Assembly: GCF_003050865.1 (NCBI RefSeq)
Contig: NZ_QAOK01000008.1
Coordinates: forward strand, 1 to 64,000
Length of the DNA stretch: 64,000 bases
Source: Nitrosospira multiformis
GTDB taxonomy: Bacteria > Pseudomonadota > Gammaproteobacteria > Burkholderiales > Nitrosomonadaceae
Reading direction: 5' to 3'
Shown: positions 1 to 64,000 of the stretch, piece after piece
Numbering within the stretch: the stretch's first letter is position 1
How the letters are laid out: every line of letters begins with the position of its first letter
Program-made: the position numbers and the translations under genes
Notes under the pieces: generated by a model
The model's database searches: none
Told to the model about the DNA's origin: nothing
Seen by the model: the letters and a program-made list of their open reading frames with translations, nothing else

Positions 1-28
1 GCTGATATTGGGTTTCGGTGATTTCCAT
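1..28 (-). CDS. IS5-family transposase, N-terminal nine codons only
   Basis: The minus-strand ATG at 26-28 opens a frame reading MEITETQYQ before leaving the window. This start closely resembles the N-terminus of IS5-group transposases (MEI-x-E-x-QYQ), which carry out DDE cut-and-paste transposition. Only nine residues are visible, so the identification rests on this motif together with the IS-like end upstream. Whether the gene is intact is unknown. Confidence 0.5.
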
Positions 29-93
29 ACGGGCGTCGGTAGTTTTTATGCCCCAAGCATATCAGAAATTTAACTGTTAGTGTTAACACACCC
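1..93 (-). mobile_element. End of an IS5-type insertion sequence (partial)
   Basis: The left edge of the window holds the 5' end of a leftward transposase gene preceded by about 65 bases of non-coding sequence. Read on the minus strand the outer end begins GGGTGTGTTAACAC, which resembles the terminal inverted repeats I recall for IS5-family elements, and is followed by the transposase start 65 bases in. The boundary at about 93/94, flanked by TA-rich sequence, is inferred. The other end lies outside the window, so completeness and target duplication cannot be judged. Confidence 0.55.
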
Positions 94-526
94 TAAAGTC
101 TTTATCGGCAAAAAACCGTGAACCTTGAAAGGAACATCAACGGAGGGCCTGGCTCATCGTATATCGCTTCATGGTGTGTTGAATTGGATCGAATTACCGT
201 GTCCGTTCCACGTTCCAAATGCTCGTCCAGTACTAATTTGCCTTTTCTTTATCTTCATCTATAAATTGAAATGAAATGCGAAATGCCGTGTCATTAGACG
301 ATCCACTACCAAACTTTTACTGGAGATAATCAGGCGGAGGATATGGAGCGGGTGCCGGCAGGCAGCGATGAGCGTCGGGAATTTGTCTCGCTTCACGAGG
401 ACGAGCTTGACAAGGACGAGTTCGACGTTTGTCGATCTTAAAGGTTCGCCACGCCGAACCCATCACTGCGTACCCGTCCGGCCGAGAGCTTATTCGTGGG
501 CCGGTACATACAGGGGAGGAGATTTC
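94..526. other. Intergenic region between the IS end and the ahpD-like gene
   Basis: No convincing gene. An AT-rich stretch around 245-275 could hold promoter elements for the downstream pair. A 32-codon frame (ATG at 343, stop at 441) has a GGAGG only two bases before its ATG and would encode a very acidic peptide ending in LHEDELDKDEFDVCRS. It might be a leader peptide or a remnant of a gene disrupted near the IS, but I cannot support a function. Confidence 0.3.
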
Positions 527-979
527 ATGTCAGAAAGAATCAATCTTGGCAAATCCGCTCCAGCCCTTTACCAGGCAATCATGGGCCTTGAGAAGCTGGC
601 AGCGGAGGCTGCTGCTTCCGCAAGCATCCCGGATGGCTTTGCATATCTGTTGCGCCTTCGTGCATCCCAACTCAACCAGTGCGCATTCTGTATCAGGATG
701 CATACTCACGACGCTCTATCCAGTGGCGAGTCAAGCGATCGCATAAGTGTCCTGCCAGCCTGGCGGGAGACCGGGTATTTTACCGAAAAGGAACGTTCAT
801 CATTGGCGCTGGTAGAAGCAATTACACTGATCTCTGAGGGGCAAGTGCCGGATGCCATCTATGAACAAGCAGCAACCAATCTGTCAAAAGATGAAATATC
901 GGCTGTCGAGTGGCTTTCGGTAGTCATCAATGCCTGGAATCGCATTGCCATTTCCAGCCGTTATCCTGTGAAGCCATGA
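527..979 (+). CDS. AhpD-like carboxymuconolactone decarboxylase family protein
   Basis: A 150-residue protein of the alkylhydroperoxidase D / carboxymuconolactone decarboxylase fold. The CAFC-x3-H motif (Cys52, Cys55, His59) is the redox-active signature of AhpD-type peroxidase or thiol-reductase proteins, so a role in peroxide or organic-radical detoxification is likely. The frame is open further upstream, but ATG 527 is preferred because AGGGGAGGA sits six bases upstream and the family N-terminus starts here. A cupin follows 46 bases downstream in the same direction, and such pairs usually share a transcript. The substrate is not evident. Confidence 0.8.
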   Translation: MSERINLGKSAPALYQAIMGLEKLAAEAAASASIPDGFAYLLRLRASQLNQCAFCIRMHTHDALSSGESSDRISVLPAWRETGYFTEKERSSLALVEAITLISEGQVPDAIYEQAATNLSKDEISAVEWLSVVINAWNRIAISSRYPVKP

Positions 980-1025
980 GCATGACTAACAAATTCTCCA
1001 CTAATTTCTATCAACGAAAGGAGGC

Positions 1026-1445
1026 ATGATGTTTACCAGACTTCTCTGCGGGATTGCCTTCGCAGCTCTCTCCATAAGCGTAGCTTCAGCCGATAACCTG
1101 CCTGCTGATAATTCCAAGGTAACGCTGGCCTTTGATCATGCCCTTCCGAACGTGCCTGGCAAAAGCATGAAAGGCGTGCTTGTCGAATACGAGCCAGGAG
1201 GTTCATCGCCCGCCCATACTCATCCAAAGTCGGCTTTCATCTATGCAACGGTCCTGGAGGGAGAAATTCGTAGCAAAGTCAATAATGGTCCGGAAAAGGT
1301 TTATCGCGCCGGCGAGAACTTCGCTGAACTGCCGGGCGATCATCATGCCGTCAGTGCAAATAACAGCAAGACTCAGCCCGCACGCCTGCTGGCTGTCTTT
1401 GTCGTCGATGCCAACGAAAAAAACCTCGTCACGTACGACAAATAG
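1026..1445 (+). CDS. Exported cupin-domain protein
   Basis: A 139-residue small beta-barrel cupin. Residues 1-22 form a Sec signal peptide ending in VASA, so the protein is probably periplasmic. The cupin metal-binding motif is visible as HTHPKSAFIYATVLEGE, with the second motif around PGDHHAVSANN. A metal is therefore likely bound by His residues. AAAGGAGG lies just before the ATG at 1026; a second ATG follows at once at 1029. It follows the AhpD-like gene in a probable two-gene operon of stress or detoxification proteins. Enzymatic activity cannot be assigned. Confidence 0.75.
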   Translation: MMFTRLLCGIAFAALSISVASADNLPADNSKVTLAFDHALPNVPGKSMKGVLVEYEPGGSSPAHTHPKSAFIYATVLEGEIRSKVNNGPEKVYRAGENFAELPGDHHAVSANNSKTQPARLLAVFVVDANEKNLVTYDK

Positions 1446-1479
1446 TGAGATGAAAAAAAGGTGGGTATTCGATAGAGCA

Positions 1480-1533
1480 GCCGTAGGGCGGTTCTACCCG
1501 CTATCCTGTTGAGACGGGTGTAGAACCCGCCCC
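1480..1533. repeat. Palindromic intergenic repeat, copy 1
   Basis: A long inverted repeat with arms around GGGCGGTTCTACCCG and CGGGTGTAGAACCCGCCC separated by a loop containing ATCCTGTTG. A second copy with the same loop core and near-perfect arms lies at 17793-17851. Both sit just after rightward genes. They resemble REP/MITE-like dispersed palindromes and could fold in RNA. Whether they act as terminators is unknown, as neither has a T-run. Confidence 0.7.
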
Positions 1534-1609
1534 ATGATCTGGCTGGGTGGCCGCACGGCTTGGCCTCATTCCCGCACGTAGCCTCGCTTCAGGATGCCTC
1601 CGGAGAAAA

Positions 1610-2293
1610 TTATGCAACGTTCAGCCAGCTTGCACCGTAATCATAGCGGTATTTCGTCAGCATCGATTTCACATCGTTATCTTCCAGCACCTCATCAGCT
1701 GCCTTCTTGAATGCCTTGTCATCTGGATATAGCTCCGAAAACGCGATGATGGACATTGCAGCCAGCTCCCACTCTTTCCTGGCAAATTCATTGTCAGTAC
1801 CGTCCCTGAAGTCAGGATTACCAAGCACCGCTCGCGGTCTGTCCACCCGAGCGCTCATCTGATACAGGACATACCCGACTACGAACATCACCACCCCCGC
1901 GGCGAGCAACTCCTTGAGAATGTAGACCACGCCCAGGAAGAATGATGTCAGGGACAAAACGAGGCTGTTGCGCTGCTTTTTCCAAGAAGTGACCGGATAT
2001 GCCAAAGCCATCCAGTATTTCACAATGTAAGTGGTCAGCTCCTCCGCATTGTTCCACTTCACCGCGAGAACTTTCGTTATCGTCAATCGAGGGATATCCG
2101 ATCTGCCGATCAAGGCGTGCGGTGCAATAACAAGGGCATATAGCACCGGCAGCACGGCACCCCAGTAAATGGCGAGCATGTGATTGAGTGAAAACGAGGC
2201 ATACAGCGCAATGAAATTGATGATCAGTATCATCCATGCTCCGATCCGATAGCTGGATATTTTGAATAATGAACGATATACGATTCCAATCAA
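1610..2293 (-). CDS. Hypothetical membrane protein
   Basis: I do not recognise this 227-residue protein. It has hydrophobic segments near residues 20-60 (probably two), one at about 115-145, then a charged soluble C-terminal tail of about 80 residues with an EFARKEWELAAMSIIAFSELYPDDKAFKKAADE stretch that is probably helical. It is therefore predicted to be an inner-membrane protein with a cytoplasmic tail. The frame opens with TTG at 2293 without a clear ribosome binding site; an in-frame ATG at 2233 could be the true start. It is a lone gene between the cupin pair and the phosphoketolase block. Confidence 0.5.
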   Translation of the reverse strand: MIGIVYRSLFKISSYRIGAWMILIINFIALYASFSLNHMLAIYWGAVLPVLYALVIAPHALIGRSDIPRLTITKVLAVKWNNAEELTTYIVKYWMALAYPVTSWKKQRNSLVLSLTSFFLGVVYILKELLAAGVVMFVVGYVLYQMSARVDRPRAVLGNPDFRDGTDNEFARKEWELAAMSIIAFSELYPDDKAFKKAADEVLEDNDVKSMLTKYRYDYGASWLNVA

Positions 2294-2471
2294 TATCGAT
2301 ATGAATTTCGTAAGATTCAGAGCGGTCCGGAAAGAAGCTTCTTAGGTGAATGTACAGTCCCTTTGAACGGCCGCTTCCATGAAGACACTGGAGTTACTGG
2401 AGTTACATTTCAATATAGCATGCACGATGATAAAAACATTTTTAATCCCGGTTTTCCTGGACAGGCAGTGG

Positions 2472-4895
2472 CTACGAACCGTGTGAAGGCCAATGCCAAT
2501 CCCGTATCTCCGGCATGTCCTCGCCGTATTGCCTGATATAGCGTTTATGATCGATCAGCTTGTCGCGCATCAGTTGCTTGAGGTAGGCGCCTTTGGAGCT
2601 CAGCTTGGGTACACGGTCAACCACATCCATTACCAGATGAAACCTGTCCAGATCGTTTAGCACTGTCATATCGAACGGCGTAGTCGTGGTGCCTTCCTCC
2701 TTGTAACCGCGCACATGCAGGTTGGGATGATTGGTGCGACGGTAAGTCAGGCGATGGATCAGCCAGGGATAGCCGTGATAGGCGAAAATGATGGGCTTGT
2801 CGGTTGTGAACAGCGTATCGAAGTCCCAGTCTGAAAGACCGTCCGGATGTTCCGATTGGGGTTGCAGGGTCATCAGGTCGACGACATTGACTACTCTTAT
2901 CTTGAGCTCGGGTGCATGACGCCGCAGCAGATCTACGGCAGCCAGCGTCTCCAGGGTAGGAATGTCGCCGGCGCAAGCCAGGACCACATCCGGCTCGCCC
3001 CCCTGATCATTGCTCGCCCACCCCCAGATACCGATACCTGCGCTGCTGTGCTTGATGGCCGCATCCATATCCAGCCACTGGAGCGCGGGCTGTTTTCCCG
3101 CGACGATGACGTTGATGAAATTTCGGGAACGAAGGCACTTGTCGGTAATATAAAGAAGGGTATTCGCATCCGGCGGAAGATAAACACGAATGATACTTGC
3201 CTTCTTGTTGGCGACATGGTCGATAAAACCGGGATCCTGATGGGAAAAGCCGTTATGGTCCTGGCGCCACACATGCGATGTCAACAGGTAATTGAGGGAG
3301 GCGATGGGCCGCCGCCAAGGGATTTCCTTGCTGACCTTGAGCCATTTGGCATGCTGGTTGAACATGGAATCAACGATGTGGATGAAAGCCTCATAGCAGG
3401 AAAAAAGTCCGTGGCGTCCGGTAAGCAGATAGCCTTCCAGCCAGCCCTGGCATATGTGTTCGGACAATATTTCCATCACCCGACCGTCGGGAGAGAGGCG
3501 CTCATCCTCGGGCAGCCGCTGGGCAACCCAGGTTCGTGCTGTTACATCGAACAGGGCGTCAAGTCGGTTCGAACTGGTCTCATCCGGTCCCATTACCCGA
3601 AAGTTGCAGCTATCCAGATTGAGTTTCATGACGTCGCGAAGAAACTTGCCCATTTCCCGTGTTGCTTCACGCACTTCCGTTCCCGGCACAGGTACGTCAA
3701 CGGCATAGCTGCGAAAATCGGGCATTTCCAGCTCTTTCAGTAGCAGACCGCCATTGGCATGGGGATTCGCGCCCATGCGCCGATTGCCTTCGGGGGCAAG
3801 CGTCGCCAGCTCCGGCATGAGACAACCGTTCTCATCGAATAACTCTTCGGGCTTGTAGCTCTTCATCCAGTCTTCCAGCTGCTTCAGGTGATCCGGCTTT
3901 GAGCCGAGTTCCGCAAGGGGTACCTGGTGTGAGCGCCAGTAGTCTTCCAGCTTTTTCCCATCCACTTCTTCCGGTCCGGTCCAGCCCTTGGGGCTACGCA
4001 GGATAATCAGCGGCCAGCGGGAATAGGTGATAGCTTCCCGGCTCTTCCCCGGATTTGGTCCGCGGCTGCGCGCCTCCCGCTGTATTCTCCGGATATTCTC
4101 GATTGCAGCGTCCAGTACGACAGCCATTGCCTGATGCATGAGCTCGGGGTCGGACCCTTCCACGAAATAGGGCTCGTACCCGTAACCCGTGAACAGGTCT
4201 TCCAGTTCTTCTCGGCTAATGCGCGCGAGTATCGTCGGATTTGCGATCTTGTAGCCATTGAGATGCAGAATAGGCAGCACCGCTCCATCATGGACCGGAT
4301 TGAGAAATTTGTTCGAGTGCCAGGAGGCTGCAAGCGGTCCGGTTTCAGCTTCTCCATCACCCACCACGCACGCCACGATGAGCTCGGGATTGTCAAAGGC
4401 CGCTCCAAAAGCATGCGAAAGCGAGTAACCCAGTTCCCCGCCTTCGTTTATCGAGCCCGGCGTTTCCGGGGCAACATGACTCGGAATCCCTCCGGGAAAG
4501 GAAAACTGCCGAAACAGCCTCTTCATTCCCGCCTCATCCCTTGAAATGCGGGGATAGAATTCGCTGTAGCTGCCCTCCAGCCATGTATTCGCCACCATTG
4601 CCGGTCCACCATGGCCTGGCCCGCATATGTAGAACATATCCAGATCGAATTTCTTTATCACCCGGTTCAGATGCGTGTAAATAAAACTGAGGCCGGGGCA
4701 TGTGCCCCAATGCCCCAGCAGCCGCGGCTTGACGTGTGCAAGCGTGAGAGGTTCCCGGAGCAACGGATTGTCCAGCAGATAGATTTGCCCCACCGAGAGA
4801 TAGTTGGCGGCGCGCCAATACGCATCGATCTTGCGCAGTTCGTTCGGCGAGAGCGGATTGCTTTGGGTTTGTACTGCAGGCGAAGCACGGTTCAT
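2472..4895 (-). CDS. xfp: Phosphoketolase (xylulose-5-P / fructose-6-P)
   Basis: This cytosolic enzyme, about 807 residues, uses thiamine diphosphate to split xylulose 5-phosphate or fructose 6-phosphate into acetyl phosphate and an aldose phosphate. The family N-terminus is clear ([45 protein letters not shown]) and the diphosphate/Mg site appears as [11 protein letters not shown]. Its length is normal for the family. ATG 4895 is chosen over the longer open frame because AAGGAGGATT lies just upstream. Acetate kinase is 58 bases upstream on the same strand, so acetyl phosphate can be converted directly to acetate plus ATP. Whether it prefers the C5 or C6 substrate cannot be told. Confidence 0.93.
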
Positions 4896-4953
4896 ATTGA
4901 ATCCTCCTTTTTTCCAGGCACTGGTTGCTGCCAATCCCGGCACTGACGCAAGG

Positions 4954-6060
4954 CTAGCGGCGGCTGGAAATGACTGCCTCTGCTTCCTGTGCGAGGATTG
5001 CCGCCTCATTCACGGGAACTACCCACACCTCGACCTTACTTGTTTCGCTGCTGATGCATGACATCCCGCTCGCATCGCTGTTCTTTTTCGCATCGAGATG
5101 GATTCCGCACCATTCCATTCCTGCCAGAATCTTTTCCCGCACGACTGGAACGTTCTCCCCTACACCTCCGCCAAAAACCACTGCATTTGTCCCGCCCAGC
5201 ACAGCAAGATAGGCACCCAGATATTTACGCGCACGGTAGCAGTACAAATCGATCGCGAGGCGCTCGCGCTCATCCTCCGATTTCAACAGCTTTCGTATAT
5301 CTGCGCTGATTCCTGATACTCCCGATAAACCGGACTGCTCATTCAGCAGCCGATCCATCTCCTCCGGCGTCAAGCTCTCCTGCCGCTGCAAAAACGTCAT
5401 CAGACCCGGGTCCAGGTCACCCGAGCGTGTCGCCATCATGAGCCCTTCCAGAGGCGAGAATCCCATGGAGGTGTCGCGAGGCAATCCCTTATCTGTCGCC
5501 GTGATCGAGCAACCGGCGCCGAGCTGCATCGAGATGATTTTTCCATTTTGCAGAAGGTCCGGATGTTGGTCGCGCCAAGCCTGCCACATGGCCTGATGCG
5601 CCAGTCCGTGAAAGCCGTACCGGCGCAATCTGTATTTTTCGGTCAGCTCGTGCGGGATGGCGTAAGTTTGCGCAACTGTCGGGAGATGGGTAAAAAACGC
5701 GGTGTCGAATACCGCAACTTGCGTTGTACGAGCGCCGAATACTCCACTCGCCGCACGTATCCATTTCAATGCCACAGGATTGTGCAAGGGCGCCAGCGGC
5801 GCGAGACGTTCGATTTCCCTTTCCACATCCCGATCGATCAGGCAAGGGGAAGTAAGACGCATGCCTCCATGCACAACGCGATGCACCACGATGTTTATCT
5901 TGGCAAGTTTGTGGGTCTGCACGAATTCCTGGAGGATGCTCTCCGATTCACCGCCGGAATCTTCCCTGACACTCGCAAGCTCCGTCAGTTTTTCCTCATG
6001 GTGAACGAATGCCGCCAGGCGTACCGATGAGCTGCCTGTGTTGACCGTCAAAATTTTCAT
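4954..6060 (-). CDS. ackA: Acetate kinase
   Basis: Interconverts acetyl phosphate + ADP and acetate + ATP. The start [14 protein letters not shown] is the family phosphate-1 motif, followed by HRVVHGG, the YGFHGLAHQ segment and the adenosine motif FGGGVGEN near the C-terminus. At 368 residues it is slightly shorter than the usual roughly 400. ATG 6060 matches the family start, although ATG 6084 in the same frame is possible and neither has a strong ribosome binding site. It lies between the universal stress protein and phosphoketolase genes, all leftward, and the three probably form one operon that recovers ATP from acetyl phosphate. Confidence 0.92.
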
Positions 6061-6142
6061 GGCAAGGACTTGATCGGAACACATAAGGATTCAGCGCTCC
6101 GCCAGCATCTGAGAATTACAACATCATATTAAGACAATCATA

Positions 6143-7024
6143 TTACGGGTTGACTACGAGCACATCGCAAGGGGTTTCATAAAGGACATGCTTTGTGACT
6201 GACCCGAATAGCGCTTCATCCAGTTCTGTCTGACCACGCTTGCCTATCACGATGAGATCAATATCGAGTGCCTGCGCTTTCTCGCGGATCATATCCGGTG
6301 CATGGCCGTATTCGATAAGGGATGCAACACGCCTGTCCCCATGCGCGTAATCGCTCACTATCTTCTCCATGCCTTCGCGGGCATGGATCAATATTTGGCT
6401 GCGAAAGTGTTCAACCTGCTCTGCATCGAACCCCGCCTGCTTCATTTTCTGCCCGAGCGGCATTTCCACCGCATGCAATACGTGAATGGATGCATCCATC
6501 ACAGCTTTCAATGCCATCTCCAGCGCATTCAGGGAGTTTTTCGAAAAATCGACAGGTACCAGCACGTGTTTGTACTTATCCCTGGGCTCCTGCCTGACGA
6601 TCAGCAAGGGATGATGACCGGTATGGAGCGTTTTCGATGCGGTCGTCCCCAAAAAGAATTCGCGCGCGAAGCTTTCCCCCTGATCCCCGATCACGATGAG
6701 ATCCGCATGATGGGACTGGGCATAGCGGTTAATCTCGAGGTGCGCCCTGCCGATGGCAACGTGATGCTTTACCCGTATGCCTTTCGATGCCACTATTTCC
6801 GCCCTGTTCTGCAGTGCCGCCTTTGCCCGGTTGTAGAGTCTCTGTTCTGTTTCCAGCGGCGTTTCGGCTATCAGGCGCTTGAATACTTCGAGGGGCAATG
6901 CGGGAAGGACATGCAACAGATACAGCTCGGCTGCATGCTCCGACGCAAGTTGCGCGGCGCGCTGCACCGCTCTTTCGCCGCGTGGGGAGAAATCGGTGGC
7001 GATGAGTATGCGTTGAATCTCCAC
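6143..7024 (-). CDS. Universal stress protein with two Usp domains
   Basis: A 293-residue protein made of two tandem Usp domains (about 1-140 and 150-293). Each has the ATP-binding G-2x-G-9x-G(S/T) pattern: GDQGESFAREFFLGT in the first and GKRGQTELDEALFGS in the second, so both may bind ATP. Usp proteins support survival under starvation and other stresses; the mechanism is unclear. It is the first gene of the leftward usp-ackA-xfp group, suggesting the phosphoketolase route is used under energy stress. The spacing to ackA is 82 bases. Confidence 0.85.
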   Translation of the reverse strand: MEIQRILIATDFSPRGERAVQRAAQLASEHAAELYLLHVLPALPLEVFKRLIAETPLETEQRLYNRAKAALQNRAEIVASKGIRVKHHVAIGRAHLEINRYAQSHHADLIVIGDQGESFAREFFLGTTASKTLHTGHHPLLIVRQEPRDKYKHVLVPVDFSKNSLNALEMALKAVMDASIHVLHAVEMPLGQKMKQAGFDAEQVEHFRSQILIHAREGMEKIVSDYAHGDRRVASLIEYGHAPDMIREKAQALDIDLIVIGKRGQTELDEALFGSVTKHVLYETPCDVLVVNP

Positions 7025-7527
7025 CTATGTTCCTCGCAATAGCACCTGTCGCACCTGTCGAACACGGTCACTTGAAATCTGGCTGAAGATTGAAGATATC
7101 CGGTCGAAAGATGCTGCGATAGCTGGAACAGGATAAACCGAATGATTTTTCCGGCCCCCTGCGATCCTTCAGCCCTTCGGTCTTGTAAAGCCAGCACCCT
7201 TTACACCGATTCCTCACACTCCTAGCGGCTCAGCGCTGCAGAAAATCTCGATCCTGTAGTCTCCAGGCAGCCGAACTTACGATTAGAAACACGATCTTCG
7301 GTTGCGTCTGTACGTCAACCCTCATATGACAGATGTTTTGCCATCCCTTGCTGCCGGACTGCCGGGGCAATTCCTCCCCCTCCCTGAACTTATCCGTTTT
7401 TCCTCCATCAATCGTTCATCCCTGAAAGGATTCCTCGAAGACGTGAGCGATTCTGATTTTAGGCGACATTTCCTTGAATTGATGGTGCTATACTCTTTAC
7501 TTTAACCGTATCCCCCGGGAGACCTTC
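7025..7527. other. Divergent intergenic region between usp and the tim44-like gene
   Basis: About 500 bases without a supported gene, holding the promoters for two divergent units. A 67-codon frame at 7302-7505 lacks a ribosome binding site and any recognisable features. A short direct repeat of CACCTGTCG occurs at 7048-7066. Nothing else stands out. Confidence 0.4.
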
Positions 7528-8412
7528 ATGAAGAAAATATTGACTCTGTTGACCCTGGCCGTTTTCAGCTTCGGATTGGCGGCCTTCGATGCCGAGGCGA
7601 AACGCTTCGGTGGCGGTCAAAGTATGGGCAAGCAACGGGAATCCATGAGCCAGCAGGCAGCACCCCAGCCCGGACAAACACCCAGCGCCGCGCCCGGAGC
7701 AGCCGCACGCCCAGGCGGCAATAAGTGGCTGGGACCACTGGCCGGTTTAGCGGCGGGAGGATTGCTGGCTGCGCTTTTCATGGGCGGCGCATTCGAAGGA
7801 ATCAACATGATGGACGTGCTGATGCTGGCAGCGTTGATCGGCGGGGTCTTTTTTGTCATGCGCATGCTGCGCAAACCAAAGCAGGAACACTCGGCTCGCC
7901 CGATGCAGTATTCGGGCATGCAGGGAACCTCAACCGATCACGGCGTCACACCCGGAGCAACAGCCGCAACAGGCTCCGGACCGGAGACAACCCCGAGAGC
8001 AAGCGCGGTGGCGCCGGTTTCCGGCACAGCCAATATTCCCGCTGATTTTCAGGTGGAACCTTTCCTGCGTAACGCGAAGACTTCTTTCATACGCTTGCAG
8101 GCAGCAAATGATGCGCGCGACCTGAACGATATCCGGGAATATACTACCCCCGAGATGTATGCGGAGATCAGCATGCAGATCAACGAGCGCGGTAACGAGC
8201 CCCAGCGGACCGACGTGCTGGCAATCAATGCGCAGCTGCTTGAAGTGATCACGGAAAAAGACATGGCAATTGCCAGTGTCCGCTTCAACGGTCAGTTGCG
8301 CGAGTCGCCCCAGTCAGCGCCGGAAGGGTTCGATGAAATCTGGCACGTGCAAAAGGATCTCAAAGATCCTGATGCTGTCTGGCTGCTCGCTGGAATTCAA
8401 CAAGTCTCCTAG
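7528..8412 (+). CDS. Tim44-like domain protein
   Basis: A 294-residue protein with a signal peptide or anchor at 1-24 (ending AEAKRFGGG), a Gln/Pro/Ala-rich linker with a glycine-rich hydrophobic hairpin at about 70-115, and a C-terminal Tim44-like domain (about 175-294) starting at PADFQVEPFLRNAKTSFIRLQAAND. In bacteria this domain occurs in inner-membrane-associated proteins of poorly known role. GGGAGA lies before ATG 7528. It is followed by ubiJ and ubiB with short spacing, an arrangement common in Betaproteobacteria, which suggests a link to ubiquinone synthesis or the membrane it takes place in. Confidence 0.8.
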   Translation: MKKILTLLTLAVFSFGLAAFDAEAKRFGGGQSMGKQRESMSQQAAPQPGQTPSAAPGAAARPGGNKWLGPLAGLAAGGLLAALFMGGAFEGINMMDVLMLAALIGGVFFVMRMLRKPKQEHSARPMQYSGMQGTSTDHGVTPGATAATGSGPETTPRASAVAPVSGTANIPADFQVEPFLRNAKTSFIRLQAANDARDLNDIREYTTPEMYAEISMQINERGNEPQRTDVLAINAQLLEVITEKDMAIASVRFNGQLRESPQSAPEGFDEIWHVQKDLKDPDAVWLLAGIQQVS

Positions 8413-8424
8413 AGACCGGATTCC

Positions 8425-9006
8425 ATGCTGGCATCGGTGGCGATAGCCCCGCTCAACCATATGCTGCGTGGAGAAAGCTGGGCGCGCAAACGACTACAGC
8501 CGTGCGCCGGGAAGACTGCCCGTTTTCGCGTCCCACCTTTTTTTGATCTTGCCGTCGTCATCCAGCCTACCGGCGAGGTGGCGGCGGCATCCACCGCTGC
8601 TGGCAACGACGCCATCCTGACTATCATGCCAGCGTTGCTGCCGCGCCTGCTTGTCCGCGATGAAGCCGCATACCGTGAAGTCAGAATTTCCGGGGATAAC
8701 ATATTCGGCCAGGAAATCCTCGAGATCGGGCAGAATCTGCGCTGGGACGTGGAGCAGGATTTAAGCGATGTGATGGGGGACATCCTCGCTCACCGGGTGG
8801 TCCGCGCGGGGGAAAACCTGATCCACTGGCATAACGAAACCCTTCATAATTTATCTCAGGCGTTGATGGAGTACCTCACCGAAGAACAGCCGGTACTTGC
8901 CAAGCCGACCGACATGCGCACATTTGCCGATGAAGTGGGCGGATTGCAGGATCATGTGTTAGAACTGGAACTGCGTGTGGAAAGCCTCATAAACAAGTCT
9001 TTATAA
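8425..9006 (+). CDS. ubiJ: Ubiquinone biosynthesis accessory factor UbiJ (SCP2-like)
   Basis: A 193-residue protein with an N-terminal SCP2-type lipid-binding fold and a C-terminal helical tail (VGGLQDHVLELELRVESLINKSL) typical of UbiJ. In E. coli UbiJ binds the lipid tails of ubiquinone intermediates and organises the Ubi enzyme complex with UbiK. The placement directly before ubiB supports the call. Sequence similarity within this family is low, so the assignment depends partly on context. The ATG at 8425 comes 12 bases after the tim44-like stop. Confidence 0.78.
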   Translation: MLASVAIAPLNHMLRGESWARKRLQPCAGKTARFRVPPFFDLAVVIQPTGEVAAASTAAGNDAILTIMPALLPRLLVRDEAAYREVRISGDNIFGQEILEIGQNLRWDVEQDLSDVMGDILAHRVVRAGENLIHWHNETLHNLSQALMEYLTEEQPVLAKPTDMRTFADEVGGLQDHVLELELRVESLINKSL

Positions 9007-9074
9007 GTGAACTGAGAAGATCAAGGAACATCTGAGCAAGTCCCTGGGTGAACCGGGGTAGCAGAATAGGATAA

Positions 9075-10589
9075 ATGCGTTTCTTTCGTCTTCTCAAAAT
9101 ACTCGCCGTCTCATTCCGCTTCGGCCTCGACGAATTCTTCCTGAGCCACGAGCGGCTGCGTCTGCTGCGACCTGTCGTCAGAGCGGCAACGTTCTGGCGT
9201 AAACTGGACCGTGCGCGTGGCGAACGTCTCCGCCTCGCCCTGGAGGCTCTGGGCCCCATCTTCGTCAAGTTCGGCCAGATGCTCTCCACCCGGCGGGATC
9301 TTCTGCCGCCCGATATCGCCGACGAACTGGCGAAACTGCAGGACCAGGTGCCACCATTTCCCTCCAGCATTGCCCTCAAGACACTGGAAGAGGTTTATGG
9401 AAAACCCGTCAATGAAGTTTTTCTGCTGTTCGATGCGGAACCGGTAGCAAGCGCGTCCATTGCCCAGGTTCATCTGGCGGTGCTGCATGATGGTACGGAA
9501 GTCGCAGTCAAGGTACTGCGTCCCGGCATCGCGCCTGTAATCGCACATGATATCGCACTGATGGACACAGGTGCCCTTCTGCTCGAAAAAGTCTGGCCGG
9601 ATGCCAAGCGGCTCAAGGTACGGGAAGTCGTGAGCGAATTCGCCCGTCATCTCGACGATGAACTGGATCTGATGCGCGAAGCGTCCAATTGCAGCCAGTT
9701 GCGGCGCAATTTCCTGGATTCTCCCCTGCTTCTCGTACCGGAAGTCTACTGGGATTACTGCTATTCGAGCGTCATGGTGATGCAGCGCGTCAAAGGCACG
9801 CCCATCAGTCATGTCACAGCCTTGCGTGAGCAGGGAGTGGATATTCCGCGGCTTGCCCGCGTCGGGGTGGAAATCTTTTTCACCCAGGTGTTCCGCGACG
9901 GCTATTTCCATGCCGATATGCATCCAGGAAACATCTTTGTCGGCAGTGACGGCCGATATATCGCAGTCGACTTCGGCATAATGGGAACCCTTACCGACGA
10001 GGACAAGAACTATCTCGCGCAAAATTTCCTGGCTTTCTTCCGCCGTGACTACAAGCGTGTGGCGGAAGCGCACGTGGAAGCGGGATGGGCGCCGAAAAAC
10101 ACGCGCGTCAATGATTTCGAAACCGCTATCCGGGCAGTGTGCGAACCCATTTTCGACAAGCCCTTGAGTGAGATTTCATTTGGGCGGGTATTGCTGCGGC
10201 TGTTTCAAACATCGCGCCAGTTCAATGTCGAAATCCAGCCGCAACTGGTGATGCTGCAAAAAACGCTGCTCAATATCGAGGGACTGGGACGGGACCTCGA
10301 CCCCAATCTCGACCTGTGGACGACGGCCAAGCCATACCTGGAAAACTGGATGGCGGAGCAGTTGGGCTGGAGGGGATTCAGTCACCGCCTGCGCAAGGAA
10401 GCCACGAGCTGGGCGGTAATCATGCCCCAGTTTCCCCGCCTGATGCATCATGCCCTGACGGAGATACGCACCAGTGCCCTGGAAGAAAAGATGGACCGGT
10501 TTATCCTGGAGAAAAAACGTGAGAGCCGGCGACTCACCATCTTCATCGTATTGCTGATCATAGTGATACTGTGGCATCTGGGGAAATAA
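9075..10589 (+). CDS. ubiB: Ubiquinone biosynthesis protein UbiB (ABC1/ADCK kinase-like)
   Basis: A 504-residue atypical protein-kinase-like ATPase needed for aerobic ubiquinone synthesis, thought to help extract hydrophobic intermediates from the membrane. Signature motifs are present: [14 protein letters not shown] (the KxGQ motif), the alanine-rich loop ASASIAQVH, the catalytic HADMHPGN and the metal-binding VDFGIMG. One or two C-terminal transmembrane helices end the protein ([14 protein letters not shown]). AGGATAA lies before ATG 9075. It is the last gene of the tim44-like/ubiJ/ubiB group. Ubiquinone is the electron acceptor that links ammonia oxidation to respiration, so the function is central here. 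Confidence 0.93.
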
Positions 10590-10686
10590 GGGCGGAGATT
10601 TTTTCGCACGCAAAGATCTTTCCTATCCTCGTTTTCCGCTAAGTCAAAGGCCACGCAAGCCGCCCATTACTTGAGGCGGCGCTTCA

Positions 10687-10716
10687 CCTGTCATGGCCTG
10701 TCATGACCTGTCATCG
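10687..10716 (+). repeat. Three tandem 10-bp repeats of CCTGTCAT
   Basis: CCTGTCATGG, CCTGTCATGA and CCTGTCATCG lie head to tail, exactly one helical turn apart, about 100 bases after ubiB. CTGTCAT is the half-site of the PhoB box, but true Pho boxes repeat every 11 bases and this repeats every 10. A GC-rich hairpin (CCGCAAG / CTTGCGG, 10725-10743) follows. The rest of 10590-11058 shows no gene. Function is unknown; it could be an operator for the amoC unit, although amoC starts about 600 bases away. Confidence 0.45.
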
Positions 10717-11058
10717 CCCGTGATCCGCAAGCGCTGCTTGCGGCGGCGCCTTTGAGTTCCCCTTTGAATTCCCTTTGTCCGGCACGTCCAGTGCTCCCCA
10801 CGCACTCCCTGCAACACCCCAGCGCCCTGCAAAGGGAACTCACGTCCTGAGTTGATTCGCTGGATTGAGCCCCTGGGTTGATCCGTCTAGCCCGTCGTCC
10901 GAGACCTTTCCCGTCCATCCTTCATGAGAAATCCTTGAAGGGGAATTTGGTTGACCAGGGAGCATCTTCACAGTAAGATAACAAAAACTTCACAAAAAGA
11001 TCACAACTTCTTAACAAATCGCAGTATCGGTAAAGGCGAGGCTTTGATAAGGAGAAGG

Positions 11059-11139
11059 ATGATGAAAGTAGGAAAACTCCTTGCCCTTTCATATTTTACG
11101 GGCATGACGGTAGCACTGTTGGCGGTAACGCTCTTCTGA
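11059..11139 (+). CDS. Possible 26-residue membrane peptide upstream of amoC
   Basis: A short frame encoding a peptide that begins MMKVGKLLALSYF and continues with a strongly hydrophobic stretch, consistent with one transmembrane helix. AAGGAGAAGG lies immediately upstream of the ATG at 11059 (with a second ATG at 11062), which is a good ribosome binding site. It is 172 bases before amoC on the same strand, with no terminator evident between them. It is not recognised. It could be a true small membrane protein expressed with amoC or a translated leader. Confidence 0.4.
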   Translation: MMKVGKLLALSYFTGMTVALLAVTLF

Positions 11140-11311
11140 TCGATTGAGGCTGCCAAGGGGACCTTCCCTCAACCCCCTGGATGTTGCGGCAGCACTCTTT
11201 TGATCCGTGGAGACGCCAGGGGAAGTACTCCTCCTGCACTTCCCCTGAATCTTTGTTCTTGATTTCCAGATTCCCTCGAGGATTCTGGATTATTTGCAAA
11301 AGGAGCTGGTG

Positions 11312-12133
11312 ATGGCTACTGCAGTTGAAAATAGAGTAGTAGTAGATAAGGCGGCGAAGGCAAGCACTCCTGCCTACGATATGTCGGAATGGTATGACTC
11401 CAGGTTCTACAAGCTGGGTCTGCTGCCGATACTGGGGATGGCAGTTTTCTGGGTCTGGTTCCAACGCACCTACGCCTATTCCCACGGGATGGACTCCATG
11501 GAACCGGAGTTCGAGCAAGTCTGGATGGGGCTGTGGCGTTTCCAGATGATACTCTGGCCCACCATGGCCGCCTTATACTGGGGGTGGCTGTGGAAGACCC
11601 GCAGCACCAAGGAGGAATTGGCCAGCCTGACGATCAAGCAGGAAATCAAGCGGTACTTCTATTTCCTGATGTGGCTGGGGGTATACCTGTTCGGCGTCTA
11701 CTGGGGATCGAGCTTCTTCACCGAGCAGGACGCTTCATGGCACCAGGTGATCATTCGTGACACGAGCTTCACTCCCAGCCATATTCCTTTGTTCTATGGC
11801 TCGTTCCCGATGTACATCATCATGGGCGTGTCGATGTACATCTATGCCAGTACGCGACTGCCACTCTACAACAAGACGACCTCGTTTCCGCTGGTGATGG
11901 TCATTGCCGGTCCGATCATGAGTCTCCCGAACGTCGGCCTGAACGAATGGGGCCATGCCTTCTGGTTCATGGAGGAACTCTTCAGCGCACCGCTGCACTG
12001 GGGTTTCGTGGTACTGGCCTGGGCCGGGCTGTTCCAAGGGGGCCTCGCCGTCCAGATCATTGCACGGTTCTCCAACCTCATGGACGTGCAATGGAACAAG
12101 CAAAGCCGGGTGATCCTGGATAACGTTGGTTAA
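11312..12133 (+). CDS. amoC: Ammonia monooxygenase subunit C (stand-alone copy)
   Basis: AmoC is an integral subunit of the copper membrane monooxygenase that oxidises ammonia to hydroxylamine. The 273-residue protein has the typical start ([13 protein letters not shown]), about six transmembrane helices and conserved segments such as [20 protein letters not shown], the acidic/His patch [25 protein letters not shown] and [13 protein letters not shown], which carry the metal-binding Asp/His residues. ATG 11312 is chosen over an in-frame TTG at 11294 because AAAGGAG precedes it. No amoA or amoB is adjacent. Beta-AOB commonly carry extra lone amoC genes, which in Nitrosomonas have been linked to stress recovery. 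A terminator follows directly. Confidence 0.93.
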
Positions 12134-12164
12134 GTTTTAATCCAGTTGTAACTGCTGCAGCACA

Positions 12165-12196
12165 CCCCATCCGCTTTCACAGGGATGGGGTTTTTT
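12165..12196 (+). terminator. Rho-independent terminator after amoC
   Basis: Perfect 8-bp stem CCCCATCC / GGATGGGG with a 10-base loop, followed by six T. It lies 31 bases after the amoC stop and ends that transcript. The convergent gdx gene ends 60 bases further on. Confidence 0.9.
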
Positions 12197-12256
12197 GTAA
12201 GCGGGTTAACGGGCTGCCGTCGGACGGGTTACATGAAACGGCGTTGCCTGGGAACC

Positions 12257-12574
12257 TCAATGTGCCAGCTGCAGTATGACAACACCGGAGACGATGAGCG
12301 CAACCCCGAGGTATCGAGCAATGGACGCCGGATCATCGTAGAAGAAGACGCCGACAAGAAACGTGCCGGCAGCTCCGATACCGGTCCAGACCGCATAAGC
12401 GGTACCAATAGGGATTTGACGCTGGGCGAGCCACAGCAGGATGCCACTAGTGGCCATAAAGACGACAGCTACAGCGACACCGGTTACACGGGACGACGGC
12501 TCTTGTGCCATCTTCAGCCCGACAGGCCATCCGATTTCAAACAACCCTGCCAGGACAAGATAGGTCCAACTCAT
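12257..12574 (-). CDS. gdx: SMR-family guanidinium exporter (Gdx/SugE type)
   Basis: A 105-residue four-helix small multidrug resistance protein that works as an antiparallel dimer exchanging substrate for protons. The essential membrane glutamate is in AGLFEIGW (Glu13). The GLK after it and PIGTAYAVWTGIGAAG in helix 3 match SugE/Gdx rather than EmrE-type drug pumps; E. coli SugE is now known as a guanidinium exporter and has the same length. ATG 12574 has CAAGGAGAG upstream. Together with the riboswitch-linked guanidine operon at 45-54 kb, this makes guanidinium export the most likely role. A quaternary-ammonium exporter is the alternative. Confidence 0.85.
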   Translation of the reverse strand: MSWTYLVLAGLFEIGWPVGLKMAQEPSSRVTGVAVAVVFMATSGILLWLAQRQIPIGTAYAVWTGIGAAGTFLVGVFFYDDPASIARYLGVALIVSGVVILQLAH

Positions 12575-12604
12575 GATGACTCTCCTTGGAAATCGAATGT
12601 GAAA

Positions 12605-12637
12605 GCTGCGGCGAGGTCAGCAGCCTCGCACTGCAGC
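12605..12637 (-). promoter_or_regulatory. Stable stem-loop in the gdx leader
   Basis: On the gdx strand, GCTGC-agt-GCGAGG-loop-CCTCGC-c-GCAGC forms an 11-bp interrupted stem 30 bases before the start codon. It has no T-run, so it is not a plain terminator. It shows none of the conserved guanidine-I elements (CTAGGG, GGTCCGAGAG) and no ACGR loops of guanidine-II. It could affect translation or mRNA stability. Confidence 0.4.
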
Positions 12638-12789
12638 ACCGGAAATTTCCTGTTTTTTAGCATGGCCCTGACTGCCTGCAGGCCCTCGCTTTATCATAGC
12701 GTTCGAAGTCCCTTAAGAGAATGGCGGGAGCAGCAGTTGCTTCATAAATTTTGGTAAAATGTCGAGTTTTACCTTGATTTGCCCTGACT

Positions 12790-13881
12790 ATGGCGCTCCT
12801 GGAAATCCGTAATGTTACGCGGCGTTTCGGCAGTTACACTGCGGTCGACAACGTCAGCATCGATGTAGAAGCCGGCGAGTTCTTCACGCTGCTGGGTCCT
12901 TCCGGTTGCGGCAAGACAACGCTGCTGCGGATGATAGCCGGGTTCGATCTGCCGGACTCCGGTCAAATCCTGCTGGATGGCAAGGATATGGTAGGCATCC
13001 CGCCGGAAAAACGCCCTGTCCATACCGTGTTCCAGACCTATGCCTTATTTCCGCACATGACGGTGGCGGACAATATCGCCTTTCCCCTCAAGATGGCAGG
13101 GAAAGCGCCACAGGAAATAAAAAAAAGAGTGAATGAACTGCTGGAGCGGGTTCATCTGCCGAACTTCGGCAATCGCTTTCCACACGAACTCTCTGGCGGC
13201 CAGAAACAGCGCGTGGCTTTCGCCAGAGGATTGGTGAATCGACCGCGGCTGCTCCTGCTCGATGAACCATTGGGGGCACTCGACGCAAAGTTGCGCGAAG
13301 AGATGCAGATCGAGCTCATCAATCTCCAGAAAGAAATCGGTATTACCTTTATTTTTGTCACTCATGCACAAGATGAAGCGCTGGCGCTATCGCATCGCAT
13401 CGCGGTGATGAACCGGGGGAATGTCGAGCAGATAGACGAACCCTCTAAAATCTACAGTGCTCCGAGAAATTATTTCGTTGCAGATTTTATCGGCAAAATC
13501 AGTGTGATGAATGCAGCGGTTATGGAAGCTGTTCCGTCGCATCTGAAACTCGCGATAGAAGGACTGGGGGAGGTAACGGCGCCGGCCAGGGAAGGTGTGG
13601 AGGTGGGCGACAAGGGTGTGCTGGCCATCCGCCCGGAGCAGGTGCGAATTTCTCACCCATCCCATGAATCGCAGCTAAAAAACCATTTCCGCGGCAAAGT
13701 GCACGACTTCCTGTATGTCGGCGACGTAACCACTTATATTGTGGAACTCGTCAACGGTGCCTATATTGAAGCTTTACTGCCGAATTCCGCTCCTGGCCGG
13801 GCCAAGTTTTTCGAGGTGGATGACGAGGTAACGATCTCCTGGCGCCACGATGCGGGCATTTTTCTCAATGATTCCCAATGA
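12790..13881 (+). CDS. potA: Spermidine/putrescine ABC transporter ATPase PotA
   Basis: A 363-residue ATPase of the polyamine importer. Walker A is GPSGCGKTT (residues about 38-46), the signature LSGGQKQR, and Walker B LLLLDEPLGALD; a C-terminal TOBE-like regulatory domain (about 270-363) follows. ATP hydrolysis drives uptake by PotBC with substrate delivered by PotD. The ATG at 12790 is 215 bases from the divergent gdx start and has no strong ribosome binding site. Its stop overlaps the potB start (ATGA). The four genes form one operon. Substrate within the polyamine family (putrescine, spermidine or related cations) cannot be fixed. Confidence 0.92.
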   Translation: MALLEIRNVTRRFGSYTAVDNVSIDVEAGEFFTLLGPSGCGKTTLLRMIAGFDLPDSGQILLDGKDMVGIPPEKRPVHTVFQTYALFPHMTVADNIAFPLKMAGKAPQEIKKRVNELLERVHLPNFGNRFPHELSGGQKQRVAFARGLVNRPRLLLLDEPLGALDAKLREEMQIELINLQKEIGITFIFVTHAQDEALALSHRIAVMNRGNVEQIDEPSKIYSAPRNYFVADFIGKISVMNAAVMEAVPSHLKLAIEGLGEVTAPAREGVEVGDKGVLAIRPEQVRISHPSHESQLKNHFRGKVHDFLYVGDVTTYIVELVNGAYIEALLPNSAPGRAKFFEVDDEVTISWRHDAGIFLNDSQ

Positions 13882-14789
13882 TTAAGGGCGAAATGAAAGA
13901 AAAGCGGCTTGCCCGGCTGCTGGTGAGCGGGCCGCCCCTATTGTTTCTGATAGTGTTCTTTGTTGCACCCAGCCTGATCATGATTCTCACCTCGTTTCGC
14001 TTTCCGGGTGAATTCGGCGGTCTGGCACCCATTACGCTGCCAGACAAAGCGATTGCCGAATATGGATTCACCTCGGACGCTTATCATTTCTTTTTCAGTG
14101 ACTTTATCTACACGGAGATCTTTCTTAAATCGTTCGCGGTTGCGTTCGGCACCACCTTGATCTGTCTCATCCTGGCTTATCCATTGGCAGTACTGATTGC
14201 CCGCAGCAGAAAACACTTGCGCAACCTGATGGTGCTGTTGGTAATACTTCCATTCGCAAGCAATTTCCTCATCCGCATCTACGCCTGGATGATCATTCTC
14301 GGCCCGGAATCCGCGCTCAGCCACTTTGTCAATACTGTTCTCGGCGCATTCGGAATCGCCCCGGTCACATTATTATTCTCGCCTTTTGCGGTATTGGTTG
14401 GCATGGTGTATGTACATCTGCCGTTCATGGTGCTGCCTCTCTATACCAACCTGGAGAAGCACGACCCCTCGCTTCTGGATGCGGCCCAGGATCTGGGTGC
14501 GAATGCCTGGCAACGCTTCTGGCGGGTTACCTGGCCGCTATCCCTGCCGGGCGTATTTTCAGGGTCCGCGCTGGTATTCATTCCGGTGCTGGGCATGTTC
14601 GCCGTGCCGGACATACTCGGCGGCACAGGCGATATCCTCATTGGAAACCTGATCAAGGATCAGTTCCTGGGCACGCGCGACTGGCCTTTCGGTTCTGCGT
14701 TATCGATCATGCTGACACTGGCGGTACTGTCCGTAGCAGGCTTGACGACATGGTTCGCCCGTTCCGCAACCGGCCAACGGGCGCTATAG
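13878..14789 (+). CDS. potB: Spermidine/putrescine ABC transporter permease PotB
   Basis: A 303-residue inner-membrane permease with about six helices. The EAA loop contacting the ATPase is visible as LLDAAQDLGANAWQRFWRVTWPLSLPG. It overlaps potA by four bases, indicating translational coupling; an internal ATG at 13893 is a possible alternative start. Forms the membrane channel with PotC. Confidence 0.9.
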   Translation: MIKGEMKEKRLARLLVSGPPLLFLIVFFVAPSLIMILTSFRFPGEFGGLAPITLPDKAIAEYGFTSDAYHFFFSDFIYTEIFLKSFAVAFGTTLICLILAYPLAVLIARSRKHLRNLMVLLVILPFASNFLIRIYAWMIILGPESALSHFVNTVLGAFGIAPVTLLFSPFAVLVGMVYVHLPFMVLPLYTNLEKHDPSLLDAAQDLGANAWQRFWRVTWPLSLPGVFSGSALVFIPVLGMFAVPDILGGTGDILIGNLIKDQFLGTRDWPFGSALSIMLTLAVLSVAGLTTWFARSATGQRAL

Positions 14790-14790
14790 T

Positions 14791-15591
14791 ATGAAGCGCG
14801 GCAATCCCTGGTTGTGGTCCGCGGCCGTGCTGGTTTACGCCTTCCTTTATATCCCGCTGATCATCGTAGTGCTGTACTCGTTCAACGATTCCAGGCTGAA
14901 TGCTGAATGGGTCGGCTTTACCTTGTTCTGGTACAAGGCGCTGTTCAACAATACCGAGATGCTGCTGGCGGCACGCAACTCGCTCATCATCGCGCTGTGC
15001 GCCAGCTTCTGCGCAACCTTGCTGGGCACGATGTCCGGCCTGGCGATACACCGGTACAAGCTCAAGGTATTGCCGGTACTGGTATTCACTCCAGTGGCAA
15101 TGCCCGAAATCCTGCTTGGGGTATCGATCCTGCTATTCTTTTTGCAAGTCCTGAATTTCACGCTCGGAATGGTGTCCATCATCATTGCGCACACTACCTT
15201 CTGCATTGGTTTTGTTGCCATCATCGTACGGGCGCGGCTGCAAGGAATGGATGAAAGCATCTTCGAAGCGGCGCGCGATCTGGGCGCATCGCCGTGGCAA
15301 ACTTTCCGGCTCGTCACCTTGCCGCTCATCATGCCGGCTGTGGTCGCAGGGGCCCTGATGTCGTTCACCCTGTCCATCGATGATTTTGTCATCACATTCT
15401 TTACCAAGGGTGTAGGCGAACCGATTCTGCCGATCCAGATTTATACGATGATAAAAGTGGCGGTGACGCCTGAAGTGAACGCCATCTCCACATTATTGAT
15501 GCTGCTGACATTGGTCATGATCATCATTGCCGCCCGGCTTGAATCAAACGGCTCCTCGGAAGGGAGCGCGAAACCTCACACGGCAAAATAA
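14791..15591 (+). CDS. potC: Spermidine/putrescine ABC transporter permease PotC
   Basis: A 266-residue permease with about six helices and the EAA motif FEAARDLGASPWQTFRLVTLPLIMP. The motif LSIDDFVITFF is typical of PotC. It begins one base after the potB stop, so the two are coupled. Partner of PotB in the membrane part of the importer. Confidence 0.9.
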   Translation: MKRGNPWLWSAAVLVYAFLYIPLIIVVLYSFNDSRLNAEWVGFTLFWYKALFNNTEMLLAARNSLIIALCASFCATLLGTMSGLAIHRYKLKVLPVLVFTPVAMPEILLGVSILLFFLQVLNFTLGMVSIIIAHTTFCIGFVAIIVRARLQGMDESIFEAARDLGASPWQTFRLVTLPLIMPAVVAGALMSFTLSIDDFVITFFTKGVGEPILPIQIYTMIKVAVTPEVNAISTLLMLLTLVMIIIAARLESNGSSEGSAKPHTAK

Positions 15592-15599
15592 GCGGCGAA

Positions 15600-16703
15600 A
15601 TGATGAACTCTTCACGACTCCCCTTTTTCCTGCTGGTGTCGCTGCTAACGTTCACTGCGGGGTGCACTCCGCAGAATCCGGATGTGGCCAACAGCGGCAA
15701 AAATGTCCTGCACCTTTTCAACTGGAATAACTATATCGCGCCGGAAACCGTTGCGCGCTTCGAGGAATCCTGCAAGTGCGACCTGTCGCAGGATTATTAT
15801 GCCGATAACGAGGAAATGCTGGCGAAGCTCGCGGCCGGCGCGACTGGTTATGATGTTATCGTTCCCACGGGTAATGCGCTCGACACCCTCATCCGTCAGG
15901 GAGTACTGAGTCCGCTGGACAAATCGCTGCTGCCTAATTTCAGGAATATCAACCCCGCCTATCTCGATACGGCCTTCGACCTCGGCAATATATACTCGGT
16001 CCCCTACGCCTACACGCTCTCTCTGCTCGGTTTCAACAAGGAGAAGATCGAGCAGCTTGGCCTGCCGACTGATACCTGGGCAATTATTTTCGAGCCAAGA
16101 TATCTGGAAAAAATCAGGGGACGGGTGACCGTGCTCGACAGCCAGCGCGAGCTGATGGCTGCCGCGCTCAAGTATCTGGGCTATTCGGTGAACGACACGG
16201 ATGAGAGGCATTGGCAGGAGGCTGCCGATCTGATCGTGCGCGCCAAACCCTATTGGGCGGCCTTCAGCAATACCAGCTACATCAAGGAACTGGCGGTGGG
16301 AAATCTGTGGGTGGCGCACGGTTATTCCAATGACATGTTCCAGGCGGCGCTCGATGCCCAGAAAACCGGACGAAAATTCACGATCAGCTATTCGACGCCC
16401 AAAGAGGGAGCGGTGCTGGCAGTGGACAGCATGGTTCTGCACAAAAGCGGGAAACGCCCCGATCTTGCTCACCAATTCATCAATTTCATGCTGGATGGAA
16501 AGAATTCCGCTGAACTTACCAATCTCATCGGTTCGGGCAATCCTAATCTCGACGCTTTGCAGTATATACAGCCCGAGATTGCAAGCAACAAGGCCATTTT
16601 TCCCGATCCGGAACTGATTGCCCGGCTTGAAATGCTGCAAGATCTGGACCGCAAGCAGCGGCGGCTGCTGAGCCGCTTGTGGACAGAAATTAAACTGCGA
16701 TAA
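15600..16703 (+). CDS. potD: Polyamine-binding lipoprotein PotD
   Basis: A 367-residue substrate-binding protein. Residues 1-21 form a lipoprotein signal with lipobox FTAGC, so it should be tethered to a membrane rather than free in the periplasm. The mature start LHLFNWNNYIAPE is the PotD family motif, and aspartate-rich ligand segments follow (ADNEEMLAKLAAG, YDVIVPTG). It is eight bases after potC. ATGATG at 15600 gives two equivalent starts. PotD captures putrescine or spermidine and passes it to PotBC. Confidence 0.9.
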   Translation: MMNSSRLPFFLLVSLLTFTAGCTPQNPDVANSGKNVLHLFNWNNYIAPETVARFEESCKCDLSQDYYADNEEMLAKLAAGATGYDVIVPTGNALDTLIRQGVLSPLDKSLLPNFRNINPAYLDTAFDLGNIYSVPYAYTLSLLGFNKEKIEQLGLPTDTWAIIFEPRYLEKIRGRVTVLDSQRELMAAALKYLGYSVNDTDERHWQEAADLIVRAKPYWAAFSNTSYIKELAVGNLWVAHGYSNDMFQAALDAQKTGRKFTISYSTPKEGAVLAVDSMVLHKSGKRPDLAHQFINFMLDGKNSAELTNLIGSGNPNLDALQYIQPEIASNKAIFPDPELIARLEMLQDLDRKQRRLLSRLWTEIKLR

Positions 16704-16742
16704 TCGTTATAATTCCTGCTCATCCATACGAGAAAAAAACTT

Positions 16743-17054
16743 ATGAGCTACTACCATCGGCATGTATTTTTCTGCGTGAACCAGCGTGAACCCGGAACCT
16801 TGTGCTGCAATAACTTTGGCGCCCAGGCGATGCGCGACTACGCCAAAGACCGTGTAAAGGCACTCAAGCTGGACACTAAAAACAAGAGGATAAGGATTAA
16901 TAATGCAGGTTGCCTGGACCGTTGCAATGAAGGTCCTGTCATCGTCGTATATCCCGAAGATGTCTGGTATACCTACGTGGACAAGGAGGATATCGATGAA
17001 ATCATCGAAGAACACCTGAAAAACGGCCGTGTGGTCGAGCGATTACGGATCTGA
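16743..17054 (+). CDS. Thioredoxin-like [2Fe-2S] ferredoxin
   Basis: A 103-residue soluble electron carrier. The cysteines C11, C21 (or C22), C57 and C61 match the C-x9/12-C ... C-x3-C pattern of thioredoxin-fold ferredoxins such as Aquifex Fd4; the second pair is seen in GCLDRCNEGP. The redox partner is unknown. The gene lies 39 bases after potD and 30 bases before a hydrolase and is a distinct function from the pot operon, although it may be read through. Confidence 0.88.
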   Translation: MSYYHRHVFFCVNQREPGTLCCNNFGAQAMRDYAKDRVKALKLDTKNKRIRINNAGCLDRCNEGPVIVVYPEDVWYTYVDKEDIDEIIEEHLKNGRVVERLRI

Positions 17055-17084
17055 TCTCAGTACTCGCGATTTTACGTACATCCA

Positions 17085-17771
17085 TTGACTTCGCATAATT
17101 CCCAAAAATTGTCCCGGAACCTGTTCATTGACGGCCCGGCGGGAAAGCTGGAAGCGGTTCTGGCGGAGCCGGCTTCGCCTTCCCCCCGAGGTATTGCCAT
17201 TATCGCACACCCTCATCCGCTCTATGGCGGAACCATGAATAACAAGGTAGTGCATACCCTGTTCAAATCCTTTCTGGAACTCGAATTTATCACGGCCAAA
17301 TTCAATTTCCGGGGTGTGGAGCAGAGCGAAGGTTCTCTCTATTCAGGCAACGATGACGGCATGGGAGAAGTCGAGGATGTGGTGGCGGTGGCGGAAGCTG
17401 TAACAGCGGAATATGCCTCCCGTTTCAACTCTTCTCCGCCGTTGTGCCTGGCGGGATTTTCATTTGGCGGTGCAATCCAGGTTTTCGCCGCGCAACGGCT
17501 CAAGCCGCAACAGGTCGTCCTGGTCGCCCCAGCGGTGGAACGCTTGAGCGCCCCTTCCCTCTCCTTTCCGCAGGATGCGCAGGATGTCCAATCTGCGCCC
17601 CGCGTGCTGATCATTCAGGGCGATCAGGATGACGTCGTTCCGCTTAAAACCGTTCTGGATTGGGCCGCGCCGCAGGAATTACCCATTGTCGTTGTCCCTG
17701 GCGCAGAGCATTTCTTTCATCGCCGTCTGCATATCCTCAAACGCATCGTCCTCGATTCCTGCCGCCCCTAG
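17085..17771 (+). CDS. Alpha/beta hydrolase
   Basis: A 228-residue serine hydrolase. The nucleophile elbow is GFSFGG, the oxyanion-region motif AHPHPLYGGTMNNKVV is characteristic of a conserved bacterial subfamily, and the acid and base are probably in GDQDDVV and AEHFFH. The substrate is unknown. The best start is TTG 17085, with no clear ribosome binding site; TTG 17109 is an alternative. It follows the ferredoxin gene closely, an association often seen in Betaproteobacteria. Confidence 0.8.
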   Translation: MTSHNSQKLSRNLFIDGPAGKLEAVLAEPASPSPRGIAIIAHPHPLYGGTMNNKVVHTLFKSFLELEFITAKFNFRGVEQSEGSLYSGNDDGMGEVEDVVAVAEAVTAEYASRFNSSPPLCLAGFSFGGAIQVFAAQRLKPQQVVLVAPAVERLSAPSLSFPQDAQDVQSAPRVLIIQGDQDDVVPLKTVLDWAAPQELPIVVVPGAEHFFHRRLHILKRIVLDSCRP

Positions 17772-17792
17772 AAAGTCCTTGATGAGCCGATA

Positions 17793-17851
17793 GCCGTAGG
17801 GCAGGTTCTATCCGCCATCCTGTTGCGACGGCAGATAGAACCTGCCCTACG
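17793..17851. repeat. Palindromic intergenic repeat, copy 2
   Basis: Arms GTAGGGCAGGTTCTAT..GCC and GGC..ATAGAACCTGCCCTAC pair almost perfectly around a loop with ATCCTGTTG. The same loop core and similar arms occur at 1480-1533. It lies between convergent genes and could act as a bidirectional RNA hairpin. Confidence 0.75.
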
Positions 17852-17904
17852 AACTGCTGCATTACACCCCTTGAATCGATCAGATCAACGAAGCGGACAG
17901 CAAA

Positions 17905-18423
17905 TCAAATACAGTTCAGTACCATTGAACGGAAGTTGTCAAAAAAACCCATTTCCTTCGACAGATTAGCGACATCCGCACCAGCATCGAGAAACTTATC
18001 CTCGTCCCGATAATTGTGATTGTCAAAAATGGTGAGATTGGCCTTGGGACCGACTTTGACGCTGCGAACCTTGTTCTCCCAATCGTAGCCAAACGGACCT
18101 ATCAGTCGAGGTAAAGTGACGGGGCCGCTTAAAAACAGGCTGTCGCCTTGAAAATTCTTCTTGTCAAAAAATTTCACCCAGCACCCTCTGTTTTCGAGTT
18201 CTGTTGAAACCTGGACTGGAACGAACGTCAATACGGGAACCTCGATAGTCATCTTGCCACCCCTGGCCCCGGGGTGTTTGCTCTCGAGCGGTGCAGGCTT
18301 CTTATTCATTGCCGGCTTCCCAGGATACTCCTGCGCGCTGAGACCGACTGAAACAGACATACCGAACACCAAGGCAACTATGGTCAGTAAACTACAGGAG
18401 TTCTTCTTTACCAGAATATTCAT
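17905..18423 (-). CDS. Exported beta/gamma-crystallin-like protein
   Basis: A 172-residue protein with a signal peptide (about 1-29, ending GLSAQ) and a C-terminal beta/gamma-crystallin-type domain (about 78-172) with Greek-key signatures: CWVKFFDKKNFQGDSLFL, DWENKVRSVKVGP, LTIFDNHNYRDE and FFDNFRSMVLNC. Such microbial domains often bind Ca2+ and are stress- or envelope-related. Two cysteines (C80-region and the penultimate-region Cys) could form a disulphide. ATG 18423 is set by AAGGAGGAT upstream, rejecting a longer open frame. It stands alone, convergent with the hydrolase. Confidence 0.78.
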   Translation of the reverse strand: MNILVKKNSCSLLTIVALVFGMSVSVGLSAQEYPGKPAMNKKPAPLESKHPGARGGKMTIEVPVLTFVPVQVSTELENRGCWVKFFDKKNFQGDSLFLSGPVTLPRLIGPFGYDWENKVRSVKVGPKANLTIFDNHNYRDEDKFLDAGADVANLSKEMGFFDNFRSMVLNCI

Positions 18424-18812
18424 GTTATCCTCCTTGAAAACAGAAATCTCAGGACTGCAATCAGATTCGATTAACGAAGATAGAAGATAAACCAGCCGAC
18501 CCGGAAGCCCTCTCCTCTCCATGAAAGGAACGGTGCAGGTCATCTATTAATTTTAGTGACAGACCTCCACGCGTTCCGTTCGCTTTCGTACATAACCGAT
18601 CCTATACCGACCGAAGGGGACGAACAGCAGGAGAAACCGGCTGTGACCCGCCCCTAAATCAGCAACGATCAAGTAGAAAATTCAGGCTCCTTTGATGTTG
18701 CCGGAGGACATGGTTTGCTTGGGATAGCCGGGAAGAGCGAATTGATCTTTCCGGAAAAACAGGTTTACACTGGCTGGAACATGTTCGCAGAAAATGACGA
18801 GACGGGAATTCT
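18424..18812. other. Divergent intergenic region
   Basis: About 390 bases between the crystallin-like gene and the DUF2905 gene. No convincing coding potential, RNA gene or repeat is visible; it should contain both promoters. Confidence 0.35.
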
Positions 18813-19016
18813 ATGCAGCGTCTGCTCATCCTATCCGGCATACTCCTGTTATTGGCGGGATTATTGTGGCCCTGGTTGTCGAAACTGCCTTTTGGCCGTC
18901 TTCCCGGAGATATTATCATTGAACGCGAAAATTTCAGGCTCTACTTTCCGCTCACCACGGGGCTGCTGATGTCGCTGGTTCTGTCGTTTCTGCTATGGTG
19001 GTGGACCCGAAAATAA
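18813..19016 (+). CDS. DUF2905 small membrane protein
   Basis: A 67-residue protein with two transmembrane helices (about 3-22 and 46-64) around a conserved loop LPFGRLPGDIIIERENFRLYFPLTT, the hallmark of the DUF2905 family. Its function is unknown; it is widespread in bacteria as a small inner-membrane protein. The next small frame starts 15 bases later with a good ribosome binding site and is probably co-transcribed. Confidence 0.85.
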   Translation: MQRLLILSGILLLLAGLLWPWLSKLPFGRLPGDIIIERENFRLYFPLTTGLLMSLVLSFLLWWWTRK

Positions 19017-19031
19017 ATCAGGAGAGGAAAT

Positions 19032-19151
19032 GTGAATTTATATGAATCGATGGTGTTCTGGTTTGTGAAGGAATTTGCCAAGGCTATTCTCGGCCTCGCC
19101 CTTGTGCTGGGAATAGTCGTTTTCCTGTGGTGGATCAACACGGAGGACTGA
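19032..19151 (+). CDS. Possible 39-residue membrane protein
   Basis: GTG 19032 opens a frame reading MNLYESMVFWFVKEF and then one strong hydrophobic helix ending WWINTED. CAGGAGAGG lies four bases before the GTG, supporting translation. An ATG in the same frame at 19050 is an alternative start. The gene directly follows DUF2905 and may be its partner. I do not recognise the family. Confidence 0.5.
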   Translation: MNLYESMVFWFVKEFAKAILGLALVLGIVVFLWWINTED

Positions 19152-19184
19152 ATCCGGGCGCTGCCAGGTACTATTGATCCAGCC

Positions 19185-19306
19185 AGAAAATACTATGAAT
19201 CTCGTCACTCCGGGCCTGACCCGCAATCCAGCAAACCGGAATCCAGCCCAAATCAATAATGGCGTGCTTTGAACATTACTGGATACCGGCTTTCGCCGGC
19301 ATGACG
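19185..19306. repeat. Dispersed intergenic repeat, copy 1
   Basis: Begins AAAATACTATGAATCTCGTCACTCCGG-like and ends GGATACCGGCTTTCGCCGGCATGACG-like, with the two ends inverted relative to each other (CGTCAYKCC...GGCATGACG). A matching copy at 53686-53793 shares the flank AAAATACTA-GAA and the internal GTGTGCTT/GCGTGCTT core. This copy has about 15 extra bases (a duplicated ATCCAG segment). It looks like a small non-autonomous palindromic element. Confidence 0.7.
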
Positions 19307-19352
19307 TTTGTACTGTTTGCTCGCCGAATTAATAGTTGCATTTCAAGTATTA

Positions 19353-22300
19353 TTAGCTGGAAGCCGGTTCCAGCTTTTCCTTTTCTTCCGGCAAAGCTTT
19401 CCTGATCGCATCCTCCGCCAGAGTGGATTCCGGCCAGGATGGAGGCCTGTCAATGAGGGGTTTGAGGACCGGTACCAGCTTCTTCATCACCTGTGTGGAA
19501 AGAGCCGAGGTAAACGTATAGTTTGCTGCATCCACCCCCGGCACGAATGCAGTCATGGTTCCGAAAAAACGATCGCCGATAAAGAAGACAAAAGTTGCGG
19601 AACGATTCACCACACGCGATTCCTTGATGACTCCGGGTGAAGAAAACGTGATATGACGATGATCACCGGTTCCCGTTTTCCCGCCAATCAGGATTTCCGA
19701 GCCATCCTCTTCCACAATTGCATGCGCCAGCCGCGAAGCCGTACCTGCCGCCACGACCTTGGTCAGGACACTGCGCACTGTTGCCGCCAGTTCGGGTGAA
19801 AATACTCTTTCGCCCTTGACAGGTTTCTTCTCGACGATTGTCTCGAAAGGTGTATCGGCTGCAAAGCGAAGGCGTTCAATCAGCAGTGCGGGCACCCGCA
19901 CACCATCATTGAGGATGACGCCCATAAGCTCGGCAAGGGCTGCGGGATGATCTGCAGAGCTTCCTATAGCCGTGGCGAGCGATGGCACGAGGGAGTCGAA
20001 AGGATAGCCGAGGCGTTTCCAGCTGCGGTGGATTTCGAGAAATGCCTCGACCTCCAGAAGACCGCGGATACGCACATCCTGGGAGTTTTTATGGATGGTA
20101 TTGAACAGCCAGTGATAAACGGCAACGCGCTCGTTGGCGCTCGCGTCAATCACATCCTTGTACCCGGCTCCGGGATGCAGGATGAGGTAACGCGCCAGCC
20201 ATAATTCCAGAGGATGAACCGTGACGATGTGGCCCTGATCCGCCAGTGAATATTTTCCCGGGGCGTAAGTCTCATACAGATCCTCGAGTCTATAGGTATC
20301 CAGGTTTTTGAATCTGGGCAAATGCGGCGTCATGAAGGCCACGAATTCGACGAGACTGGAGGCTGGATAAATATAGCGATAAGCTGCCGCGAGACGCCGG
20401 GGTGTGTGCCGGAAACTCGAAAAGAATGTATCGTTCACCTCGCCCGGATCAGCGCCCTTGTCTTTGTACTTCAAGTAAAAGCGGTTGATGAACTGCCTGC
20501 CTTCCTTGTCGGCAAAGCGCCGAAGATATTCCTCCCGATCGGAATTACTCGCATCCCTGAGTATTTTGGCAGACGATCCTCCCACCTGGAACATGTAGTA
20601 GCGCACGATATCCCGCATCAACCGGATATAAACGAGATTGACCGAGTTGGTCGTGGCCTCCCGTACGCTCATGATCCTGTAATTGTCTTCGGGCTTGAAA
20701 TTATGGAAGACATGCTGGCCTCCGCCGGTAAAGAAGCGCTCATAGGGACTGGCGGAATACTTGCGCTCCATGGCCGCGTTCAGCATGGATTTCAGGCTCT
20801 TGTCCCTGCTATGCAAAAGGTAGTCGATTGCCCAGCGGCTGAGCGCGTCGCTCGGATCGGCCTCTTCCGCGCGTAACACTTTCGGTTCCCAAGTTGCATA
20901 TTTTCCATGCAACACCTCGACAATTTCGAGATAACTCACGAGTGTTCTCAACTTGGCCGTGGAACCCAGATCCAGCTTGGTCCCCTTGTTGATATCGAGA
21001 GGCTGGTCGAAATTGTCAGCGAGAATGCGGAATTTGGCCCCGTCAGGAGTCAATTCCGAAAGCGTGAAGCTATAGATGATTTTGGATGGATCTTCTTTCC
21101 CCAACAGGCGATGGCCATACAGCCCCGCCGCTACCGCATTTATCGGATCCCTCAACTGGCGCAGCATTTCGGTGGTTTTTTTCTGCAGATCAATGTCGAG
21201 CGTGCTCTGCACGGACAGATCCAGCCGATCCAGGTCATACAGCCCCTGTAACCCGAGCTGTGACGCAAGGCGTACTCGAGCCGAGTTGACCGCCTTCTGG
21301 GCGGAAAAATCCTTGATCTCCTCCGGCTTGAAGGCATCCCGAAACCGCAGAGGTTGCCTAAGTGCGGCATCCCTGAGCCTGGGTGGAATCACTTTCACCT
21401 GGGTGAGCACGCGCAGATAGGCATTGGTGAGTTCGCCCAGCTCCTGGCGACCGACCAGCAGATAATAGGAAGGCCTCCGCTGCGCGATCATGAGGCTCAG
21501 TACGTGCTTGTAGCGCCCTGCGGCTTCGATAAATTCGGCTTCGTTCCGGTATTGCCAGTTCAGGATGTGGTTGGTTTCGTCGAAATCGAGTCCATACCAG
21601 GCCCAGAGAGCGTCACCGATTCCATTCGTTTCTCCGAATCCGAGAGCGCCCGCCAGCGGAACGGTATTAAGGTAATCCACCACGATTTGTTTGCGGAACG
21701 CCAGCGTGCCGTCCCCTTGCAGGTACGCACGCACGGAGGCGGAAGCAATCTGCTGGAACTTGTCGCCGCTGGTAAGCGTCAGCCCGTTGGGAGAATGACG
21801 GTACTTCTCGATCTGCGTTGCAAGCGTACTGCCGCCGGGGACGTCATGATCGGAGTTGAAAACCTGGATTCCCTTGTCCAGGATCGCCCTGCCGAGCCGG
21901 GTCCAGTCTATGGCGGGATTTTTTTTCGGCTGGGTCTCATCCAGCAATTCTCGGTTTTCGATGAACAGAAGACTGCTCGTGATCACCGACGGAACGGATT
22001 CGAATTTGTCATACACCCGTCCCGGAAACGATACGCGATATAGCGATTTCCCGTTGCTTCCGGTTATTTCGAGGCCCGCCTGGGATTTTTCGCGATACGG
22101 CACGAACACGCCCCGCCGGACCAGATCCTTCATCTGCCCGGAAGCATGCGCCTGCGCCTGCACCTCGAAACCATGTTTTTCCAGATTCTGAAGCAACCGG
22201 GGCAAGCGGCTGTAGCCCAGACGAATGTCATACGGTCCAGCCTGGGAAAAAGCAAGCTGCGCGAAGTCTTCATCCGGACCGCTTCTCATCTCCCACTTCA

Positions 22301-22457
22301 GGTCACCGGCCAGTTTCGACAGCCGCCATGCCTGATACCAGGATGTTTCTATTTCCCGGTAGGCAAGAAGGACTGCGACTGAAAGCGCAGCAAAAAGCAG
22401 GATCAATACGCGGGGAGTGAAAAACCTGAGCGCACGCTGCACAGTAGGAATCAGCAA
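19353..22457 (-). CDS. Class A penicillin-binding protein (PBP1-like, bifunctional)
   Basis: A 1034-residue inner-membrane enzyme that polymerises and cross-links peptidoglycan. One N-terminal helix (about 17-33) anchors it. The GT51 glycosyltransferase domain shows IENRE (catalytic Glu167), GGSTLATQ (208-215) and the RKQIVVDYLNTVPLAG segment. The transpeptidase domain has SxxK at S499-TAK502, SVN in the middle and KTG at 927-929. It is longer than typical PBP1A/B, mainly through inserts between the domains, so it may be a divergent subfamily. The frame starts at TTG 22457 without a clear ribosome binding site; the true start could be slightly downstream. Confidence 0.85.
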   Translation of the reverse strand: MLIPTVQRALRFFTPRVLILLFAALSVAVLLAYREIETSWYQAWRLSKLAGDLKWEMRSGPDEDFAQLAFSQAGPYDIRLGYSRLPRLLQNLEKHGFEVQAQAHASGQMKDLVRRGVFVPYREKSQAGLEITGSNGKSLYRVSFPGRVYDKFESVPSVITSSLLFIENRELLDETQPKKNPAIDWTRLGRAILDKGIQVFNSDHDVPGGSTLATQIEKYRHSPNGLTLTSGDKFQQIASASVRAYLQGDGTLAFRKQIVVDYLNTVPLAGALGFGETNGIGDALWAWYGLDFDETNHILNWQYRNEAEFIEAAGRYKHVLSLMIAQRRPSYYLLVGRQELGELTNAYLRVLTQVKVIPPRLRDAALRQPLRFRDAFKPEEIKDFSAQKAVNSARVRLASQLGLQGLYDLDRLDLSVQSTLDIDLQKKTTEMLRQLRDPINAVAAGLYGHRLLGKEDPSKIIYSFTLSELTPDGAKFRILADNFDQPLDINKGTKLDLGSTAKLRTLVSYLEIVEVLHGKYATWEPKVLRAEEADPSDALSRWAIDYLLHSRDKSLKSMLNAAMERKYSASPYERFFTGGGQHVFHNFKPEDNYRIMSVREATTNSVNLVYIRLMRDIVRYYMFQVGGSSAKILRDASNSDREEYLRRFADKEGRQFINRFYLKYKDKGADPGEVNDTFFSSFRHTPRRLAAAYRYIYPASSLVEFVAFMTPHLPRFKNLDTYRLEDLYETYAPGKYSLADQGHIVTVHPLELWLARYLILHPGAGYKDVIDASANERVAVYHWLFNTIHKNSQDVRIRGLLEVEAFLEIHRSWKRLGYPFDSLVPSLATAIGSSADHPAALAELMGVILNDGVRVPALLIERLRFAADTPFETIVEKKPVKGERVFSPELAATVRSVLTKVVAAGTASRLAHAIVEEDGSEILIGGKTGTGDHRHITFSSPGVIKESRVVNRSATFVFFIGDRFFGTMTAFVPGVDAANYTFTSALSTQVMKKLVPVLKPLIDRPPSWPESTLAEDAIRKALPEEKEKLEPASS

Positions 22458-22764
22458 GGGTAAAAATACAACATTACTGTTTTATGGGTATCAACCAAAC
22501 CATGAAATGCAGCATTTTCCTCGACTTATTCGCTTTTTTGAATTCGTGTCGAATCTCTGACCAAAAGGGCCGTTAAATTTTTCCGCTGCTTATTTCGTTT
22601 CCGGGGGCAGACTGCCTCGGGCATTCTGGACATGATAAATAAGCGGATATCGAACTGCAATGTTTAAGACAATCAACAGCAAGGCTGATTCCACAATGCC
22701 GGATATATACCGGAAATATAGTCTGTCGAGACGATGAAACCTTCTCTGTCAAATCTGGCGCGAG

Positions 22765-22813
22765 CGCCGCAATATGACATGCGACAATTTGTCACATGCG
22801 GCAATATGCCACA
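22765..22813. promoter_or_regulatory. Array of three palindromic operator-like sites
   Basis: Two abutting 17-bp palindromes, TGCGACA-ATT-TGTCACA (22780-22796) and TGCGGCA-ATA-TGCCACA (22797-22813), are preceded by a weaker copy, CGCCGCA-ATA-TGACATG (22765-22781). They lie between the divergent PBP gene (start 22457) and TonB receptor (start 23049). Their regular arrangement suggests a cooperative regulator binding site. No sigma-54 promoter was found at the expected place. The rest of 22458-23048 holds no gene. Confidence 0.55.
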
Positions 22814-23048
22814 TTCCTAATCCCCACGATTTGCTTTACATTCCACCTCAGCAGCGATACAGGGTTTGCCGACATTCTCCTGACCGCGAGTGACAAGCCC
22901 TTCCCGGTTTTTCCCGGTACAAGGCTTCACTTCGGGCTTTATTTCGATATGCATTCCGACTTCTAGCAAATGCTCCTGTCATTTTCAGCATTGATGATTG
23001 CTTTGGCCCTGTTGCTTAAGCCTGCTTGCAGCAATTCACAGGAATTCG

Positions 23049-24719
23049 ATGAAAACAAGAAAAATGATAAGAAGAAAAAACACGGTATCCGCACTATCTG
23101 CGGTCTTGACAATAATCTGCCCCGGTTTTGCCATGGCACATGAAACTGAACTCACTCCGATTGTGGTAACCGCCAATCCGATTATAGATCGTGTTCGTAT
23201 CGATGGTTTTTCCAGCACATCGGCAGTCGTCACCGAAAGCCAGTTGCACGATCAGAATGCATTCGATCTAGCTACCGCGTTGCGGCGCACGCCTGGCGTC
23301 CAGATATCGCGCTACAACCCTGTGGGCGCCTTTGGCGGGGATCAGGGCGGCGCGGTTTATATCCGCGGGATGGGCGTCAGCCGGCCCGGCAGCGAAATCA
23401 AAACCTACATCAATGGCGTTCCATTTTACATGGGGGTCTGGAACCATCCCTTGCTTGATCTTCTGCCGGTCAACGGCATGCAGTCGATCGCAGTATATAA
23501 AAGCCCGCAACCACAAATCAACGGGAACAACTTTGCCTCCATCAATCTGGAAACCAGGCGCGCCATTGAAGACGGCCTGCATGCCAGCGGCAGAATATCC
23601 GGAGGCTACTTCAGCACCTTCATAGAGCAGGCGGATCTGGTGGGCCGCTATGGAAACGTGGATTTCATGCTGGCGCAAGGCCATGCCCAATCGAATGGAC
23701 ATCGGCCTAATGCGAACGGCGAGCTGAACAATGTAATGGGACGCATCGGGATGCGCCTGAACGCCAATTGGTCAATGGACACGAGCTTCCTCTTTGTGGA
23801 CAATCAGGCACGCGATCCCGGGGACAACCGTCACCCGCTTCCCGCTGTAGCGCCTCGGTACAACACCCAGGCAGGAATGGTGACTGCCTTCGTATCGCAT
23901 CGGCATGATGCGTGGCGTGGCGACCTGCGTTTTTATTACAACAAGGGGGAAGGCAACTGGCTTCATCAGGCAGGACTGGATGGCGATACCATCACCAATT
24001 TTGAAATGATCGGCATGCGCTGGAAAGAAGAATTCTCCCTATGGAAGGGAGGCGCGATCGTTGCCGGTCTCGACAGCGACTGGGTTTCGGGCGACGTACG
24101 ATTCAACCGGCTGCCGCCAGCTCCCCGAGACAGTTTCGATACGCCGACTTTTCGTGTTACATCGCCCTATGTGGCATTAAGCCAGAAGATCGATCTCAAT
24201 GAAAACTGGTCGCTGGTACCGTCAGTCGGGATACGTGTTTACGATCACAGCATGTTCCACACGAGAACCTCGCCCCACGCGGGCCCCTCCCTGATTCCAC
24301 CATTGGGGCAGACATGGAAACAGCTGTCCGCAGAAGAACTCAACCATGCGGAGATCGGAGTGAAACTGACTCCTGTCGACGCGACGCAAATCGATATCAG
24401 CCTCTTTATCGATCAGGTAAAGAACCGGTTCATCTTCGGCTTTCCGCCGAATGTTCCACCACCGCCTCAATTCCTGAATCTCGGTACCTATTCGATCCGC
24501 GGTGCCGAGATTGCGATCAGACAGAATATCGTACGTCACTGGACGGTATTCGGCGGGCTGACCTTGCTCGACCCCACCATCGACAGCCTGCCTTATGCCC
24601 CGGTGTTTCGCACAACGCCCGCGTCTGGCGGGAGCAGGGTGGCGAACTGCTGTATGGCGCTGAAATCGCACACCCGGATGTTCCCAGGGGAATCGACGCC
24701 CAGGAGCTTATGTTCATGA
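23049..24719 (+). pseudogene. TonB-dependent receptor, C-terminus lost
   Basis: The N-terminal two thirds of an outer-membrane TonB-dependent receptor. A signal peptide (about 1-30) is followed by the TonB box region ELTPIVVTAN, a plug domain (TALRRTPGVQISRYNP, GGAVYIRGMG) and beta-barrel strands up to about residue 518. After LDPTIDSLPYAP (about 24604) the frame no longer resembles a barrel and runs into a short unrelated tail, while another frame starts to encode an amidohydrolase C-terminus. The receptor therefore lacks its last strands and terminal aromatic residue and is unlikely to insert properly. ATG 23049 has AGGA six bases upstream. The former ligand is unknown. Confidence 0.75.
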
Positions 24720-24970
24720 TGCAGATGGGAAACATGGAAACGCTGGAGGTCCTCCGCGCCGCCACGTCGAAAGCGGGAGAGCACCTCGGCTTACCTCTTC
24801 TCGGCACCCTCCAACCCGGCGCGCCTGCCGACCTGGTCGCTGTCAGGGACGACCCCACCCATAACCTGAAAAACCTGGAATACCCGGATCTGGTTATTTC
24901 GGGTGGAGAAATTATTTTGAATAATTTTCCAGCCATTTCCCAGCCAAGGGCAGCAGCAGGTGACAGGTAA
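24611..24970 (+). pseudogene. Amidohydrolase C-terminal remnant
   Basis: From HNARVW onward this frame reads like the last 115 residues of an imidazolonepropionase-like amidohydrolase: GIDAQELMFMMQMGNMETLEVLRAATSKAGEHLG, then LGTLQPGAPADLVAVRDDP and LVISGGEII. The N-terminal metal-binding HxH half is missing; upstream sequence in this frame is only a shadow of the TonB receptor. The usual catalytic Asp position reads GAE rather than GTD. The piece probably results from one deletion that removed the receptor's 3' end and this gene's 5' end. No start codon or ribosome binding site of its own is apparent. Confidence 0.7.
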
Positions 24971-25113
24971 CAGAACAGGTAACAGGGCCAGCTCCGCTCG
25001 ATGCTCAGGAATTGTTGAATGAAGCCTCAAAGTGCAATGTAACTTGCACTGAATAGCGCGCTATAATCCCCACCCCGGGTATAAAAACGATTCCTCTTTA
25101 ATCAGGAGCAAAA

Positions 25114-25419
25114 ATGAAGAAGACAACTTTGATATTGACGTTTGCCGCACTGGCCGGCTTGATGGGCTGTTCGAAAACAGATCCTTACACTCCGCCCTCG
25201 GATGCCACGGGAGAAGATATATTCAGCACAAACTGCACAAAATGCCACAAACCCGAAGCCGGCGCGGCAATGATATTGAGCGAGAAGATGGCCAATAAGG
25301 ATGCCATCATTCAGAAGGTCCAGAAGGGAAGCATGGGTATGACCGCTTTCCCCAATATTCAGGGCGAACCGGCCCAGCGTCTTGCAGAATACGTTCTGGC
25401 GAACAGCAAGACGAAATAG
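25114..25419 (+). CDS. Mono-haem cytochrome c lipoprotein
   Basis: A 101-residue class I cytochrome c. The lipobox LMGC (Cys19) indicates a lipid-anchored protein. The haem site is C41-TKC44-H45, and Met74 or Met76 in GSMGMTAFP is the likely axial ligand, as in cytochrome c551/c5 types. It would carry electrons in the periplasm, for example from ammonia oxidation to a terminal oxidase, but the partner is unknown. CAGGAGC precedes ATG 25114. It stands alone, after the amidohydrolase remnant. Confidence 0.88.
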   Translation: MKKTTLILTFAALAGLMGCSKTDPYTPPSDATGEDIFSTNCTKCHKPEAGAAMILSEKMANKDAIIQKVQKGSMGMTAFPNIQGEPAQRLAEYVLANSKTK

Positions 25420-25652
25420 CGGCCGCGCCAGGGTTCTGACGGGAAATGACGTCAGGATATGAGGCCGCAGCCGCCACAGCCGCCTATCGCCTGCATCCGG
25501 CTGGATGGGGGAAAATGACGGCGGAATCCATCCGGGAAAAGCTTTTGAACTCCTGGAAACGCCTTGCATATCCCCTCCTGTTGGCATAATCCGCACCCGA
25601 TAGTCGTTCCGCACGCTATCAGTGGCGGTTTCGCCGTAGCGAATCCGCTTGC

Positions 25653-28067
25653 ATGACTCCTCGGGCGCCTTATCGTCTGGCCCGTCTTGCCTGCGCCCTT
25701 GTTATCCTGGCGTTGCTGTCCGTTGGCATTCTCTGGCTGGTATTGCGTGGAAGTCTGCCGCAATACGAAGGAACAGTGCAAACGGACGCCCTGTCTGCAC
25801 CTGTGGCTGTCGAACGCGATACCCTCGGTACCACCACGTTGCATGCGCAAAACAGGCATGACCTGGTTTGGGCACTGGGTTATGTTCACGCGCAGGAACG
25901 CTTCTTTGAAATGGACCTGCTGCGTCGGCAGCCTGCAGGCGAACTGGCTGAGTTGTTCGGATCACGCGTCCTGCCCGCCGATCGGGAAGCACGCAAGCAT
26001 CGGATGCGGGCACGCGCGTCCTCGATGCTGAAAGAGTTGCCGGTTGAACAGCGCGAACTGCTCGACGCGTATCGAGATGGGGTAAATGAAGGTCTTGATG
26101 CGCTGACGACAAACTCCTTCCCCTATCTTCTGCTGGGTTTGCAGCCTCTGGCATGGCGCAGCGAAGACAGCCTGCTGGTCATCGGGGCGATGTATTTCAC
26201 GTTGAAAGAGGCAAGTGACGTGCGTGAGCTTGCCTTCTCTACCCTGCGGGATGCGCTTCCCCCGGCTGCCTTCCGGTTTCTTAGCGCCAAGGGTGGCAAA
26301 TGGGATGCCCCGTTGCTGGGCCCTTCCCTTGCCTGGCCGGATATCCCGTCTGCAAACGAACTCGATCTCCGCAAGCTCGATCCCGGCCTTATGCCTCCCG
26401 TGGATACGCATAGCCCCGACGAATACATCGACGATGTGCTTGGAAGCAACAGCTTCGCCGTGACTGGCTCGCTGGCCGGGGGGGCGGCGCTGGTTGCCAA
26501 TGACATGCACCTGGAACTGCGCGTCCCCAATATCTGGTTTCGCACACGCTTCATCTATCCCCACCCGCAACGACCGGGGGAAACAAGCGACATCACAGGC
26601 GCCAGCCTGCCGGGTACACCGGCAATCACGGTCGGTTCCAACCGGCACATTGCATGGGGTTTTACAAACAGCTATGGCGACCTGATTGACTGGGTGCGGA
26701 TAACGCGCGATCCGGATGATCCCCTGCGCTACCGGACTGCGGATGGATGGAAACGCATCGAGGTGCATCGCGAAGTGCTGCGTGTACGCGGATCGGCAGA
26801 TGAAACACTGGAGGTCCAGGAAACAGAATGGGGACCCATTGCGGCAACCGATCATGACGGAATACCTCTCGCATTTGCCTGGACTGCGCACCAACCCGGT
26901 TCCATGGATATCAAGCTTACCGATCTGGAACAGGCGGAAAGCGTGGATCAGGCGATCGTCATAGTACGGAACGCCGGTATCCCCGCGCAGAACTTTATCG
27001 TCGGTGACCGGACAGGCAGAACCGCATGGACCATTGCCGGAAGGCTTCCAGCACGGGACAAGGGGTATGATCCGCGGCTCCCGGCAGACTGGGGCGCACC
27101 GGGTACCGGCTGGAACGGATGGCTGGATCCCGCGCTCTATCCAACCATCATCGATCCCACCGACCAGCGTCTTTGGACCGCGAACGCGCGCACCGTGGAC
27201 GGCCTGATGCTGGAGAGGCTCGGGGATGGCGGCTTTGATCTCGGCGCACGGGCAAAGCAGATCCGCGATACCCTTTATCAGCACGATCATTTCACGCCCG
27301 CCACCATGCTGGCCATTCAACTGGACGATCGGGCACTGTTCCTCGCACGATGGCGACAGCTTCTCGAACAGACCCTGGAAAGAACCGAAGCGGCACCCTG
27401 GCGCACCGAAATGCAACAAGCGCTCAAGGATTGGGATGAACGTGCATCCACAAAATCCGTGGCCTACCGAGTGGTGCGCGCCTTTCGCCAGGAAGTTGTA
27501 AGCGGCGTGCTTCGCGGCTTCGAAGCAGCCGTGCGGGAGAAATATCCGGAATTCGTGCTGCCACCGTTGAACCAGGAGGAACATGCGGTATGGAAATTAA
27601 TAGAAGAACGTCCCCTGCACCTTTTACTTCCTGTCCATTCTGACTGGGACGATCTCCTCGGCAAGTGCGCGCACCGGGTTGCAGAACGTTTCCGGCGCCA
27701 GCCTGGCGGTATCGCGGCGAGAACCTGGGGTGAACGCAACACAGCGAATATCCGGCACCCTTTCAGCCAGGCTTTACCATTATTTATCGGAAAGTGGCTG
27801 GATATGCCCAAGGATGAACTTGCCGGAGACAGCAAAATGCCACGCGTGCAGGGTCCGGCGTTCGGTGCGTCGAACCGTCTCGCCGTTGCCCCGGGCGATG
27901 AGGAGAATGGATATTTCGAGATGCCCGGCGGCCAGAGCGGACATCCCCTGTCACCTTATTATGGCAGCGGGCACGAAGGCTGGGTGACAGGCAGACGCAC
28001 TCCCTTCCTTCCCGGACCGCCCGAGCAGACATTGCATCTGCTACCCGCCCACAAAAATCCCTCCTGA
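25653..28067 (+). CDS. Penicillin acylase family (Ntn) amidohydrolase
   Basis: An 804-residue precursor of a secreted or periplasmic Ntn-hydrolase. An N-terminal hydrophobic segment (about 10-32) acts as signal or anchor. The alpha region contains the family motif WALGYVHAQERFFEMDLLRRQPAGELAE, and autoproteolysis should occur before Ser265 in GSNSF, leaving Ser265 as the catalytic N-terminus of the beta chain. Substrates of the family are acyl amides such as beta-lactam side chains or acyl-homoserine lactones, so quorum-signal cleavage is possible but not shown. The ATG at 25653 has no strong ribosome binding site. Length and domain order are normal. Confidence 0.87.
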   Translation: MTPRAPYRLARLACALVILALLSVGILWLVLRGSLPQYEGTVQTDALSAPVAVERDTLGTTTLHAQNRHDLVWALGYVHAQERFFEMDLLRRQPAGELAELFGSRVLPADREARKHRMRARASSMLKELPVEQRELLDAYRDGVNEGLDALTTNSFPYLLLGLQPLAWRSEDSLLVIGAMYFTLKEASDVRELAFSTLRDALPPAAFRFLSAKGGKWDAPLLGPSLAWPDIPSANELDLRKLDPGLMPPVDTHSPDEYIDDVLGSNSFAVTGSLAGGAALVANDMHLELRVPNIWFRTRFIYPHPQRPGETSDITGASLPGTPAITVGSNRHIAWGFTNSYGDLIDWVRITRDPDDPLRYRTADGWKRIEVHREVLRVRGSADETLEVQETEWGPIAATDHDGIPLAFAWTAHQPGSMDIKLTDLEQAESVDQAIVIVRNAGIPAQNFIVGDRTGRTAWTIAGRLPARDKGYDPRLPADWGAPGTGWNGWLDPALYPTIIDPTDQRLWTANARTVDGLMLERLGDGGFDLGARAKQIRDTLYQHDHFTPATMLAIQLDDRALFLARWRQLLEQTLERTEAAPWRTEMQQALKDWDERASTKSVAYRVVRAFRQEVVSGVLRGFEAAVREKYPEFVLPPLNQEEHAVWKLIEERPLHLLLPVHSDWDDLLGKCAHRVAERFRRQPGGIAARTWGERNTANIRHPFSQALPLFIGKWLDMPKDELAGDSKMPRVQGPAFGASNRLAVAPGDEENGYFEMPGGQSGHPLSPYYGSGHEGWVTGRRTPFLPGPPEQTLHLLPAHKNPS

Positions 28068-28111
28068 CCCCTCTGGCCTGGAATCGAATCCAGGATCGTC
28101 AGGCGTCAGGC

Positions 28112-28651
28112 TCATTGCTTGTGGGAAGCGTCCAGTTTCCTGTCGACACCGCCAGGGCGACTCAACCCCGGCTCTATGGCCTGAACGCCTTCCTCATATT
28201 GAGTATAAATGTAAATAGGCAGGTCCAGATCCCCGAGATGGCGCTCGATCAAGGGCTCCACCACCTTCCAATCCAGGCCACCGGCGCCGGTAGCAAGGCG
28301 CGGCAGCGCAATATGGGTAAACCTCTTGCTCTCCAGCAGACTGCGAAGTTCGCGCAACGACAGTTCTAAAACTTCCTTTCTGGCCGGGGGCGGCTTGCCC
28401 CCGGTGCCGGGCGGCGCTTCATTCGTCAGCAGGCTGATCACCCGCTTGCTCATTGCGCCCGACCAAACCCATACATCGCCGGCTTTGGGGTGCATGGCAT
28501 GGCAGAAGTGGTGGAAATCCTTGGCCAGGGCGGGCCACTGCTGGCGCAAACTCAAAGCCAGTCCTTGGCTGAAATGATCATGAGGGGCAACGGCATGAGC
28601 AATGACCTGAGCATGGCTCAACAGGATATCCCCCCTTACTTCGTGAATCAT
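28112..28651 (-). CDS. Macro-domain protein
   Basis: A 179-residue cytosolic protein with a macro domain, starting IHEVRGDILLSHAQVIAHAVAPHDHFSQGLALSLRQ and continuing to TGAGGLDWKVVEPLIERHL. Such domains bind ADP-ribose or related metabolites and may remove ADP-ribose from targets. The usual N in the N-A-(A/V) adenine-proximal motif is HAVA here, so it belongs to the group often adjacent to nucleotide-damage functions. ATG 28651 is fixed by GGAGGGAGG directly upstream. It faces the acylase gene tail to tail, 44 bases apart. The biological role is not evident. Confidence 0.78.
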   Translation of the reverse strand: MIHEVRGDILLSHAQVIAHAVAPHDHFSQGLALSLRQQWPALAKDFHHFCHAMHPKAGDVWVWSGAMSKRVISLLTNEAPPGTGGKPPPARKEVLELSLRELRSLLESKRFTHIALPRLATGAGGLDWKVVEPLIERHLGDLDLPIYIYTQYEEGVQAIEPGLSRPGGVDRKLDASHKQ

Positions 28652-28966
28652 GCGCCTCCCTCCGCGATGGATGACGATGAATAAGACAAAATAAGACAAC
28701 CCATGATTCAGTATAGCAAGTTGTCTCTTTTTAGCCTCCCCATGATTTCCGCCGGACTTCTAACGATTTCTACCTCTACCTGATTTCCATCCCCAACAGA
28801 TTTTGACCAAATCCGTTTTCGAGAATGGAAAACACGGCGATAAATTCAAATTCACCTTCAAATCTCAAGCCGGGTTGACAGCGAACTTTGCCTTTTCTAT
28901 ACATAAATTGGCCTTCGCATTATTTCCGCTATTGACTCCCACTCTAATCGATCCTGAGGATCTGAC
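28652..28966. other. Divergent intergenic region
   Basis: About 315 bases between the macro-domain gene and the sugar dehydrogenase gene. AT-rich around 28700-28870. No gene, repeat or recognisable regulatory motif was seen. Confidence 0.35.
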
Positions 28967-30226
28967 ATGATCAAACCCTTTTCTGCCCTGCTCACTTTGG
29001 CCTTCGCCACTAGCCTTGGAGCGCCAGCGGCTTTTGCACAACTGCAAACCCGAATCGTTGCAAGCGGCCTTGATCACCCTTTGTTCGCAACATCGCCCGC
29101 AGGAGACTCACGCCTGTTCATTGTCGAACAGGGCGGGTTGATCAAAATCCTCCAGAATGGGACTGTGCAGCCAACACCATTTCTTGATCTGTCAGGCGCA
29201 GTCAATACCGAGGGCGAACGCGGCCTGCTGGGCATGGCATTCGATCCAAACTTTGCCAGCAACCGTCGATTTTATGTCGATTACATAGACAAGACTTCGC
29301 TCAACACCGTAGTCGCCACGTACCAGGTAAGCGCGACGCAGCCAAACGTTGCCGACGTCGCAAGCCGGCAAACAGTGCTCACTGTGCAGCAACCTGAATT
29401 CAACAATCACAAGGCGGGCTGGCTGGGCTTCAGGCCGGGTGAATCAAGGAATCTTTACATAGCCACAGGAGACGGCGGCTTCCATGATGATCCCGGGAAT
29501 CGCGCACAAAACCTGTCCAGCAATCTCGGCAAAATTTTGCGGGTCGATGTTTCATCTGACCACCTGCCCAATGATCCCACGCAGTATGGTTATGCAATAC
29601 CGGATGGAAATGTCACCGGCGGTAATCCGGAAATATACGCGTATGGATTGCGCAATCCGTTTCGCGACAGCTTCGACCGGGAAAACGGCACTTTCTACAT
29701 CGGTGATGTCGGGCAGAACGCCCGCGAGGAGATCGATATAGGCGCTGCCGGAGCGAATTATGGATGGCGCAGATTCGAGGGCACGCTAGTGAATTTTCCC
29801 AACGATCCCCAGATTCCCAACCACACGCCACCTATCTTTGAATATAACCATACCGCAGACGGCGCCTCAGTCATTGGCGGCTATGTCTACCGCGGCTCAG
29901 AAATCCCCGGCCTGGCAGGCACCTATTTCTTTGCTGACTTCGTGAACGACAAAGTAATGTCCTTCCGCTTCACCGGCTCGGGCATTACAGACCTTACCGA
30001 TCGCACTGCCGAACTGTTGTCCCCAACCGGCATTTCGGGGAGTATCTCTTCATTCGGTGAGGACGCTTCCGGCAACCTTTATCTGGTAAGCCTCAATGGG
30101 CAGGTCGGGCAAATCGCTCTTATACCCGAACCTGCAAGCTACGCAATGATGCTGGGTGGGATGGGTTTGATTGGAGTGTGGGTCAGGCGAAGGGGAAAAG
30201 CTAGGGGACGATTCGCAGACGCCTAG
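28967..30226 (+). CDS. PQQ-type glucose/sorbosone dehydrogenase with PEP-CTERM tail
   Basis: A 419-residue exported six-bladed beta-propeller of the soluble aldose/sorbosone dehydrogenase family. Signal peptide at 1-25 (AAFA/Q). Propeller motifs include LIVEQGGLIKILQNG, EGERGLLGMAFDPNF, IATGDGG-H-DPGNRAQ and YGLRNPFRDSFD. The C-terminus is a PEP-CTERM sorting signal: PEPASYAMML, a hydrophobic helix, then RRRGKARGR. An exosortase should cleave it, implying surface or extracellular-matrix location. Whether it binds PQQ and which sugar it oxidises are unknown. ATG 28967 has GAGGAT upstream. Confidence 0.88.
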   Translation: MIKPFSALLTLAFATSLGAPAAFAQLQTRIVASGLDHPLFATSPAGDSRLFIVEQGGLIKILQNGTVQPTPFLDLSGAVNTEGERGLLGMAFDPNFASNRRFYVDYIDKTSLNTVVATYQVSATQPNVADVASRQTVLTVQQPEFNNHKAGWLGFRPGESRNLYIATGDGGFHDDPGNRAQNLSSNLGKILRVDVSSDHLPNDPTQYGYAIPDGNVTGGNPEIYAYGLRNPFRDSFDRENGTFYIGDVGQNAREEIDIGAAGANYGWRRFEGTLVNFPNDPQIPNHTPPIFEYNHTADGASVIGGYVYRGSEIPGLAGTYFFADFVNDKVMSFRFTGSGITDLTDRTAELLSPTGISGSISSFGEDASGNLYLVSLNGQVGQIALIPEPASYAMMLGGMGLIGVWVRRRGKARGRFADA

Positions 30227-30478
30227 CCGAGGAATTTTCAATGCAGCCGCAAAAGCGCTAAAACAAACTAAATTATGTCTTAACGCTGCTACCATTTGCA
30301 AACGAAGTGTGCAAGATCGCTCTTGCTAGAACCGGGGACAAGATCAAACCAAGGCGCAACTCCACGTTTAGTATTTTCCCGCCCCGAATAAAGGAAAGTC
30401 GAGTCACATTATCTTGCCCTTCTCCACTAGAGCAGGTAATGTTCAGCCCTTTCTATTGCCGTTCTGGGACTTCCATCC

Positions 30479-31534
30479 TTGACTGCCCCCTCCACCAGAC
30501 ACGAGCTGCTTCACGACATCCTCAAGCAGGTTTCCCGTTCGTTTTATCTCACGCTCAATGTGCTGCCGGTCGGAGTGCGTGACCAGATGGGCCTGGCGTA
30601 TCTGTTTGCGCGTGCTGCCGATACCATTGCTGATACTGATCTGATCGACCGGGCAGAGCGGCTCAAGTACCTTAACCAGTTCCGTGAGCAATTCACGACG
30701 GCCGGGGTTGATCGGGAAGCGGTTCAGGGGATTCAGGCCGCGCTGGTCCCCCATCAGAAAGATTCGGGAGAAAGCATTCTTCTGCAGCGGCTGGAGGATT
30801 GTTTCAGGCTGTACGAGGAGTGTTCGCCCGATGACCGGAAGCGCATTCAGTGGGTCATAAAGGTGCTGACTGAAGGGATGGAGATGGACTTGAACCGCTT
30901 TCCCGGCCAGTCAAGTGACCATCTAGCGGCGCTATCCACTCTGGACGACCTGGATCAGTACACCTACCATGTCGCAGGTTGTGTCGGGGATTTCTGGACC
31001 AGGATGATTTGTGCTCACCGGCCGACCATGGGGCGATGGGATGTGGAGGAGATGGCAGCCATCGGGGTAAGGTTCGGGAAAGGGCTGCAACTTACCAACA
31101 TTCTGAAGGATATCGGCCGGGACCTGCACAATGGTCGTTGTTATATTCCCGAATCGCTTCTCGATGAGGTGGGCCTGAAACCAGCAGACTTGTTGAATGA
31201 CAGCAGCCTTCCAAAATTCAAACCGGTTCTCGATCGGCTCATCAGGATGGCAATCGAGCACCTGGATCAAGGCTGGGTTTATACCATGGCGATTCCCGTC
31301 TCGGAGATTCGTCAACGGCTGGCCTGCATCTGGCCGATACTGCTGGCTGGCGAAACCCTGCGGCGTGTGGCAGCCGCACCCGATCTGCTCGATCCCGCTG
31401 TCAATGTCAAGGCGCCTCGAAGCGAGGTATACCTGATAATGACGTTGACAACCCTGACCTGCGCCAACGGCTTTGTTGCAACCAGTTACTGGAACCGAGT
31501 CCGGGAGCAGGTTGTCTCAGCCGTAGAGCAATAA
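30479..31534 (+). CDS. Squalene synthase-like (squalene/phytoene synthase family)
   Basis: A 351-residue enzyme joining two farnesyl diphosphates head to head. The two aspartate-rich Mg-diphosphate motifs are DTIAD (about residues 48-52) and DIGRD, and the segment GKGLQLTNILKDIGRDLHNGRCYIP is diagnostic. The length and C-terminal hydrophobic segment fit a farnesyl-diphosphate farnesyltransferase rather than the shorter HpnC/HpnD pair. Squalene is the precursor of hopanoids, which Nitrosospira-type bacteria make. The first codon is TTG at 30479 with no clear ribosome binding site. A transporter follows 126 bases downstream. Confidence 0.85.
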   Translation: MTAPSTRHELLHDILKQVSRSFYLTLNVLPVGVRDQMGLAYLFARAADTIADTDLIDRAERLKYLNQFREQFTTAGVDREAVQGIQAALVPHQKDSGESILLQRLEDCFRLYEECSPDDRKRIQWVIKVLTEGMEMDLNRFPGQSSDHLAALSTLDDLDQYTYHVAGCVGDFWTRMICAHRPTMGRWDVEEMAAIGVRFGKGLQLTNILKDIGRDLHNGRCYIPESLLDEVGLKPADLLNDSSLPKFKPVLDRLIRMAIEHLDQGWVYTMAIPVSEIRQRLACIWPILLAGETLRRVAAAPDLLDPAVNVKAPRSEVYLIMTLTTLTCANGFVATSYWNRVREQVVSAVEQ

Positions 31535-31660
31535 CTGCAGAGCCGGCTGGCATAATATGAAATATTAACTATCGCTGCCGCGCTTCATCCTTGAAGTCAA
31601 AAAAATCGAAAACGTTTTTGTGCCAGATACTCCCCACAATCTTTCTTTCCTTCCCCAGCA

Positions 31661-33343
31661 ATGAACCAGTCTCCTGAAAAAAGCGCGATGGCTGTAACCG
31701 CGCGACCAGCCATGGGTTTCTTTGCCACTGTCGGCGGCTGGCTGGACGAGAATATTTTCGCGCTGGGCCGCGAAATGCGTCTATCCTACCTGCCTCCGCT
31801 CATGGTTTACATGGCGGCGGGTATTTCCGGGCTGACGGCAATCGTCGGCACGTTTTACGTCAAGGAGCGGTTGGGGCTTTCAGCCGAATTTCTTGCGGCG
31901 CTCGGGTTCTGGATGATGCTGCCATGGGCGTTGAAGATGCCACTCGGGCACCTCGTCGACCTCGTGTGGCGGTGGAAGAGCCTGCTGGTATATCTGGGCG
32001 CCGGCTTGATCACGTTGAGCCTGCTCATCATGATCGGGTTGCTCGGATATCTGGAGGAGATGCGCGCCATCGCTACCGTGGAGGCGTGGTATGTTACCGC
32101 GGCATTGCTCGCGCCCATTGGTTACGTCCTTCAGGATGTGGTGGCGGATGCAATGACGGTTGAAGCCGTGCCGCGAATCGACAAGGACGGAAACCCGTTA
32201 ACGCTCGAAAGCCGCAAATCCATGCATGTCACGATGCAGACGCTGGGCCGGGTCGCGATCATCAGCGGGGGAATTCTGGTTTCGGTGGTGAACGTTTATG
32301 TCTTGCAAGGCGTGGGCGAGTTACCCGAAGCAGGCAAGGCTGCGGCGTACCTGTTCGTCTATGAGCTTGCCTTGATCATCCCGCTGGTTTCCGTTACCGG
32401 TGTCCTGTTCGCCTCATGGCTGCATCGGCGGGATATTGCGCGCCTTGTAGCGCAAGGTCATAGCCGGGTGGAATCGGAAGCGCTGCTTGGGGTTAACCCC
32501 GATCCTCCTCCGGTGAACTGGTGGATACTCGGCGGCGGCTTGGCTTTCACGGCAGTCTCCCTGAGCGTCGGCCTGAGCCAGATACCAGGGGGAGAGGAAA
32601 TCATCTTCCTGGTTTCCATGGTCATCGTATTATTCCTGATGTGGCGGCTGACGGGCGAACTGGAACCCGAGGCGCGCAATGTGCTGGTGGGCACGGCAAT
32701 CCTGATATTCGTGTTCCGTGCCATACCTGGGCCAGGGGCTGGTTCAACCTGGTGGATGATCGACCAGCTCGGCTTTGATCAGCAGTTTCTGGCGACATTA
32801 TCCCTGATCGGTGCAACCTTGACCCTGGCGGGAATGTTCATCTTTCGGCGATTCATGGCTGAACGCTCGATTGCCTACATTATCGGCTGGCTCACGATTG
32901 TCGGCACCTTCTTGTCCCTGCCTACGATCGGCATGTATTACGGCTTGCATGAATGGACGGCCTCTGTGACCAACGGCGTAGTGGATGCGCGCTTTATCGC
33001 GGTGATCGATACGGCGCTGGAATCACCCTTGGGGCAGATCGCAATGATCCCGATGCTGGCGTGGATTGCCAACTCCGCCCCGGAGACGCTCAAAGCTACC
33101 TTCTTTGCGGTGATGGCCTCGTTCACCAACCTTGCCCTGTCCGCATCGCAGCTTGGAACAAAATACATGAACCAGATTTTCATGGTAACGCGCGAAGTAA
33201 CGGACCCGGATACCGGGAAGATTACAGTTCCGGCGGATTACAGCGAACTGGGTCCGCTGCTGGTTTCAGTGACCGTAATTGGCCTCGTATTGCCGCTACT
33301 GGCTATCTTCCTGCTCAGGCATTCGCGCTTCCGCAATGCGTGA
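31661..33343 (+). CDS. BT1-family (folate/biopterin-type) MFS transporter
   Basis: A 560-residue inner-membrane protein with about 12 to 14 helices. The motif GYVLQDVVADAMTVEAVP matches the DVVADA signature of the BT1 (biopterin transporter) branch of the major facilitator superfamily. In bacteria and plants such proteins move folates, pterins or unknown solutes, so the substrate here is unassigned. It has a soluble loop at about 180-190 and another after the last quarter (VTREVTDPDTGKITVPADYSELG). It follows the squalene synthase gene in the same direction. Confidence 0.75.
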   Translation: MNQSPEKSAMAVTARPAMGFFATVGGWLDENIFALGREMRLSYLPPLMVYMAAGISGLTAIVGTFYVKERLGLSAEFLAALGFWMMLPWALKMPLGHLVDLVWRWKSLLVYLGAGLITLSLLIMIGLLGYLEEMRAIATVEAWYVTAALLAPIGYVLQDVVADAMTVEAVPRIDKDGNPLTLESRKSMHVTMQTLGRVAIISGGILVSVVNVYVLQGVGELPEAGKAAAYLFVYELALIIPLVSVTGVLFASWLHRRDIARLVAQGHSRVESEALLGVNPDPPPVNWWILGGGLAFTAVSLSVGLSQIPGGEEIIFLVSMVIVLFLMWRLTGELEPEARNVLVGTAILIFVFRAIPGPGAGSTWWMIDQLGFDQQFLATLSLIGATLTLAGMFIFRRFMAERSIAYIIGWLTIVGTFLSLPTIGMYYGLHEWTASVTNGVVDARFIAVIDTALESPLGQIAMIPMLAWIANSAPETLKATFFAVMASFTNLALSASQLGTKYMNQIFMVTREVTDPDTGKITVPADYSELGPLLVSVTVIGLVLPLLAIFLLRHSRFRNA

Positions 33344-33544
33344 GGTGCTGGAGTGAAAAGGCTGTGGATGCCATAAAGGAGAAGGAGAGACAAAGGAGAG
33401 GCAATGGTACTCTCCAGGTAAACCTGCTCTGCCCGGCCAGCATTTAGGTCGTCGGGCAAAGCCCACCCGACTGGTTATCCAGCAGCCATTTTTCAAAGCG
33501 TGTTTGCTTTCCTCGGAAGCATTATCTATGGAGTGGAGAAAAAA

Positions 33545-33844
33545 ATGAGTCCTATGCGACAAGAAGGCCGGGTAAACTGGCTTGCCCTTATGCTGATCGT
33601 CTTTGCCGCATCAATGGCTTACTGGCTCTGGCGCGCCCATGTCCAAGTTTCTTACGAAATCGACCTCGCCTGCCGCCTTCCGGATGCCAGCGCCTGCTCC
33701 ACGGCCAAGGCGCGCTATATGAATAGCTTCTATGCAGCCTGGTTTTCGCAGATGTTCCCGTGGATTCTCCCGTTTGTTCCGGCCTTTATTTATGTTTTCT
33801 TTTTCCGCTGGCTGCGCAGGAACAAACAGGTCTCTGGCGATTAA
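33545..33844 (+). CDS. Hypothetical two-helix membrane protein
   Basis: A 99-residue protein with transmembrane helices at about 12-30 and 68-88 and a periplasmic-type loop between them with two cysteines (DLACRLPDASACSTAKARYM), which could form a disulphide. The C-terminus RWLRRNKQ is positively charged, hence probably cytoplasmic. ATG 33545 is preceded by TGGAGTGGAG. Not recognised. It ends about 100 bases before the convergent ABC permease gene. Confidence 0.6.
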   Translation: MSPMRQEGRVNWLALMLIVFAASMAYWLWRAHVQVSYEIDLACRLPDASACSTAKARYMNSFYAAWFSQMFPWILPFVPAFIYVFFFRWLRRNKQVSGD

Positions 33845-33940
33845 AAGCTCCTTATTTTTTATTCCGCTGTTCTTTCGCGATGCAAGGTGAAGGAACAGGG
33901 AAGCGGGAGGCAACGAAGGATTCAGGACGAACGGGAAAAC

Positions 33941-35140
33941 CTATTCCGCCCGAAGCGCTTCAATCGGATTCAACCGTGCCGCTCGCATGGCGGGAATAAC
34001 GCCGGCGGCGAGGCCGATCAGCACAGAAATTCCGAGTGCGCTAGCAGTGTAATTCCATGGAATCTGCACGGGCAGGCCGATTGACAGGGATTTCAGCAGC
34101 CATGCTATTCCCACGCCTGTAGCCAGGCCACCCAAACCGCCCAATGTGGCAAGCACCGTGGATTCCGTCAGAAACAGAATGCGGACGCGGGCACGGGTCG
34201 CCCCCAGGGCGGTGAGCAAGCCGATTTCGGCAACACGTTCAGTCACGGCAATATGCATGAGCGTGACCATGCCGACAGCACCCACCAGCAGGGAAATACT
34301 GCCCAGCGCGGCAACCGCGAAAATCAATACGTCCAGAACGGTATTCAACGTATTCAGCATTTGCTGTTGGGGCGTGATGGTGAAATCTTCCCGCCCATGC
34401 CTTGAAACGAGAATGCGGCGTATATCGTCCACCACGGCTTCCAGGGGCGCGCTTGGCCGATAGGCAATGTTGATTTCCATTACACCTTCGCGATTGAAAA
34501 TTTCCAGCGCACGGGTAGTGGGAAGGAAGACCGTATCGTCCAGATCGAATCCCAGCACCTGCCCCTTCGATTCCATGACGCCTATCACACGGAAGCGCGA
34601 CAGGCCGACTTGCAGCGTAGCCCCCAGAGGATTCGCACTGCCGAACAATTCCGTGCGTACTTTGGAACCCAGCACCGCATAGGCACGAGGATTGCGAGGA
34701 TCATCCTCCGGCAGAAACCGCCCGCTTGCGACATTCATGTTGAATGTATGCGCGAAATCCGGGCTTTCACCATAGACCGTGACCCGCCGGCTCCGTCCGC
34801 TCGCCCGTATTTCCGCATTGCCCATCACGCCTGCGTTGACGTGCTGAACATAGCGGGAATCCCTCAACGCCAGCGCATCCTCGATCGTGAGGAGCCGCGC
34901 ACTTCCGATCGCGCCCAGCGATCTGCCGTGAGTCCTGATTTTTCCCGGTGTGACCGTAATGATATTGGTGCCGAACTGGGTGAACTCCGAAATCACGAAC
35001 TGGTGAATTCCTTCCCCAATGGAAGTCAGGAGGATAACCGCGGCAATCCCGATGCCGATTCCGGTTGCGGACAACAAGGTGCGCAGGCGATGTGCGGTGA
35101 GCGAGCGCAGGGCGAAACGCAGCGTATCGATAACACTCAT
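33941..35140 (-). CDS. MacB/FtsX-type ABC permease (second of pair)
   Basis: A 399-residue permease with one N-terminal helix (about 18-40), a large periplasmic domain (about 50-270) and three C-terminal helices, the MacB/LolC/FtsX layout without a fused ATPase. The start RFALRSLTAHRLRTLLSATGIGIGIAAV and the end PAMRAARLNPIEALR are typical. ATG 35140 has AAAGGGG upstream. It is the last gene of a leftward exporter cluster: adaptor, ATPase, nuclease, two permeases. These systems act as mechanotransmission machines exporting peptides, lipids or siderophores; the cargo is unknown. Confidence 0.85.
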   Translation of the reverse strand: MSVIDTLRFALRSLTAHRLRTLLSATGIGIGIAAVILLTSIGEGIHQFVISEFTQFGTNIITVTPGKIRTHGRSLGAIGSARLLTIEDALALRDSRYVQHVNAGVMGNAEIRASGRSRRVTVYGESPDFAHTFNMNVASGRFLPEDDPRNPRAYAVLGSKVRTELFGSANPLGATLQVGLSRFRVIGVMESKGQVLGFDLDDTVFLPTTRALEIFNREGVMEINIAYRPSAPLEAVVDDIRRILVSRHGREDFTITPQQQMLNTLNTVLDVLIFAVAALGSISLLVGAVGMVTLMHIAVTERVAEIGLLTALGATRARVRILFLTESTVLATLGGLGGLATGVGIAWLLKSLSIGLPVQIPWNYTASALGISVLIGLAAGVIPAMRAARLNPIEALRAE

Positions 35141-35195
35141 GCCGCCCCTTTCATACCCCTTTTATACCCATTCTCTGTTTGCCCCCCATTTCCGC

Positions 35196-36404
35196 TTATT
35201 TTCCACTCAGTGCGCGCACGGGGTCGAGCCTGGCGGCACGGGCTGCCGGTATAAGACTGGCCAGCAGGCCTGTTACAAAAGCCACTCCCACCCCGGCAAT
35301 ATTAGCCCATACGGGTGGCCACGCAGGAAGCTGCGGATAAGCCAGCCGGATCAGCAGGCTTCCAAGTTGTCCCAATGCGAACCCCGCTATCCCGCCCCCC
35401 AGTGACAGCCACAATGCCTCGGCAAGAAACAAACGATGGATTTCGGCGGAAGGCGCCCCAAGGGCTTTCAACAAGCCGATTTCGGAGGTGCGCTGACTGA
35501 CCGACACCAGCATGACATTCATTACCAATATGCCGGCTACCGCCAGGCTGATGGCGGCAATGCCAGCTACACCGAGTGTCAGCGCGCGCAGAATGCGATC
35601 AAAAGTGGCAAGTACTGCATCGTGTGTAATTACCGTGACATCCTCTTCCCCATCGTGTCGCTGCTTTAAAATGTCGCGAATTGCTTCTTTGGCGGGCAAA
35701 AGGTCGCTGCGGCTTCTGGTTTCGACCAGAATACGAAAAAGGGACGATGTGTTGAACAGGGCCTGGGCATAATCGATAGGAATGATGACGATTTCATCGG
35801 TATTGAAGCCCATCGTTTCGCCTTGCGGTGCAAGCACGCCGGAAACGAGGAAGCGCCTGTCACCCAGCCTTACCCGCTGACCGATAGCACTGCTTTGGGG
35901 GAAGAACTCCTGCGCGAGCTGTGCACCCAGAACGATTTGCGCGCTGCGCTCACTTCCTTTTTCCCGCGCAAGAAAACTGCCTTGCGCGAGATTCATGTGC
36001 CTTATCGGCAGTATATCCGCTGTGCTTCCCAGCACCGTCACTTCACGCAGGCGCCCGGCGGAGGCAAGTTCGGCAACACCGACGTTGAGCGGCGCATACC
36101 GCCTGATCTGCGGCAGGTGGACAAGCGATCGCGCATCTTCCAGCGTCAGGTCGCGTGGGGTCTGTCCCAACGCTGCACCGGGGAAGCTGCCGGAAGTTTC
36201 GGCTCGACCGGGCAAGACGATGATGAGATTGGTTCCGACGGATGAAAACTGGCGAACCACGTAGCCACGGGCGCCATCCCCCAGGGCGGTCAGTACCACC
36301 ACTGCCGCCACCCCCAATGACATTGCCAGAATGATGAGCAACGAACGGGTGCGGTAGCTGGCAACGGTTCTGATGGAGAGACTCAACGTATCGCGAAGCT
36401 TCAC
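35196..36404 (-). CDS. MacB/FtsX-type ABC permease (first of pair)
   Basis: A 402-residue permease with the same layout as the next gene (SLSIRTVASYRTRSLLIILAMSLGVAAVVVL at the start, PAARAARLDPVRALSG at the end). The two are clearly related, suggesting tandem duplication and a heterodimeric transporter, as in LolCE. The start is GTG 36404, with AGGAATGAAG upstream. It starts nine bases after the nuclease stop, so the nuclease and this gene are probably translated together. Confidence 0.85.
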   Translation of the reverse strand: MKLRDTLSLSIRTVASYRTRSLLIILAMSLGVAAVVVLTALGDGARGYVVRQFSSVGTNLIIVLPGRAETSGSFPGAALGQTPRDLTLEDARSLVHLPQIRRYAPLNVGVAELASAGRLREVTVLGSTADILPIRHMNLAQGSFLAREKGSERSAQIVLGAQLAQEFFPQSSAIGQRVRLGDRRFLVSGVLAPQGETMGFNTDEIVIIPIDYAQALFNTSSLFRILVETRSRSDLLPAKEAIRDILKQRHDGEEDVTVITHDAVLATFDRILRALTLGVAGIAAISLAVAGILVMNVMLVSVSQRTSEIGLLKALGAPSAEIHRLFLAEALWLSLGGGIAGFALGQLGSLLIRLAYPQLPAWPPVWANIAGVGVAFVTGLLASLIPAARAARLDPVRALSGK

Positions 36405-36413
36405 GTCAAATCT

Positions 36414-36887
36414 TCATTCCTGCCACACTTCGCGCCATTTCCACGGCGGCTTTGAATAGGGATCAGCCCACAATCCGCGCTTTGCAGCCTTCGCATCGGC
36501 CTGAAGGGGCTGGAGGTCATTGTCTTTTACATCGTGATCGTAAACCCAGGCCATGCCGCGCCGTACCTGCTCTGCCCCGGCATCGACATCACGACAGAGG
36601 ACTTGGGCAAACATGCGGCCATACTGGTCTTTTCCTTTCGGAATAACCGTAACCTGCTGCCAGAAACAGAGATCGGAGAGAGATTCCCTGGAAAGCTTGC
36701 CAAAAGGCTGATTCGCTTCAGGCGCATCGATGCCCGCAAGGCGTGCCCTTACCCATTCCTTGTTTATTACAAGGGTAAGGGTGTCTCCATCCGCAACATG
36801 AATTACCTGACCGGTGAGGTCAGCATAAGCCAGGCAAGGAAGAAAACTGAAAACCCCGATTGCCAGAGCAGCCAGAATATGCGGCAT
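36414..36887 (-). CDS. Exported staphylococcal-nuclease-like protein
   Basis: A 157-residue thermonuclease-type protein with a signal peptide (about 1-22, ending AYAD). The catalytic signature is clear: VADGDTLTL, then RARLAGIDAPE (Arg and Glu of the active site), and YGRMFAQVLC with the second arginine. It should cleave nucleic acids in the periplasm or outside the cell. ATG 36887 is chosen because GAGG is seven bases upstream and it gives a proper signal peptide; ATG 36905 is possible. The gene sits inside the ABC exporter cluster, between ATPase and permease genes. Confidence 0.85.
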   Translation of the reverse strand: MPHILAALAIGVFSFLPCLAYADLTGQVIHVADGDTLTLVINKEWVRARLAGIDAPEANQPFGKLSRESLSDLCFWQQVTVIPKGKDQYGRMFAQVLCRDVDAGAEQVRRGMAWVYDHDVKDNDLQPLQADAKAAKRGLWADPYSKPPWKWREVWQE

Positions 36888-37070
36888 TGCAGGCCCTCGA
36901 TCCATCTCCCCGAAAGAACCGAACCTGTGAATGCGCAACTGACAGCGCAACTGACAAGACAGGGAGCCGTGATAGTACAAAATGTGCCAAGTTCATTATA
37001 AACAGTTTTATGGTTACCATAGGATTTATTGCAAACCCATGAGATCCTAAAAATGGGAAGTCGATGCAGA

Positions 37071-37775
37071 TCATGCAAAGTTGTTCCCACCTGGAAATTT
37101 ATCCTGCCTCTCGTCGGATACAATTTCTCCATCACGCATCGCGATATGGCGCTGTGCTCTCGCCCCCAATTCGCGATCATGCGTCACCACGATCAATGTT
37201 GTTCCCGCCCTGTGCAAACCTTCGAGCAGCACCATGACTTCCGCACCAATACGGTGATCGAGATTACCCGTTGGCTCATCCGCCAGCAAGGCAGTAGGCC
37301 GCAGGATGGTAGCACGCGCAATGGCGACGCGCTGGCGCTGGCCGCCGGACAGCTCGGGAGGCCGGTGCGCCGCCCGATCCTGCAGATTGAACCCCCGCAA
37401 CGCCTCATCCACACGCGACTTTCGTTCCGCCGGCGCAATTCCCTCCAGCATCAGCGGCAGCTCGATGTTTTCCGCGGCAGTCAATCGCGGCACAAGATGA
37501 AACGACTGGAACACGAAGCCGATTTTTTCCCTGCGAACACGCGCCTTCTCGATCTCCGACAGATCGGTTACATCCTTTCCGTCGAGTTCATAGCGTCCGC
37601 CGTCTGGCTGGTCGAGCAAGCCAATGACGTTGAGCAGAGTCGATTTGCCCGACCCCGAGGGACCCATGATTGAAACATACTCTCCGGTACCGATTTCAAG
37701 ATCGACTCCATCGAGCGCTCGCACCTCCTGGTCTCCCATATGGAAAACGCGTGAAATGTCAGTAAGACGAATCAT
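37071..37775 (-). CDS. MacB/LolD-type ABC transporter ATPase
   Basis: A 234-residue ATPase. Walker A GPSGSGKST (about 39-47), signature LSGGQRQRVAIARA, Walker B ALLADEPTGNLD and the H-loop VVTHD are intact. It is the stand-alone type used with FtsX-like permeases. It lies 40 bases after the adaptor gene and upstream of the two permeases, with the nuclease gene in between, and energises the exporter. Confidence 0.9.
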   Translation of the reverse strand: MIRLTDISRVFHMGDQEVRALDGVDLEIGTGEYVSIMGPSGSGKSTLLNVIGLLDQPDGGRYELDGKDVTDLSEIEKARVRREKIGFVFQSFHLVPRLTAAENIELPLMLEGIAPAERKSRVDEALRGFNLQDRAAHRPPELSGGQRQRVAIARATILRPTALLADEPTGNLDHRIGAEVMVLLEGLHRAGTTLIVVTHDRELGARAQRHIAMRDGEIVSDERQDKFPGGNNFA

Positions 37776-37815
37776 TCTATTCTGGCGAAGTGAATCAATG
37801 GGTCACCCCATTGAT

Positions 37816-38970
37816 TCACTGCTCGGCAACCTTCTCCCGGACTTGCATGCCGGCTTTGATTTCCTTTGCCTCTGATGATAGCAACACGCGATCGCCTTCC
37901 TTCAGGCCACCGGTGACTTCTGTAAATGCCCAGTTGGCAAGTCCTGTTTCCAGCTTATGTTCAACCAATCTTTTCTCCTCGTTCACCAGCAACACCTTGC
38001 CGCCCTGGCGGATCGCCTGGGTGGGCACGCCCAACACATTCTCATGTCGCTCGATCACCACTTCGACATCGGCGCTATATCCCACCAGCAACGGCCGTTC
38101 CGGTATCTCTTCGAAATCCACTTCGATATCCACTGTGCGCGCCTGCTTCTCTACCTCCGTGACATAGGGCGCCACCCGCCGCACCTTGCCGGGGAAGGTC
38201 TGCCCCGGCAAGGCATCAATCGTAATGCGGGCGAATTGCCCGATCCTCAGCTTGGGCGCATCGACCTCATCCATTGGAGCGGTAACATAGAGGCAGCTAT
38301 CGTCGATCAGATCAATAGCCGGCGGAGTAGGAATCCCCGGGGGTGATGGGGTGGTATATTCACCCAGCTCCCCGGTGACAAGCGCCACGACACCATCAAA
38401 TGGAGCAACCAGAACCGTGCGCTCCAGCCCCGCCTCTGTTACTTCGACCTGTGCCCGCGCCCGCTTCACATCGGCAGTAGTCGCATCGCAGCTTGCCTGG
38501 CGAGCGCGTGCATCGGCATCGGCATTCTCCCGGTTCTGTGCGCTGACGAAGCCTCTCTCGGCGAGCTGACGCGCGCGCTCGGCCTCACGGCTGGCATGGG
38601 CTGCGATGATGCAGGCTTCACGGCGGCGTTCTTCCGCGGTGGTGAGCTGGCGCCAGGCGAGATCGCGCTGAGCGGTCAGGTCCGTATTCCATAATTCCAG
38701 CAATACCTGTCCTTTTTTGACCCTGTCACCCTCCTTTACCAGTAACTTGACAATCTGTCCCCCTGCCGCTGGCGCAAGCTTGGCACGCCGGCACGCGGTC
38801 ACTGTTCCGGCACGTGTATTCACCACGGTGGCTTCCACTGTACTCCGCTTGATGGTCGCAAGTTCAACCTCTATGGGCGCCGGACGCGTTGCAAACCATA
38901 TTGCATAACCCGCTACCGTGAGAATTACAATGATGATGGCGAAGCGAGCCAGTGTTTTTTTTGTTGGCAT
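37816..38970 (-). CDS. Periplasmic adaptor (membrane fusion) subunit
   Basis: A 384-residue HlyD/MacA-type protein. One N-terminal helix (about 9-28) anchors it in the inner membrane; a lipoyl/barrel-sandwich domain (GGQIVKLLVKEGDRVKKGQVLLEL), an alanine/arginine-rich helical hairpin (about 100-170) and beta-barrel domains (DEVDAPKLRIGQFARITID) follow. It would link the ATPase/permeases to an outer-membrane channel, which is not encoded here. It starts at ATG 38970 and heads the leftward exporter cluster. Confidence 0.87.
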   Translation of the reverse strand: MPTKKTLARFAIIIVILTVAGYAIWFATRPAPIEVELATIKRSTVEATVVNTRAGTVTACRRAKLAPAAGGQIVKLLVKEGDRVKKGQVLLELWNTDLTAQRDLAWRQLTTAEERRREACIIAAHASREAERARQLAERGFVSAQNRENADADARARQASCDATTADVKRARAQVEVTEAGLERTVLVAPFDGVVALVTGELGEYTTPSPPGIPTPPAIDLIDDSCLYVTAPMDEVDAPKLRIGQFARITIDALPGQTFPGKVRRVAPYVTEVEKQARTVDIEVDFEEIPERPLLVGYSADVEVVIERHENVLGVPTQAIRQGGKVLLVNEEKRLVEHKLETGLANWAFTEVTGGLKEGDRVLLSSEAKEIKAGMQVREKVAEQ

Positions 38971-39129
38971 GGCGAATGGATAAATCGGGTAAAAGCAAGT
39001 AGATACGCAAATAGATGCTTCAAGCAGCTAAGGACACTGCCCATACTGCTCCATGAAGAGAAAAGAAGGAATTATCGCCCATATTTGACCGGGCCACTTG
39101 CGCCACGAGCAATCCGTATGCGCACTTCT

Positions 39130-40287
39130 TTATTGAAGATTCAGGGCAGCCAGGGGGAGTTCCCCTTGCTGGCTCATGCCCGGGCTTTGCAATGCAGTAT
39201 CGGAGCAGAGTCCGCTAGCCCGAACGCCAAGCAGCCGCAATTTCTTCTCCAGCTGCACCCGCCGCAGGCATTCCTGTGCTGCCTTGCGAATGGCAGCGGC
39301 ATCCGCCGTGGGGACTGGGAGTGTGATGTCACGGGTTACGGTGCGAAAATCTTCATATCGCAATTTGATGCCAATGGTACGGGCGGTATAGCCCTTGCGC
39401 TGGAGATCCTCGGCGACACCCGCGCATAGACCGGTGAAAATTTCCGAAAGGACAGGACGATCGCGACGCGCATGCAGATCCCGCTCGAACGTCGTCTCGC
39501 GGCTGATCGATCTGGGCTCGGCATGAGGCACGACGGGACGCTCGTCGATGCCGCGGGAAGCCTCGTACAGCCAGGAACCGTTGCTGCGCCCGAACCGCGC
39601 CTGCAGGAAAGCGATGTCAGCCTGTGCCAGATCGCCGATGGTGAAAATACCTGAGGCTGCAAGTTTCTGGTTTGCTTTCGGACCGATGCCATTGATTTTA
39701 CGTACGGGAAGAGGCCAGATTCTGGCTGGAACATCCGCCATGCTCAGGAGAGTGAGACCATCCGGCTTTTCGAGGTCTGAACAGATTTTCGCCAGAAGCT
39801 TGTTTGGCGCCACACCAATAGAACAGGACAACCCGGTGCTTTCCCGCACAGCCTGCTTGGTGCGCCGGGCAAGAGTCACGATGTCCTCAGCCGAGTCACT
39901 GAGATCGATGTAAATCTCATCGATACCGCGATCCTCTATATGAGGCGCAACCGAGGCAACGGCTGCTTTGAACAGATTCGAATAACGGCGGTAAGCGCTG
40001 AAGTCGGCGGGCAGCAGGATAGCCTCCGGAGCCAACTGTGCCGCTTTCATCAAGCCCATGCCGGAGGAAACGCCGAAAGCGCGAGCCTCATAAGTGGCGG
40101 TGGTTACCACACCCCGCCCCGCATAACCTTTCAGTTTTGAAAAACGCGGCTTACCGTTGAAAAGTTCTGGCTGCTGCTCCGCGCTTCCGCCGATGACCAC
40201 TGGTAACCCCCGCAATTGCGGGTACCGCTTCAACTCGACAGAGGCGTAAAAAGCATCCATATCGAGATGGGCAACGCAGCGGCTCAT
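39130..40287 (-). CDS. dinB: DNA polymerase IV (translesion, Y family)
   Basis: A 385-residue error-prone polymerase that bypasses DNA lesions. The metal-binding motifs HLDMDAFYASVE and DEIYIDLS are present, as is the helix-hairpin-helix region INGIGPKANQKLAASGIFTIGDLA. The C-terminus QGELPLAAL matches the beta-clamp-binding motif QxxLPL. There is a short insert between GGSAEQ and RFSKLKGYAGRGVV compared with E. coli Pol IV, seen in other proteobacterial forms. ATG 40287 is chosen over TTG 40317. An LexA operator was not found in the short gap upstream. Confidence 0.92.
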   Translation of the reverse strand: MSRCVAHLDMDAFYASVELKRYPQLRGLPVVIGGSAEQQPELFNGKPRFSKLKGYAGRGVVTTATYEARAFGVSSGMGLMKAAQLAPEAILLPADFSAYRRYSNLFKAAVASVAPHIEDRGIDEIYIDLSDSAEDIVTLARRTKQAVRESTGLSCSIGVAPNKLLAKICSDLEKPDGLTLLSMADVPARIWPLPVRKINGIGPKANQKLAASGIFTIGDLAQADIAFLQARFGRSNGSWLYEASRGIDERPVVPHAEPRSISRETTFERDLHARRDRPVLSEIFTGLCAGVAEDLQRKGYTARTIGIKLRYEDFRTVTRDITLPVPTADAAAIRKAAQECLRRVQLEKKLRLLGVRASGLCSDTALQSPGMSQQGELPLAALNLQ

Positions 40288-40332
40288 CCCGCCTATCCGT
40301 TCGAAGCAAAGCGGCAAGACGGGAGCATTCGA

Positions 40333-42840
40333 TCAGATCCTGCGCAAGGTCATGAGTGGTGGCGTTGAAAGCGCGGCGCGCGTACCGAGCAGCCCCGCCA
40401 GGGTCACGCCTGCGGCTCCCGCGCCTATGCCGATGAGCCAAATCCACGAATTGAAGGTATAAGTGAGATTCAACGCATATTCCGCAACGACATAACCGAG
40501 CGCGCTTGCTCCCGCCGCCGCGAAAAAGCCGGCAAGGCCTCCCAATATGGCAAATTCAGCCGCCCAGGCGCGCGCCAGCTGCTTGCGCCTTGCGCCCAGC
40601 GTGCGGAATATGGCCGCCTCCTGAATGCGTTCATCCTGGGTGGAAACGATAGCGGCATAGAGTACCGCCAGCCCTGCCAGCAGTGTAAACAGGAACACGA
40701 ATTCGACCGCCTTGGTCACCTGTTCGATCATTTTTTGAACCTGAGTGAGGATGGCAGCCACATCCAGCACGAGCAGGTTGGGAAATTCCTTGACCAGCTG
40801 GTTCGTCAGTTCCACATGCATGGACGGAAGATAAAAACTCGTCACATAGCTTGCCGGATATTGCTCCAGCACGCCGGGCGGCGTCACAACGAAAAAGTTT
40901 ACCCGGAATGAATCCCAGTTCACTTTCCGCAAACTTGTAACCTTGGCGGAAAACACGCTGCCCGCTATATCATAAGTCAGTGTGTCGCCCACGTGGATCC
41001 CGATGGTCTTGGCAATATCCTCTTCGAGCGAGATTTCCTCTTCTCCGCGATCCTCGGGTTTCCACCAGCGGCCTTTGACGATCTGGTTGTCGCTTTGCAT
41101 CTCGCTTGCCCACGAGAGATTGAATTCCCGCTCCACCAGCCGCTTTGCGCGAATATCGGCATAATCCTCGGAAGCGATCGTCTTGCCGTTGATCTCGGTG
41201 AGACGCCCCCGCACCATGGGAAAAACTCTCGGCGGCTGTATCCCGTGCTCTTTGAAAAACACCGCCAACGGCTCCAGCTGGTCCTCCTGGATATTTACCA
41301 GAAAATGGTTGGGGGCATCGGGAGGCAGGCTGGTGCGCCAGTTTCTCAGCAGATCGTCCCGGATCAGCGTCAGCGCCAATAGCGCCATCAATCCCAATCC
41401 GAGGGCCACGGCCTGCAGCACGCTCGCGGCGGCGCGACGGCGGATGCTTGCCAGGCCATAGCGCCACGCGCCACCTGCCTGGTTGCGGATGTGGGCCAGC
41501 ATTCTCATCAGCAGGAATCCGAGCACGCCAAAAACCGCTATTGCCACGATGAAACCACCAATGACGGAGGCGCCGAGCCGCATGTCGCCCGCTTTCCACA
41601 GGAACAGCAGCGCCAGCACGCCCAGTCCCAGTCCATAGCCGGCAAGTCCCTGCGGCGGCAGGCCGATATCCCGGCGCATGACACGCAGTGCCGATACGCT
41701 GCGCAGGCTGAGCAGCGGAGGTAGCGCGAAGCCAAGCAACAGCACCATTCCGGTCAGCACTCCATGCACGCCCGGCCATACCGTGGGCCATGGCAATTCG
41801 GCTTCGACCAATCCCGAAAGCCAATGGGTTAGAACCTGCTGAGCCACAAAACCGAGAAGACAGCCCAGGCTGCTGGCAACGAAACCCAGAATGAGAAAAT
41901 GATACAGATAGAGGCGCAGCATGGCGCCCTGGCTTGCGCCGAGGCAGCGCATCACTGCACAGCCGTCCAGGTGGCGCTGAGTGAAGCGGCGTACCGCCAG
42001 GGCCGCAGCGGCGGCCGCCAGCACCACGCTCGCCAGCGCGGTCAGGCTCAGGAATTTTTCCGCCCGCTCCAGCGCCGACCTGATTTCGGGCCGAGCGTCA
42101 CGGATGCCCTCGATTTTCTCCCCCAGCATCAGGCGTTGTTCGGCCCATTTGCGGAACTCCTCCACATTACCCGAATCGCCGGAAACAAGCAGGCGGTAGC
42201 CAATACGGCTCCCCTGCTGGATCAGCCCGGTTGCCGGCAGATCAACTTCGTTGATCAGTACGCGCGGCCTCAGGTTGAGAAAACCGATCGAATAATCCGG
42301 TTCCTGCGTGATCAGCGCATCCACAGCAAAGCGGGATGCGCCCACCTCGATCCTGTCTCCCCGTTTGAGAGACAAGCCGATCATGAGCTTCTCGTCCACC
42401 CAGACCGTGCCCGGGGAAGGAATCCTGTTGGCAATATGGGTCACACGCTCAGCAGGCGGTGCTCCGTTGCCGAAATCCTCGCTGATGCGCAATTCGCCAC
42501 GCAGCGGATAGTCTTCCGCCACGGCCTTGATTTCCGTCAGCAGGCTTTCCTCCCCTTTCGCGGTCATGCTCGGGAACTTGACGGCAGAGGAAATCGACAG
42601 GTTCCGGCGTTTTGCCTCCTCGGCATAATGCGGCGCCAAAGGATGATCCGAAAAAATGATCAGATCCGCTCCCAGCAACTGGTTGCCCTGGCGCGAAAGC
42701 GCCACCTGCACCCGGTCGGCAAAAAAACCGACAGTGGTCATCCCACCCACTGCGACGACCAGCGCAAATACCAGCACGCGCAACTCGCCCGCGCGCCAGT
42801 CGCGTCCAAGCATGCGAAGAGATAGCTTTAGAATGTTCAT
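40333..42840 (-). CDS. YbbP-like large ABC permease
   Basis: An 835-residue inner-membrane protein with two FtsX-type halves, each with a helix plus periplasmic domain plus helices, about ten helices in total. The start LRMLGRDWRAGELRVLVFALVVAVGGMTTVGFFADRV is typical of YbbP. It normally works with the ATPase YbbA, but no ybbA lies beside it. Its ATG is directly after the TGA of the HxlR regulator gene on the same strand, so the two are probably translated together. The cargo is unknown (lipids or envelope molecules suspected). Confidence 0.87.
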   Translation of the reverse strand: MNILKLSLRMLGRDWRAGELRVLVFALVVAVGGMTTVGFFADRVQVALSRQGNQLLGADLIIFSDHPLAPHYAEEAKRRNLSISSAVKFPSMTAKGEESLLTEIKAVAEDYPLRGELRISEDFGNGAPPAERVTHIANRIPSPGTVWVDEKLMIGLSLKRGDRIEVGASRFAVDALITQEPDYSIGFLNLRPRVLINEVDLPATGLIQQGSRIGYRLLVSGDSGNVEEFRKWAEQRLMLGEKIEGIRDARPEIRSALERAEKFLSLTALASVVLAAAAAALAVRRFTQRHLDGCAVMRCLGASQGAMLRLYLYHFLILGFVASSLGCLLGFVAQQVLTHWLSGLVEAELPWPTVWPGVHGVLTGMVLLLGFALPPLLSLRSVSALRVMRRDIGLPPQGLAGYGLGLGVLALLFLWKAGDMRLGASVIGGFIVAIAVFGVLGFLLMRMLAHIRNQAGGAWRYGLASIRRRAAASVLQAVALGLGLMALLALTLIRDDLLRNWRTSLPPDAPNHFLVNIQEDQLEPLAVFFKEHGIQPPRVFPMVRGRLTEINGKTIASEDYADIRAKRLVEREFNLSWASEMQSDNQIVKGRWWKPEDRGEEEISLEEDIAKTIGIHVGDTLTYDIAGSVFSAKVTSLRKVNWDSFRVNFFVVTPPGVLEQYPASYVTSFYLPSMHVELTNQLVKEFPNLLVLDVAAILTQVQKMIEQVTKAVEFVFLFTLLAGLAVLYAAIVSTQDERIQEAAIFRTLGARRKQLARAWAAEFAILGGLAGFFAAAGASALGYVVAEYALNLTYTFNSWIWLIGIGAGAAGVTLAGLLGTRAALSTPPLMTLRRI

Positions 42841-43278
42841 TCAATTATTAAAATCGCTGTTTGTACTTCCTGTTTTTGAAACTCGTAATGCGGGCTGATC
42901 GACAGGGCGAAACACGTCGGTACCAGGACAGTGCTTCTTGCCCCATCTGCTTATTGCTTCCAGAATGGGCTTGAGGTCGTTGCCCTTCTCTGTAAGAACG
43001 TATTCGTAGCGAACGGGTTTCTGTTGATATACGCGCCGTGAGACAAGGCCTGCCGCTTCCAATCTTTTCAGTCGATCGGAAAGGATGTTCGAAGCGATAT
43101 TTTCCGGCGACGAGATAAAATCGGCATAACGGCGTTTACCAAGCACCAGGTCGCGAATGACCAGAAGCGTCCATTTGTCGCCAAAGATATTCAATCCATT
43201 GGTAATGGGACATGAGGAGCGATTGAATATTGCGTCATCACGCGCTTCCGCACTACCTGTCACAGCTTCCTCCTTCAT
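42841..43278 (-). CDS. HxlR-family transcriptional regulator
   Basis: A 145-residue winged-helix DNA-binding protein of the HxlR/YodB family, usually dimeric. The domain runs about 20-118: CPITNGLNIFGDKWTLLVIRDL, RRYADFISSPENIASNILSDRLKRLEAAGLV, and YVLTEKGNDLKPIL. Cys23 is the conserved N-terminal cysteine that in YodB-type members senses quinones, aldehydes or oxidants. A divergent glutathione S-transferase-like gene fits detoxification control. A pair of 18-bp direct repeats directly upstream of its start is a likely operator. Confidence 0.88.
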   Translation of the reverse strand: MKEEAVTGSAEARDDAIFNRSSCPITNGLNIFGDKWTLLVIRDLVLGKRRYADFISSPENIASNILSDRLKRLEAAGLVSRRVYQQKPVRYEYVLTEKGNDLKPILEAISRWGKKHCPGTDVFRPVDQPALRVSKTGSTNSDFNN

Positions 43279-43289
43279 CCACCCATAAC

Positions 43290-43325
43290 TTATAACACTT
43301 GCGGGGGTTATAACATTTGCGGGTG
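43290..43325. promoter_or_regulatory. Tandem 18-bp direct repeat, candidate HxlR operator
   Basis: TTATAACACTTGCGGGGG (43290-43307) is followed at once by TTATAACATTTGCGGGTG (43308-43325), with only two differences. The pair starts 12 bases before the HxlR start codon and about 105 bases from the divergent GST-like start, so one bound regulator could control both directions. Confidence 0.55.
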
Positions 43326-43431
43326 AACTTTAATATAGTCACTTGCAATTCGCAACATAGTAGGCTAGGCTGCTGTCCCTTGCCACGCAAGCTGACGAGT
43401 GGAAAGCTGATTGACAAGATGGAGAACAGCG

Positions 43432-44136
43432 GTGTTGATACTGTACCAGTTTGAGCGTACCTGGGGTAATCCGAATTTAAGTCATTTCTGTTGCAAAACA
43501 GAAACGTATTTGCGTATGGCAGGGATTGAATATGCAATCAGGACAACGCTTCCACTGTTTGCGCCAAAAGGTAAATTGCCTTATATAAAAGATGGAAACA
43601 TCAAATTAGCGGATTCCCGCTTTATCATCCGGCATCTCAAAGACAATTATAAAGACCTCGACGAAGGGTTGAATTCCGCAGAAGCCGCGCTATCCCTGGC
43701 AATGCAACGCTTGATCGAAGAGCATCTTTTCTGGGCGACCATGTATACCCGCTGGCAGTATACGGATGCGAACTGGCAGGTCAACAAGAAAGCCATTTTT
43801 GACGTCTTGCCCCCAGCAATCCGGGATGTCGCAGCAGTTATCTACCGCTACAGGATTCGGCGTCAAATTCATGGGCACGGCATGGGGCGGCATAAACCCG
43901 AAGAGATTTTTGAACTCGGGATGCAGGATATAGACGCACTTTCCGCATGCCTGGGCGACAAGAAATATTTTCTGGGGGATAAGCCCACCACGCTGGATGC
44001 GAGCGCCTTCGGTTTCCTGATCAATACCTTTGGTTGTCCTATCGAATCCCCTCTGAAGGAATATGGCTTATTGAAGGAAAATCTCAGAAACTATATTGAC
44101 CGCATCAAAACGCAATATTATTCAGACTTGCAGTAG
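43432..44136 (+). CDS. Glutathione S-transferase-like protein (metaxin/FAXC type)
   Basis: A 234-residue protein with an N-terminal thioredoxin-like domain starting ILYQFERTWGNPNLSHFCCKTETYLRMAGIEYAI, followed by a helical GST C-terminal domain with YFLGDKPTTLDASAFGFL. This form, with LPYI-DG in the first domain, is the FAXC/metaxin-related branch. Activity on a given substrate is unproven. GTG 43432 is chosen because GGAG lies seven bases upstream, instead of TTG 43411. It is transcribed divergently from the HxlR regulator, across an 18-bp repeat pair. Confidence 0.8.
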   Translation: MLILYQFERTWGNPNLSHFCCKTETYLRMAGIEYAIRTTLPLFAPKGKLPYIKDGNIKLADSRFIIRHLKDNYKDLDEGLNSAEAALSLAMQRLIEEHLFWATMYTRWQYTDANWQVNKKAIFDVLPPAIRDVAAVIYRYRIRRQIHGHGMGRHKPEEIFELGMQDIDALSACLGDKKYFLGDKPTTLDASAFGFLINTFGCPIESPLKEYGLLKENLRNYIDRIKTQYYSDLQ

Positions 44137-44320
44137 GCACTAACTGGGAGAGGCCTTGGCGCTTGTAGTCAGTTGGAACTGTCAATTGCCTATTGTTGAA
44201 CCGGATCAAAGCAGAATACTATGCAGGTTAGCTCAAAGTAGACGCCGCCTAACTCCAGTGTGACTTAAACAACCGGGACCAGCACCGGAACATTCACAGC
44301 ATCGAACAGGAAAGAACGGC

Positions 44321-44950
44321 ATGAATTTTTGGCGTAGATTGCCGCCAGGGATGCGGCTTCTGGTTGTAACAGGATTTGTGGCACTGATGGTGGCGGTGGG
44401 AGCACAGTTTCATGTGAGCTCTCAGGGAGACCAGTCTTCAACATATCCAAAAGGCTATCGCGGCGGGACCTGCACCATTGAAACCGAGACCCTGCTTGTG
44501 GGCTATTCTGCCTACTTCATCCCCAGTGACTACGAAATACCGGATGACCCCACCAGCGCCAAGGCCGTTCCCGTCCTCTGCGGCAAAGTGCCAAGCCCGG
44601 GCACACTCAATGTAACGCTGGATCTGCTTTATCCTGAATCTGCCCGTCATGTTCCCCTGGCGCTTCGGTTGGTCAAACTGTCGGACAAAAATGGGGAGCA
44701 GGAATTGTTGTCAACACCACCGCAGGCGTATGCATCCGGCACTCTCACTCAGGCATTCAAGTTTGATTCGGTTGGACAGTACGCGCTCTATCTCGATGGT
44801 AAACGTCCCACTGGTACCGAGTTCAAGCTACAGATACCGATCAAAGTCGGGACGGACTGGAAAGATTATGCAGCCAGGTACTGGCCTCAGGCACTGGTGT
44901 TCCTTTTTATCGTGATTGTTCTCTCAAACTGGAAGAGGATATTTGGGTGA
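44321..44950 (+). CDS. Hypothetical membrane-anchored protein
   Basis: A 209-residue protein with a transmembrane helix at about 12-28, a periplasmic-type beta-rich domain (about 35-185, with cysteines in GGTCTIET and VLCGKVPSPG) and a second helix at about 190-205. The fold is not recognised. AGGAAAG lies before ATG 44321. It ends 61 bases from the allophanate hydrolase gene, facing it tail to tail. No neighbour suggests a role. Confidence 0.6.
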   Translation: MNFWRRLPPGMRLLVVTGFVALMVAVGAQFHVSSQGDQSSTYPKGYRGGTCTIETETLLVGYSAYFIPSDYEIPDDPTSAKAVPVLCGKVPSPGTLNVTLDLLYPESARHVPLALRLVKLSDKNGEQELLSTPPQAYASGTLTQAFKFDSVGQYALYLDGKRPTGTEFKLQIPIKVGTDWKDYAARYWPQALVFLFIVIVLSNWKRIFG

Positions 44951-45011
44951 TAGCATGGAGAACGGCTTTTAAGATCGTTAGTCCGCTAATAACAAAGGAA
45001 ATTGAGCGACC

Positions 45012-46898
45012 TTATCCAGGACCCGTCCCGCGCACGTCCTCTTTGCGTTCACTGGGATCAGCCGTTGATTGCATATAGCGGCGCCATCCCCCGAACTGGC
45101 TGATATCCTTTGCATCCGCTACCGCGTAGCCCTCGCATAGGAAACTCTGCACGGATTCGCCGCCCGCAAGGGTAATGGTGCCGATCCCCAAGGGAGCAGG
45201 TATGCCTGCCACAAAACTGCCAAATTCGCTTGCTGGCAGCTCCCACACCTCCACTTCGATTGCAAACCCTCGCTCGTTCTTATCTACTCGCACCAATCCC
45301 GGACGAAGCGGCGGTGTTCCCGGAAGCGCATAGAGTTTGTAGTCGGGGGAAGTTGTGGTATTTGCCACCAGGCGTCCGTTGCGGCTGGTCAATTGAGGAT
45401 TCAACGGCAGACCGGACAGATGCGCGCCGCACACCGCTACACGCACGAGGACTGGTTGCTCCGGCTGTGCTGGCCTCTGAAAAGAAGCCATTTCTGGCGA
45501 AACTTCTTCTTGCAGTGGAATACCGGTAGCCCCCAGGGGCAGCGAATAGGCCTGTTGCAGACGTGCGGCAAGATGCAACAACGAGACATCCTGATGGGCT
45601 GGAGTCACCAGGGTTACGCCAAACGGCAATCCGTCATTCTGAAATCCGGCAGGCACCGCCACTGCCGAATAGTCGAGCAGGTTCATGTAGTTGGTGTAGT
45701 AGCCCAGATTCGTGTTCAGGCGAATTGGATCTGCCAGCATTTCCTCGATGCGATAAATGGTCCCGGCGGTGGGCGTCAGCAGATAGCCCACTTCAGACCA
45801 GGTACGGTCAGCCTGGCGCTTAAGCGTATGCAAGCGATACAAGCCGTTGTAGGCATCTGCCGCCGAGAATCGGTGTGCGCCGGCAATGATCTCCCGTACC
45901 GGGGAAACCACCTCATCGCTATGCAAATCAAAAAATTGCTGAATGGCGGCATAACGCTCAGCTACCCATGGCCCCCCATAAAGCAGGTGCGCTACTTCCA
46001 GAAAGGGCGAAAAATCGATCTCGATGACCTCACCGCTCAATGCTTGCAGTTGCGTTATCGCTTCCTCGAATAACCTCGCACTCTCCGAATTGCCGAAGAA
46101 TTGCAGTTGCTGCCGGTGCGGTATGCCAAAACGGAAACGCTGTCGAAGGTTTTGCGAGGCAAGATCATCCCTGTTCCCTCTCCGGCGGGAATAAATGTCT
46201 TCATCATCATAGCTGGCAGCTGCTTCGAGGACTCGCTCCGCATCGGCAGCGGTAAAGGCAAAGATGGACACGCAATCCAGCGAGCGGCAGGCGGGTACGA
46301 CACCGCGTGTGGAAAGCCAGCCCCTGGTGGGTTTATACCCGATGAGATTATTGAAGGCGGCGGGCACCCTGCCGGAGCCCGCAGTATCGGTTCCCAGGCT
46401 GAAACATACCCAGCCCTTCGCTAGAGCCACTGCTGAACCCGAGCTTGATCCACCGGAGATGTATTCGGGATTGAAGGCGTTGCGGCAGACACCATAGGGA
46501 GAGCGGGTACCGTTCAACCCGGTGGCGAACTGATCGAGATTGGCCTTGCCGATGGGAATCGCACCCGCGTCGATCAGTCTCTGTACCACGGTTGCGCTGC
46601 GTTGCGGTGTATAAGCAAACGCCGGGCAAGCCGCTGTAGTTGGAACACCGGCAAGGTCGATATTATCCTTGATAGCGAAGGGAATGCCGTATAAAGGCAG
46701 TGCAGCCATCCCTTTTTCTTCCACCTTCCGGGCATATTGCCGCAGTGATTCCAGCGGCAGCTTGTGTATCCAAACATTGTCGGAATCGTCCTGGATCAGC
46801 GCATGCACCGCCTCCATCACCCCGGTAGGATTCAGCTCGCCAGTGGCATAGCGTCGCAGCAGGGAGGGGATATCGCCCAGGGGGCCAAGCTTGGTCAT
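45012..46898 (-). CDS. atzF: Allophanate hydrolase
   Basis: Converts allophanate to two ammonia and two CO2. The N-terminal amidase-signature domain (about 1-450) carries the Ser-cisSer-Lys triad: Lys77 in FAIKDNID, Ser151 in GGSSSGSA, Ser175 in DTAGSGR. The AtzF C-terminal domain (about 505-628) follows, making 628 residues, the normal length. ATG 46898 is set by CAGGAGGAG upstream. It is two bases after the carboxylase stop and last in the leftward operon. It would be the final step of guanidine (via carboxyguanidine and allophanate) or urea breakdown. Confidence 0.92.
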   Translation of the reverse strand: MTKLGPLGDIPSLLRRYATGELNPTGVMEAVHALIQDDSDNVWIHKLPLESLRQYARKVEEKGMAALPLYGIPFAIKDNIDLAGVPTTAACPAFAYTPQRSATVVQRLIDAGAIPIGKANLDQFATGLNGTRSPYGVCRNAFNPEYISGGSSSGSAVALAKGWVCFSLGTDTAGSGRVPAAFNNLIGYKPTRGWLSTRGVVPACRSLDCVSIFAFTAADAERVLEAAASYDDEDIYSRRRGNRDDLASQNLRQRFRFGIPHRQQLQFFGNSESARLFEEAITQLQALSGEVIEIDFSPFLEVAHLLYGGPWVAERYAAIQQFFDLHSDEVVSPVREIIAGAHRFSAADAYNGLYRLHTLKRQADRTWSEVGYLLTPTAGTIYRIEEMLADPIRLNTNLGYYTNYMNLLDYSAVAVPAGFQNDGLPFGVTLVTPAHQDVSLLHLAARLQQAYSLPLGATGIPLQEEVSPEMASFQRPAQPEQPVLVRVAVCGAHLSGLPLNPQLTSRNGRLVANTTTSPDYKLYALPGTPPLRPGLVRVDKNERGFAIEVEVWELPASEFGSFVAGIPAPLGIGTITLAGGESVQSFLCEGYAVADAKDISQFGGWRRYMQSTADPSERKEDVRGTGPG

Positions 46899-46900
46899 AT

Positions 46901-49900
46901 TCACTCCTCCTGAACGACAAGCAACATCTGCCCAGCGGATATATGGCTCCCCTCCTTGCAGAATAGCTGTCGCACCGTACCGCTGACCGGCGCCTCCACG
47001 GAGAATTCCATTTTCATGGATTCCACCACTACCACTGGACTTCCCATTTCGACACGCTGCCCTTCCTTGACGAGCAGTTTCCATACCGTGCCGGTTACAT
47101 GCGCACTGACAACCTGGGAACCAGAGGGCAAATCCAGTTCGCCCTGCGCATCCGCTTCCTCGAGTGTAACCTCGCTCACGTACTCAGCCTTGCCTTCGGC
47201 CTTCCAGCGTTCACGCTCGGCTTCAAACGCAGCCTGCTGCTTTGCTTTGAAAGCGCCGATGGATGCGGCATTTTCTTTCAGGAAAGCGTTGTACTGTTTC
47301 AAACTGAATGTTGTCTCCTCGATCTTCAGCTTGAAGTGTCCGGTAATGAAATCCTTGCGCAGCTCAAGCAGTTCGCTTTCGCTAACCGGATAGAAACGGA
47401 TCTGGTCAAAGAAACGCAGCAGCCAGGGTTTTCCTTCCTTGAAATCGGCTGTCTGGCGGTAACGGTTCCACATCTGCACCGTGCGGCCCACAAACTGATA
47501 GCCTCCGGGACCTTCCATCCCGTATATGCACAAATAGGCCCCGCCTATGCCAACCGCATTCTCGGGCGTCCAGGTGCGCGCAGGGTTGTACTTCGTGGTC
47601 ACCAGGCGATGACGCGGGTCCACAGGTGTAGCAACCGGCGCGCCCAGATAGACATCACCCAGCCCCATGACAAGATAGTTCGCGGAAAATACGATGTGCT
47701 GCACTTCCTCGATACTGTCGAGACCATTGATCCGGCGGATGAACTCGATGTTGCTCGGGCACCAGGGCGCATCACTGCGCACTGACTGCATATACTTTTC
47801 TATCGCCAGCCGGGTGGCAGCATCGTCCCACGACAGTGGAAGATGGACGATGCGTGCCGGGACCTCCATATCATCGATATCGGGCAATTTCTTTTCCGCA
47901 CCGACCAGCATCTCCAGCAGCTTATCGCGCGGTAGTACGCGGGAATCGAAATGCACTTGCAGCGAACGGATGCCGGGTGTCAGATCCAGAATGCCTTCCA
48001 GTTCCCCGTCATTGCACGCTGTCTGCACCCTATCCATCAGCGCGTGCGCGCGGAAGCGCAAATTGAGATCGAGCTCGAGCGGACCATACTCGACCAGCAG
48101 ATTCTTGTCGCCTGCCTGGCGATATACGACCTGCACCTGGCCGTCGCTTTGCGGGATGAAGTGGAGCACAGGGGTGGGTTCGGTGGTTGCGCCCTGCTCC
48201 GCCTCCGATGAAGCGTATTGTGGAACCTGGAGGTCTTTTATCCTTGCATCCTGTTGCAACTCCAGCGCCAGCGCCTGCTCCATCGACATTCTGTGGAAGC
48301 GCACGCGATCGCCCGGCTTGAGCTGCCCCATCTTCCACAATTCGGCCTGGATAATGGTAACCGGGCAGACGAAGCCGCCAAGGCTGGGGCCATCGGGACC
48401 GAGTATCACGGGCATGTCTCCGGTAAAATCCACGGTACCTACAGCATAGGCGTTGTCGTGAATATTGGAGGGATGCAGCCCTGCTTCACCGCCATCGCTG
48501 CGCGCCCAATGGGGCTTGGGGCCGATCAATCGCACTCCCGTGCGATTGGAATTGTAATGCACTTCCCAGTCAGTGGCGAAGAGGGTTTCGATATCCTCCT
48601 CAGTGAAAAAATCCGGTGCACCGTGCGGCCCGTACAGCACCCCTATTTCCCAGCTGTCGGTGTAGGGCGGTACCAATTCCTCCGGCAGCCCCTGCTCAAA
48701 TCCACCATCACTGTCTTTTCTGGCTTCAAAGATATGCAGCACGTCGCCGGTGAGGAGGGTGCGGCCTGCATGCCCGCCGAAGTGGCCGAGGGTGAAGGTA
48801 GATTTACTGTCCAGGTAATCGGGGACCCGGATTCCTCCCTGCACTGCCAGATAAGCGCGGCACCCATGATTTACGAGTTTGCCGAACTGCAACAACGAAC
48901 CGGCCTTGACGCGATGCGCCCGCCAATAGGCAAGCGGTTCACCATCCAGGCGCACCTCCATCGGCGCGCCACATACAGCAATAACGCTGTCACAGTTGAA
49001 ACGCAACGCCGGGCCGGAAAGCGTAATCTCCAGCCCTGCCTTATCCTCGCTGTTATTGACGAGCCGATTGGCCAGACGGAACGCCAGACCATCCATCGGT
49101 CCCGATGGCGGCACGCCGATGCTCCAGTATCCTGTCCGCCCGGGATAATCCTGCACCGTGGTCTGCACTCCCGGACTGAGGACATCGATCGTATGGGCGG
49201 TATAACGAAAACTGTTCAGAAAGCTCGTCGTGTGTCGCCCGCTGCGAAAAGCCTCGCTGCGCAGGATCTGCCTCAGGTAGCCAACGTTGGTTTCCACCCC
49301 GTGCAATGCCATTACGTCCAGGGCTTCCAGCAGCCGCGCAATGGCCTGCTCCCGGTCCGGCGCGTGCACGATGACTTTTGCCAGCATGGGATCATAAAAT
49401 GGCGTGACATCGACCCCGCGTTCCACCCAGGTTTCCACGCGCGCAGCAGACGGAGACGGAAACTCCGCCGCCGTGAGGATACCGCAGGAAGGTTGAAAAT
49501 CCTTGACCGCATTCTCTGCGTACACACGTACCTGGATAGAGGCCCCATGCGGCTGGATATCGAATGAATCCAGAGGTGGCAAGTCTCCAGCGGCTTGCCG
49601 AACCATCCATTCCACAAGGTCAATGCCGGTCACTTCCTCGGTTATCCCATGCTCGACCTGCAGCCGCGTATTCACCTCCAGGAAATAAAATTCCGCGGTG
49701 GAGGCATCGAAAATGTACTCCACTGTACCCGCAGACTGGTAGTTGACTGACTGGCCCAAGCGGACCGCCGCCTCCAGCAACGCCTGGCGCACGCGCGGCG
49801 GCAGATTAGCCGCTGGCGTTTCTTCGATCACCTTCTGGTTGCGCCGCTGCATCGAGCAGTCCCGCTCACCCAGTGCGATCACCCCGCCCTTGCCGTCGCC

Positions 49901-50539
49901 GAATATCTGCACCTCGATATGGCGTGCCTTCTCGACATATTTTTCGAGAAACAGGCCGGCGTCCTTGAAATTGTTCTGCGCCAGGTATTTCACCGATTCG
50001 TAGTTTCCACTCAACTCTTCCTTGTTCCAGCACAAACGCATGCCGATGCCACCACCCCCTGCCGTGCTTTTCAGCATGACCGGGTAGCCGATATGGGCGG
50101 CCTGGCGCAAGGCATCATCCAGGTCTTCGAGCAATCCTGTGCCCGGCAGTAGCGGTACCTGGTTCTGCTGCGCCAGTTCGCGCGCCGTGTGCTTCAAGCC
50201 GAATGCACGCATCTGGTGGGGGGTGGGGCCAATGAAGGAAATGCCATGGTCAGCGCATTGCTCCGCAAATTCAGCTTTTTCACTGAGGAAGCCATATCCT
50301 GGATGAATGGCATTTGCTCCCGCGTGGGTCGCGACCTCCAGGATCTTTTCGGCGCGCAGATAACTTTCCGCGGCGACTCCGCTGCCTATGCAGTAGGCTT
50401 CATCAGCTTCGATCACATGCCGCGATAGCGCATCTGCCTCGGTATAGACTGCAACGCTCTTCACCCCCATGCGCCGCAAGGTACGGATAATCCGGCAGGC
50501 AATGGCCCCGCGGTTGGCTATCAATACTTTTTCAAACAT
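46901..50539 (-). CDS. Biotin-dependent urea/guanidine carboxylase
   Basis: A 1212-residue multidomain enzyme that uses ATP and bicarbonate to carboxylate urea to allophanate or guanidine to carboxyguanidine. In order: biotin carboxylase domain (about 1-450, with [14 protein letters not shown]-grasp loop), allophanate-hydrolase-subunit-2-like domain (about 465-770, [19 protein letters not shown]), subunit-1-like domain (about 830-1040) and a biotinyl domain with Lys1176 in ESMKME as the biotin site. The last two enzyme-transferase domains choose the substrate. The upstream guanidine-I riboswitch and two DUF1989 genes suggest guanidine; urea remains possible. The ATG at 50539 is 45 bases after the first DUF1989 stop. 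Confidence 0.93.
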
Positions 50540-50584
50540 GATTTATTCTCGGTTGAGTGAAAAACAGCCGGGATAGAAACTGGA

Positions 50585-51280
50585 TTATGTAAAGCTCATC
50601 TCACTGGGATCGTCCCAGACCAGCAATCGAATGGGCGTAGGATTGTAGGCGTTGCATGGGTTGTTAAGTTGCGGGCAGTTCGAAATCAGCACCACCACGT
50701 CCATTTCGGCCTTCATTTCCACGTATTTGCCAGGCGCGGAGACGCCATCCACGAATTCCAGGCCACCCTCTTCCGTCACCGGCACGTTCATGAAGAAATT
50801 GATATTGCTGGGAATATCGCGCTTGCTGATGCCGAGCTGCTGGCACTCCGGCTCATGCGCCAGCGCGTGCAGAAAGTTATCGCGGCAACTGTGCATGGGG
50901 AATTTTTCCAGCGCATACCGCACGGTATTGCTCTCCGCCGCGCATGCCCCTCCCAGGGTGTCATGCCGCCCGCATGTATCCGCAACGATGGTGAGCATTA
51001 CGTTGCCATAATTCGAGTACAGCTTGCTGCCGGTAGTCAGATAGACCTTCTTCTGCCGGCGTACGGTATCGGTTGCGCTATAGCGCTCCACCGCGTGTGA
51101 GGCGTTGTAAAACAGGGTATCGACGGCCTGATTGCCTTCCAGGTCCACGATCCGGAAAATCTGTCCTTCCCTGACGATCTTGACCCACGGCTCGCCTGCC
51201 GGGCAGATTTCATCCACTACCGCCGCATCCGGATCCAGCCTGCTTTCAACAAAATTCTTGCTCTTTGAATTCGCGTTCAT
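50585..51280 (-). CDS. DUF1989 protein, probable carboxyguanidine deiminase subunit
   Basis: A 231-residue protein of the 'urea carboxylase-associated' DUF1989 family. Family segments are [45 protein letters not shown] (with cysteine/His likely at the metal or active site), and [11 protein letters not shown]. In related clusters two such proteins form the carboxyguanidine deiminase (CgdAB) that releases ammonia to give allophanate. ATG 51280 has TGGAGGTG upstream and overlaps the preceding gene's stop by four bases, so the two subunits are translated together. Which of CgdA/CgdB this is was not determined. Confidence 0.85.
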
Positions 51281-52008
51281 GCCGCACCTCCATGACAAGC
51301 ATATAAACATTCAGTGTTTTGCCGGGCACGCTGGTTTTCGGAAATGTGCGCGCATTCGGCAATCACCGAAGATGGAGTTGCAAAAGCAGTGAGATTGACT
51401 GCACCGGGCTGGTACGTGGTAGAGGGGTCGAGAGGATGCGGCGCAGCGGATAACACGACCAGCGTATCCATTTCGAAGCTCAAATCCACATGATCCCCAG
51501 CTTTGCTGTTACCGGGCTGGAAGGTAAGTTCGCCGGCTGAATTGGCGGTTACCTTGCTGAAGAAATTGATATTGGATACTACGTCCCGCATGCCCAAGCC
51601 CCATTTGCCAAGCTCGATCAGCATGCCGTCCAGTCCATTGCGGAACATCTGGTTGCGGTGCTCCTGATACCGCGCGATACCGTATTTCCGGCGTATCAGT
51701 TCGGCGTCGCTCAGGCCGCAGACAGTATCGTGCCAACCTACGCTATCGCCGGTAATGCAACAGAATATCCTTCCCATGTCCGAATGGCAGGCATGTCCCC
51801 TGGTCAGGCGGAAGGTGTGCTGGGATTTAAGCGTATCGGCCATGTTGTAGCGCTCCAGTTTTTCTTCCTGATTGAAGAACAATACCGAGGCATTGGCGCC
51901 GCCGTTGATATCCGTCATGCGCAGCGTGGTGCCGCGCCGCAGAATGCCGGACCAGTGGCAACCGCCGGGAATATGTTGTTCCCACAAATGTGCATCCGGT
52001 TGGTTCAT
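51277..52008 (-). CDS. DUF1989 protein, second probable carboxyguanidine deiminase subunit
   Basis: A 243-residue paralogue of the neighbouring DUF1989 protein, with [28 protein letters not shown], the [23 protein letters not shown] segment and [11 protein letters not shown]. It ends with a cysteine-bearing tail ([10 protein letters not shown]). A heteromer with the other subunit is likely. ATG 52008 is set by GAGGAGAAAG. It starts 41 bases after the permease stop in the same operon. Confidence 0.85.
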
Positions 52009-52049
52009 GTCTTTCTCCTCATCACGATAGTTTTTCAGGTGTATCCAGT

Positions 52050-53543
52050 TCAATTTGTAGATCGATGCGGTGTTTTCGCATCCCTCTGCGTGCTGGGCGA
52101 AGTGGATTTTTTACGCAGCTTATTTATCAGGATATATAGCGCCGTAATGCCGAGAATGCTGCCCAGCACCAGCGGTACCGCCCAAAGCTGCCACCACGGC
52201 GCGTCGGGAGCCGTGGCATAGGGGCGCGGCCAGGCAATATTGACAAGTTCGAATACAGACCAGATAAAAGCGACCGTGTTGATCAGCAACCCCCAGACGC
52301 CAAGCTTCAACTCACCCAATGCCGGATTCCAGCGCCCGGTGAGCCGGGTGAATAAACCCACGCCGGTCGTCATGGAAAACATGGCGTAAAGCCCACCCGT
52401 GCCGAAGGCAATCACGGTTGCGACCGCGCCGTCGTTCAACCCGAACAGCAATCCCAGTCCTGCCAGGGATACAGTACAGATAACGGCATTGCGTGGCGTC
52501 TTGTCTGGCGCCAAGCGGCTGAGAACAGCCGGCATATTGCCTTCGCGCGCCATGGAATACACGATGCGCGAGGTATATTTCACCACCGAGGCGCCGCAGG
52601 CCAGGAATGCGACCATGACGATCGCTAAAAACGGCTTTTCCGCCCACTCGCCAAAACTGCCAGTAATTACAGGCGTAATCGGATCGGAAGTGGCGCTCGC
52701 AGTAATCAATGCCTCGCGATCGAACGCGAGTGTCAGGGCGGCGGAATTGAAGAGCACCACCGATCCCACCATGCATAAAGAGAAGAAGACGGCACGCGGC
52801 ACCATCCGCTTGGGTTCGTGCGTTTCCTCTGCGATAGTGGAGCAGGCATCAAAACCGATGAATGCCCAGCCGGCGATCGCCAGCGCTGCCAAAAACGCGG
52901 AAGCCTGGTCTGGCGCCGTGCCTGTGCCGAGATGCTGGAACAGTTCGGAAAAGGAATGCTGCCGGAAAAACAGGAACAGCAGCAGCGCCACGCCAAGGGA
53001 GCCGACAACTTCCGCATAAACTCCCATTGTGATGACCAGCTTGAAGATATTGACGTGGACCACGTTGATAATGGTGCACAGGAGAAGGAATACAGCGCCC
53101 CAGATCACGAATGCAGAGCCCGTTTCGCTCTCGGCTCCAAAAAACAGAGCAAGCCAGACGCCACCCGTATAGGCGGTGGTGGTGAGCATGGCAATAGTGG
53201 AACTGACGTAGATGACGCCGGCAAATTGCCCGGTGACCACGCCCCCGAGTTGACGCGACCATTTGTATGCACCGCCCGCAATCGGGAATTGTGAAGACAG
53301 TTCGGCGTAGACCGTGGCTACGAGCAACTGCATGACGAGACAGGTGACCAGCGCGCCGAACCATCCGCCTCCTGTCACAGTGGTCTGGACGCTGATGATG
53401 GCGTAAAGCCCTACCACGGGGGAAACAACGGCGAATCCGAGCGTAAAGCTGTTCCATACGCTCATGCTGCGGTGAAGCTTGTCGCCAGTGACCGGAGTGG
53501 CGGCAGGACGGGAAAATGTATTCGGGGTTTCTTCTATGGACAT
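52050..53543 (-). CDS. APC-superfamily permease, candidate guanidine (or urea) importer
   Basis: A 497-residue inner-membrane protein with about 12 helices of the amino acid-polyamine-organocation family. The N-terminal motif SVWNSFTLGFAVVSPVVGLYAI and GWAFIGFDACSTIAEETHEPKRMVPRAVF in helix 6 region are family typical. It is the first gene after the guanidine-I riboswitch, and genes after such riboswitches include transporters, so import of guanidinium is the best guess. ATG 53543 follows AAAGGG. General annotation would give 'amino acid permease', which is probably wrong in detail. The leader before it is about 400 bases long. Confidence 0.8.
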   Translation of the reverse strand: MSIEETPNTFSRPAATPVTGDKLHRSMSVWNSFTLGFAVVSPVVGLYAIISVQTTVTGGGWFGALVTCLVMQLLVATVYAELSSQFPIAGGAYKWSRQLGGVVTGQFAGVIYVSSTIAMLTTTAYTGGVWLALFFGAESETGSAFVIWGAVFLLLCTIINVVHVNIFKLVITMGVYAEVVGSLGVALLLFLFFRQHSFSELFQHLGTGTAPDQASAFLAALAIAGWAFIGFDACSTIAEETHEPKRMVPRAVFFSLCMVGSVVLFNSAALTLAFDREALITASATSDPITPVITGSFGEWAEKPFLAIVMVAFLACGASVVKYTSRIVYSMAREGNMPAVLSRLAPDKTPRNAVICTVSLAGLGLLFGLNDGAVATVIAFGTGGLYAMFSMTTGVGLFTRLTGRWNPALGELKLGVWGLLINTVAFIWSVFELVNIAWPRPYATAPDAPWWQLWAVPLVLGSILGITALYILINKLRKKSTSPSTQRDAKTPHRSTN

Positions 53544-53685
53544 GATATCCCTTTCGAGACACACGGAATGATTCCACCTGGCTGACCATTTGTCGGTCTC
53601 TTCATGCTGCCGGAAGCAATGAGCAAGGAGACACCCGGACGTAGTGGACTGTTGCAGCTTTTTGTATCGCGGCTATTTAGGCGGC

Positions 53686-53793
53686 GAAAAAATACTACGA
53701 ACTTCGTCATTCCAGGCCACGACCCGGAATCCAGTCTGAACCCACAATGGTGTGCTTCGCACGCCATTGGATACTGGCTTCCGTGGGCATGAC
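53686..53793. repeat. Dispersed intergenic repeat, copy 2 (inside the operon leader)
   Basis: Shares the flank AAAATACTACGAA and the ends CGTCATTCC ... GGCATGAC with copy 1 at 19185-19306, with an internal CAATGGTGTGCTTCG core. It lies between the riboswitch and the permease start, so it is transcribed as part of the leader mRNA. A separate perfect hairpin CCCAGTT / AACTGGG (53820-53840) is just upstream of it in the RNA. Confidence 0.7.
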
Positions 53794-53914
53794 TTATATA
53801 CTTTATATACTGCTTGCCACCCAGTTCTATCGTAACTGGGCTGACAACTGAAAAAGCGGGGAAAAATACAGGAGGGAGATGCACGACCAGGTCTCCTTTT
53901 TCGGCGGTTAAACT

Positions 53915-53949
53915 CCGGGAATCAATGTAATAACTACATGATCTCCCGG
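53915..53949 (-). terminator. Hairpin overlapping the aptamer 3' end (candidate expression platform)
   Basis: On the minus strand CCGGGAGATCATGTA pairs with TACATTGATTCCCGG, a stem of about 14 pairs with single-base bulges around a short loop. Its 5' arm is the last conserved part of the riboswitch (GCCCGGGAGA), so aptamer and hairpin cannot both form. It is followed by AGTTTAAC, a weak U tract; a stronger T-run lies about 40 bases further on. The likely logic is: no guanidine, hairpin forms and stops transcription; guanidine bound, genes on. The hairpin is clear, its role is inferred. Confidence 0.6.
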
Positions 53950-54036
53950 GCTTTTATCCCTCCGTGGAGCCTCGCCATGACGAAGCCGGAAACTCTCGGA
54001 CCAGACACTTCGAGAAAAGAAGCCGGAACCCTAGTT
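53940..54036 (-). promoter_or_regulatory. Guanidine-I (ykkC) riboswitch
   Basis: Read on the minus strand from 54036 the sequence contains the conserved blocks of the ykkC aptamer in the right order: CTAGGGTTCCGG, then CTGGTCCGAGAG, CACGGAGGGATAAAAG and CCCGGGAGA, within 97 bases. These blocks are diagnostic of the guanidine-I class, which binds guanidinium and usually switches on its genes. It points into the permease/DUF1989/carboxylase/allophanate hydrolase operon, about 400 bases before the permease start. It lies 190 bases after the O-methyltransferase stop. Confidence 0.93.
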
Positions 54037-54096
54037 TCGCGCTACAACTTTACTGGAAAACAGTTTTGCACATCCCATTCAGGAATACAACAAAAA

Positions 54097-54102
54097 ATTA
54101 TA
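54097..54102 (-). promoter_or_regulatory. Candidate -10 element for the guanidine operon
   Basis: A perfect TATAAT on the minus strand about 60 bases before the riboswitch, in an AT-rich stretch. A good -35 at 17 bases was not seen (GACTCA at best). Transcription from here would start shortly before the aptamer, as expected. Confidence 0.35.
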
Positions 54103-54227
54103 AAAATTTTCTTTCGATTTGAGTCGCCGGATCTGAGCCTTCGATATTTTATTTCGATATTTTTCAGCACCCCTGCTCTCTCCAGAGATTCAGGGCCTTG
54201 GCATTGGAGATGGATTACAAATAGCTG

Positions 54228-54908
54228 TCATGGTGCCTTTCTCCGCGCCACGACAACGCCATCCCGCGTTGGATTTATGAAGGCGTCAAATTCTGGATCG
54301 TTGAAGATCAGCCGGTTGTGCTCGAGAATGGCCTCTGTCCATCCCGGAACAATATCAACATAACGTTCCACCGCCACCCGCCCGTGCCAAAGCACATTGT
54401 CCGCAACATACAGACCGCCTGGGCGAATCCTTTCTTTTGCCATACGCCAGATTTCCGGATAATCTCCCTTGTCTGCATCGTTGTAGCAGATATCGAATAA
54501 TCCTTCGGTCTGCCCGAATATCTCCTGTGCGATGCCGGTGCGAAAATCGATCCTCTCCAGCAGATCGGCAGACTTGAGATACTGCTCGGCCTTTTCCTTG
54601 TTCTGAGGATCGCCATCGGTACAGATCACCTTTCCGTCCACCCCGGCTGCTTTTGCGAACCAGTAAGCCGAATAGCCGTAGCCGCTGCCGAACTCGAAAA
54701 TACGTTTGGCATCGATCGTTTTCGCCAGTGTTTCCAGAAAAATGCCGACCAGGCGGCCAACGATCGGGAAATTGTTTTTGGCAGCCACGGCTTCCATTTC
54801 GGTCAGCACGGGATGATCAGTTCGTCCCACCAAGCTGCGCATATACTTTTCGATTGCCGGATTGACCGGGTCTAATTGGGAGGGATTTACAATAGTTGGA
54901 GATTGCAT
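54228..54908 (-). CDS. SAM-dependent O-methyltransferase (family 3)
   Basis: A 226-residue cytosolic methyltransferase of the caffeoyl-CoA/catechol type. SAM motif I is FEFGSGYGYSA, the acidic residue follows in ICTDGD, and the metal/catalytic region is DICYNDADKGDYPE with LYVADNVLWHGRV after it. The substrate is probably a small phenol or similar molecule but is not known. ATG 54908 is preferred to GTG 54914 because GAGGAG is eight bases away. It is upstream of the riboswitch and probably a separate transcript. Confidence 0.87.
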   Translation of the reverse strand: MQSPTIVNPSQLDPVNPAIEKYMRSLVGRTDHPVLTEMEAVAAKNNFPIVGRLVGIFLETLAKTIDAKRIFEFGSGYGYSAYWFAKAAGVDGKVICTDGDPQNKEKAEQYLKSADLLERIDFRTGIAQEIFGQTEGLFDICYNDADKGDYPEIWRMAKERIRPGGLYVADNVLWHGRVAVERYVDIVPGWTEAILEHNRLIFNDPEFDAFINPTRDGVVVARRKAP

Positions 54909-55236
54909 AGCCACCGCTCCTCAAAAAATTACGGAAAAGGGGTCATATCGCTCGTTATTTCGACTCTACGCTCAATACGATGATGGGTCAAAGGCGAACG
55001 GCACTTGATTCGTTAATTCTGGTGAAGCAGGATACCCATAAAAGCAGCATGTGAACTCCCTCTGCTGCTCCGGTAATATCATGACATTTGATGATAGAAT
55101 CAGTGCATCCTATCCGATCGGCCCGATCAAAACTTCCGACGAGAAACCGGCACTGGAGGTCAGGAAGACAGCAGCAGCAAGCGCCTGGCGGCGTAGCAAA
55201 GGGCGATAACAGAACTTGAAACGAGGTTGAAATGAA
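54909..55236. other. Divergent intergenic region
   Basis: About 330 bases between the O-methyltransferase and rnk genes. No gene or repeat is apparent; it should contain the two promoters. Confidence 0.35.
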
Positions 55237-55650
55237 ATGAATAGCAGACCGCACATCATATTGACATCCCAGGACCTGGACAGGCTGGAGGCCTTGCTCG
55301 AGTCGCTTCCGGCTAACGCGGTTCCTGGCAATGCGGAACTGCAAGCCGAGCTCGAACGCGCCGAAATCGTCGAGCCCGAGCAAATACCGCCCACGGTGGT
55401 AACCATGAACTCCACAGTACGGTTCAGCATCGATTCCTCAGGCCAGGACTTCCGCCTGACGCTGGTCTATCCAAAAGATGTCGACGGGTCCGGAGATAAA
55501 ATTTCCGTGCTTGCGCCGGTTGGCAGTGCCCTGCTGGGGCTTTCCACCGGCGACGAGATAGAGTGGCCGCGTCCGGGCGGAGGCACCATCAAGGTACGGA
55601 TAGAGGAAATCATCTACCAGCCGGAGCGCGAGGGGAAATTCTATCGGTAG
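55237..55650 (+). CDS. rnk: Nucleoside diphosphate kinase regulator (Rnk, GreA-like)
   Basis: A 137-residue protein with a short N-terminal helical region and a GreA/GreB C-terminal-type domain (VVTMNSTVRFSID, DFRLTLVYPKDVDGSGDKISVLAPVGSALLGLSTGDEIEWPRPGG). It binds RNA polymerase but lacks the long coiled coil that inserts into the secondary channel in GreA. Rnk affects nucleotide levels and stress responses. ATG 55237 is well placed (GAAATGAA context) and the length is normal. Confidence 0.88.
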   Translation: MNSRPHIILTSQDLDRLEALLESLPANAVPGNAELQAELERAEIVEPEQIPPTVVTMNSTVRFSIDSSGQDFRLTLVYPKDVDGSGDKISVLAPVGSALLGLSTGDEIEWPRPGGGTIKVRIEEIIYQPEREGKFYR

Positions 55651-55748
55651 AGTTCGGCCCACGGCTTCTCGCGGATGTTCGCAGACTGATCAACGGGAAT
55701 GTGGCATCAGGAAAAAATCCTGGAGGAAAAATCTGGCATTCTCTTTCC

Positions 55749-56975
55749 TCAGGCCAGGGACAGCCCCCCGCCGGCGAACGCGGTCAACACAACGACCTTC
55801 CATGGTGCAACTTTCCAGACAGTCAGCAGGACGAAGGCCACGAGTGCCACTGCAAAATCCGGCGGCGTAAACACCGCACTGGTCCATACGGGGTGGTAGA
55901 GTGCGGAGGCAAGCACGCCTACCACAGCTGCATTAGTGCCCGCCATTACCGCCCGCGCCTCATCTTTTTTGCGCAAGTCATCCCAGAACGGCAGAATACC
56001 CACCAGCAACAACATTCCGGGCAAAAATATTGCGATCAAACATATGGCTGCCCCGTAGATTCCGTTGGGCTCGGGCGCAACAACAGCGCCCAGATATGCA
56101 GCGAAGGTAAACAAAGGCCCGGGCACTGCCTGCGCTGCACCATACCCTGCAAGAAAAGTGTCTGCACTGACCCAGCCGGTTTCGACCACGCTTGCTTCAA
56201 GCAATGGCAGAACCACATGCCCACCCCCAAATACCAGCGCGCCCGCGCGGTAGAACACCTCGAACAGTGCCACCCCCTGCGAGGAAGATATCATCACAAT
56301 TAGTGGCAGGCCGAAAAGCAGGATGAAAAAACCCAACAATGCGAGCAATGACAGCGTCTTGGATAGTTGTATGCTTATACGCCCGTCATCTCGACGATCA
56401 TTGGCAGGCGGCAGGTTTTTACAAAGCCAAAGGCCGCCGATTGCGCCGGAGAGGATTGCACTTAGTTGCCCCGGTGTGCCAGGCAGGAAAACCACGACCA
56501 GTACCGCGACGACGGCGATGCCGATGCGTTCCCGATCAGGGCAAAGATTGCGCGCCATCCCCCAGACCGCTTGCGCGACAACGGCCACGGCAACAAGCTT
56601 CAGGCCATGAATAAAGCCTTGACCGAGCGACGCGCCAAAGGCAAAGGCGCTATAGGCAAAGATCAGCAGGAACAGCGCGGAAGGCAGCGTAAACGCGCTC
56701 CAGGCGATGAGGCCGCCCATGAATCCCCCCTTTGACAATCCCAGCGCAAAACCTACCTGGCTGCTGGCGGGACCTGGCAAAAACTGACACAACGCGACGA
56801 GATCGGCATACGCCGACTCGCTCATCCACTGTCGACGGATAACCAATTCATCACGAAAATATCCCAAGTGGGCTATCGGTCCACCAAAAGAGGTAAAACC
56901 CAGCTTTAGAAAGGCGCGCAGAACTTCGCCCCGATTCTGGTTTGGGCGAGGCTGCCCGCCAAAAGTTTCCTGCAT
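55749..56975 (-). CDS. chrA: Chromate transporter (ChrA family)
   Basis: A 408-residue inner-membrane protein of the long CHR type with two homologous halves: FLKLGFTSFGGPIAHLGYFRDELV and QFLPGPASSQVGFALG in the first, FYRAGALVFGGGHVVLPLLEASVV and YGAAQAVPGPLFTFAAYLGAV in the second. Such proteins export chromate, giving resistance, although some move other oxyanions. ATG 56975 is chosen over TTG 57005 as AAAGGA is nine bases upstream. No regulator (chrB) or chrC is beside it. Confidence 0.88.
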   Translation of the reverse strand: MQETFGGQPRPNQNRGEVLRAFLKLGFTSFGGPIAHLGYFRDELVIRRQWMSESAYADLVALCQFLPGPASSQVGFALGLSKGGFMGGLIAWSAFTLPSALFLLIFAYSAFAFGASLGQGFIHGLKLVAVAVVAQAVWGMARNLCPDRERIGIAVVAVLVVVFLPGTPGQLSAILSGAIGGLWLCKNLPPANDRRDDGRISIQLSKTLSLLALLGFFILLFGLPLIVMISSSQGVALFEVFYRAGALVFGGGHVVLPLLEASVVETGWVSADTFLAGYGAAQAVPGPLFTFAAYLGAVVAPEPNGIYGAAICLIAIFLPGMLLLVGILPFWDDLRKKDEARAVMAGTNAAVVGVLASALYHPVWTSAVFTPPDFAVALVAFVLLTVWKVAPWKVVVLTAFAGGGLSLA

Positions 56976-57226
56976 GCTGGAAATCCTTTTACCCCAATTC
57001 AACAAAACCCGGCATATGATGATGACTTAAGATTATGAAAACCGAAGCAGTCCCGGAAGATGAGTATCAATATCCTATTTTGGAAGCTGCTCATTATAGT
57101 TGCAGCCCTCGATGACATAGCAGCTTTTGATAGGCGGATTACATATCGCTTTGCTATCAGTTCAAAATAGACGCTGACTTTGTTATAGTTGCGGGCATTT
57201 TTATCCGAAGTCCCTGAAATCCCGCT

Positions 57227-58915
57227 ATGCGTCTGCCTGATTGCCTGCCTGCTTTATTCCCGTCTGCCAAAAAGCCCAACTGCTTTTCAACCTCTCCACA
57301 CCGCATATTGGAATGGCTTGTGAAATTCAGCCTGGCAGGCGTGCTCAGCCTCACGCTACAGGTTTCTGCGGCAGACCCTGCTCCTGCCGGCAGCACCACC
57401 GTAGCCCCGACAACATCGCAAGCGCCCACACCTACAAGCAGTGACCGGAGCAACCGGTTCGACTGGTCGAAGGTACCTCCTGTAACCGCCCCTTCCCGCC
57501 CCGGCATGTTCACCATCGCTCCCTCCGGGCCGGGATACTACTCGCTTTGGGATCATATAACCGGCAACAAGCGTGAGAACCCGCCCGTTTCTCCCTATGC
57601 TCCCTATGCCCTCATGACCACGCCGGCTTTCGATATCGATTTCCGCTATCTCGAAAAGCCCGAACATGAGAAGGATATTTTCGATCCCATCAAGCGCATC
57701 CATCTTGGCGATGACTTCCTTTTGTCATTTGGGGGCAACTTCTGGTACCGGTATATGCGGGAATCCGACGCGCGCCTGACCAATACCAGCGACAACTACC
57801 ACATGATCCGCAGCCGATTTCATGCCGACTTCTGGTATCAGGACCGGATCCGGCTGTTTGCGGAGTTTCTGGACGCGCGTACTTTCGGGCAGGCATTGGC
57901 ACCGTTGGCCACGGATGTCAACCACACGGATATGCTGAATGTTTTTGCAGACATCAAAATCGCCAACATCAAGGACGGGCCGGCTTATCTGCGCGTGGGG
58001 CGGCAGGAATTGCTTTACGGCTCGCAGCGACTGATTTCCACGCTCGATTGGGTCAACACCCGCCGCACTTTCCAGGGGGTGAAGGGGTTCTGGCGCACGC
58101 CCACATTCGACCTGGATGCATTCTGGGTGCGACCGATGGTGACGGAAAGAAACAACTTCGATAACTGGGATCAGAAGCGCGAATTCTTCGGCTTATGGGG
58201 AACCTACAAGCCCATGAAAGGGCACCTGGCCGATTTCTATTTTCTGAGCCTGGATGACAATCGCAATCTTGCCGTGGGCAGAGCCGGTGTCAGGGGCGAT
58301 TCGATCACGCATACCCTCGGCAGCCGCCTGGCGGGAGACTACAACCAGTTCCTGTACGAACTGGAGGGCATGTACCAGTTCGGCCAATATTCCAACCAGG
58401 ATATCTCGGCCTTTGCCGTTGCGTCCGGTGCTGGCTACCACTTCAAGGGAAAGCCGCTGAATCCGCAATTCTGGCTGCGTTACGACTTTGCCTCCGGTGA
58501 CAATAATCTGACCGATGGCAGCCGCACAACCTTCAACCAGCTTTTCCCCTTCGGCAACTATTACCTCGGGTGGATCGATCGCGTAGGCAGGCAGAACATC
58601 CACGACTTCAACGCCCAACTCAATCTGCACCCCCTGCCCTGGGCCAATTTCACCGCCCAGTACCACCGCTTCTATCTGGCGAACAAGCGTGACTTCCTGT
58701 ACAACGCCGCAGGCACCGCCACCCTTAGAGACGCAACCGGACAATCCGGCAGCTATGTCGGGGATGAGATCGATTTCCGCTTCAACATACACGTCGACCG
58801 GCACGAAGACGTGCTGATAGGGTATTCGAAACTGTTTGCCGGCGATTTCCTGAAAGCGCAGGCACCGCGCGTCTCGCCTGACCTGTTCTACGTTCAGTAC
58901 AACTTCAGGTTCTAA
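57227..58915 (+). CDS. Alginate-export-type outer-membrane porin
   Basis: A 562-residue outer-membrane beta-barrel protein of the alginate export (AlgE-like) family. A signal region at about 30-49 (LVKFSLAGVLSLTLQVSAAD) is followed by a Pro/Thr-rich linker and many amphipathic strands; the hallmark LRVGRQELLYGSQRLISTLDWVNTRRTFQGVKGFWR is present. It ends FYVQYNFRF with the terminal Phe needed for barrel insertion. The start could be ATG 57227 or one slightly later, since the signal sits unusually far in. Despite the family name, the solute is unknown. Confidence 0.83.
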   Translation: MRLPDCLPALFPSAKKPNCFSTSPHRILEWLVKFSLAGVLSLTLQVSAADPAPAGSTTVAPTTSQAPTPTSSDRSNRFDWSKVPPVTAPSRPGMFTIAPSGPGYYSLWDHITGNKRENPPVSPYAPYALMTTPAFDIDFRYLEKPEHEKDIFDPIKRIHLGDDFLLSFGGNFWYRYMRESDARLTNTSDNYHMIRSRFHADFWYQDRIRLFAEFLDARTFGQALAPLATDVNHTDMLNVFADIKIANIKDGPAYLRVGRQELLYGSQRLISTLDWVNTRRTFQGVKGFWRTPTFDLDAFWVRPMVTERNNFDNWDQKREFFGLWGTYKPMKGHLADFYFLSLDDNRNLAVGRAGVRGDSITHTLGSRLAGDYNQFLYELEGMYQFGQYSNQDISAFAVASGAGYHFKGKPLNPQFWLRYDFASGDNNLTDGSRTTFNQLFPFGNYYLGWIDRVGRQNIHDFNAQLNLHPLPWANFTAQYHRFYLANKRDFLYNAAGTATLRDATGQSGSYVGDEIDFRFNIHVDRHEDVLIGYSKLFAGDFLKAQAPRVSPDLFYVQYNFRF

Positions 58916-58981
58916 AAACGTGAACGGCTGGCAGCGGTGATGCCGCTATGCCAAAGCATCAAACCGACGCCGCCGGGGAAT

Positions 58982-59590
58982 TCAACCCTTCCGGCAGAAT
59001 GACAAATTTCTGGTGAAACCTGATATTGCAGACAGGCGGCCATTTTTTTCCTGGAGCACAGCCCAATAGCGCCCTCCGCCCCTGGTTTTTTTATTCCCCT
59101 TATAAGAGGCTATTACATGGTCCGCACTGACCCATGTAGACAATATTTTTACCGCGCATGGAAGATGAATGGCGGGATCGTGCAGGCGTTTTGCTTTCTT
59201 GATGCCACAGCTATAGCCCGGCTGGTTTGCGCTTTCTTTTGATATCTGCAGCAGCCCTCGATTTGTATCCCGTCTTCTGAATACGTCTTTGGATGGCCCT
59301 CTGGCAGCCGCTTCAGGATCAAAGGTGCTTTCGAATTCCGCCATAGACGAAAGCAGGCCCACCCAGAACTGAATCCTTTTTTTGCGTGGCAAATGCTTAT
59401 AGGTCGGGCAAAATTTGCCGATATCCTTGGGGACCGCAGAGGGAAGAGACGAGGTGTCAACAGCAGTTTCCGTAATCCGCGTCCACGAGCCATCAAGGTT
59501 CTTTTTTGACCACGCGGCATAATCCTGAGCCTGAGCGGCGAAGGATGCGACCGGAGCCAGCATGAAGATCAATAACAGGACAACACACAC
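58982..59590 (-). CDS. Exported lytic-transglycosylase-like protein
   Basis: A 202-residue protein with a signal peptide (about 1-19, ending SFAAQ) and an SLT-like domain: MAEFESTFDPEA holds a probable catalytic glutamate and RGLLQIS the conserved GLLQIS loop. It may cleave peptidoglycan glycan strands. Cysteines at KFCPTY, SCGIK and PCAVK could form disulphides in the periplasm. The start is GTG 59590 with AAGGA eight bases upstream. It is next to the adenine phosphoribosyltransferase gene, in the same direction but probably unrelated. Confidence 0.68.
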   Translation of the reverse strand: MCVVLLLIFMLAPVASFAAQAQDYAAWSKKNLDGSWTRITETAVDTSSLPSAVPKDIGKFCPTYKHLPRKKRIQFWVGLLSSMAEFESTFDPEAAARGPSKDVFRRRDTNRGLLQISKESANQPGYSCGIKKAKRLHDPAIHLPCAVKILSTWVSADHVIASYKGNKKTRGGGRYWAVLQEKNGRLSAISGFTRNLSFCRKG

Positions 59591-59659
59591 TATGAGTATC
59601 CTTCTTGACCATAGATAATGCGTTTATATAAATCATTATAGACCCCATCCCGGCAGAGT

Positions 59660-60187
59660 TTAGTTCCCCTCAAACTCGCACAGTGCAAACACCTTGAGGC
59701 CCTGATCTTCCAGCCGCGCCCTCCCCCCGATATCCGGCAGGTCGATGATAAAGCCACACTCCACCACCTCGCCGCCCATCTCCTGTATCAAGCCAGCAGC
59801 GGCCTCCGCCGTCCCGCCGGTAGCGATCAGATCATCCACCAGCAGCACCCGGTCGCCCTTCTGAATCGCATCCACATGAATCTCGATGCGGTCGCTGCCA
59901 TATTCCAGCTGATAATCGCGCCCGCGTGTTTCGGCAGGCAGCTTGCCCTTCTTGCGCACCGGCACAAAACCCACGCCAAGCTCATAGGCAACCGGCGCGC
60001 CAATGATGAAGCCGCGTGACTCGATCCCGGCCACTTTATCGATTTTCATGGTCTTGTAGCGGCTGGCGATTTCCTGAACCGTCGCGCGCAACCCGACCGG
60101 GTCTTTCAGCAGCGTGGTGATATCCCGAAACATGATGCCTTCATGGGGATAATGCGCGATGGTGCGGATGCGGGATTTGATCTGCAT
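59660..60187 (-). CDS. apt: Adenine phosphoribosyltransferase
   Basis: A 175-residue cytosolic salvage enzyme making AMP from adenine and PRPP. The PRPP motif VLLVDDLIATGGT, the N-terminal IRTIAHYPHEGIMFRDITTLLKD and VAGIESRGFIIGAPVA are all conserved. ATG 60187 is the usual start and the length is typical. Confidence 0.95.
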   Translation of the reverse strand: MQIKSRIRTIAHYPHEGIMFRDITTLLKDPVGLRATVQEIASRYKTMKIDKVAGIESRGFIIGAPVAYELGVGFVPVRKKGKLPAETRGRDYQLEYGSDRIEIHVDAIQKGDRVLLVDDLIATGGTAEAAAGLIQEMGGEVVECGFIIDLPDIGGRARLEDQGLKVFALCEFEGN

Positions 60188-60317
60188 GCTACTTCCTGTT
60201 TCTGATTTTTCTGGGTTAAAGGATTCGGAGGCCGTCGATACGGATGAGCCGCTTTCGGCTATACTACCGTAAAGTTGCCGGGGATAGCGTTCTGGTGTAT
60301 CCTTTGCGCCCTTTGCC

Positions 60318-60337
60318 GGGTTCCTTTCCTGGAACCC
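60318..60337 (+). other. Perfect hairpin just before tRNA-Ser
   Basis: GGGTTCC / GGAACCC pair around a six-base loop and end seven bases before the tRNA. No T-run follows on either strand, so it is not a usual terminator; it may be a processing structure in the tRNA precursor. Confidence 0.4.
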
Positions 60338-60343
60338 TCAACA

Positions 60344-60434
60344 GGAGAGATGGCCGAGTGGTTTAAGGTACACGCCTGGAAAGCGTGCGTACGGGTCAAC
60401 CGTACCGAGGGTTCGAATCCCTCTCTCTCCGCCA
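60344..60434 (+). tRNA. serT-like: tRNA-Ser (anticodon GGA)
   Basis: The acceptor stem GGAGAGA (60344-60350) pairs with TCTCTCC (60424-60430), followed by G and an encoded CCA. The D arm TGGCCGAGTGG, anticodon stem CACGC / GCGTG with anticodon GGA at 60378-60380, a long variable arm and the T loop GGTTCGAATCC are all clear. The long variable arm confirms a class II serine tRNA reading UCC/UCU. The precise locus name is not known; the symbol only indicates tRNA-Ser. Confidence 0.96.
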
Positions 60435-60680
60435 TCTCGGTACAGAAGTGGGCATTCCTAAAGCCGCCGATTTCCCGCCTCCGATGGCGACAAACGTGCG
60501 TAATAGCTCGTCTTTCGATCCCTTGAACACTTTGGTCGATCACCACGCCGTCGAGCTTGTCCATCGGATCGAGCGGCCTTCGCACACCGCCCGACGCCCG
60601 CCGTTTTCATGCTATAGCCCATTCGCTTCTATCAGCAGTCAGACTGGGGGATAACAAGAATTGACGGTCAGATGTTCTCT

Positions 60681-62219
60681 CTAGTTATCTCCTTGATGCT
60701 TGGGATGCTGAATCGTCAAATTCCGTACATAGCCGCCGAGACGAGAGTCTCCCCAATCTGACCGGTCCAGCAACACCCGTATGCCGTCGATCACCAAGGC
60801 CTGGGGCTCGGAGGCTTGAGCGCGGACATAGATTGTCGTCGCTCGCTCAGCGTCAAATGCCTTGACGAGCAGGGTCAGCGCGCGTTCATCGAAGGCGCGC
60901 TGCGCTTCCTTCGCATCGTTCTGACTCGATCCGTCGAGTGCAAGCCAGAGCTGCGTCACGGCTCGCTCATTACCGGTGAGGTAATAGGAAATCCGATCGG
61001 CCAGCACATTGTCGTTCAGCTTTACCAATGGGATGTGCGCGAACCACTCCCGTTGTGTGCGGTGATAGTCGTCAGTGACGAGGCCGTATTCTTCAAGAAA
61101 TAGCCGCGCCACATGGGGCGACCAGCCTTCGGCGCGCGTAACGATGGGCGGGTTCTTTTCGATCTTGAGAAGCCGCTTGATTTCCCAGATGGCGTCTTTG
61201 ACGCCCTGCTTGTCGGCGATGTCGCGCCCGCGCATGTCCCGCACGAGGCGCTTCACCCCGTCGATATTCCAGCCGAACGCGAGCAGAGCGCGCCATCGCG
61301 CATAGCGGACGATGGACGCCTGTTTTGGCCTTACCTGTAAATGGATAAAGGCTTCTTCGTAGGTCATATAGACAGCAAGTAGAAAAATGAACGGAACGAA
61401 CATTAGCCAGAGCAGCAAGGGTAGCCCGAACTCGCGCAGTGTGTTCAGTGACCAAAATTTGGTGACGCTGCTAACGACCAGCCAATAGCTGAAGCCGAGG
61501 ATAATGAGACTCGCGAACGTCTGGAGCCCGCGCAGCAGGTTCAACACTCGGGGAATGCTGGGCTTGTCAGTCTGATGTTCACCGACGGCTATAAGGAGAG
61601 TAAGAAACACAAGTGCGGGAAGCATGAGCAGTTCGACCCAGAGCGGGAAGCTTACCAACTTGGCGACGAACAGGATGACAGCAGAGAGTGTGAATGCATC
61701 GCGCACCAGCTTGCCCAGTACATGCGGCTTGTCCTTGAGCCGCTGTGCCTCAAAGATGCAGGTGAAACCGACCGTCAACCACCACAGCAGTGTCAATTTG
61801 AGATTGGACCAATCCCATAGATTCAACCACGCGAGCAGCCAGACACAACCCGCGACGTAAAGGGACATGAGCACCCAGATCAATGCGAGCTTCGGAGAAA
61901 AGAATGCACGTACCACATCAAGCGCGAGAGGCCGTCCTTTCTTCCAAAACATTACGGCAGCCAGCAAGAACCCAGAGTAGATGAGGGCGGCAATCTCGCG
62001 ATTGTTCAGGTCAAATCCGAAGTAAGTAGTGGGGAGCAAAAGCACTTTCTTTGAAACTGAAGGCCAAATCAAGTTTTCCCCGATTGGCGTGGATAGCTCT
62101 GTTGATAACTCCCTAAGCTCGTGTCTGTGCTTGAGTTTTCTGCACTGATCAAGATTGTGGCAGGAGAACGAGCTGTTATTGGATATAGGGTGACTTCCGA
62201 TTCCCGCGCCGTTATCCAC
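60681..62219 (-). CDS. Orphan multi-helix membrane protein next to tRNA-Ser
   Basis: I do not recognise this protein (up to 512 residues). About eight hydrophobic segments lie between residues 75 and 300, followed by a soluble C-terminal part (about 310-512) with no known motif, containing RYARWRALLAFGWNIDGVKRLVRDMRGRDIADKQG and a later DAERATTIYVRA segment. The first ~55 residues are poorly convincing; GTG 62219 is the formal start and the true start may lie downstream near residue 57. Placement next to a tRNA gene is typical of acquired DNA, but no integrase is visible. Confidence 0.6.
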   Translation of the reverse strand: MDNGAGIGSHPISNNSSFSCHNLDQCRKLKHRHELRELSTELSTPIGENLIWPSVSKKVLLLPTTYFGFDLNNREIAALIYSGFLLAAVMFWKKGRPLALDVVRAFFSPKLALIWVLMSLYVAGCVWLLAWLNLWDWSNLKLTLLWWLTVGFTCIFEAQRLKDKPHVLGKLVRDAFTLSAVILFVAKLVSFPLWVELLMLPALVFLTLLIAVGEHQTDKPSIPRVLNLLRGLQTFASLIILGFSYWLVVSSVTKFWSLNTLREFGLPLLLWLMFVPFIFLLAVYMTYEEAFIHLQVRPKQASIVRYARWRALLAFGWNIDGVKRLVRDMRGRDIADKQGVKDAIWEIKRLLKIEKNPPIVTRAEGWSPHVARLFLEEYGLVTDDYHRTQREWFAHIPLVKLNDNVLADRISYYLTGNERAVTQLWLALDGSSQNDAKEAQRAFDERALTLLVKAFDAERATTIYVRAQASEPQALVIDGIRVLLDRSDWGDSRLGGYVRNLTIQHPKHQGDN

Positions 62220-62576
62220 CGCTTTCGCTCCCAGAGAGTTTCACCTGTGAGCAGGTCATCCCTGCGATAACCGACTACCGACTACACCCCGTCAACACGA
62301 ACCGCTAGCTGTAGGATTTTACAGCTACTCCTGACTTCCATTTGGTTATCTAATCCTGATTCTTTGCGGCCATGTCAAATGCCTGAGCCGGACGAGGCAT
62401 GGGCTGAAGCATATAACTGAAAGAAAGGTTCTTTTGGAAAGTTTCTTTTAACCTCCCGTCGCTTCGCGTCTCCGGGAAATTGCGTGCCTGTGCTCGCCAT
62501 CCCGTCAAGCTTTATTCATCTGACTTTATCCGTTCAACTTTATCCAGAATCAATAACCATAAACAAGGCTTAATCC
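62220..62576. other. Intergenic region before the tyrosinase gene
   Basis: About 357 bases without a supported gene. A 144-codon frame starting at 62480 extends into the tyrosinase gene in another frame and is a shadow. An imperfect direct repeat AAAGGTTCTTTT / AAAGTTTCTTTT lies near 62425-62452. Confidence 0.35.
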
Positions 62577-64000
62577 ATGCAGCCAAAATTACTCTCATCC
62601 ACCATGTCCCGGCGTACATTCCTGAAAGCCGCAGCGGCGACCACCGCCGCCATCGGCGCTTCTGCCCTGCCCTTCGGAGCCCAGGCGCAAGGGAAAGCGA
62701 AGTATCGGCGTTTGAACGTTCTGAATCCGGAGGCGAAGCGCGCCATCGAAAGCTACAAGAGGGCTATCGCCAGGATGCTCAAGCTCCCGCCGGAGGACCC
62801 GCGCAACTGGTATCGCATCGCGCTCACTCACACGATGGATTGCCCGCACGGGAACTGGTGGTTTCTGGTCTGGCACCGCGGCTATATCGGCTGGTTCGAG
62901 CAGATTTGCCGTGAGCTCAGCGGCGACCCACAGTTTGCCCTCCCTTACTGGGATTGGACAGAGAATACGGACCCCAACAGTCCCTTTCAGGCACGCGTGC
63001 CCGCTGTCATGTTCGACGATGTGCTCACCCCCGCTCATCCGGCCTATATTGCAAATTCGCGCGAGTTTCAGAACCGCTTTCGCGGGGTAATCGCCAAGGC
63101 GGATTACTGGAAGCGCATTTGTGGGCCGAATGGTGAATTCGACGATGAGACGCAGTATGGTCAGCTCCTCGCCCGGGGAATCCGCTCCCCTGAGGATCTG
63201 TGGTTTGATATGCTCAATGACCCGAGAGGCCGCTTTTTTTTCGATCTGAAACAGGCGCGCGGCGCGACCCGGGAAAAGCCGGAGCTCGATGGAAAAACAA
63301 CGAAGGCCGTCTCCCTGCAAACATTGCTGGACGCGCTGGCCCCCCGCGATTTCCTCACGTTTGCCAGCCCGAAGACCCTTGGTCACAGCGCCCTCACCGG
63401 ATTTGGCGTGCTGGAAGGACAGCCGCACAACAGGGTGCACAACTGCGTCGGCGGCATCTTTACCGATCCCAAAGGCAACACCACCAACAACGGCGGCTTC
63501 ATGCAGGCTAATCTTTCGCCTGTCGACCCGCTTTTTTTCCTGCACCATGCGAATATCGACCGGCTTTGGGACGTATGGACCCGCAAGCAGTTGGCGAGGG
63601 GATATCCTGCCCTGCCCGAAGGCGTGGATTTCGACGCCTGGTCGAGAGAACCGTTTCTGTTCTTTGTCGATGCAAAGGGAAAGCCGGTGAAGAAAAGAAC
63701 CGCCGGGGACTACGCGACTATCGGGGATTTCAATTACGATTACGAGCCCGGCTCCGGCGAGGAGGTGGTTGCGCCTCCCATGTTCGCCTCACTGATGAGC
63801 ACAGCCGTACCCTCCGAGAGCACCAGGGCCCAGATCAGCCGCTCCGTGGTGAGTGGAGAGCAGGCGGCAAGCGCTATCGTGACACTTCCGTCTCCGCTGC
63901 TTGGCCTGCGTGCAAAGGCGGAAGCGCCGCGATTGTATGCAAAGATCACCCTGGCGCTGCCGCCGCTGGCGCACCATCATGATTTTGCCGTGATGGTGGA
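62577..64000 (+). CDS. Tat-exported tyrosinase-like copper oxidase (runs off the end)
   Basis: At least 474 residues of a tyrosinase/polyphenol oxidase-type protein. A twin-arginine signal is clear (SRRTFLKAAA, Arg12-Arg13, cleavage after AQAQ), so it is exported folded, probably with copper. The CuA site has His85, His91 and His100 (HGNWWFLVWHRGY) and the CuB site HNRVHNCVGG plus FFLHHANIDRLW. It should oxidise phenols or catechols with oxygen, though the natural substrate in an ammonia oxidiser is unclear. A C-terminal domain begins around residue 400 and continues beyond the window, so the full length is unknown. Confidence 0.9.
   Translation, partial: MQPKLLSSTMSRRTFLKAAAATTAAIGASALPFGAQAQGKAKYRRLNVLNPEAKRAIESYKRAIARMLKLPPEDPRNWYRIALTHTMDCPHGNWWFLVWHRGYIGWFEQICRELSGDPQFALPYWDWTENTDPNSPFQARVPAVMFDDVLTPAHPAYIANSREFQNRFRGVIAKADYWKRICGPNGEFDDETQYGQLLARGIRSPEDLWFDMLNDPRGRFFFDLKQARGATREKPELDGKTTKAVSLQTLLDALAPRDFLTFASPKTLGHSALTGFGVLEGQPHNRVHNCVGGIFTDPKGNTTNNGGFMQANLSPVDPLFFLHHANIDRLWDVWTRKQLARGYPALPEGVDFDAWSREPFLFFVDAKGKPVKKRTAGDYATIGDFNYDYEPGSGEEVVAPPMFASLMSTAVPSESTRAQISRSVVSGEQAASAIVTLPSPLLGLRAKAEAPRLYAKITLALPPLAHHHDFAVMV

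Follow-up and report, generated by a model that had tools for sequence, protein, structure and literature searches.

The operon and its riboswitch

The window, by which we mean the whole stretch of 64,000 nucleotides analysed, carries on its minus strand a guanidine-I riboswitch aptamer, a leader and, on the same strand behind these, genes for an APC permease, two DUF1989 proteins, a carboxylase and an allophanate hydrolase, in that order:

53941..54045 (-), guanidine-I riboswitch aptamer (RF00442; 89.8 bits, gathering cut-off 63, full model)
52050..53543 (-), APC-superfamily permease, predicted guanidine importer (PF13520, 125.8 bits)
51277..52053 (-), DUF1989 protein UAAP1 (TIGR03425, 338 bits, cut-off 206)
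50585..51310 (-), DUF1989 protein UAAP2 (TIGR03424, 347.5 bits, cut-off 284.7)
46901..50539 (-), predicted guanidine carboxylase, 1212 aa (TIGR02712, 1959 bits, cut-off 1304; D704, D962)
45012..46898 (-), allophanate hydrolase (TIGR02713, 817.5 bits, with AH_C domain)

A sequence-only reading of this DNA had placed a guanidine-I riboswitch at 53940-54036 and named a covariance-model search as the check. In that search (cmscan) RF00442 aligned at 54045-53941 on the minus strand over model positions 1-107, with an E value of 8e-15 and neither end cut off. The riboswitch is thereby borne out, with a 5' end 9 nt longer than first drawn, and the four aptamer sequence blocks named in that reading all lie within the alignment in the order claimed. 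By this match the aptamer at 53941-54045 is a guanidine-I riboswitch, with predicted binding of its ligand, and a genome-wide search of the host's draft assembly (3.29 Mb) found no other RF00442 match. Of the 125 family genomes in the present sample, 101 have RF00442 and 108 the carboxylase; within Nitrosospira the riboswitch is found in 22 of 23 genomes, G108 being the one without a match.

Pfam and NCBIfam matches agree with the carboxylase, DUF1989 and allophanate hydrolase genes described earlier at 45,012-53,543. The permease scored 168.9 bits against TIGR03428, far under the cut-off of 740. UAAP1 has an alternative ATG start at 52008. Both DUF1989 proteins exceed their cut-offs and stand as a pair beside the carboxylase, the arrangement by which carboxyguanidine deiminase CgdAB is recognized; from gene order UAAP1 would be the CgdA subunit and UAAP2 the CgdB subunit. 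The carboxylase has biotin carboxylase, carboxyltransferase and biotin carrier domains, and the allophanate hydrolase, also over its cut-off, combines an amidase with the AH_C domain. Its start is likely the ATG at 46898, 3 nt past the carboxylase stop, in a frame that is open from 47084.

A second type of riboswitch-led cluster was seen in G102 (C13, about 977-13851; L152), where a permease and two DUF1989 proteins are accompanied by a carboxyltransferase-biotin-carrier protein without a biotin carboxylase domain, a full carboxylase, a radical SAM protein with a BATS domain, a methyltransferase and an isochorismatase-family hydrolase. It is possibly a pathway for a guanidine derivative. In 13 genomes (G014-G017, G032, G033, G049, G100, G102, G103, G106, G109 and G112) there are carboxylases whose match begins only at about residue 435-457 and then runs to the end.

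Guanidine as the probable substrate

An operon of this kind would usually be labelled urea degradation, as was anticipated, and the NCBIfam models for the carboxylase and the DUF1989 proteins do carry urea names. D704 of the carboxylase aligns with N1330 of the Kluyveromyces lactis urea amidolyase and D962 with D1584 (alignment to 5i8i and 3va7, position 1584 being reached by adding 593, the offset between the two chains, to the 3va7 numbering). The methods of PMC11410670 give a two-residue rule: a guanidine carboxylase is marked by Asp at the sites equivalent to K. lactis 1330 and 1584. Both residues are Asp in 119/119 carboxylase loci readable at both positions, a set of mixed sources in which some genomes are counted twice. 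D704 and D962 thus fit the guanidine signature, in line with the earlier proposal of a guanidine and not a urea carboxylase.

The host genome gave no match to urease alpha (PF00449). Compared with its relative G099 (L147, L154), the host lacks, at its C4:156017-156023, about 16.4 kb (C16:15085-31531 of G099) that includes a urea transporter and ure genes, and about 43 final codons of the transporter are left in frame at the deletion site. An assembly gap is disfavoured as the reason for the missing urease, as the flanks join in one contig without N and the transporter remnant is still there. Urease has been lost by clean deletion while the guanidine operon was kept. A carboxylase without a PF00449 match was found in 41 of 125 family genomes (30 of 88 at a completeness of at least 95%), which indicates that the carboxylase pathway is independent of urease. 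The strain is a natural test case, as guanidine use there cannot pass through urea and urease.

Physiology of the host

The host is a betaproteobacterial ammonia oxidiser closely related to Nitrosospira multiformis; among named carboxylases, the nearest come from N. multiformis Nl7 (96%) and Nl18 (95%). The amoC gene previously noticed in the window was recovered by PF04896 at 11354-12091 (+), and amoA lies elsewhere in the genome (C5:147558-148268, PF02461). These were the only amoC and the only amoA match in the draft genome, on different contigs; the window amoC is probably a singleton, and the amoCAB copies would have been merged or truncated during assembly.

The legend of Fig. 1c in Palatinszky et al. 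2024 (PMC11410670) gives N. multiformis as having genes for guanidine degradation controlled by type I guanidine riboswitches, and the paper counts guanidine genes in 135 of 145 betaproteobacterial ammonia-oxidising bacterial (AOB) genomes. The riboswitch-operon link and AOB guanidine use are therefore already published for close relatives, and on these points the present locus is a confirmation and not a discovery. The same study tested five AOB strains that have this set of genes. Guanidine as the only substrate was used by none of them; when ammonium was present, and only then, three turned part of it into nitrite. N. multiformis and N. communis were among the organisms in which the gene set was tested, and the carboxylase route consumes ATP (PMC11410670). 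The sequence-only reading had suggested guanidine as an indirect energy source. These published results lend that suggestion partial support: guanidine appears from them to be a supplement in AOB and not a stand-alone energy source.

We propose that the operon provides guanidine-induced import and breakdown to three ammonia and CO2, supplementing ammonia oxidation. The APC permease would take up guanidine, the carboxylase would convert it with ATP and bicarbonate to carboxyguanidine, the two DUF1989 proteins would deiminate this to allophanate and the hydrolase would complete the breakdown. The aptamer, gene families and signature residues are seen at this locus, the reactions are those of published relatives, and the flux in this cell is presumed.

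Two other functions were weighed against this proposal. One is that the operon encodes a urea carboxylase and serves urea degradation, as the only urea route in a urease-less strain. The family names of TIGR02712, TIGR03424 and TIGR03425 would suit it, as would the genome without a urease alpha match. Against it stand the Asp where the K. lactis urea amidolyase has Asn1330, the guanidine-I aptamer that heads the operon and the deiminase pair, which in the established pathway is needed for carboxyguanidine only; nor, in a genome without urease, is a urea route needed. We consider urea degradation highly improbable as the function of the operon, granting that the carboxylase may have some side activity on urea, and the assignment of operon and ligand to guanidine can be held with great confidence. 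Another possibility is that the operon acts mainly in detoxification or nitrogen supply, the nitrogen being assimilated and nitrite being incidental, so that energy is not its purpose. That AOB do not use guanidine as sole substrate and oxidise only a fraction of it with ammonium, and that the carboxylase route costs ATP, would fit this explanation, whereas the importer at the head of the operon and the nitrite formed from guanidine by three AOB strains argue against it (PMC11410670). We give it somewhat less than an even chance.

The leader as a proposed expression platform

The ~400 nt between aptamer and permease contain features that may explain how the switch works; the second aptamer hairpin, one strand of which is involved, is presumably the one called P2:

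53966..53979 (-), P2 3' strand, candidate partner of the downstream Shine-Dalgarno (SD)/start (pairing statistics)
53915..53950 (-), anti-aptamer hairpin predicted by folding, which sequesters the last strand of the aptamer, CCCGGGAGA; no T-tract follows
53882..53896 (-), SD (GGAG) to GTG start of the leader ORF, conserved in relatives
53534..53884 (-), leader ORF, GTG start, 116 codons, unannotated; 21 of the 23 copies in the genus have such a frame
53674..53793 (-), copy of a dispersed repeat inside the leader ORF and in frame; 17 further matches in the same genome

The hairpin at 53950-53915, begun by CCCGGGAGA, would by its predicted fold dismantle the aptamer. An intrinsic terminator in the window leader was considered and rejected, as no terminator-like site was found in 53500-54300. 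A hairpin that uses the last aptamer strand formed in 103/103 family leaders folded from that strand to the SD, and a T-rich tail followed in 22/103. These 103 are the riboswitch copies with a recognizable SD and start. Eleven entries were dropped: eight had no SD/start by the pattern used (the second copies in L005 and L006, and L176, L179, L200, L201, L202 and L239) and three were missed by the aptamer pattern (L231, L237 and L238). Some copies had been fetched twice, and the pairing statistics, counted by scripts, are on 83 distinct strand pairs.

In short-leader relatives the conserved SD/start is the start of the permease itself. Family-wide the SD/start region is complementary to the P2 3' strand, in effect copying the P2 5' strand. 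Over eight positions, 87.3% of the pairs are standard, compared with 30.3 to 45.3% when the pairing is slid by -1, +1, +2 or +3. When SD regions were re-dealt from copy to copy, a procedure that ignores the relatedness of the copies, the mean was 83.6%, and 0/2000 re-dealings reached the observed value; for Watson-Crick pairs alone the figures are 74.4% against 67.2%, again with 0/2000. The pair types vary at several positions, one of them having A-U in 46, G-C in 21 and G-U in 7 of the 83 pairs. Mean duplex energy is -12.2 kcal/mol, against -10.3 for re-dealt and -6.5 for spacer-shuffled sequences. Outside the genus (65 rows) no re-dealing of 2000 reached the observed pairing; within Nitrosospira (18 rows) 293/2000 did, so that there the pairing is not above re-dealing. 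Beyond the family, 32 of the 67 named loci L046-L112, including L048 from Nitrosomonas, fit a loose aptamer pattern, and SD/P2 was viewed in these by eye.

When 33 leaders were folded freely, the SD paired with the aptamer at a mean probability of at least 0.4 in 23, the partner not always being P2. The window copy is outside those 23: its free ensemble leaves the SD about half open and P2 persists in its minimum-energy fold, while the isolated SD/P2 duplex has an energy of -15.8 kcal/mol. Folding support for an SD/P2 switch is weakest in the window's own clade.

The complementarity of SD/start and P2 3' strand suggests a translational ON switch. Without guanidine, the last aptamer strand would be held in the hairpin and the P2 3' strand could pair with the SD and start codon; with guanidine bound, aptamer and P2 would hold together and the ribosome site would be free. 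On the pairing pattern we consider it fairly probable that the switch acts mainly on translation.

A leader ORF with proposed coupling to the permease

In Nitrosospira the conserved SD/start is some 145 to 360 nt short of the permease start and opens a small ORF instead. In the window the TAG of this ORF overlaps the permease ATG in ATGTCCATAG. The genus set comprises 23 riboswitch copies from 22 genomes, G103 contributing two copies and G108 none. In 21 of the 23 the frame from the SD start ends between -12 and +30 nt from the permease start, where 5.04 would be expected from dinucleotide shuffles of the leader interior; the end criterion was set after the data were seen, and the permease start of each copy was hand-chosen among candidates. 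G094 and G113 fail, and G096 is counted among the 21 despite an ATA in place of its start codon. The other two frames satisfy the same criterion in 1/46 cases. With the copies grouped by eye into 11 clusters and the largest null value taken in each, 10/11 succeed, for which the chance is about 6e-7.

The coupled ORFs have 47 to 123 codons. Their peptide is poorly conserved, with dN/dS of 0.43 to 1.34 in 10 chosen pairs, and a Pfam search with the leader ORF peptide gave no match; a functional conserved leader peptide was rejected on these grounds. Gap lengths in chosen pairs are multiples of three in 6/8, both exceptions being in G109/G106, and the frame stays open across the dispersed repeat. 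A frame kept open around a poorly conserved peptide is read here as selection for translating the leader and not for the peptide.

We propose that in Nitrosospira the freed site would start the leader ORF and that ribosomes finishing the leader would restart on the overlapping permease start. From the frame statistics such a relay appears moderately probable; the anatomy does not require it, because the permease bears its own SD-like sequence. Of the 103 entries, 24 more, all from outside the genus and a few of them counted twice, open a frame of fewer than 140 codons at the SD start. Among those whose frame was read, L021 aside, it stops about 11 nt short of the permease in L009 and L010, and these two would pass the criterion; the distance is about 27 nt in L008, L016, L020 and L039, and 41, 50 and 93 nt in L042, L028 and L030, respectively. 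As these distances run from about 11 to 93 nt, coupling is claimed for Nitrosospira only.

Mode of control

The main alternative for the leader is that the operon and ligand are the same and control is transcriptional: termination, intrinsic or by Rho, would occur at the anti-aptamer hairpin, and the SD motif and frame would be by-products or remnants of a former permease start. The guanidine-I class is described as usually a transcriptional ON switch in the review PMC12186494, and PMC11410670 likewise assumes transcriptional control. The last-strand hairpin of all 103 family leaders would fit such control, the 22 with a T-rich tail could still terminate, and the fold of the window leader keeps P2. 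Set against this, the window leader is without a terminator-like site, the SD/start is the permease start in short-leader relatives, and, if these were relics, SD, start and open frame would not persist together in 21 of the 23 copies. We therefore regard transcriptional control as rather doubtful, with a probability nearer to a third than to a half.

Translational control can be extended to a common history, to which we give about an even chance: the guanidine-I riboswitch of AOB would be a translational ON switch in which the SD/start mimics the P2 5' strand and competes for the 3' strand, and in Nitrosospira an insertion would have separated this start from the permease, the fast-changing ORF, which in the window has a dispersed repeat inside it, being kept open as a relay. 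Taken as a whole, a guanidine operon with a mainly translational switch and a leader-ORF relay is the best explanation of the locus and a good deal more probable than not. If the reading of the leader is true, the control mode assumed for the guanidine-I class changes across a nitrifier guild, and the long leader is explained, its frame being kept for the ribosome relay while the peptide drifts.

Comparison with known systems

A search of the open-licence literature by title and abstract opening found no guanidine-I riboswitch described with a leader ORF or an SD/P2 platform, and neither feature appears in the passages available from PMC12186494, PMC6031431, PMC7266159 and PMC10907184. Within the literature searched, both are plausible new features of an expression platform.

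The closest operons are those of AOB, including N. multiformis, in PMC11410670, which have in common with the window the riboswitch class, the permease, the two-Asp carboxylase, the carboxyguanidine deiminase, the allophanate hydrolase and a close host. Neither leader ORF nor SD/P2 platform is part of that account as far as its available text goes, and the AOB genomes tested there have urease except N. communis Nm2, whereas the window genome has none. The guanidinase operon of the comammox Nitrospira inopinata likewise belongs to an ammonia oxidiser and begins with a guanidine-I riboswitch and an APC permease; it differs in using a Ni guanidinase and urease in place of the ATP-using carboxylase, and N. 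inopinata grows on guanidine alone (PMC11410670).

For the coupling, the nearest proven case found is the B12 riboswitch leader of Mycobacterium tuberculosis, in which uPPE2 is likewise a short ORF ahead of the first main gene, ppe2, with a stop that overlaps the ppe2 start (PMC11260477). That system is an OFF switch for B12 with an AUGA overlap and no SD at ppe2, and its coupling was shown experimentally (PMC11260477); the Nitrosospira leaders, the window copy included, would form an ON switch with mostly a 10-nt overlap and an SD-like sequence at the permease, and are known from sequence evidence only. The SAM-II riboswitch of Sinorhizobium metA also has an SD within the riboswitch and its real start downstream, that start being an in-frame second AUG and not an overlapping out-of-frame ORF (PMC9373788).

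Other arrangements of guanidine riboswitches were seen among the loci collected. In three of seven loci scanned, none of them annotated as AOB, a guanidine-II riboswitch lies just 5' of the carboxylase and a guanidine-I riboswitch further upstream (L046, L094 and L101, near 7.9 kb). In G014, G015, G016, G017 and G033 two divergent guanidine-I riboswitches stand back to back, a few hundred bases apart (L005, L006, L176, L179, L202 and L239; one G017 copy is below the cut-off). As one arm is without an SD/start by the pattern used, the two divergent arms may differ in their expression platform.
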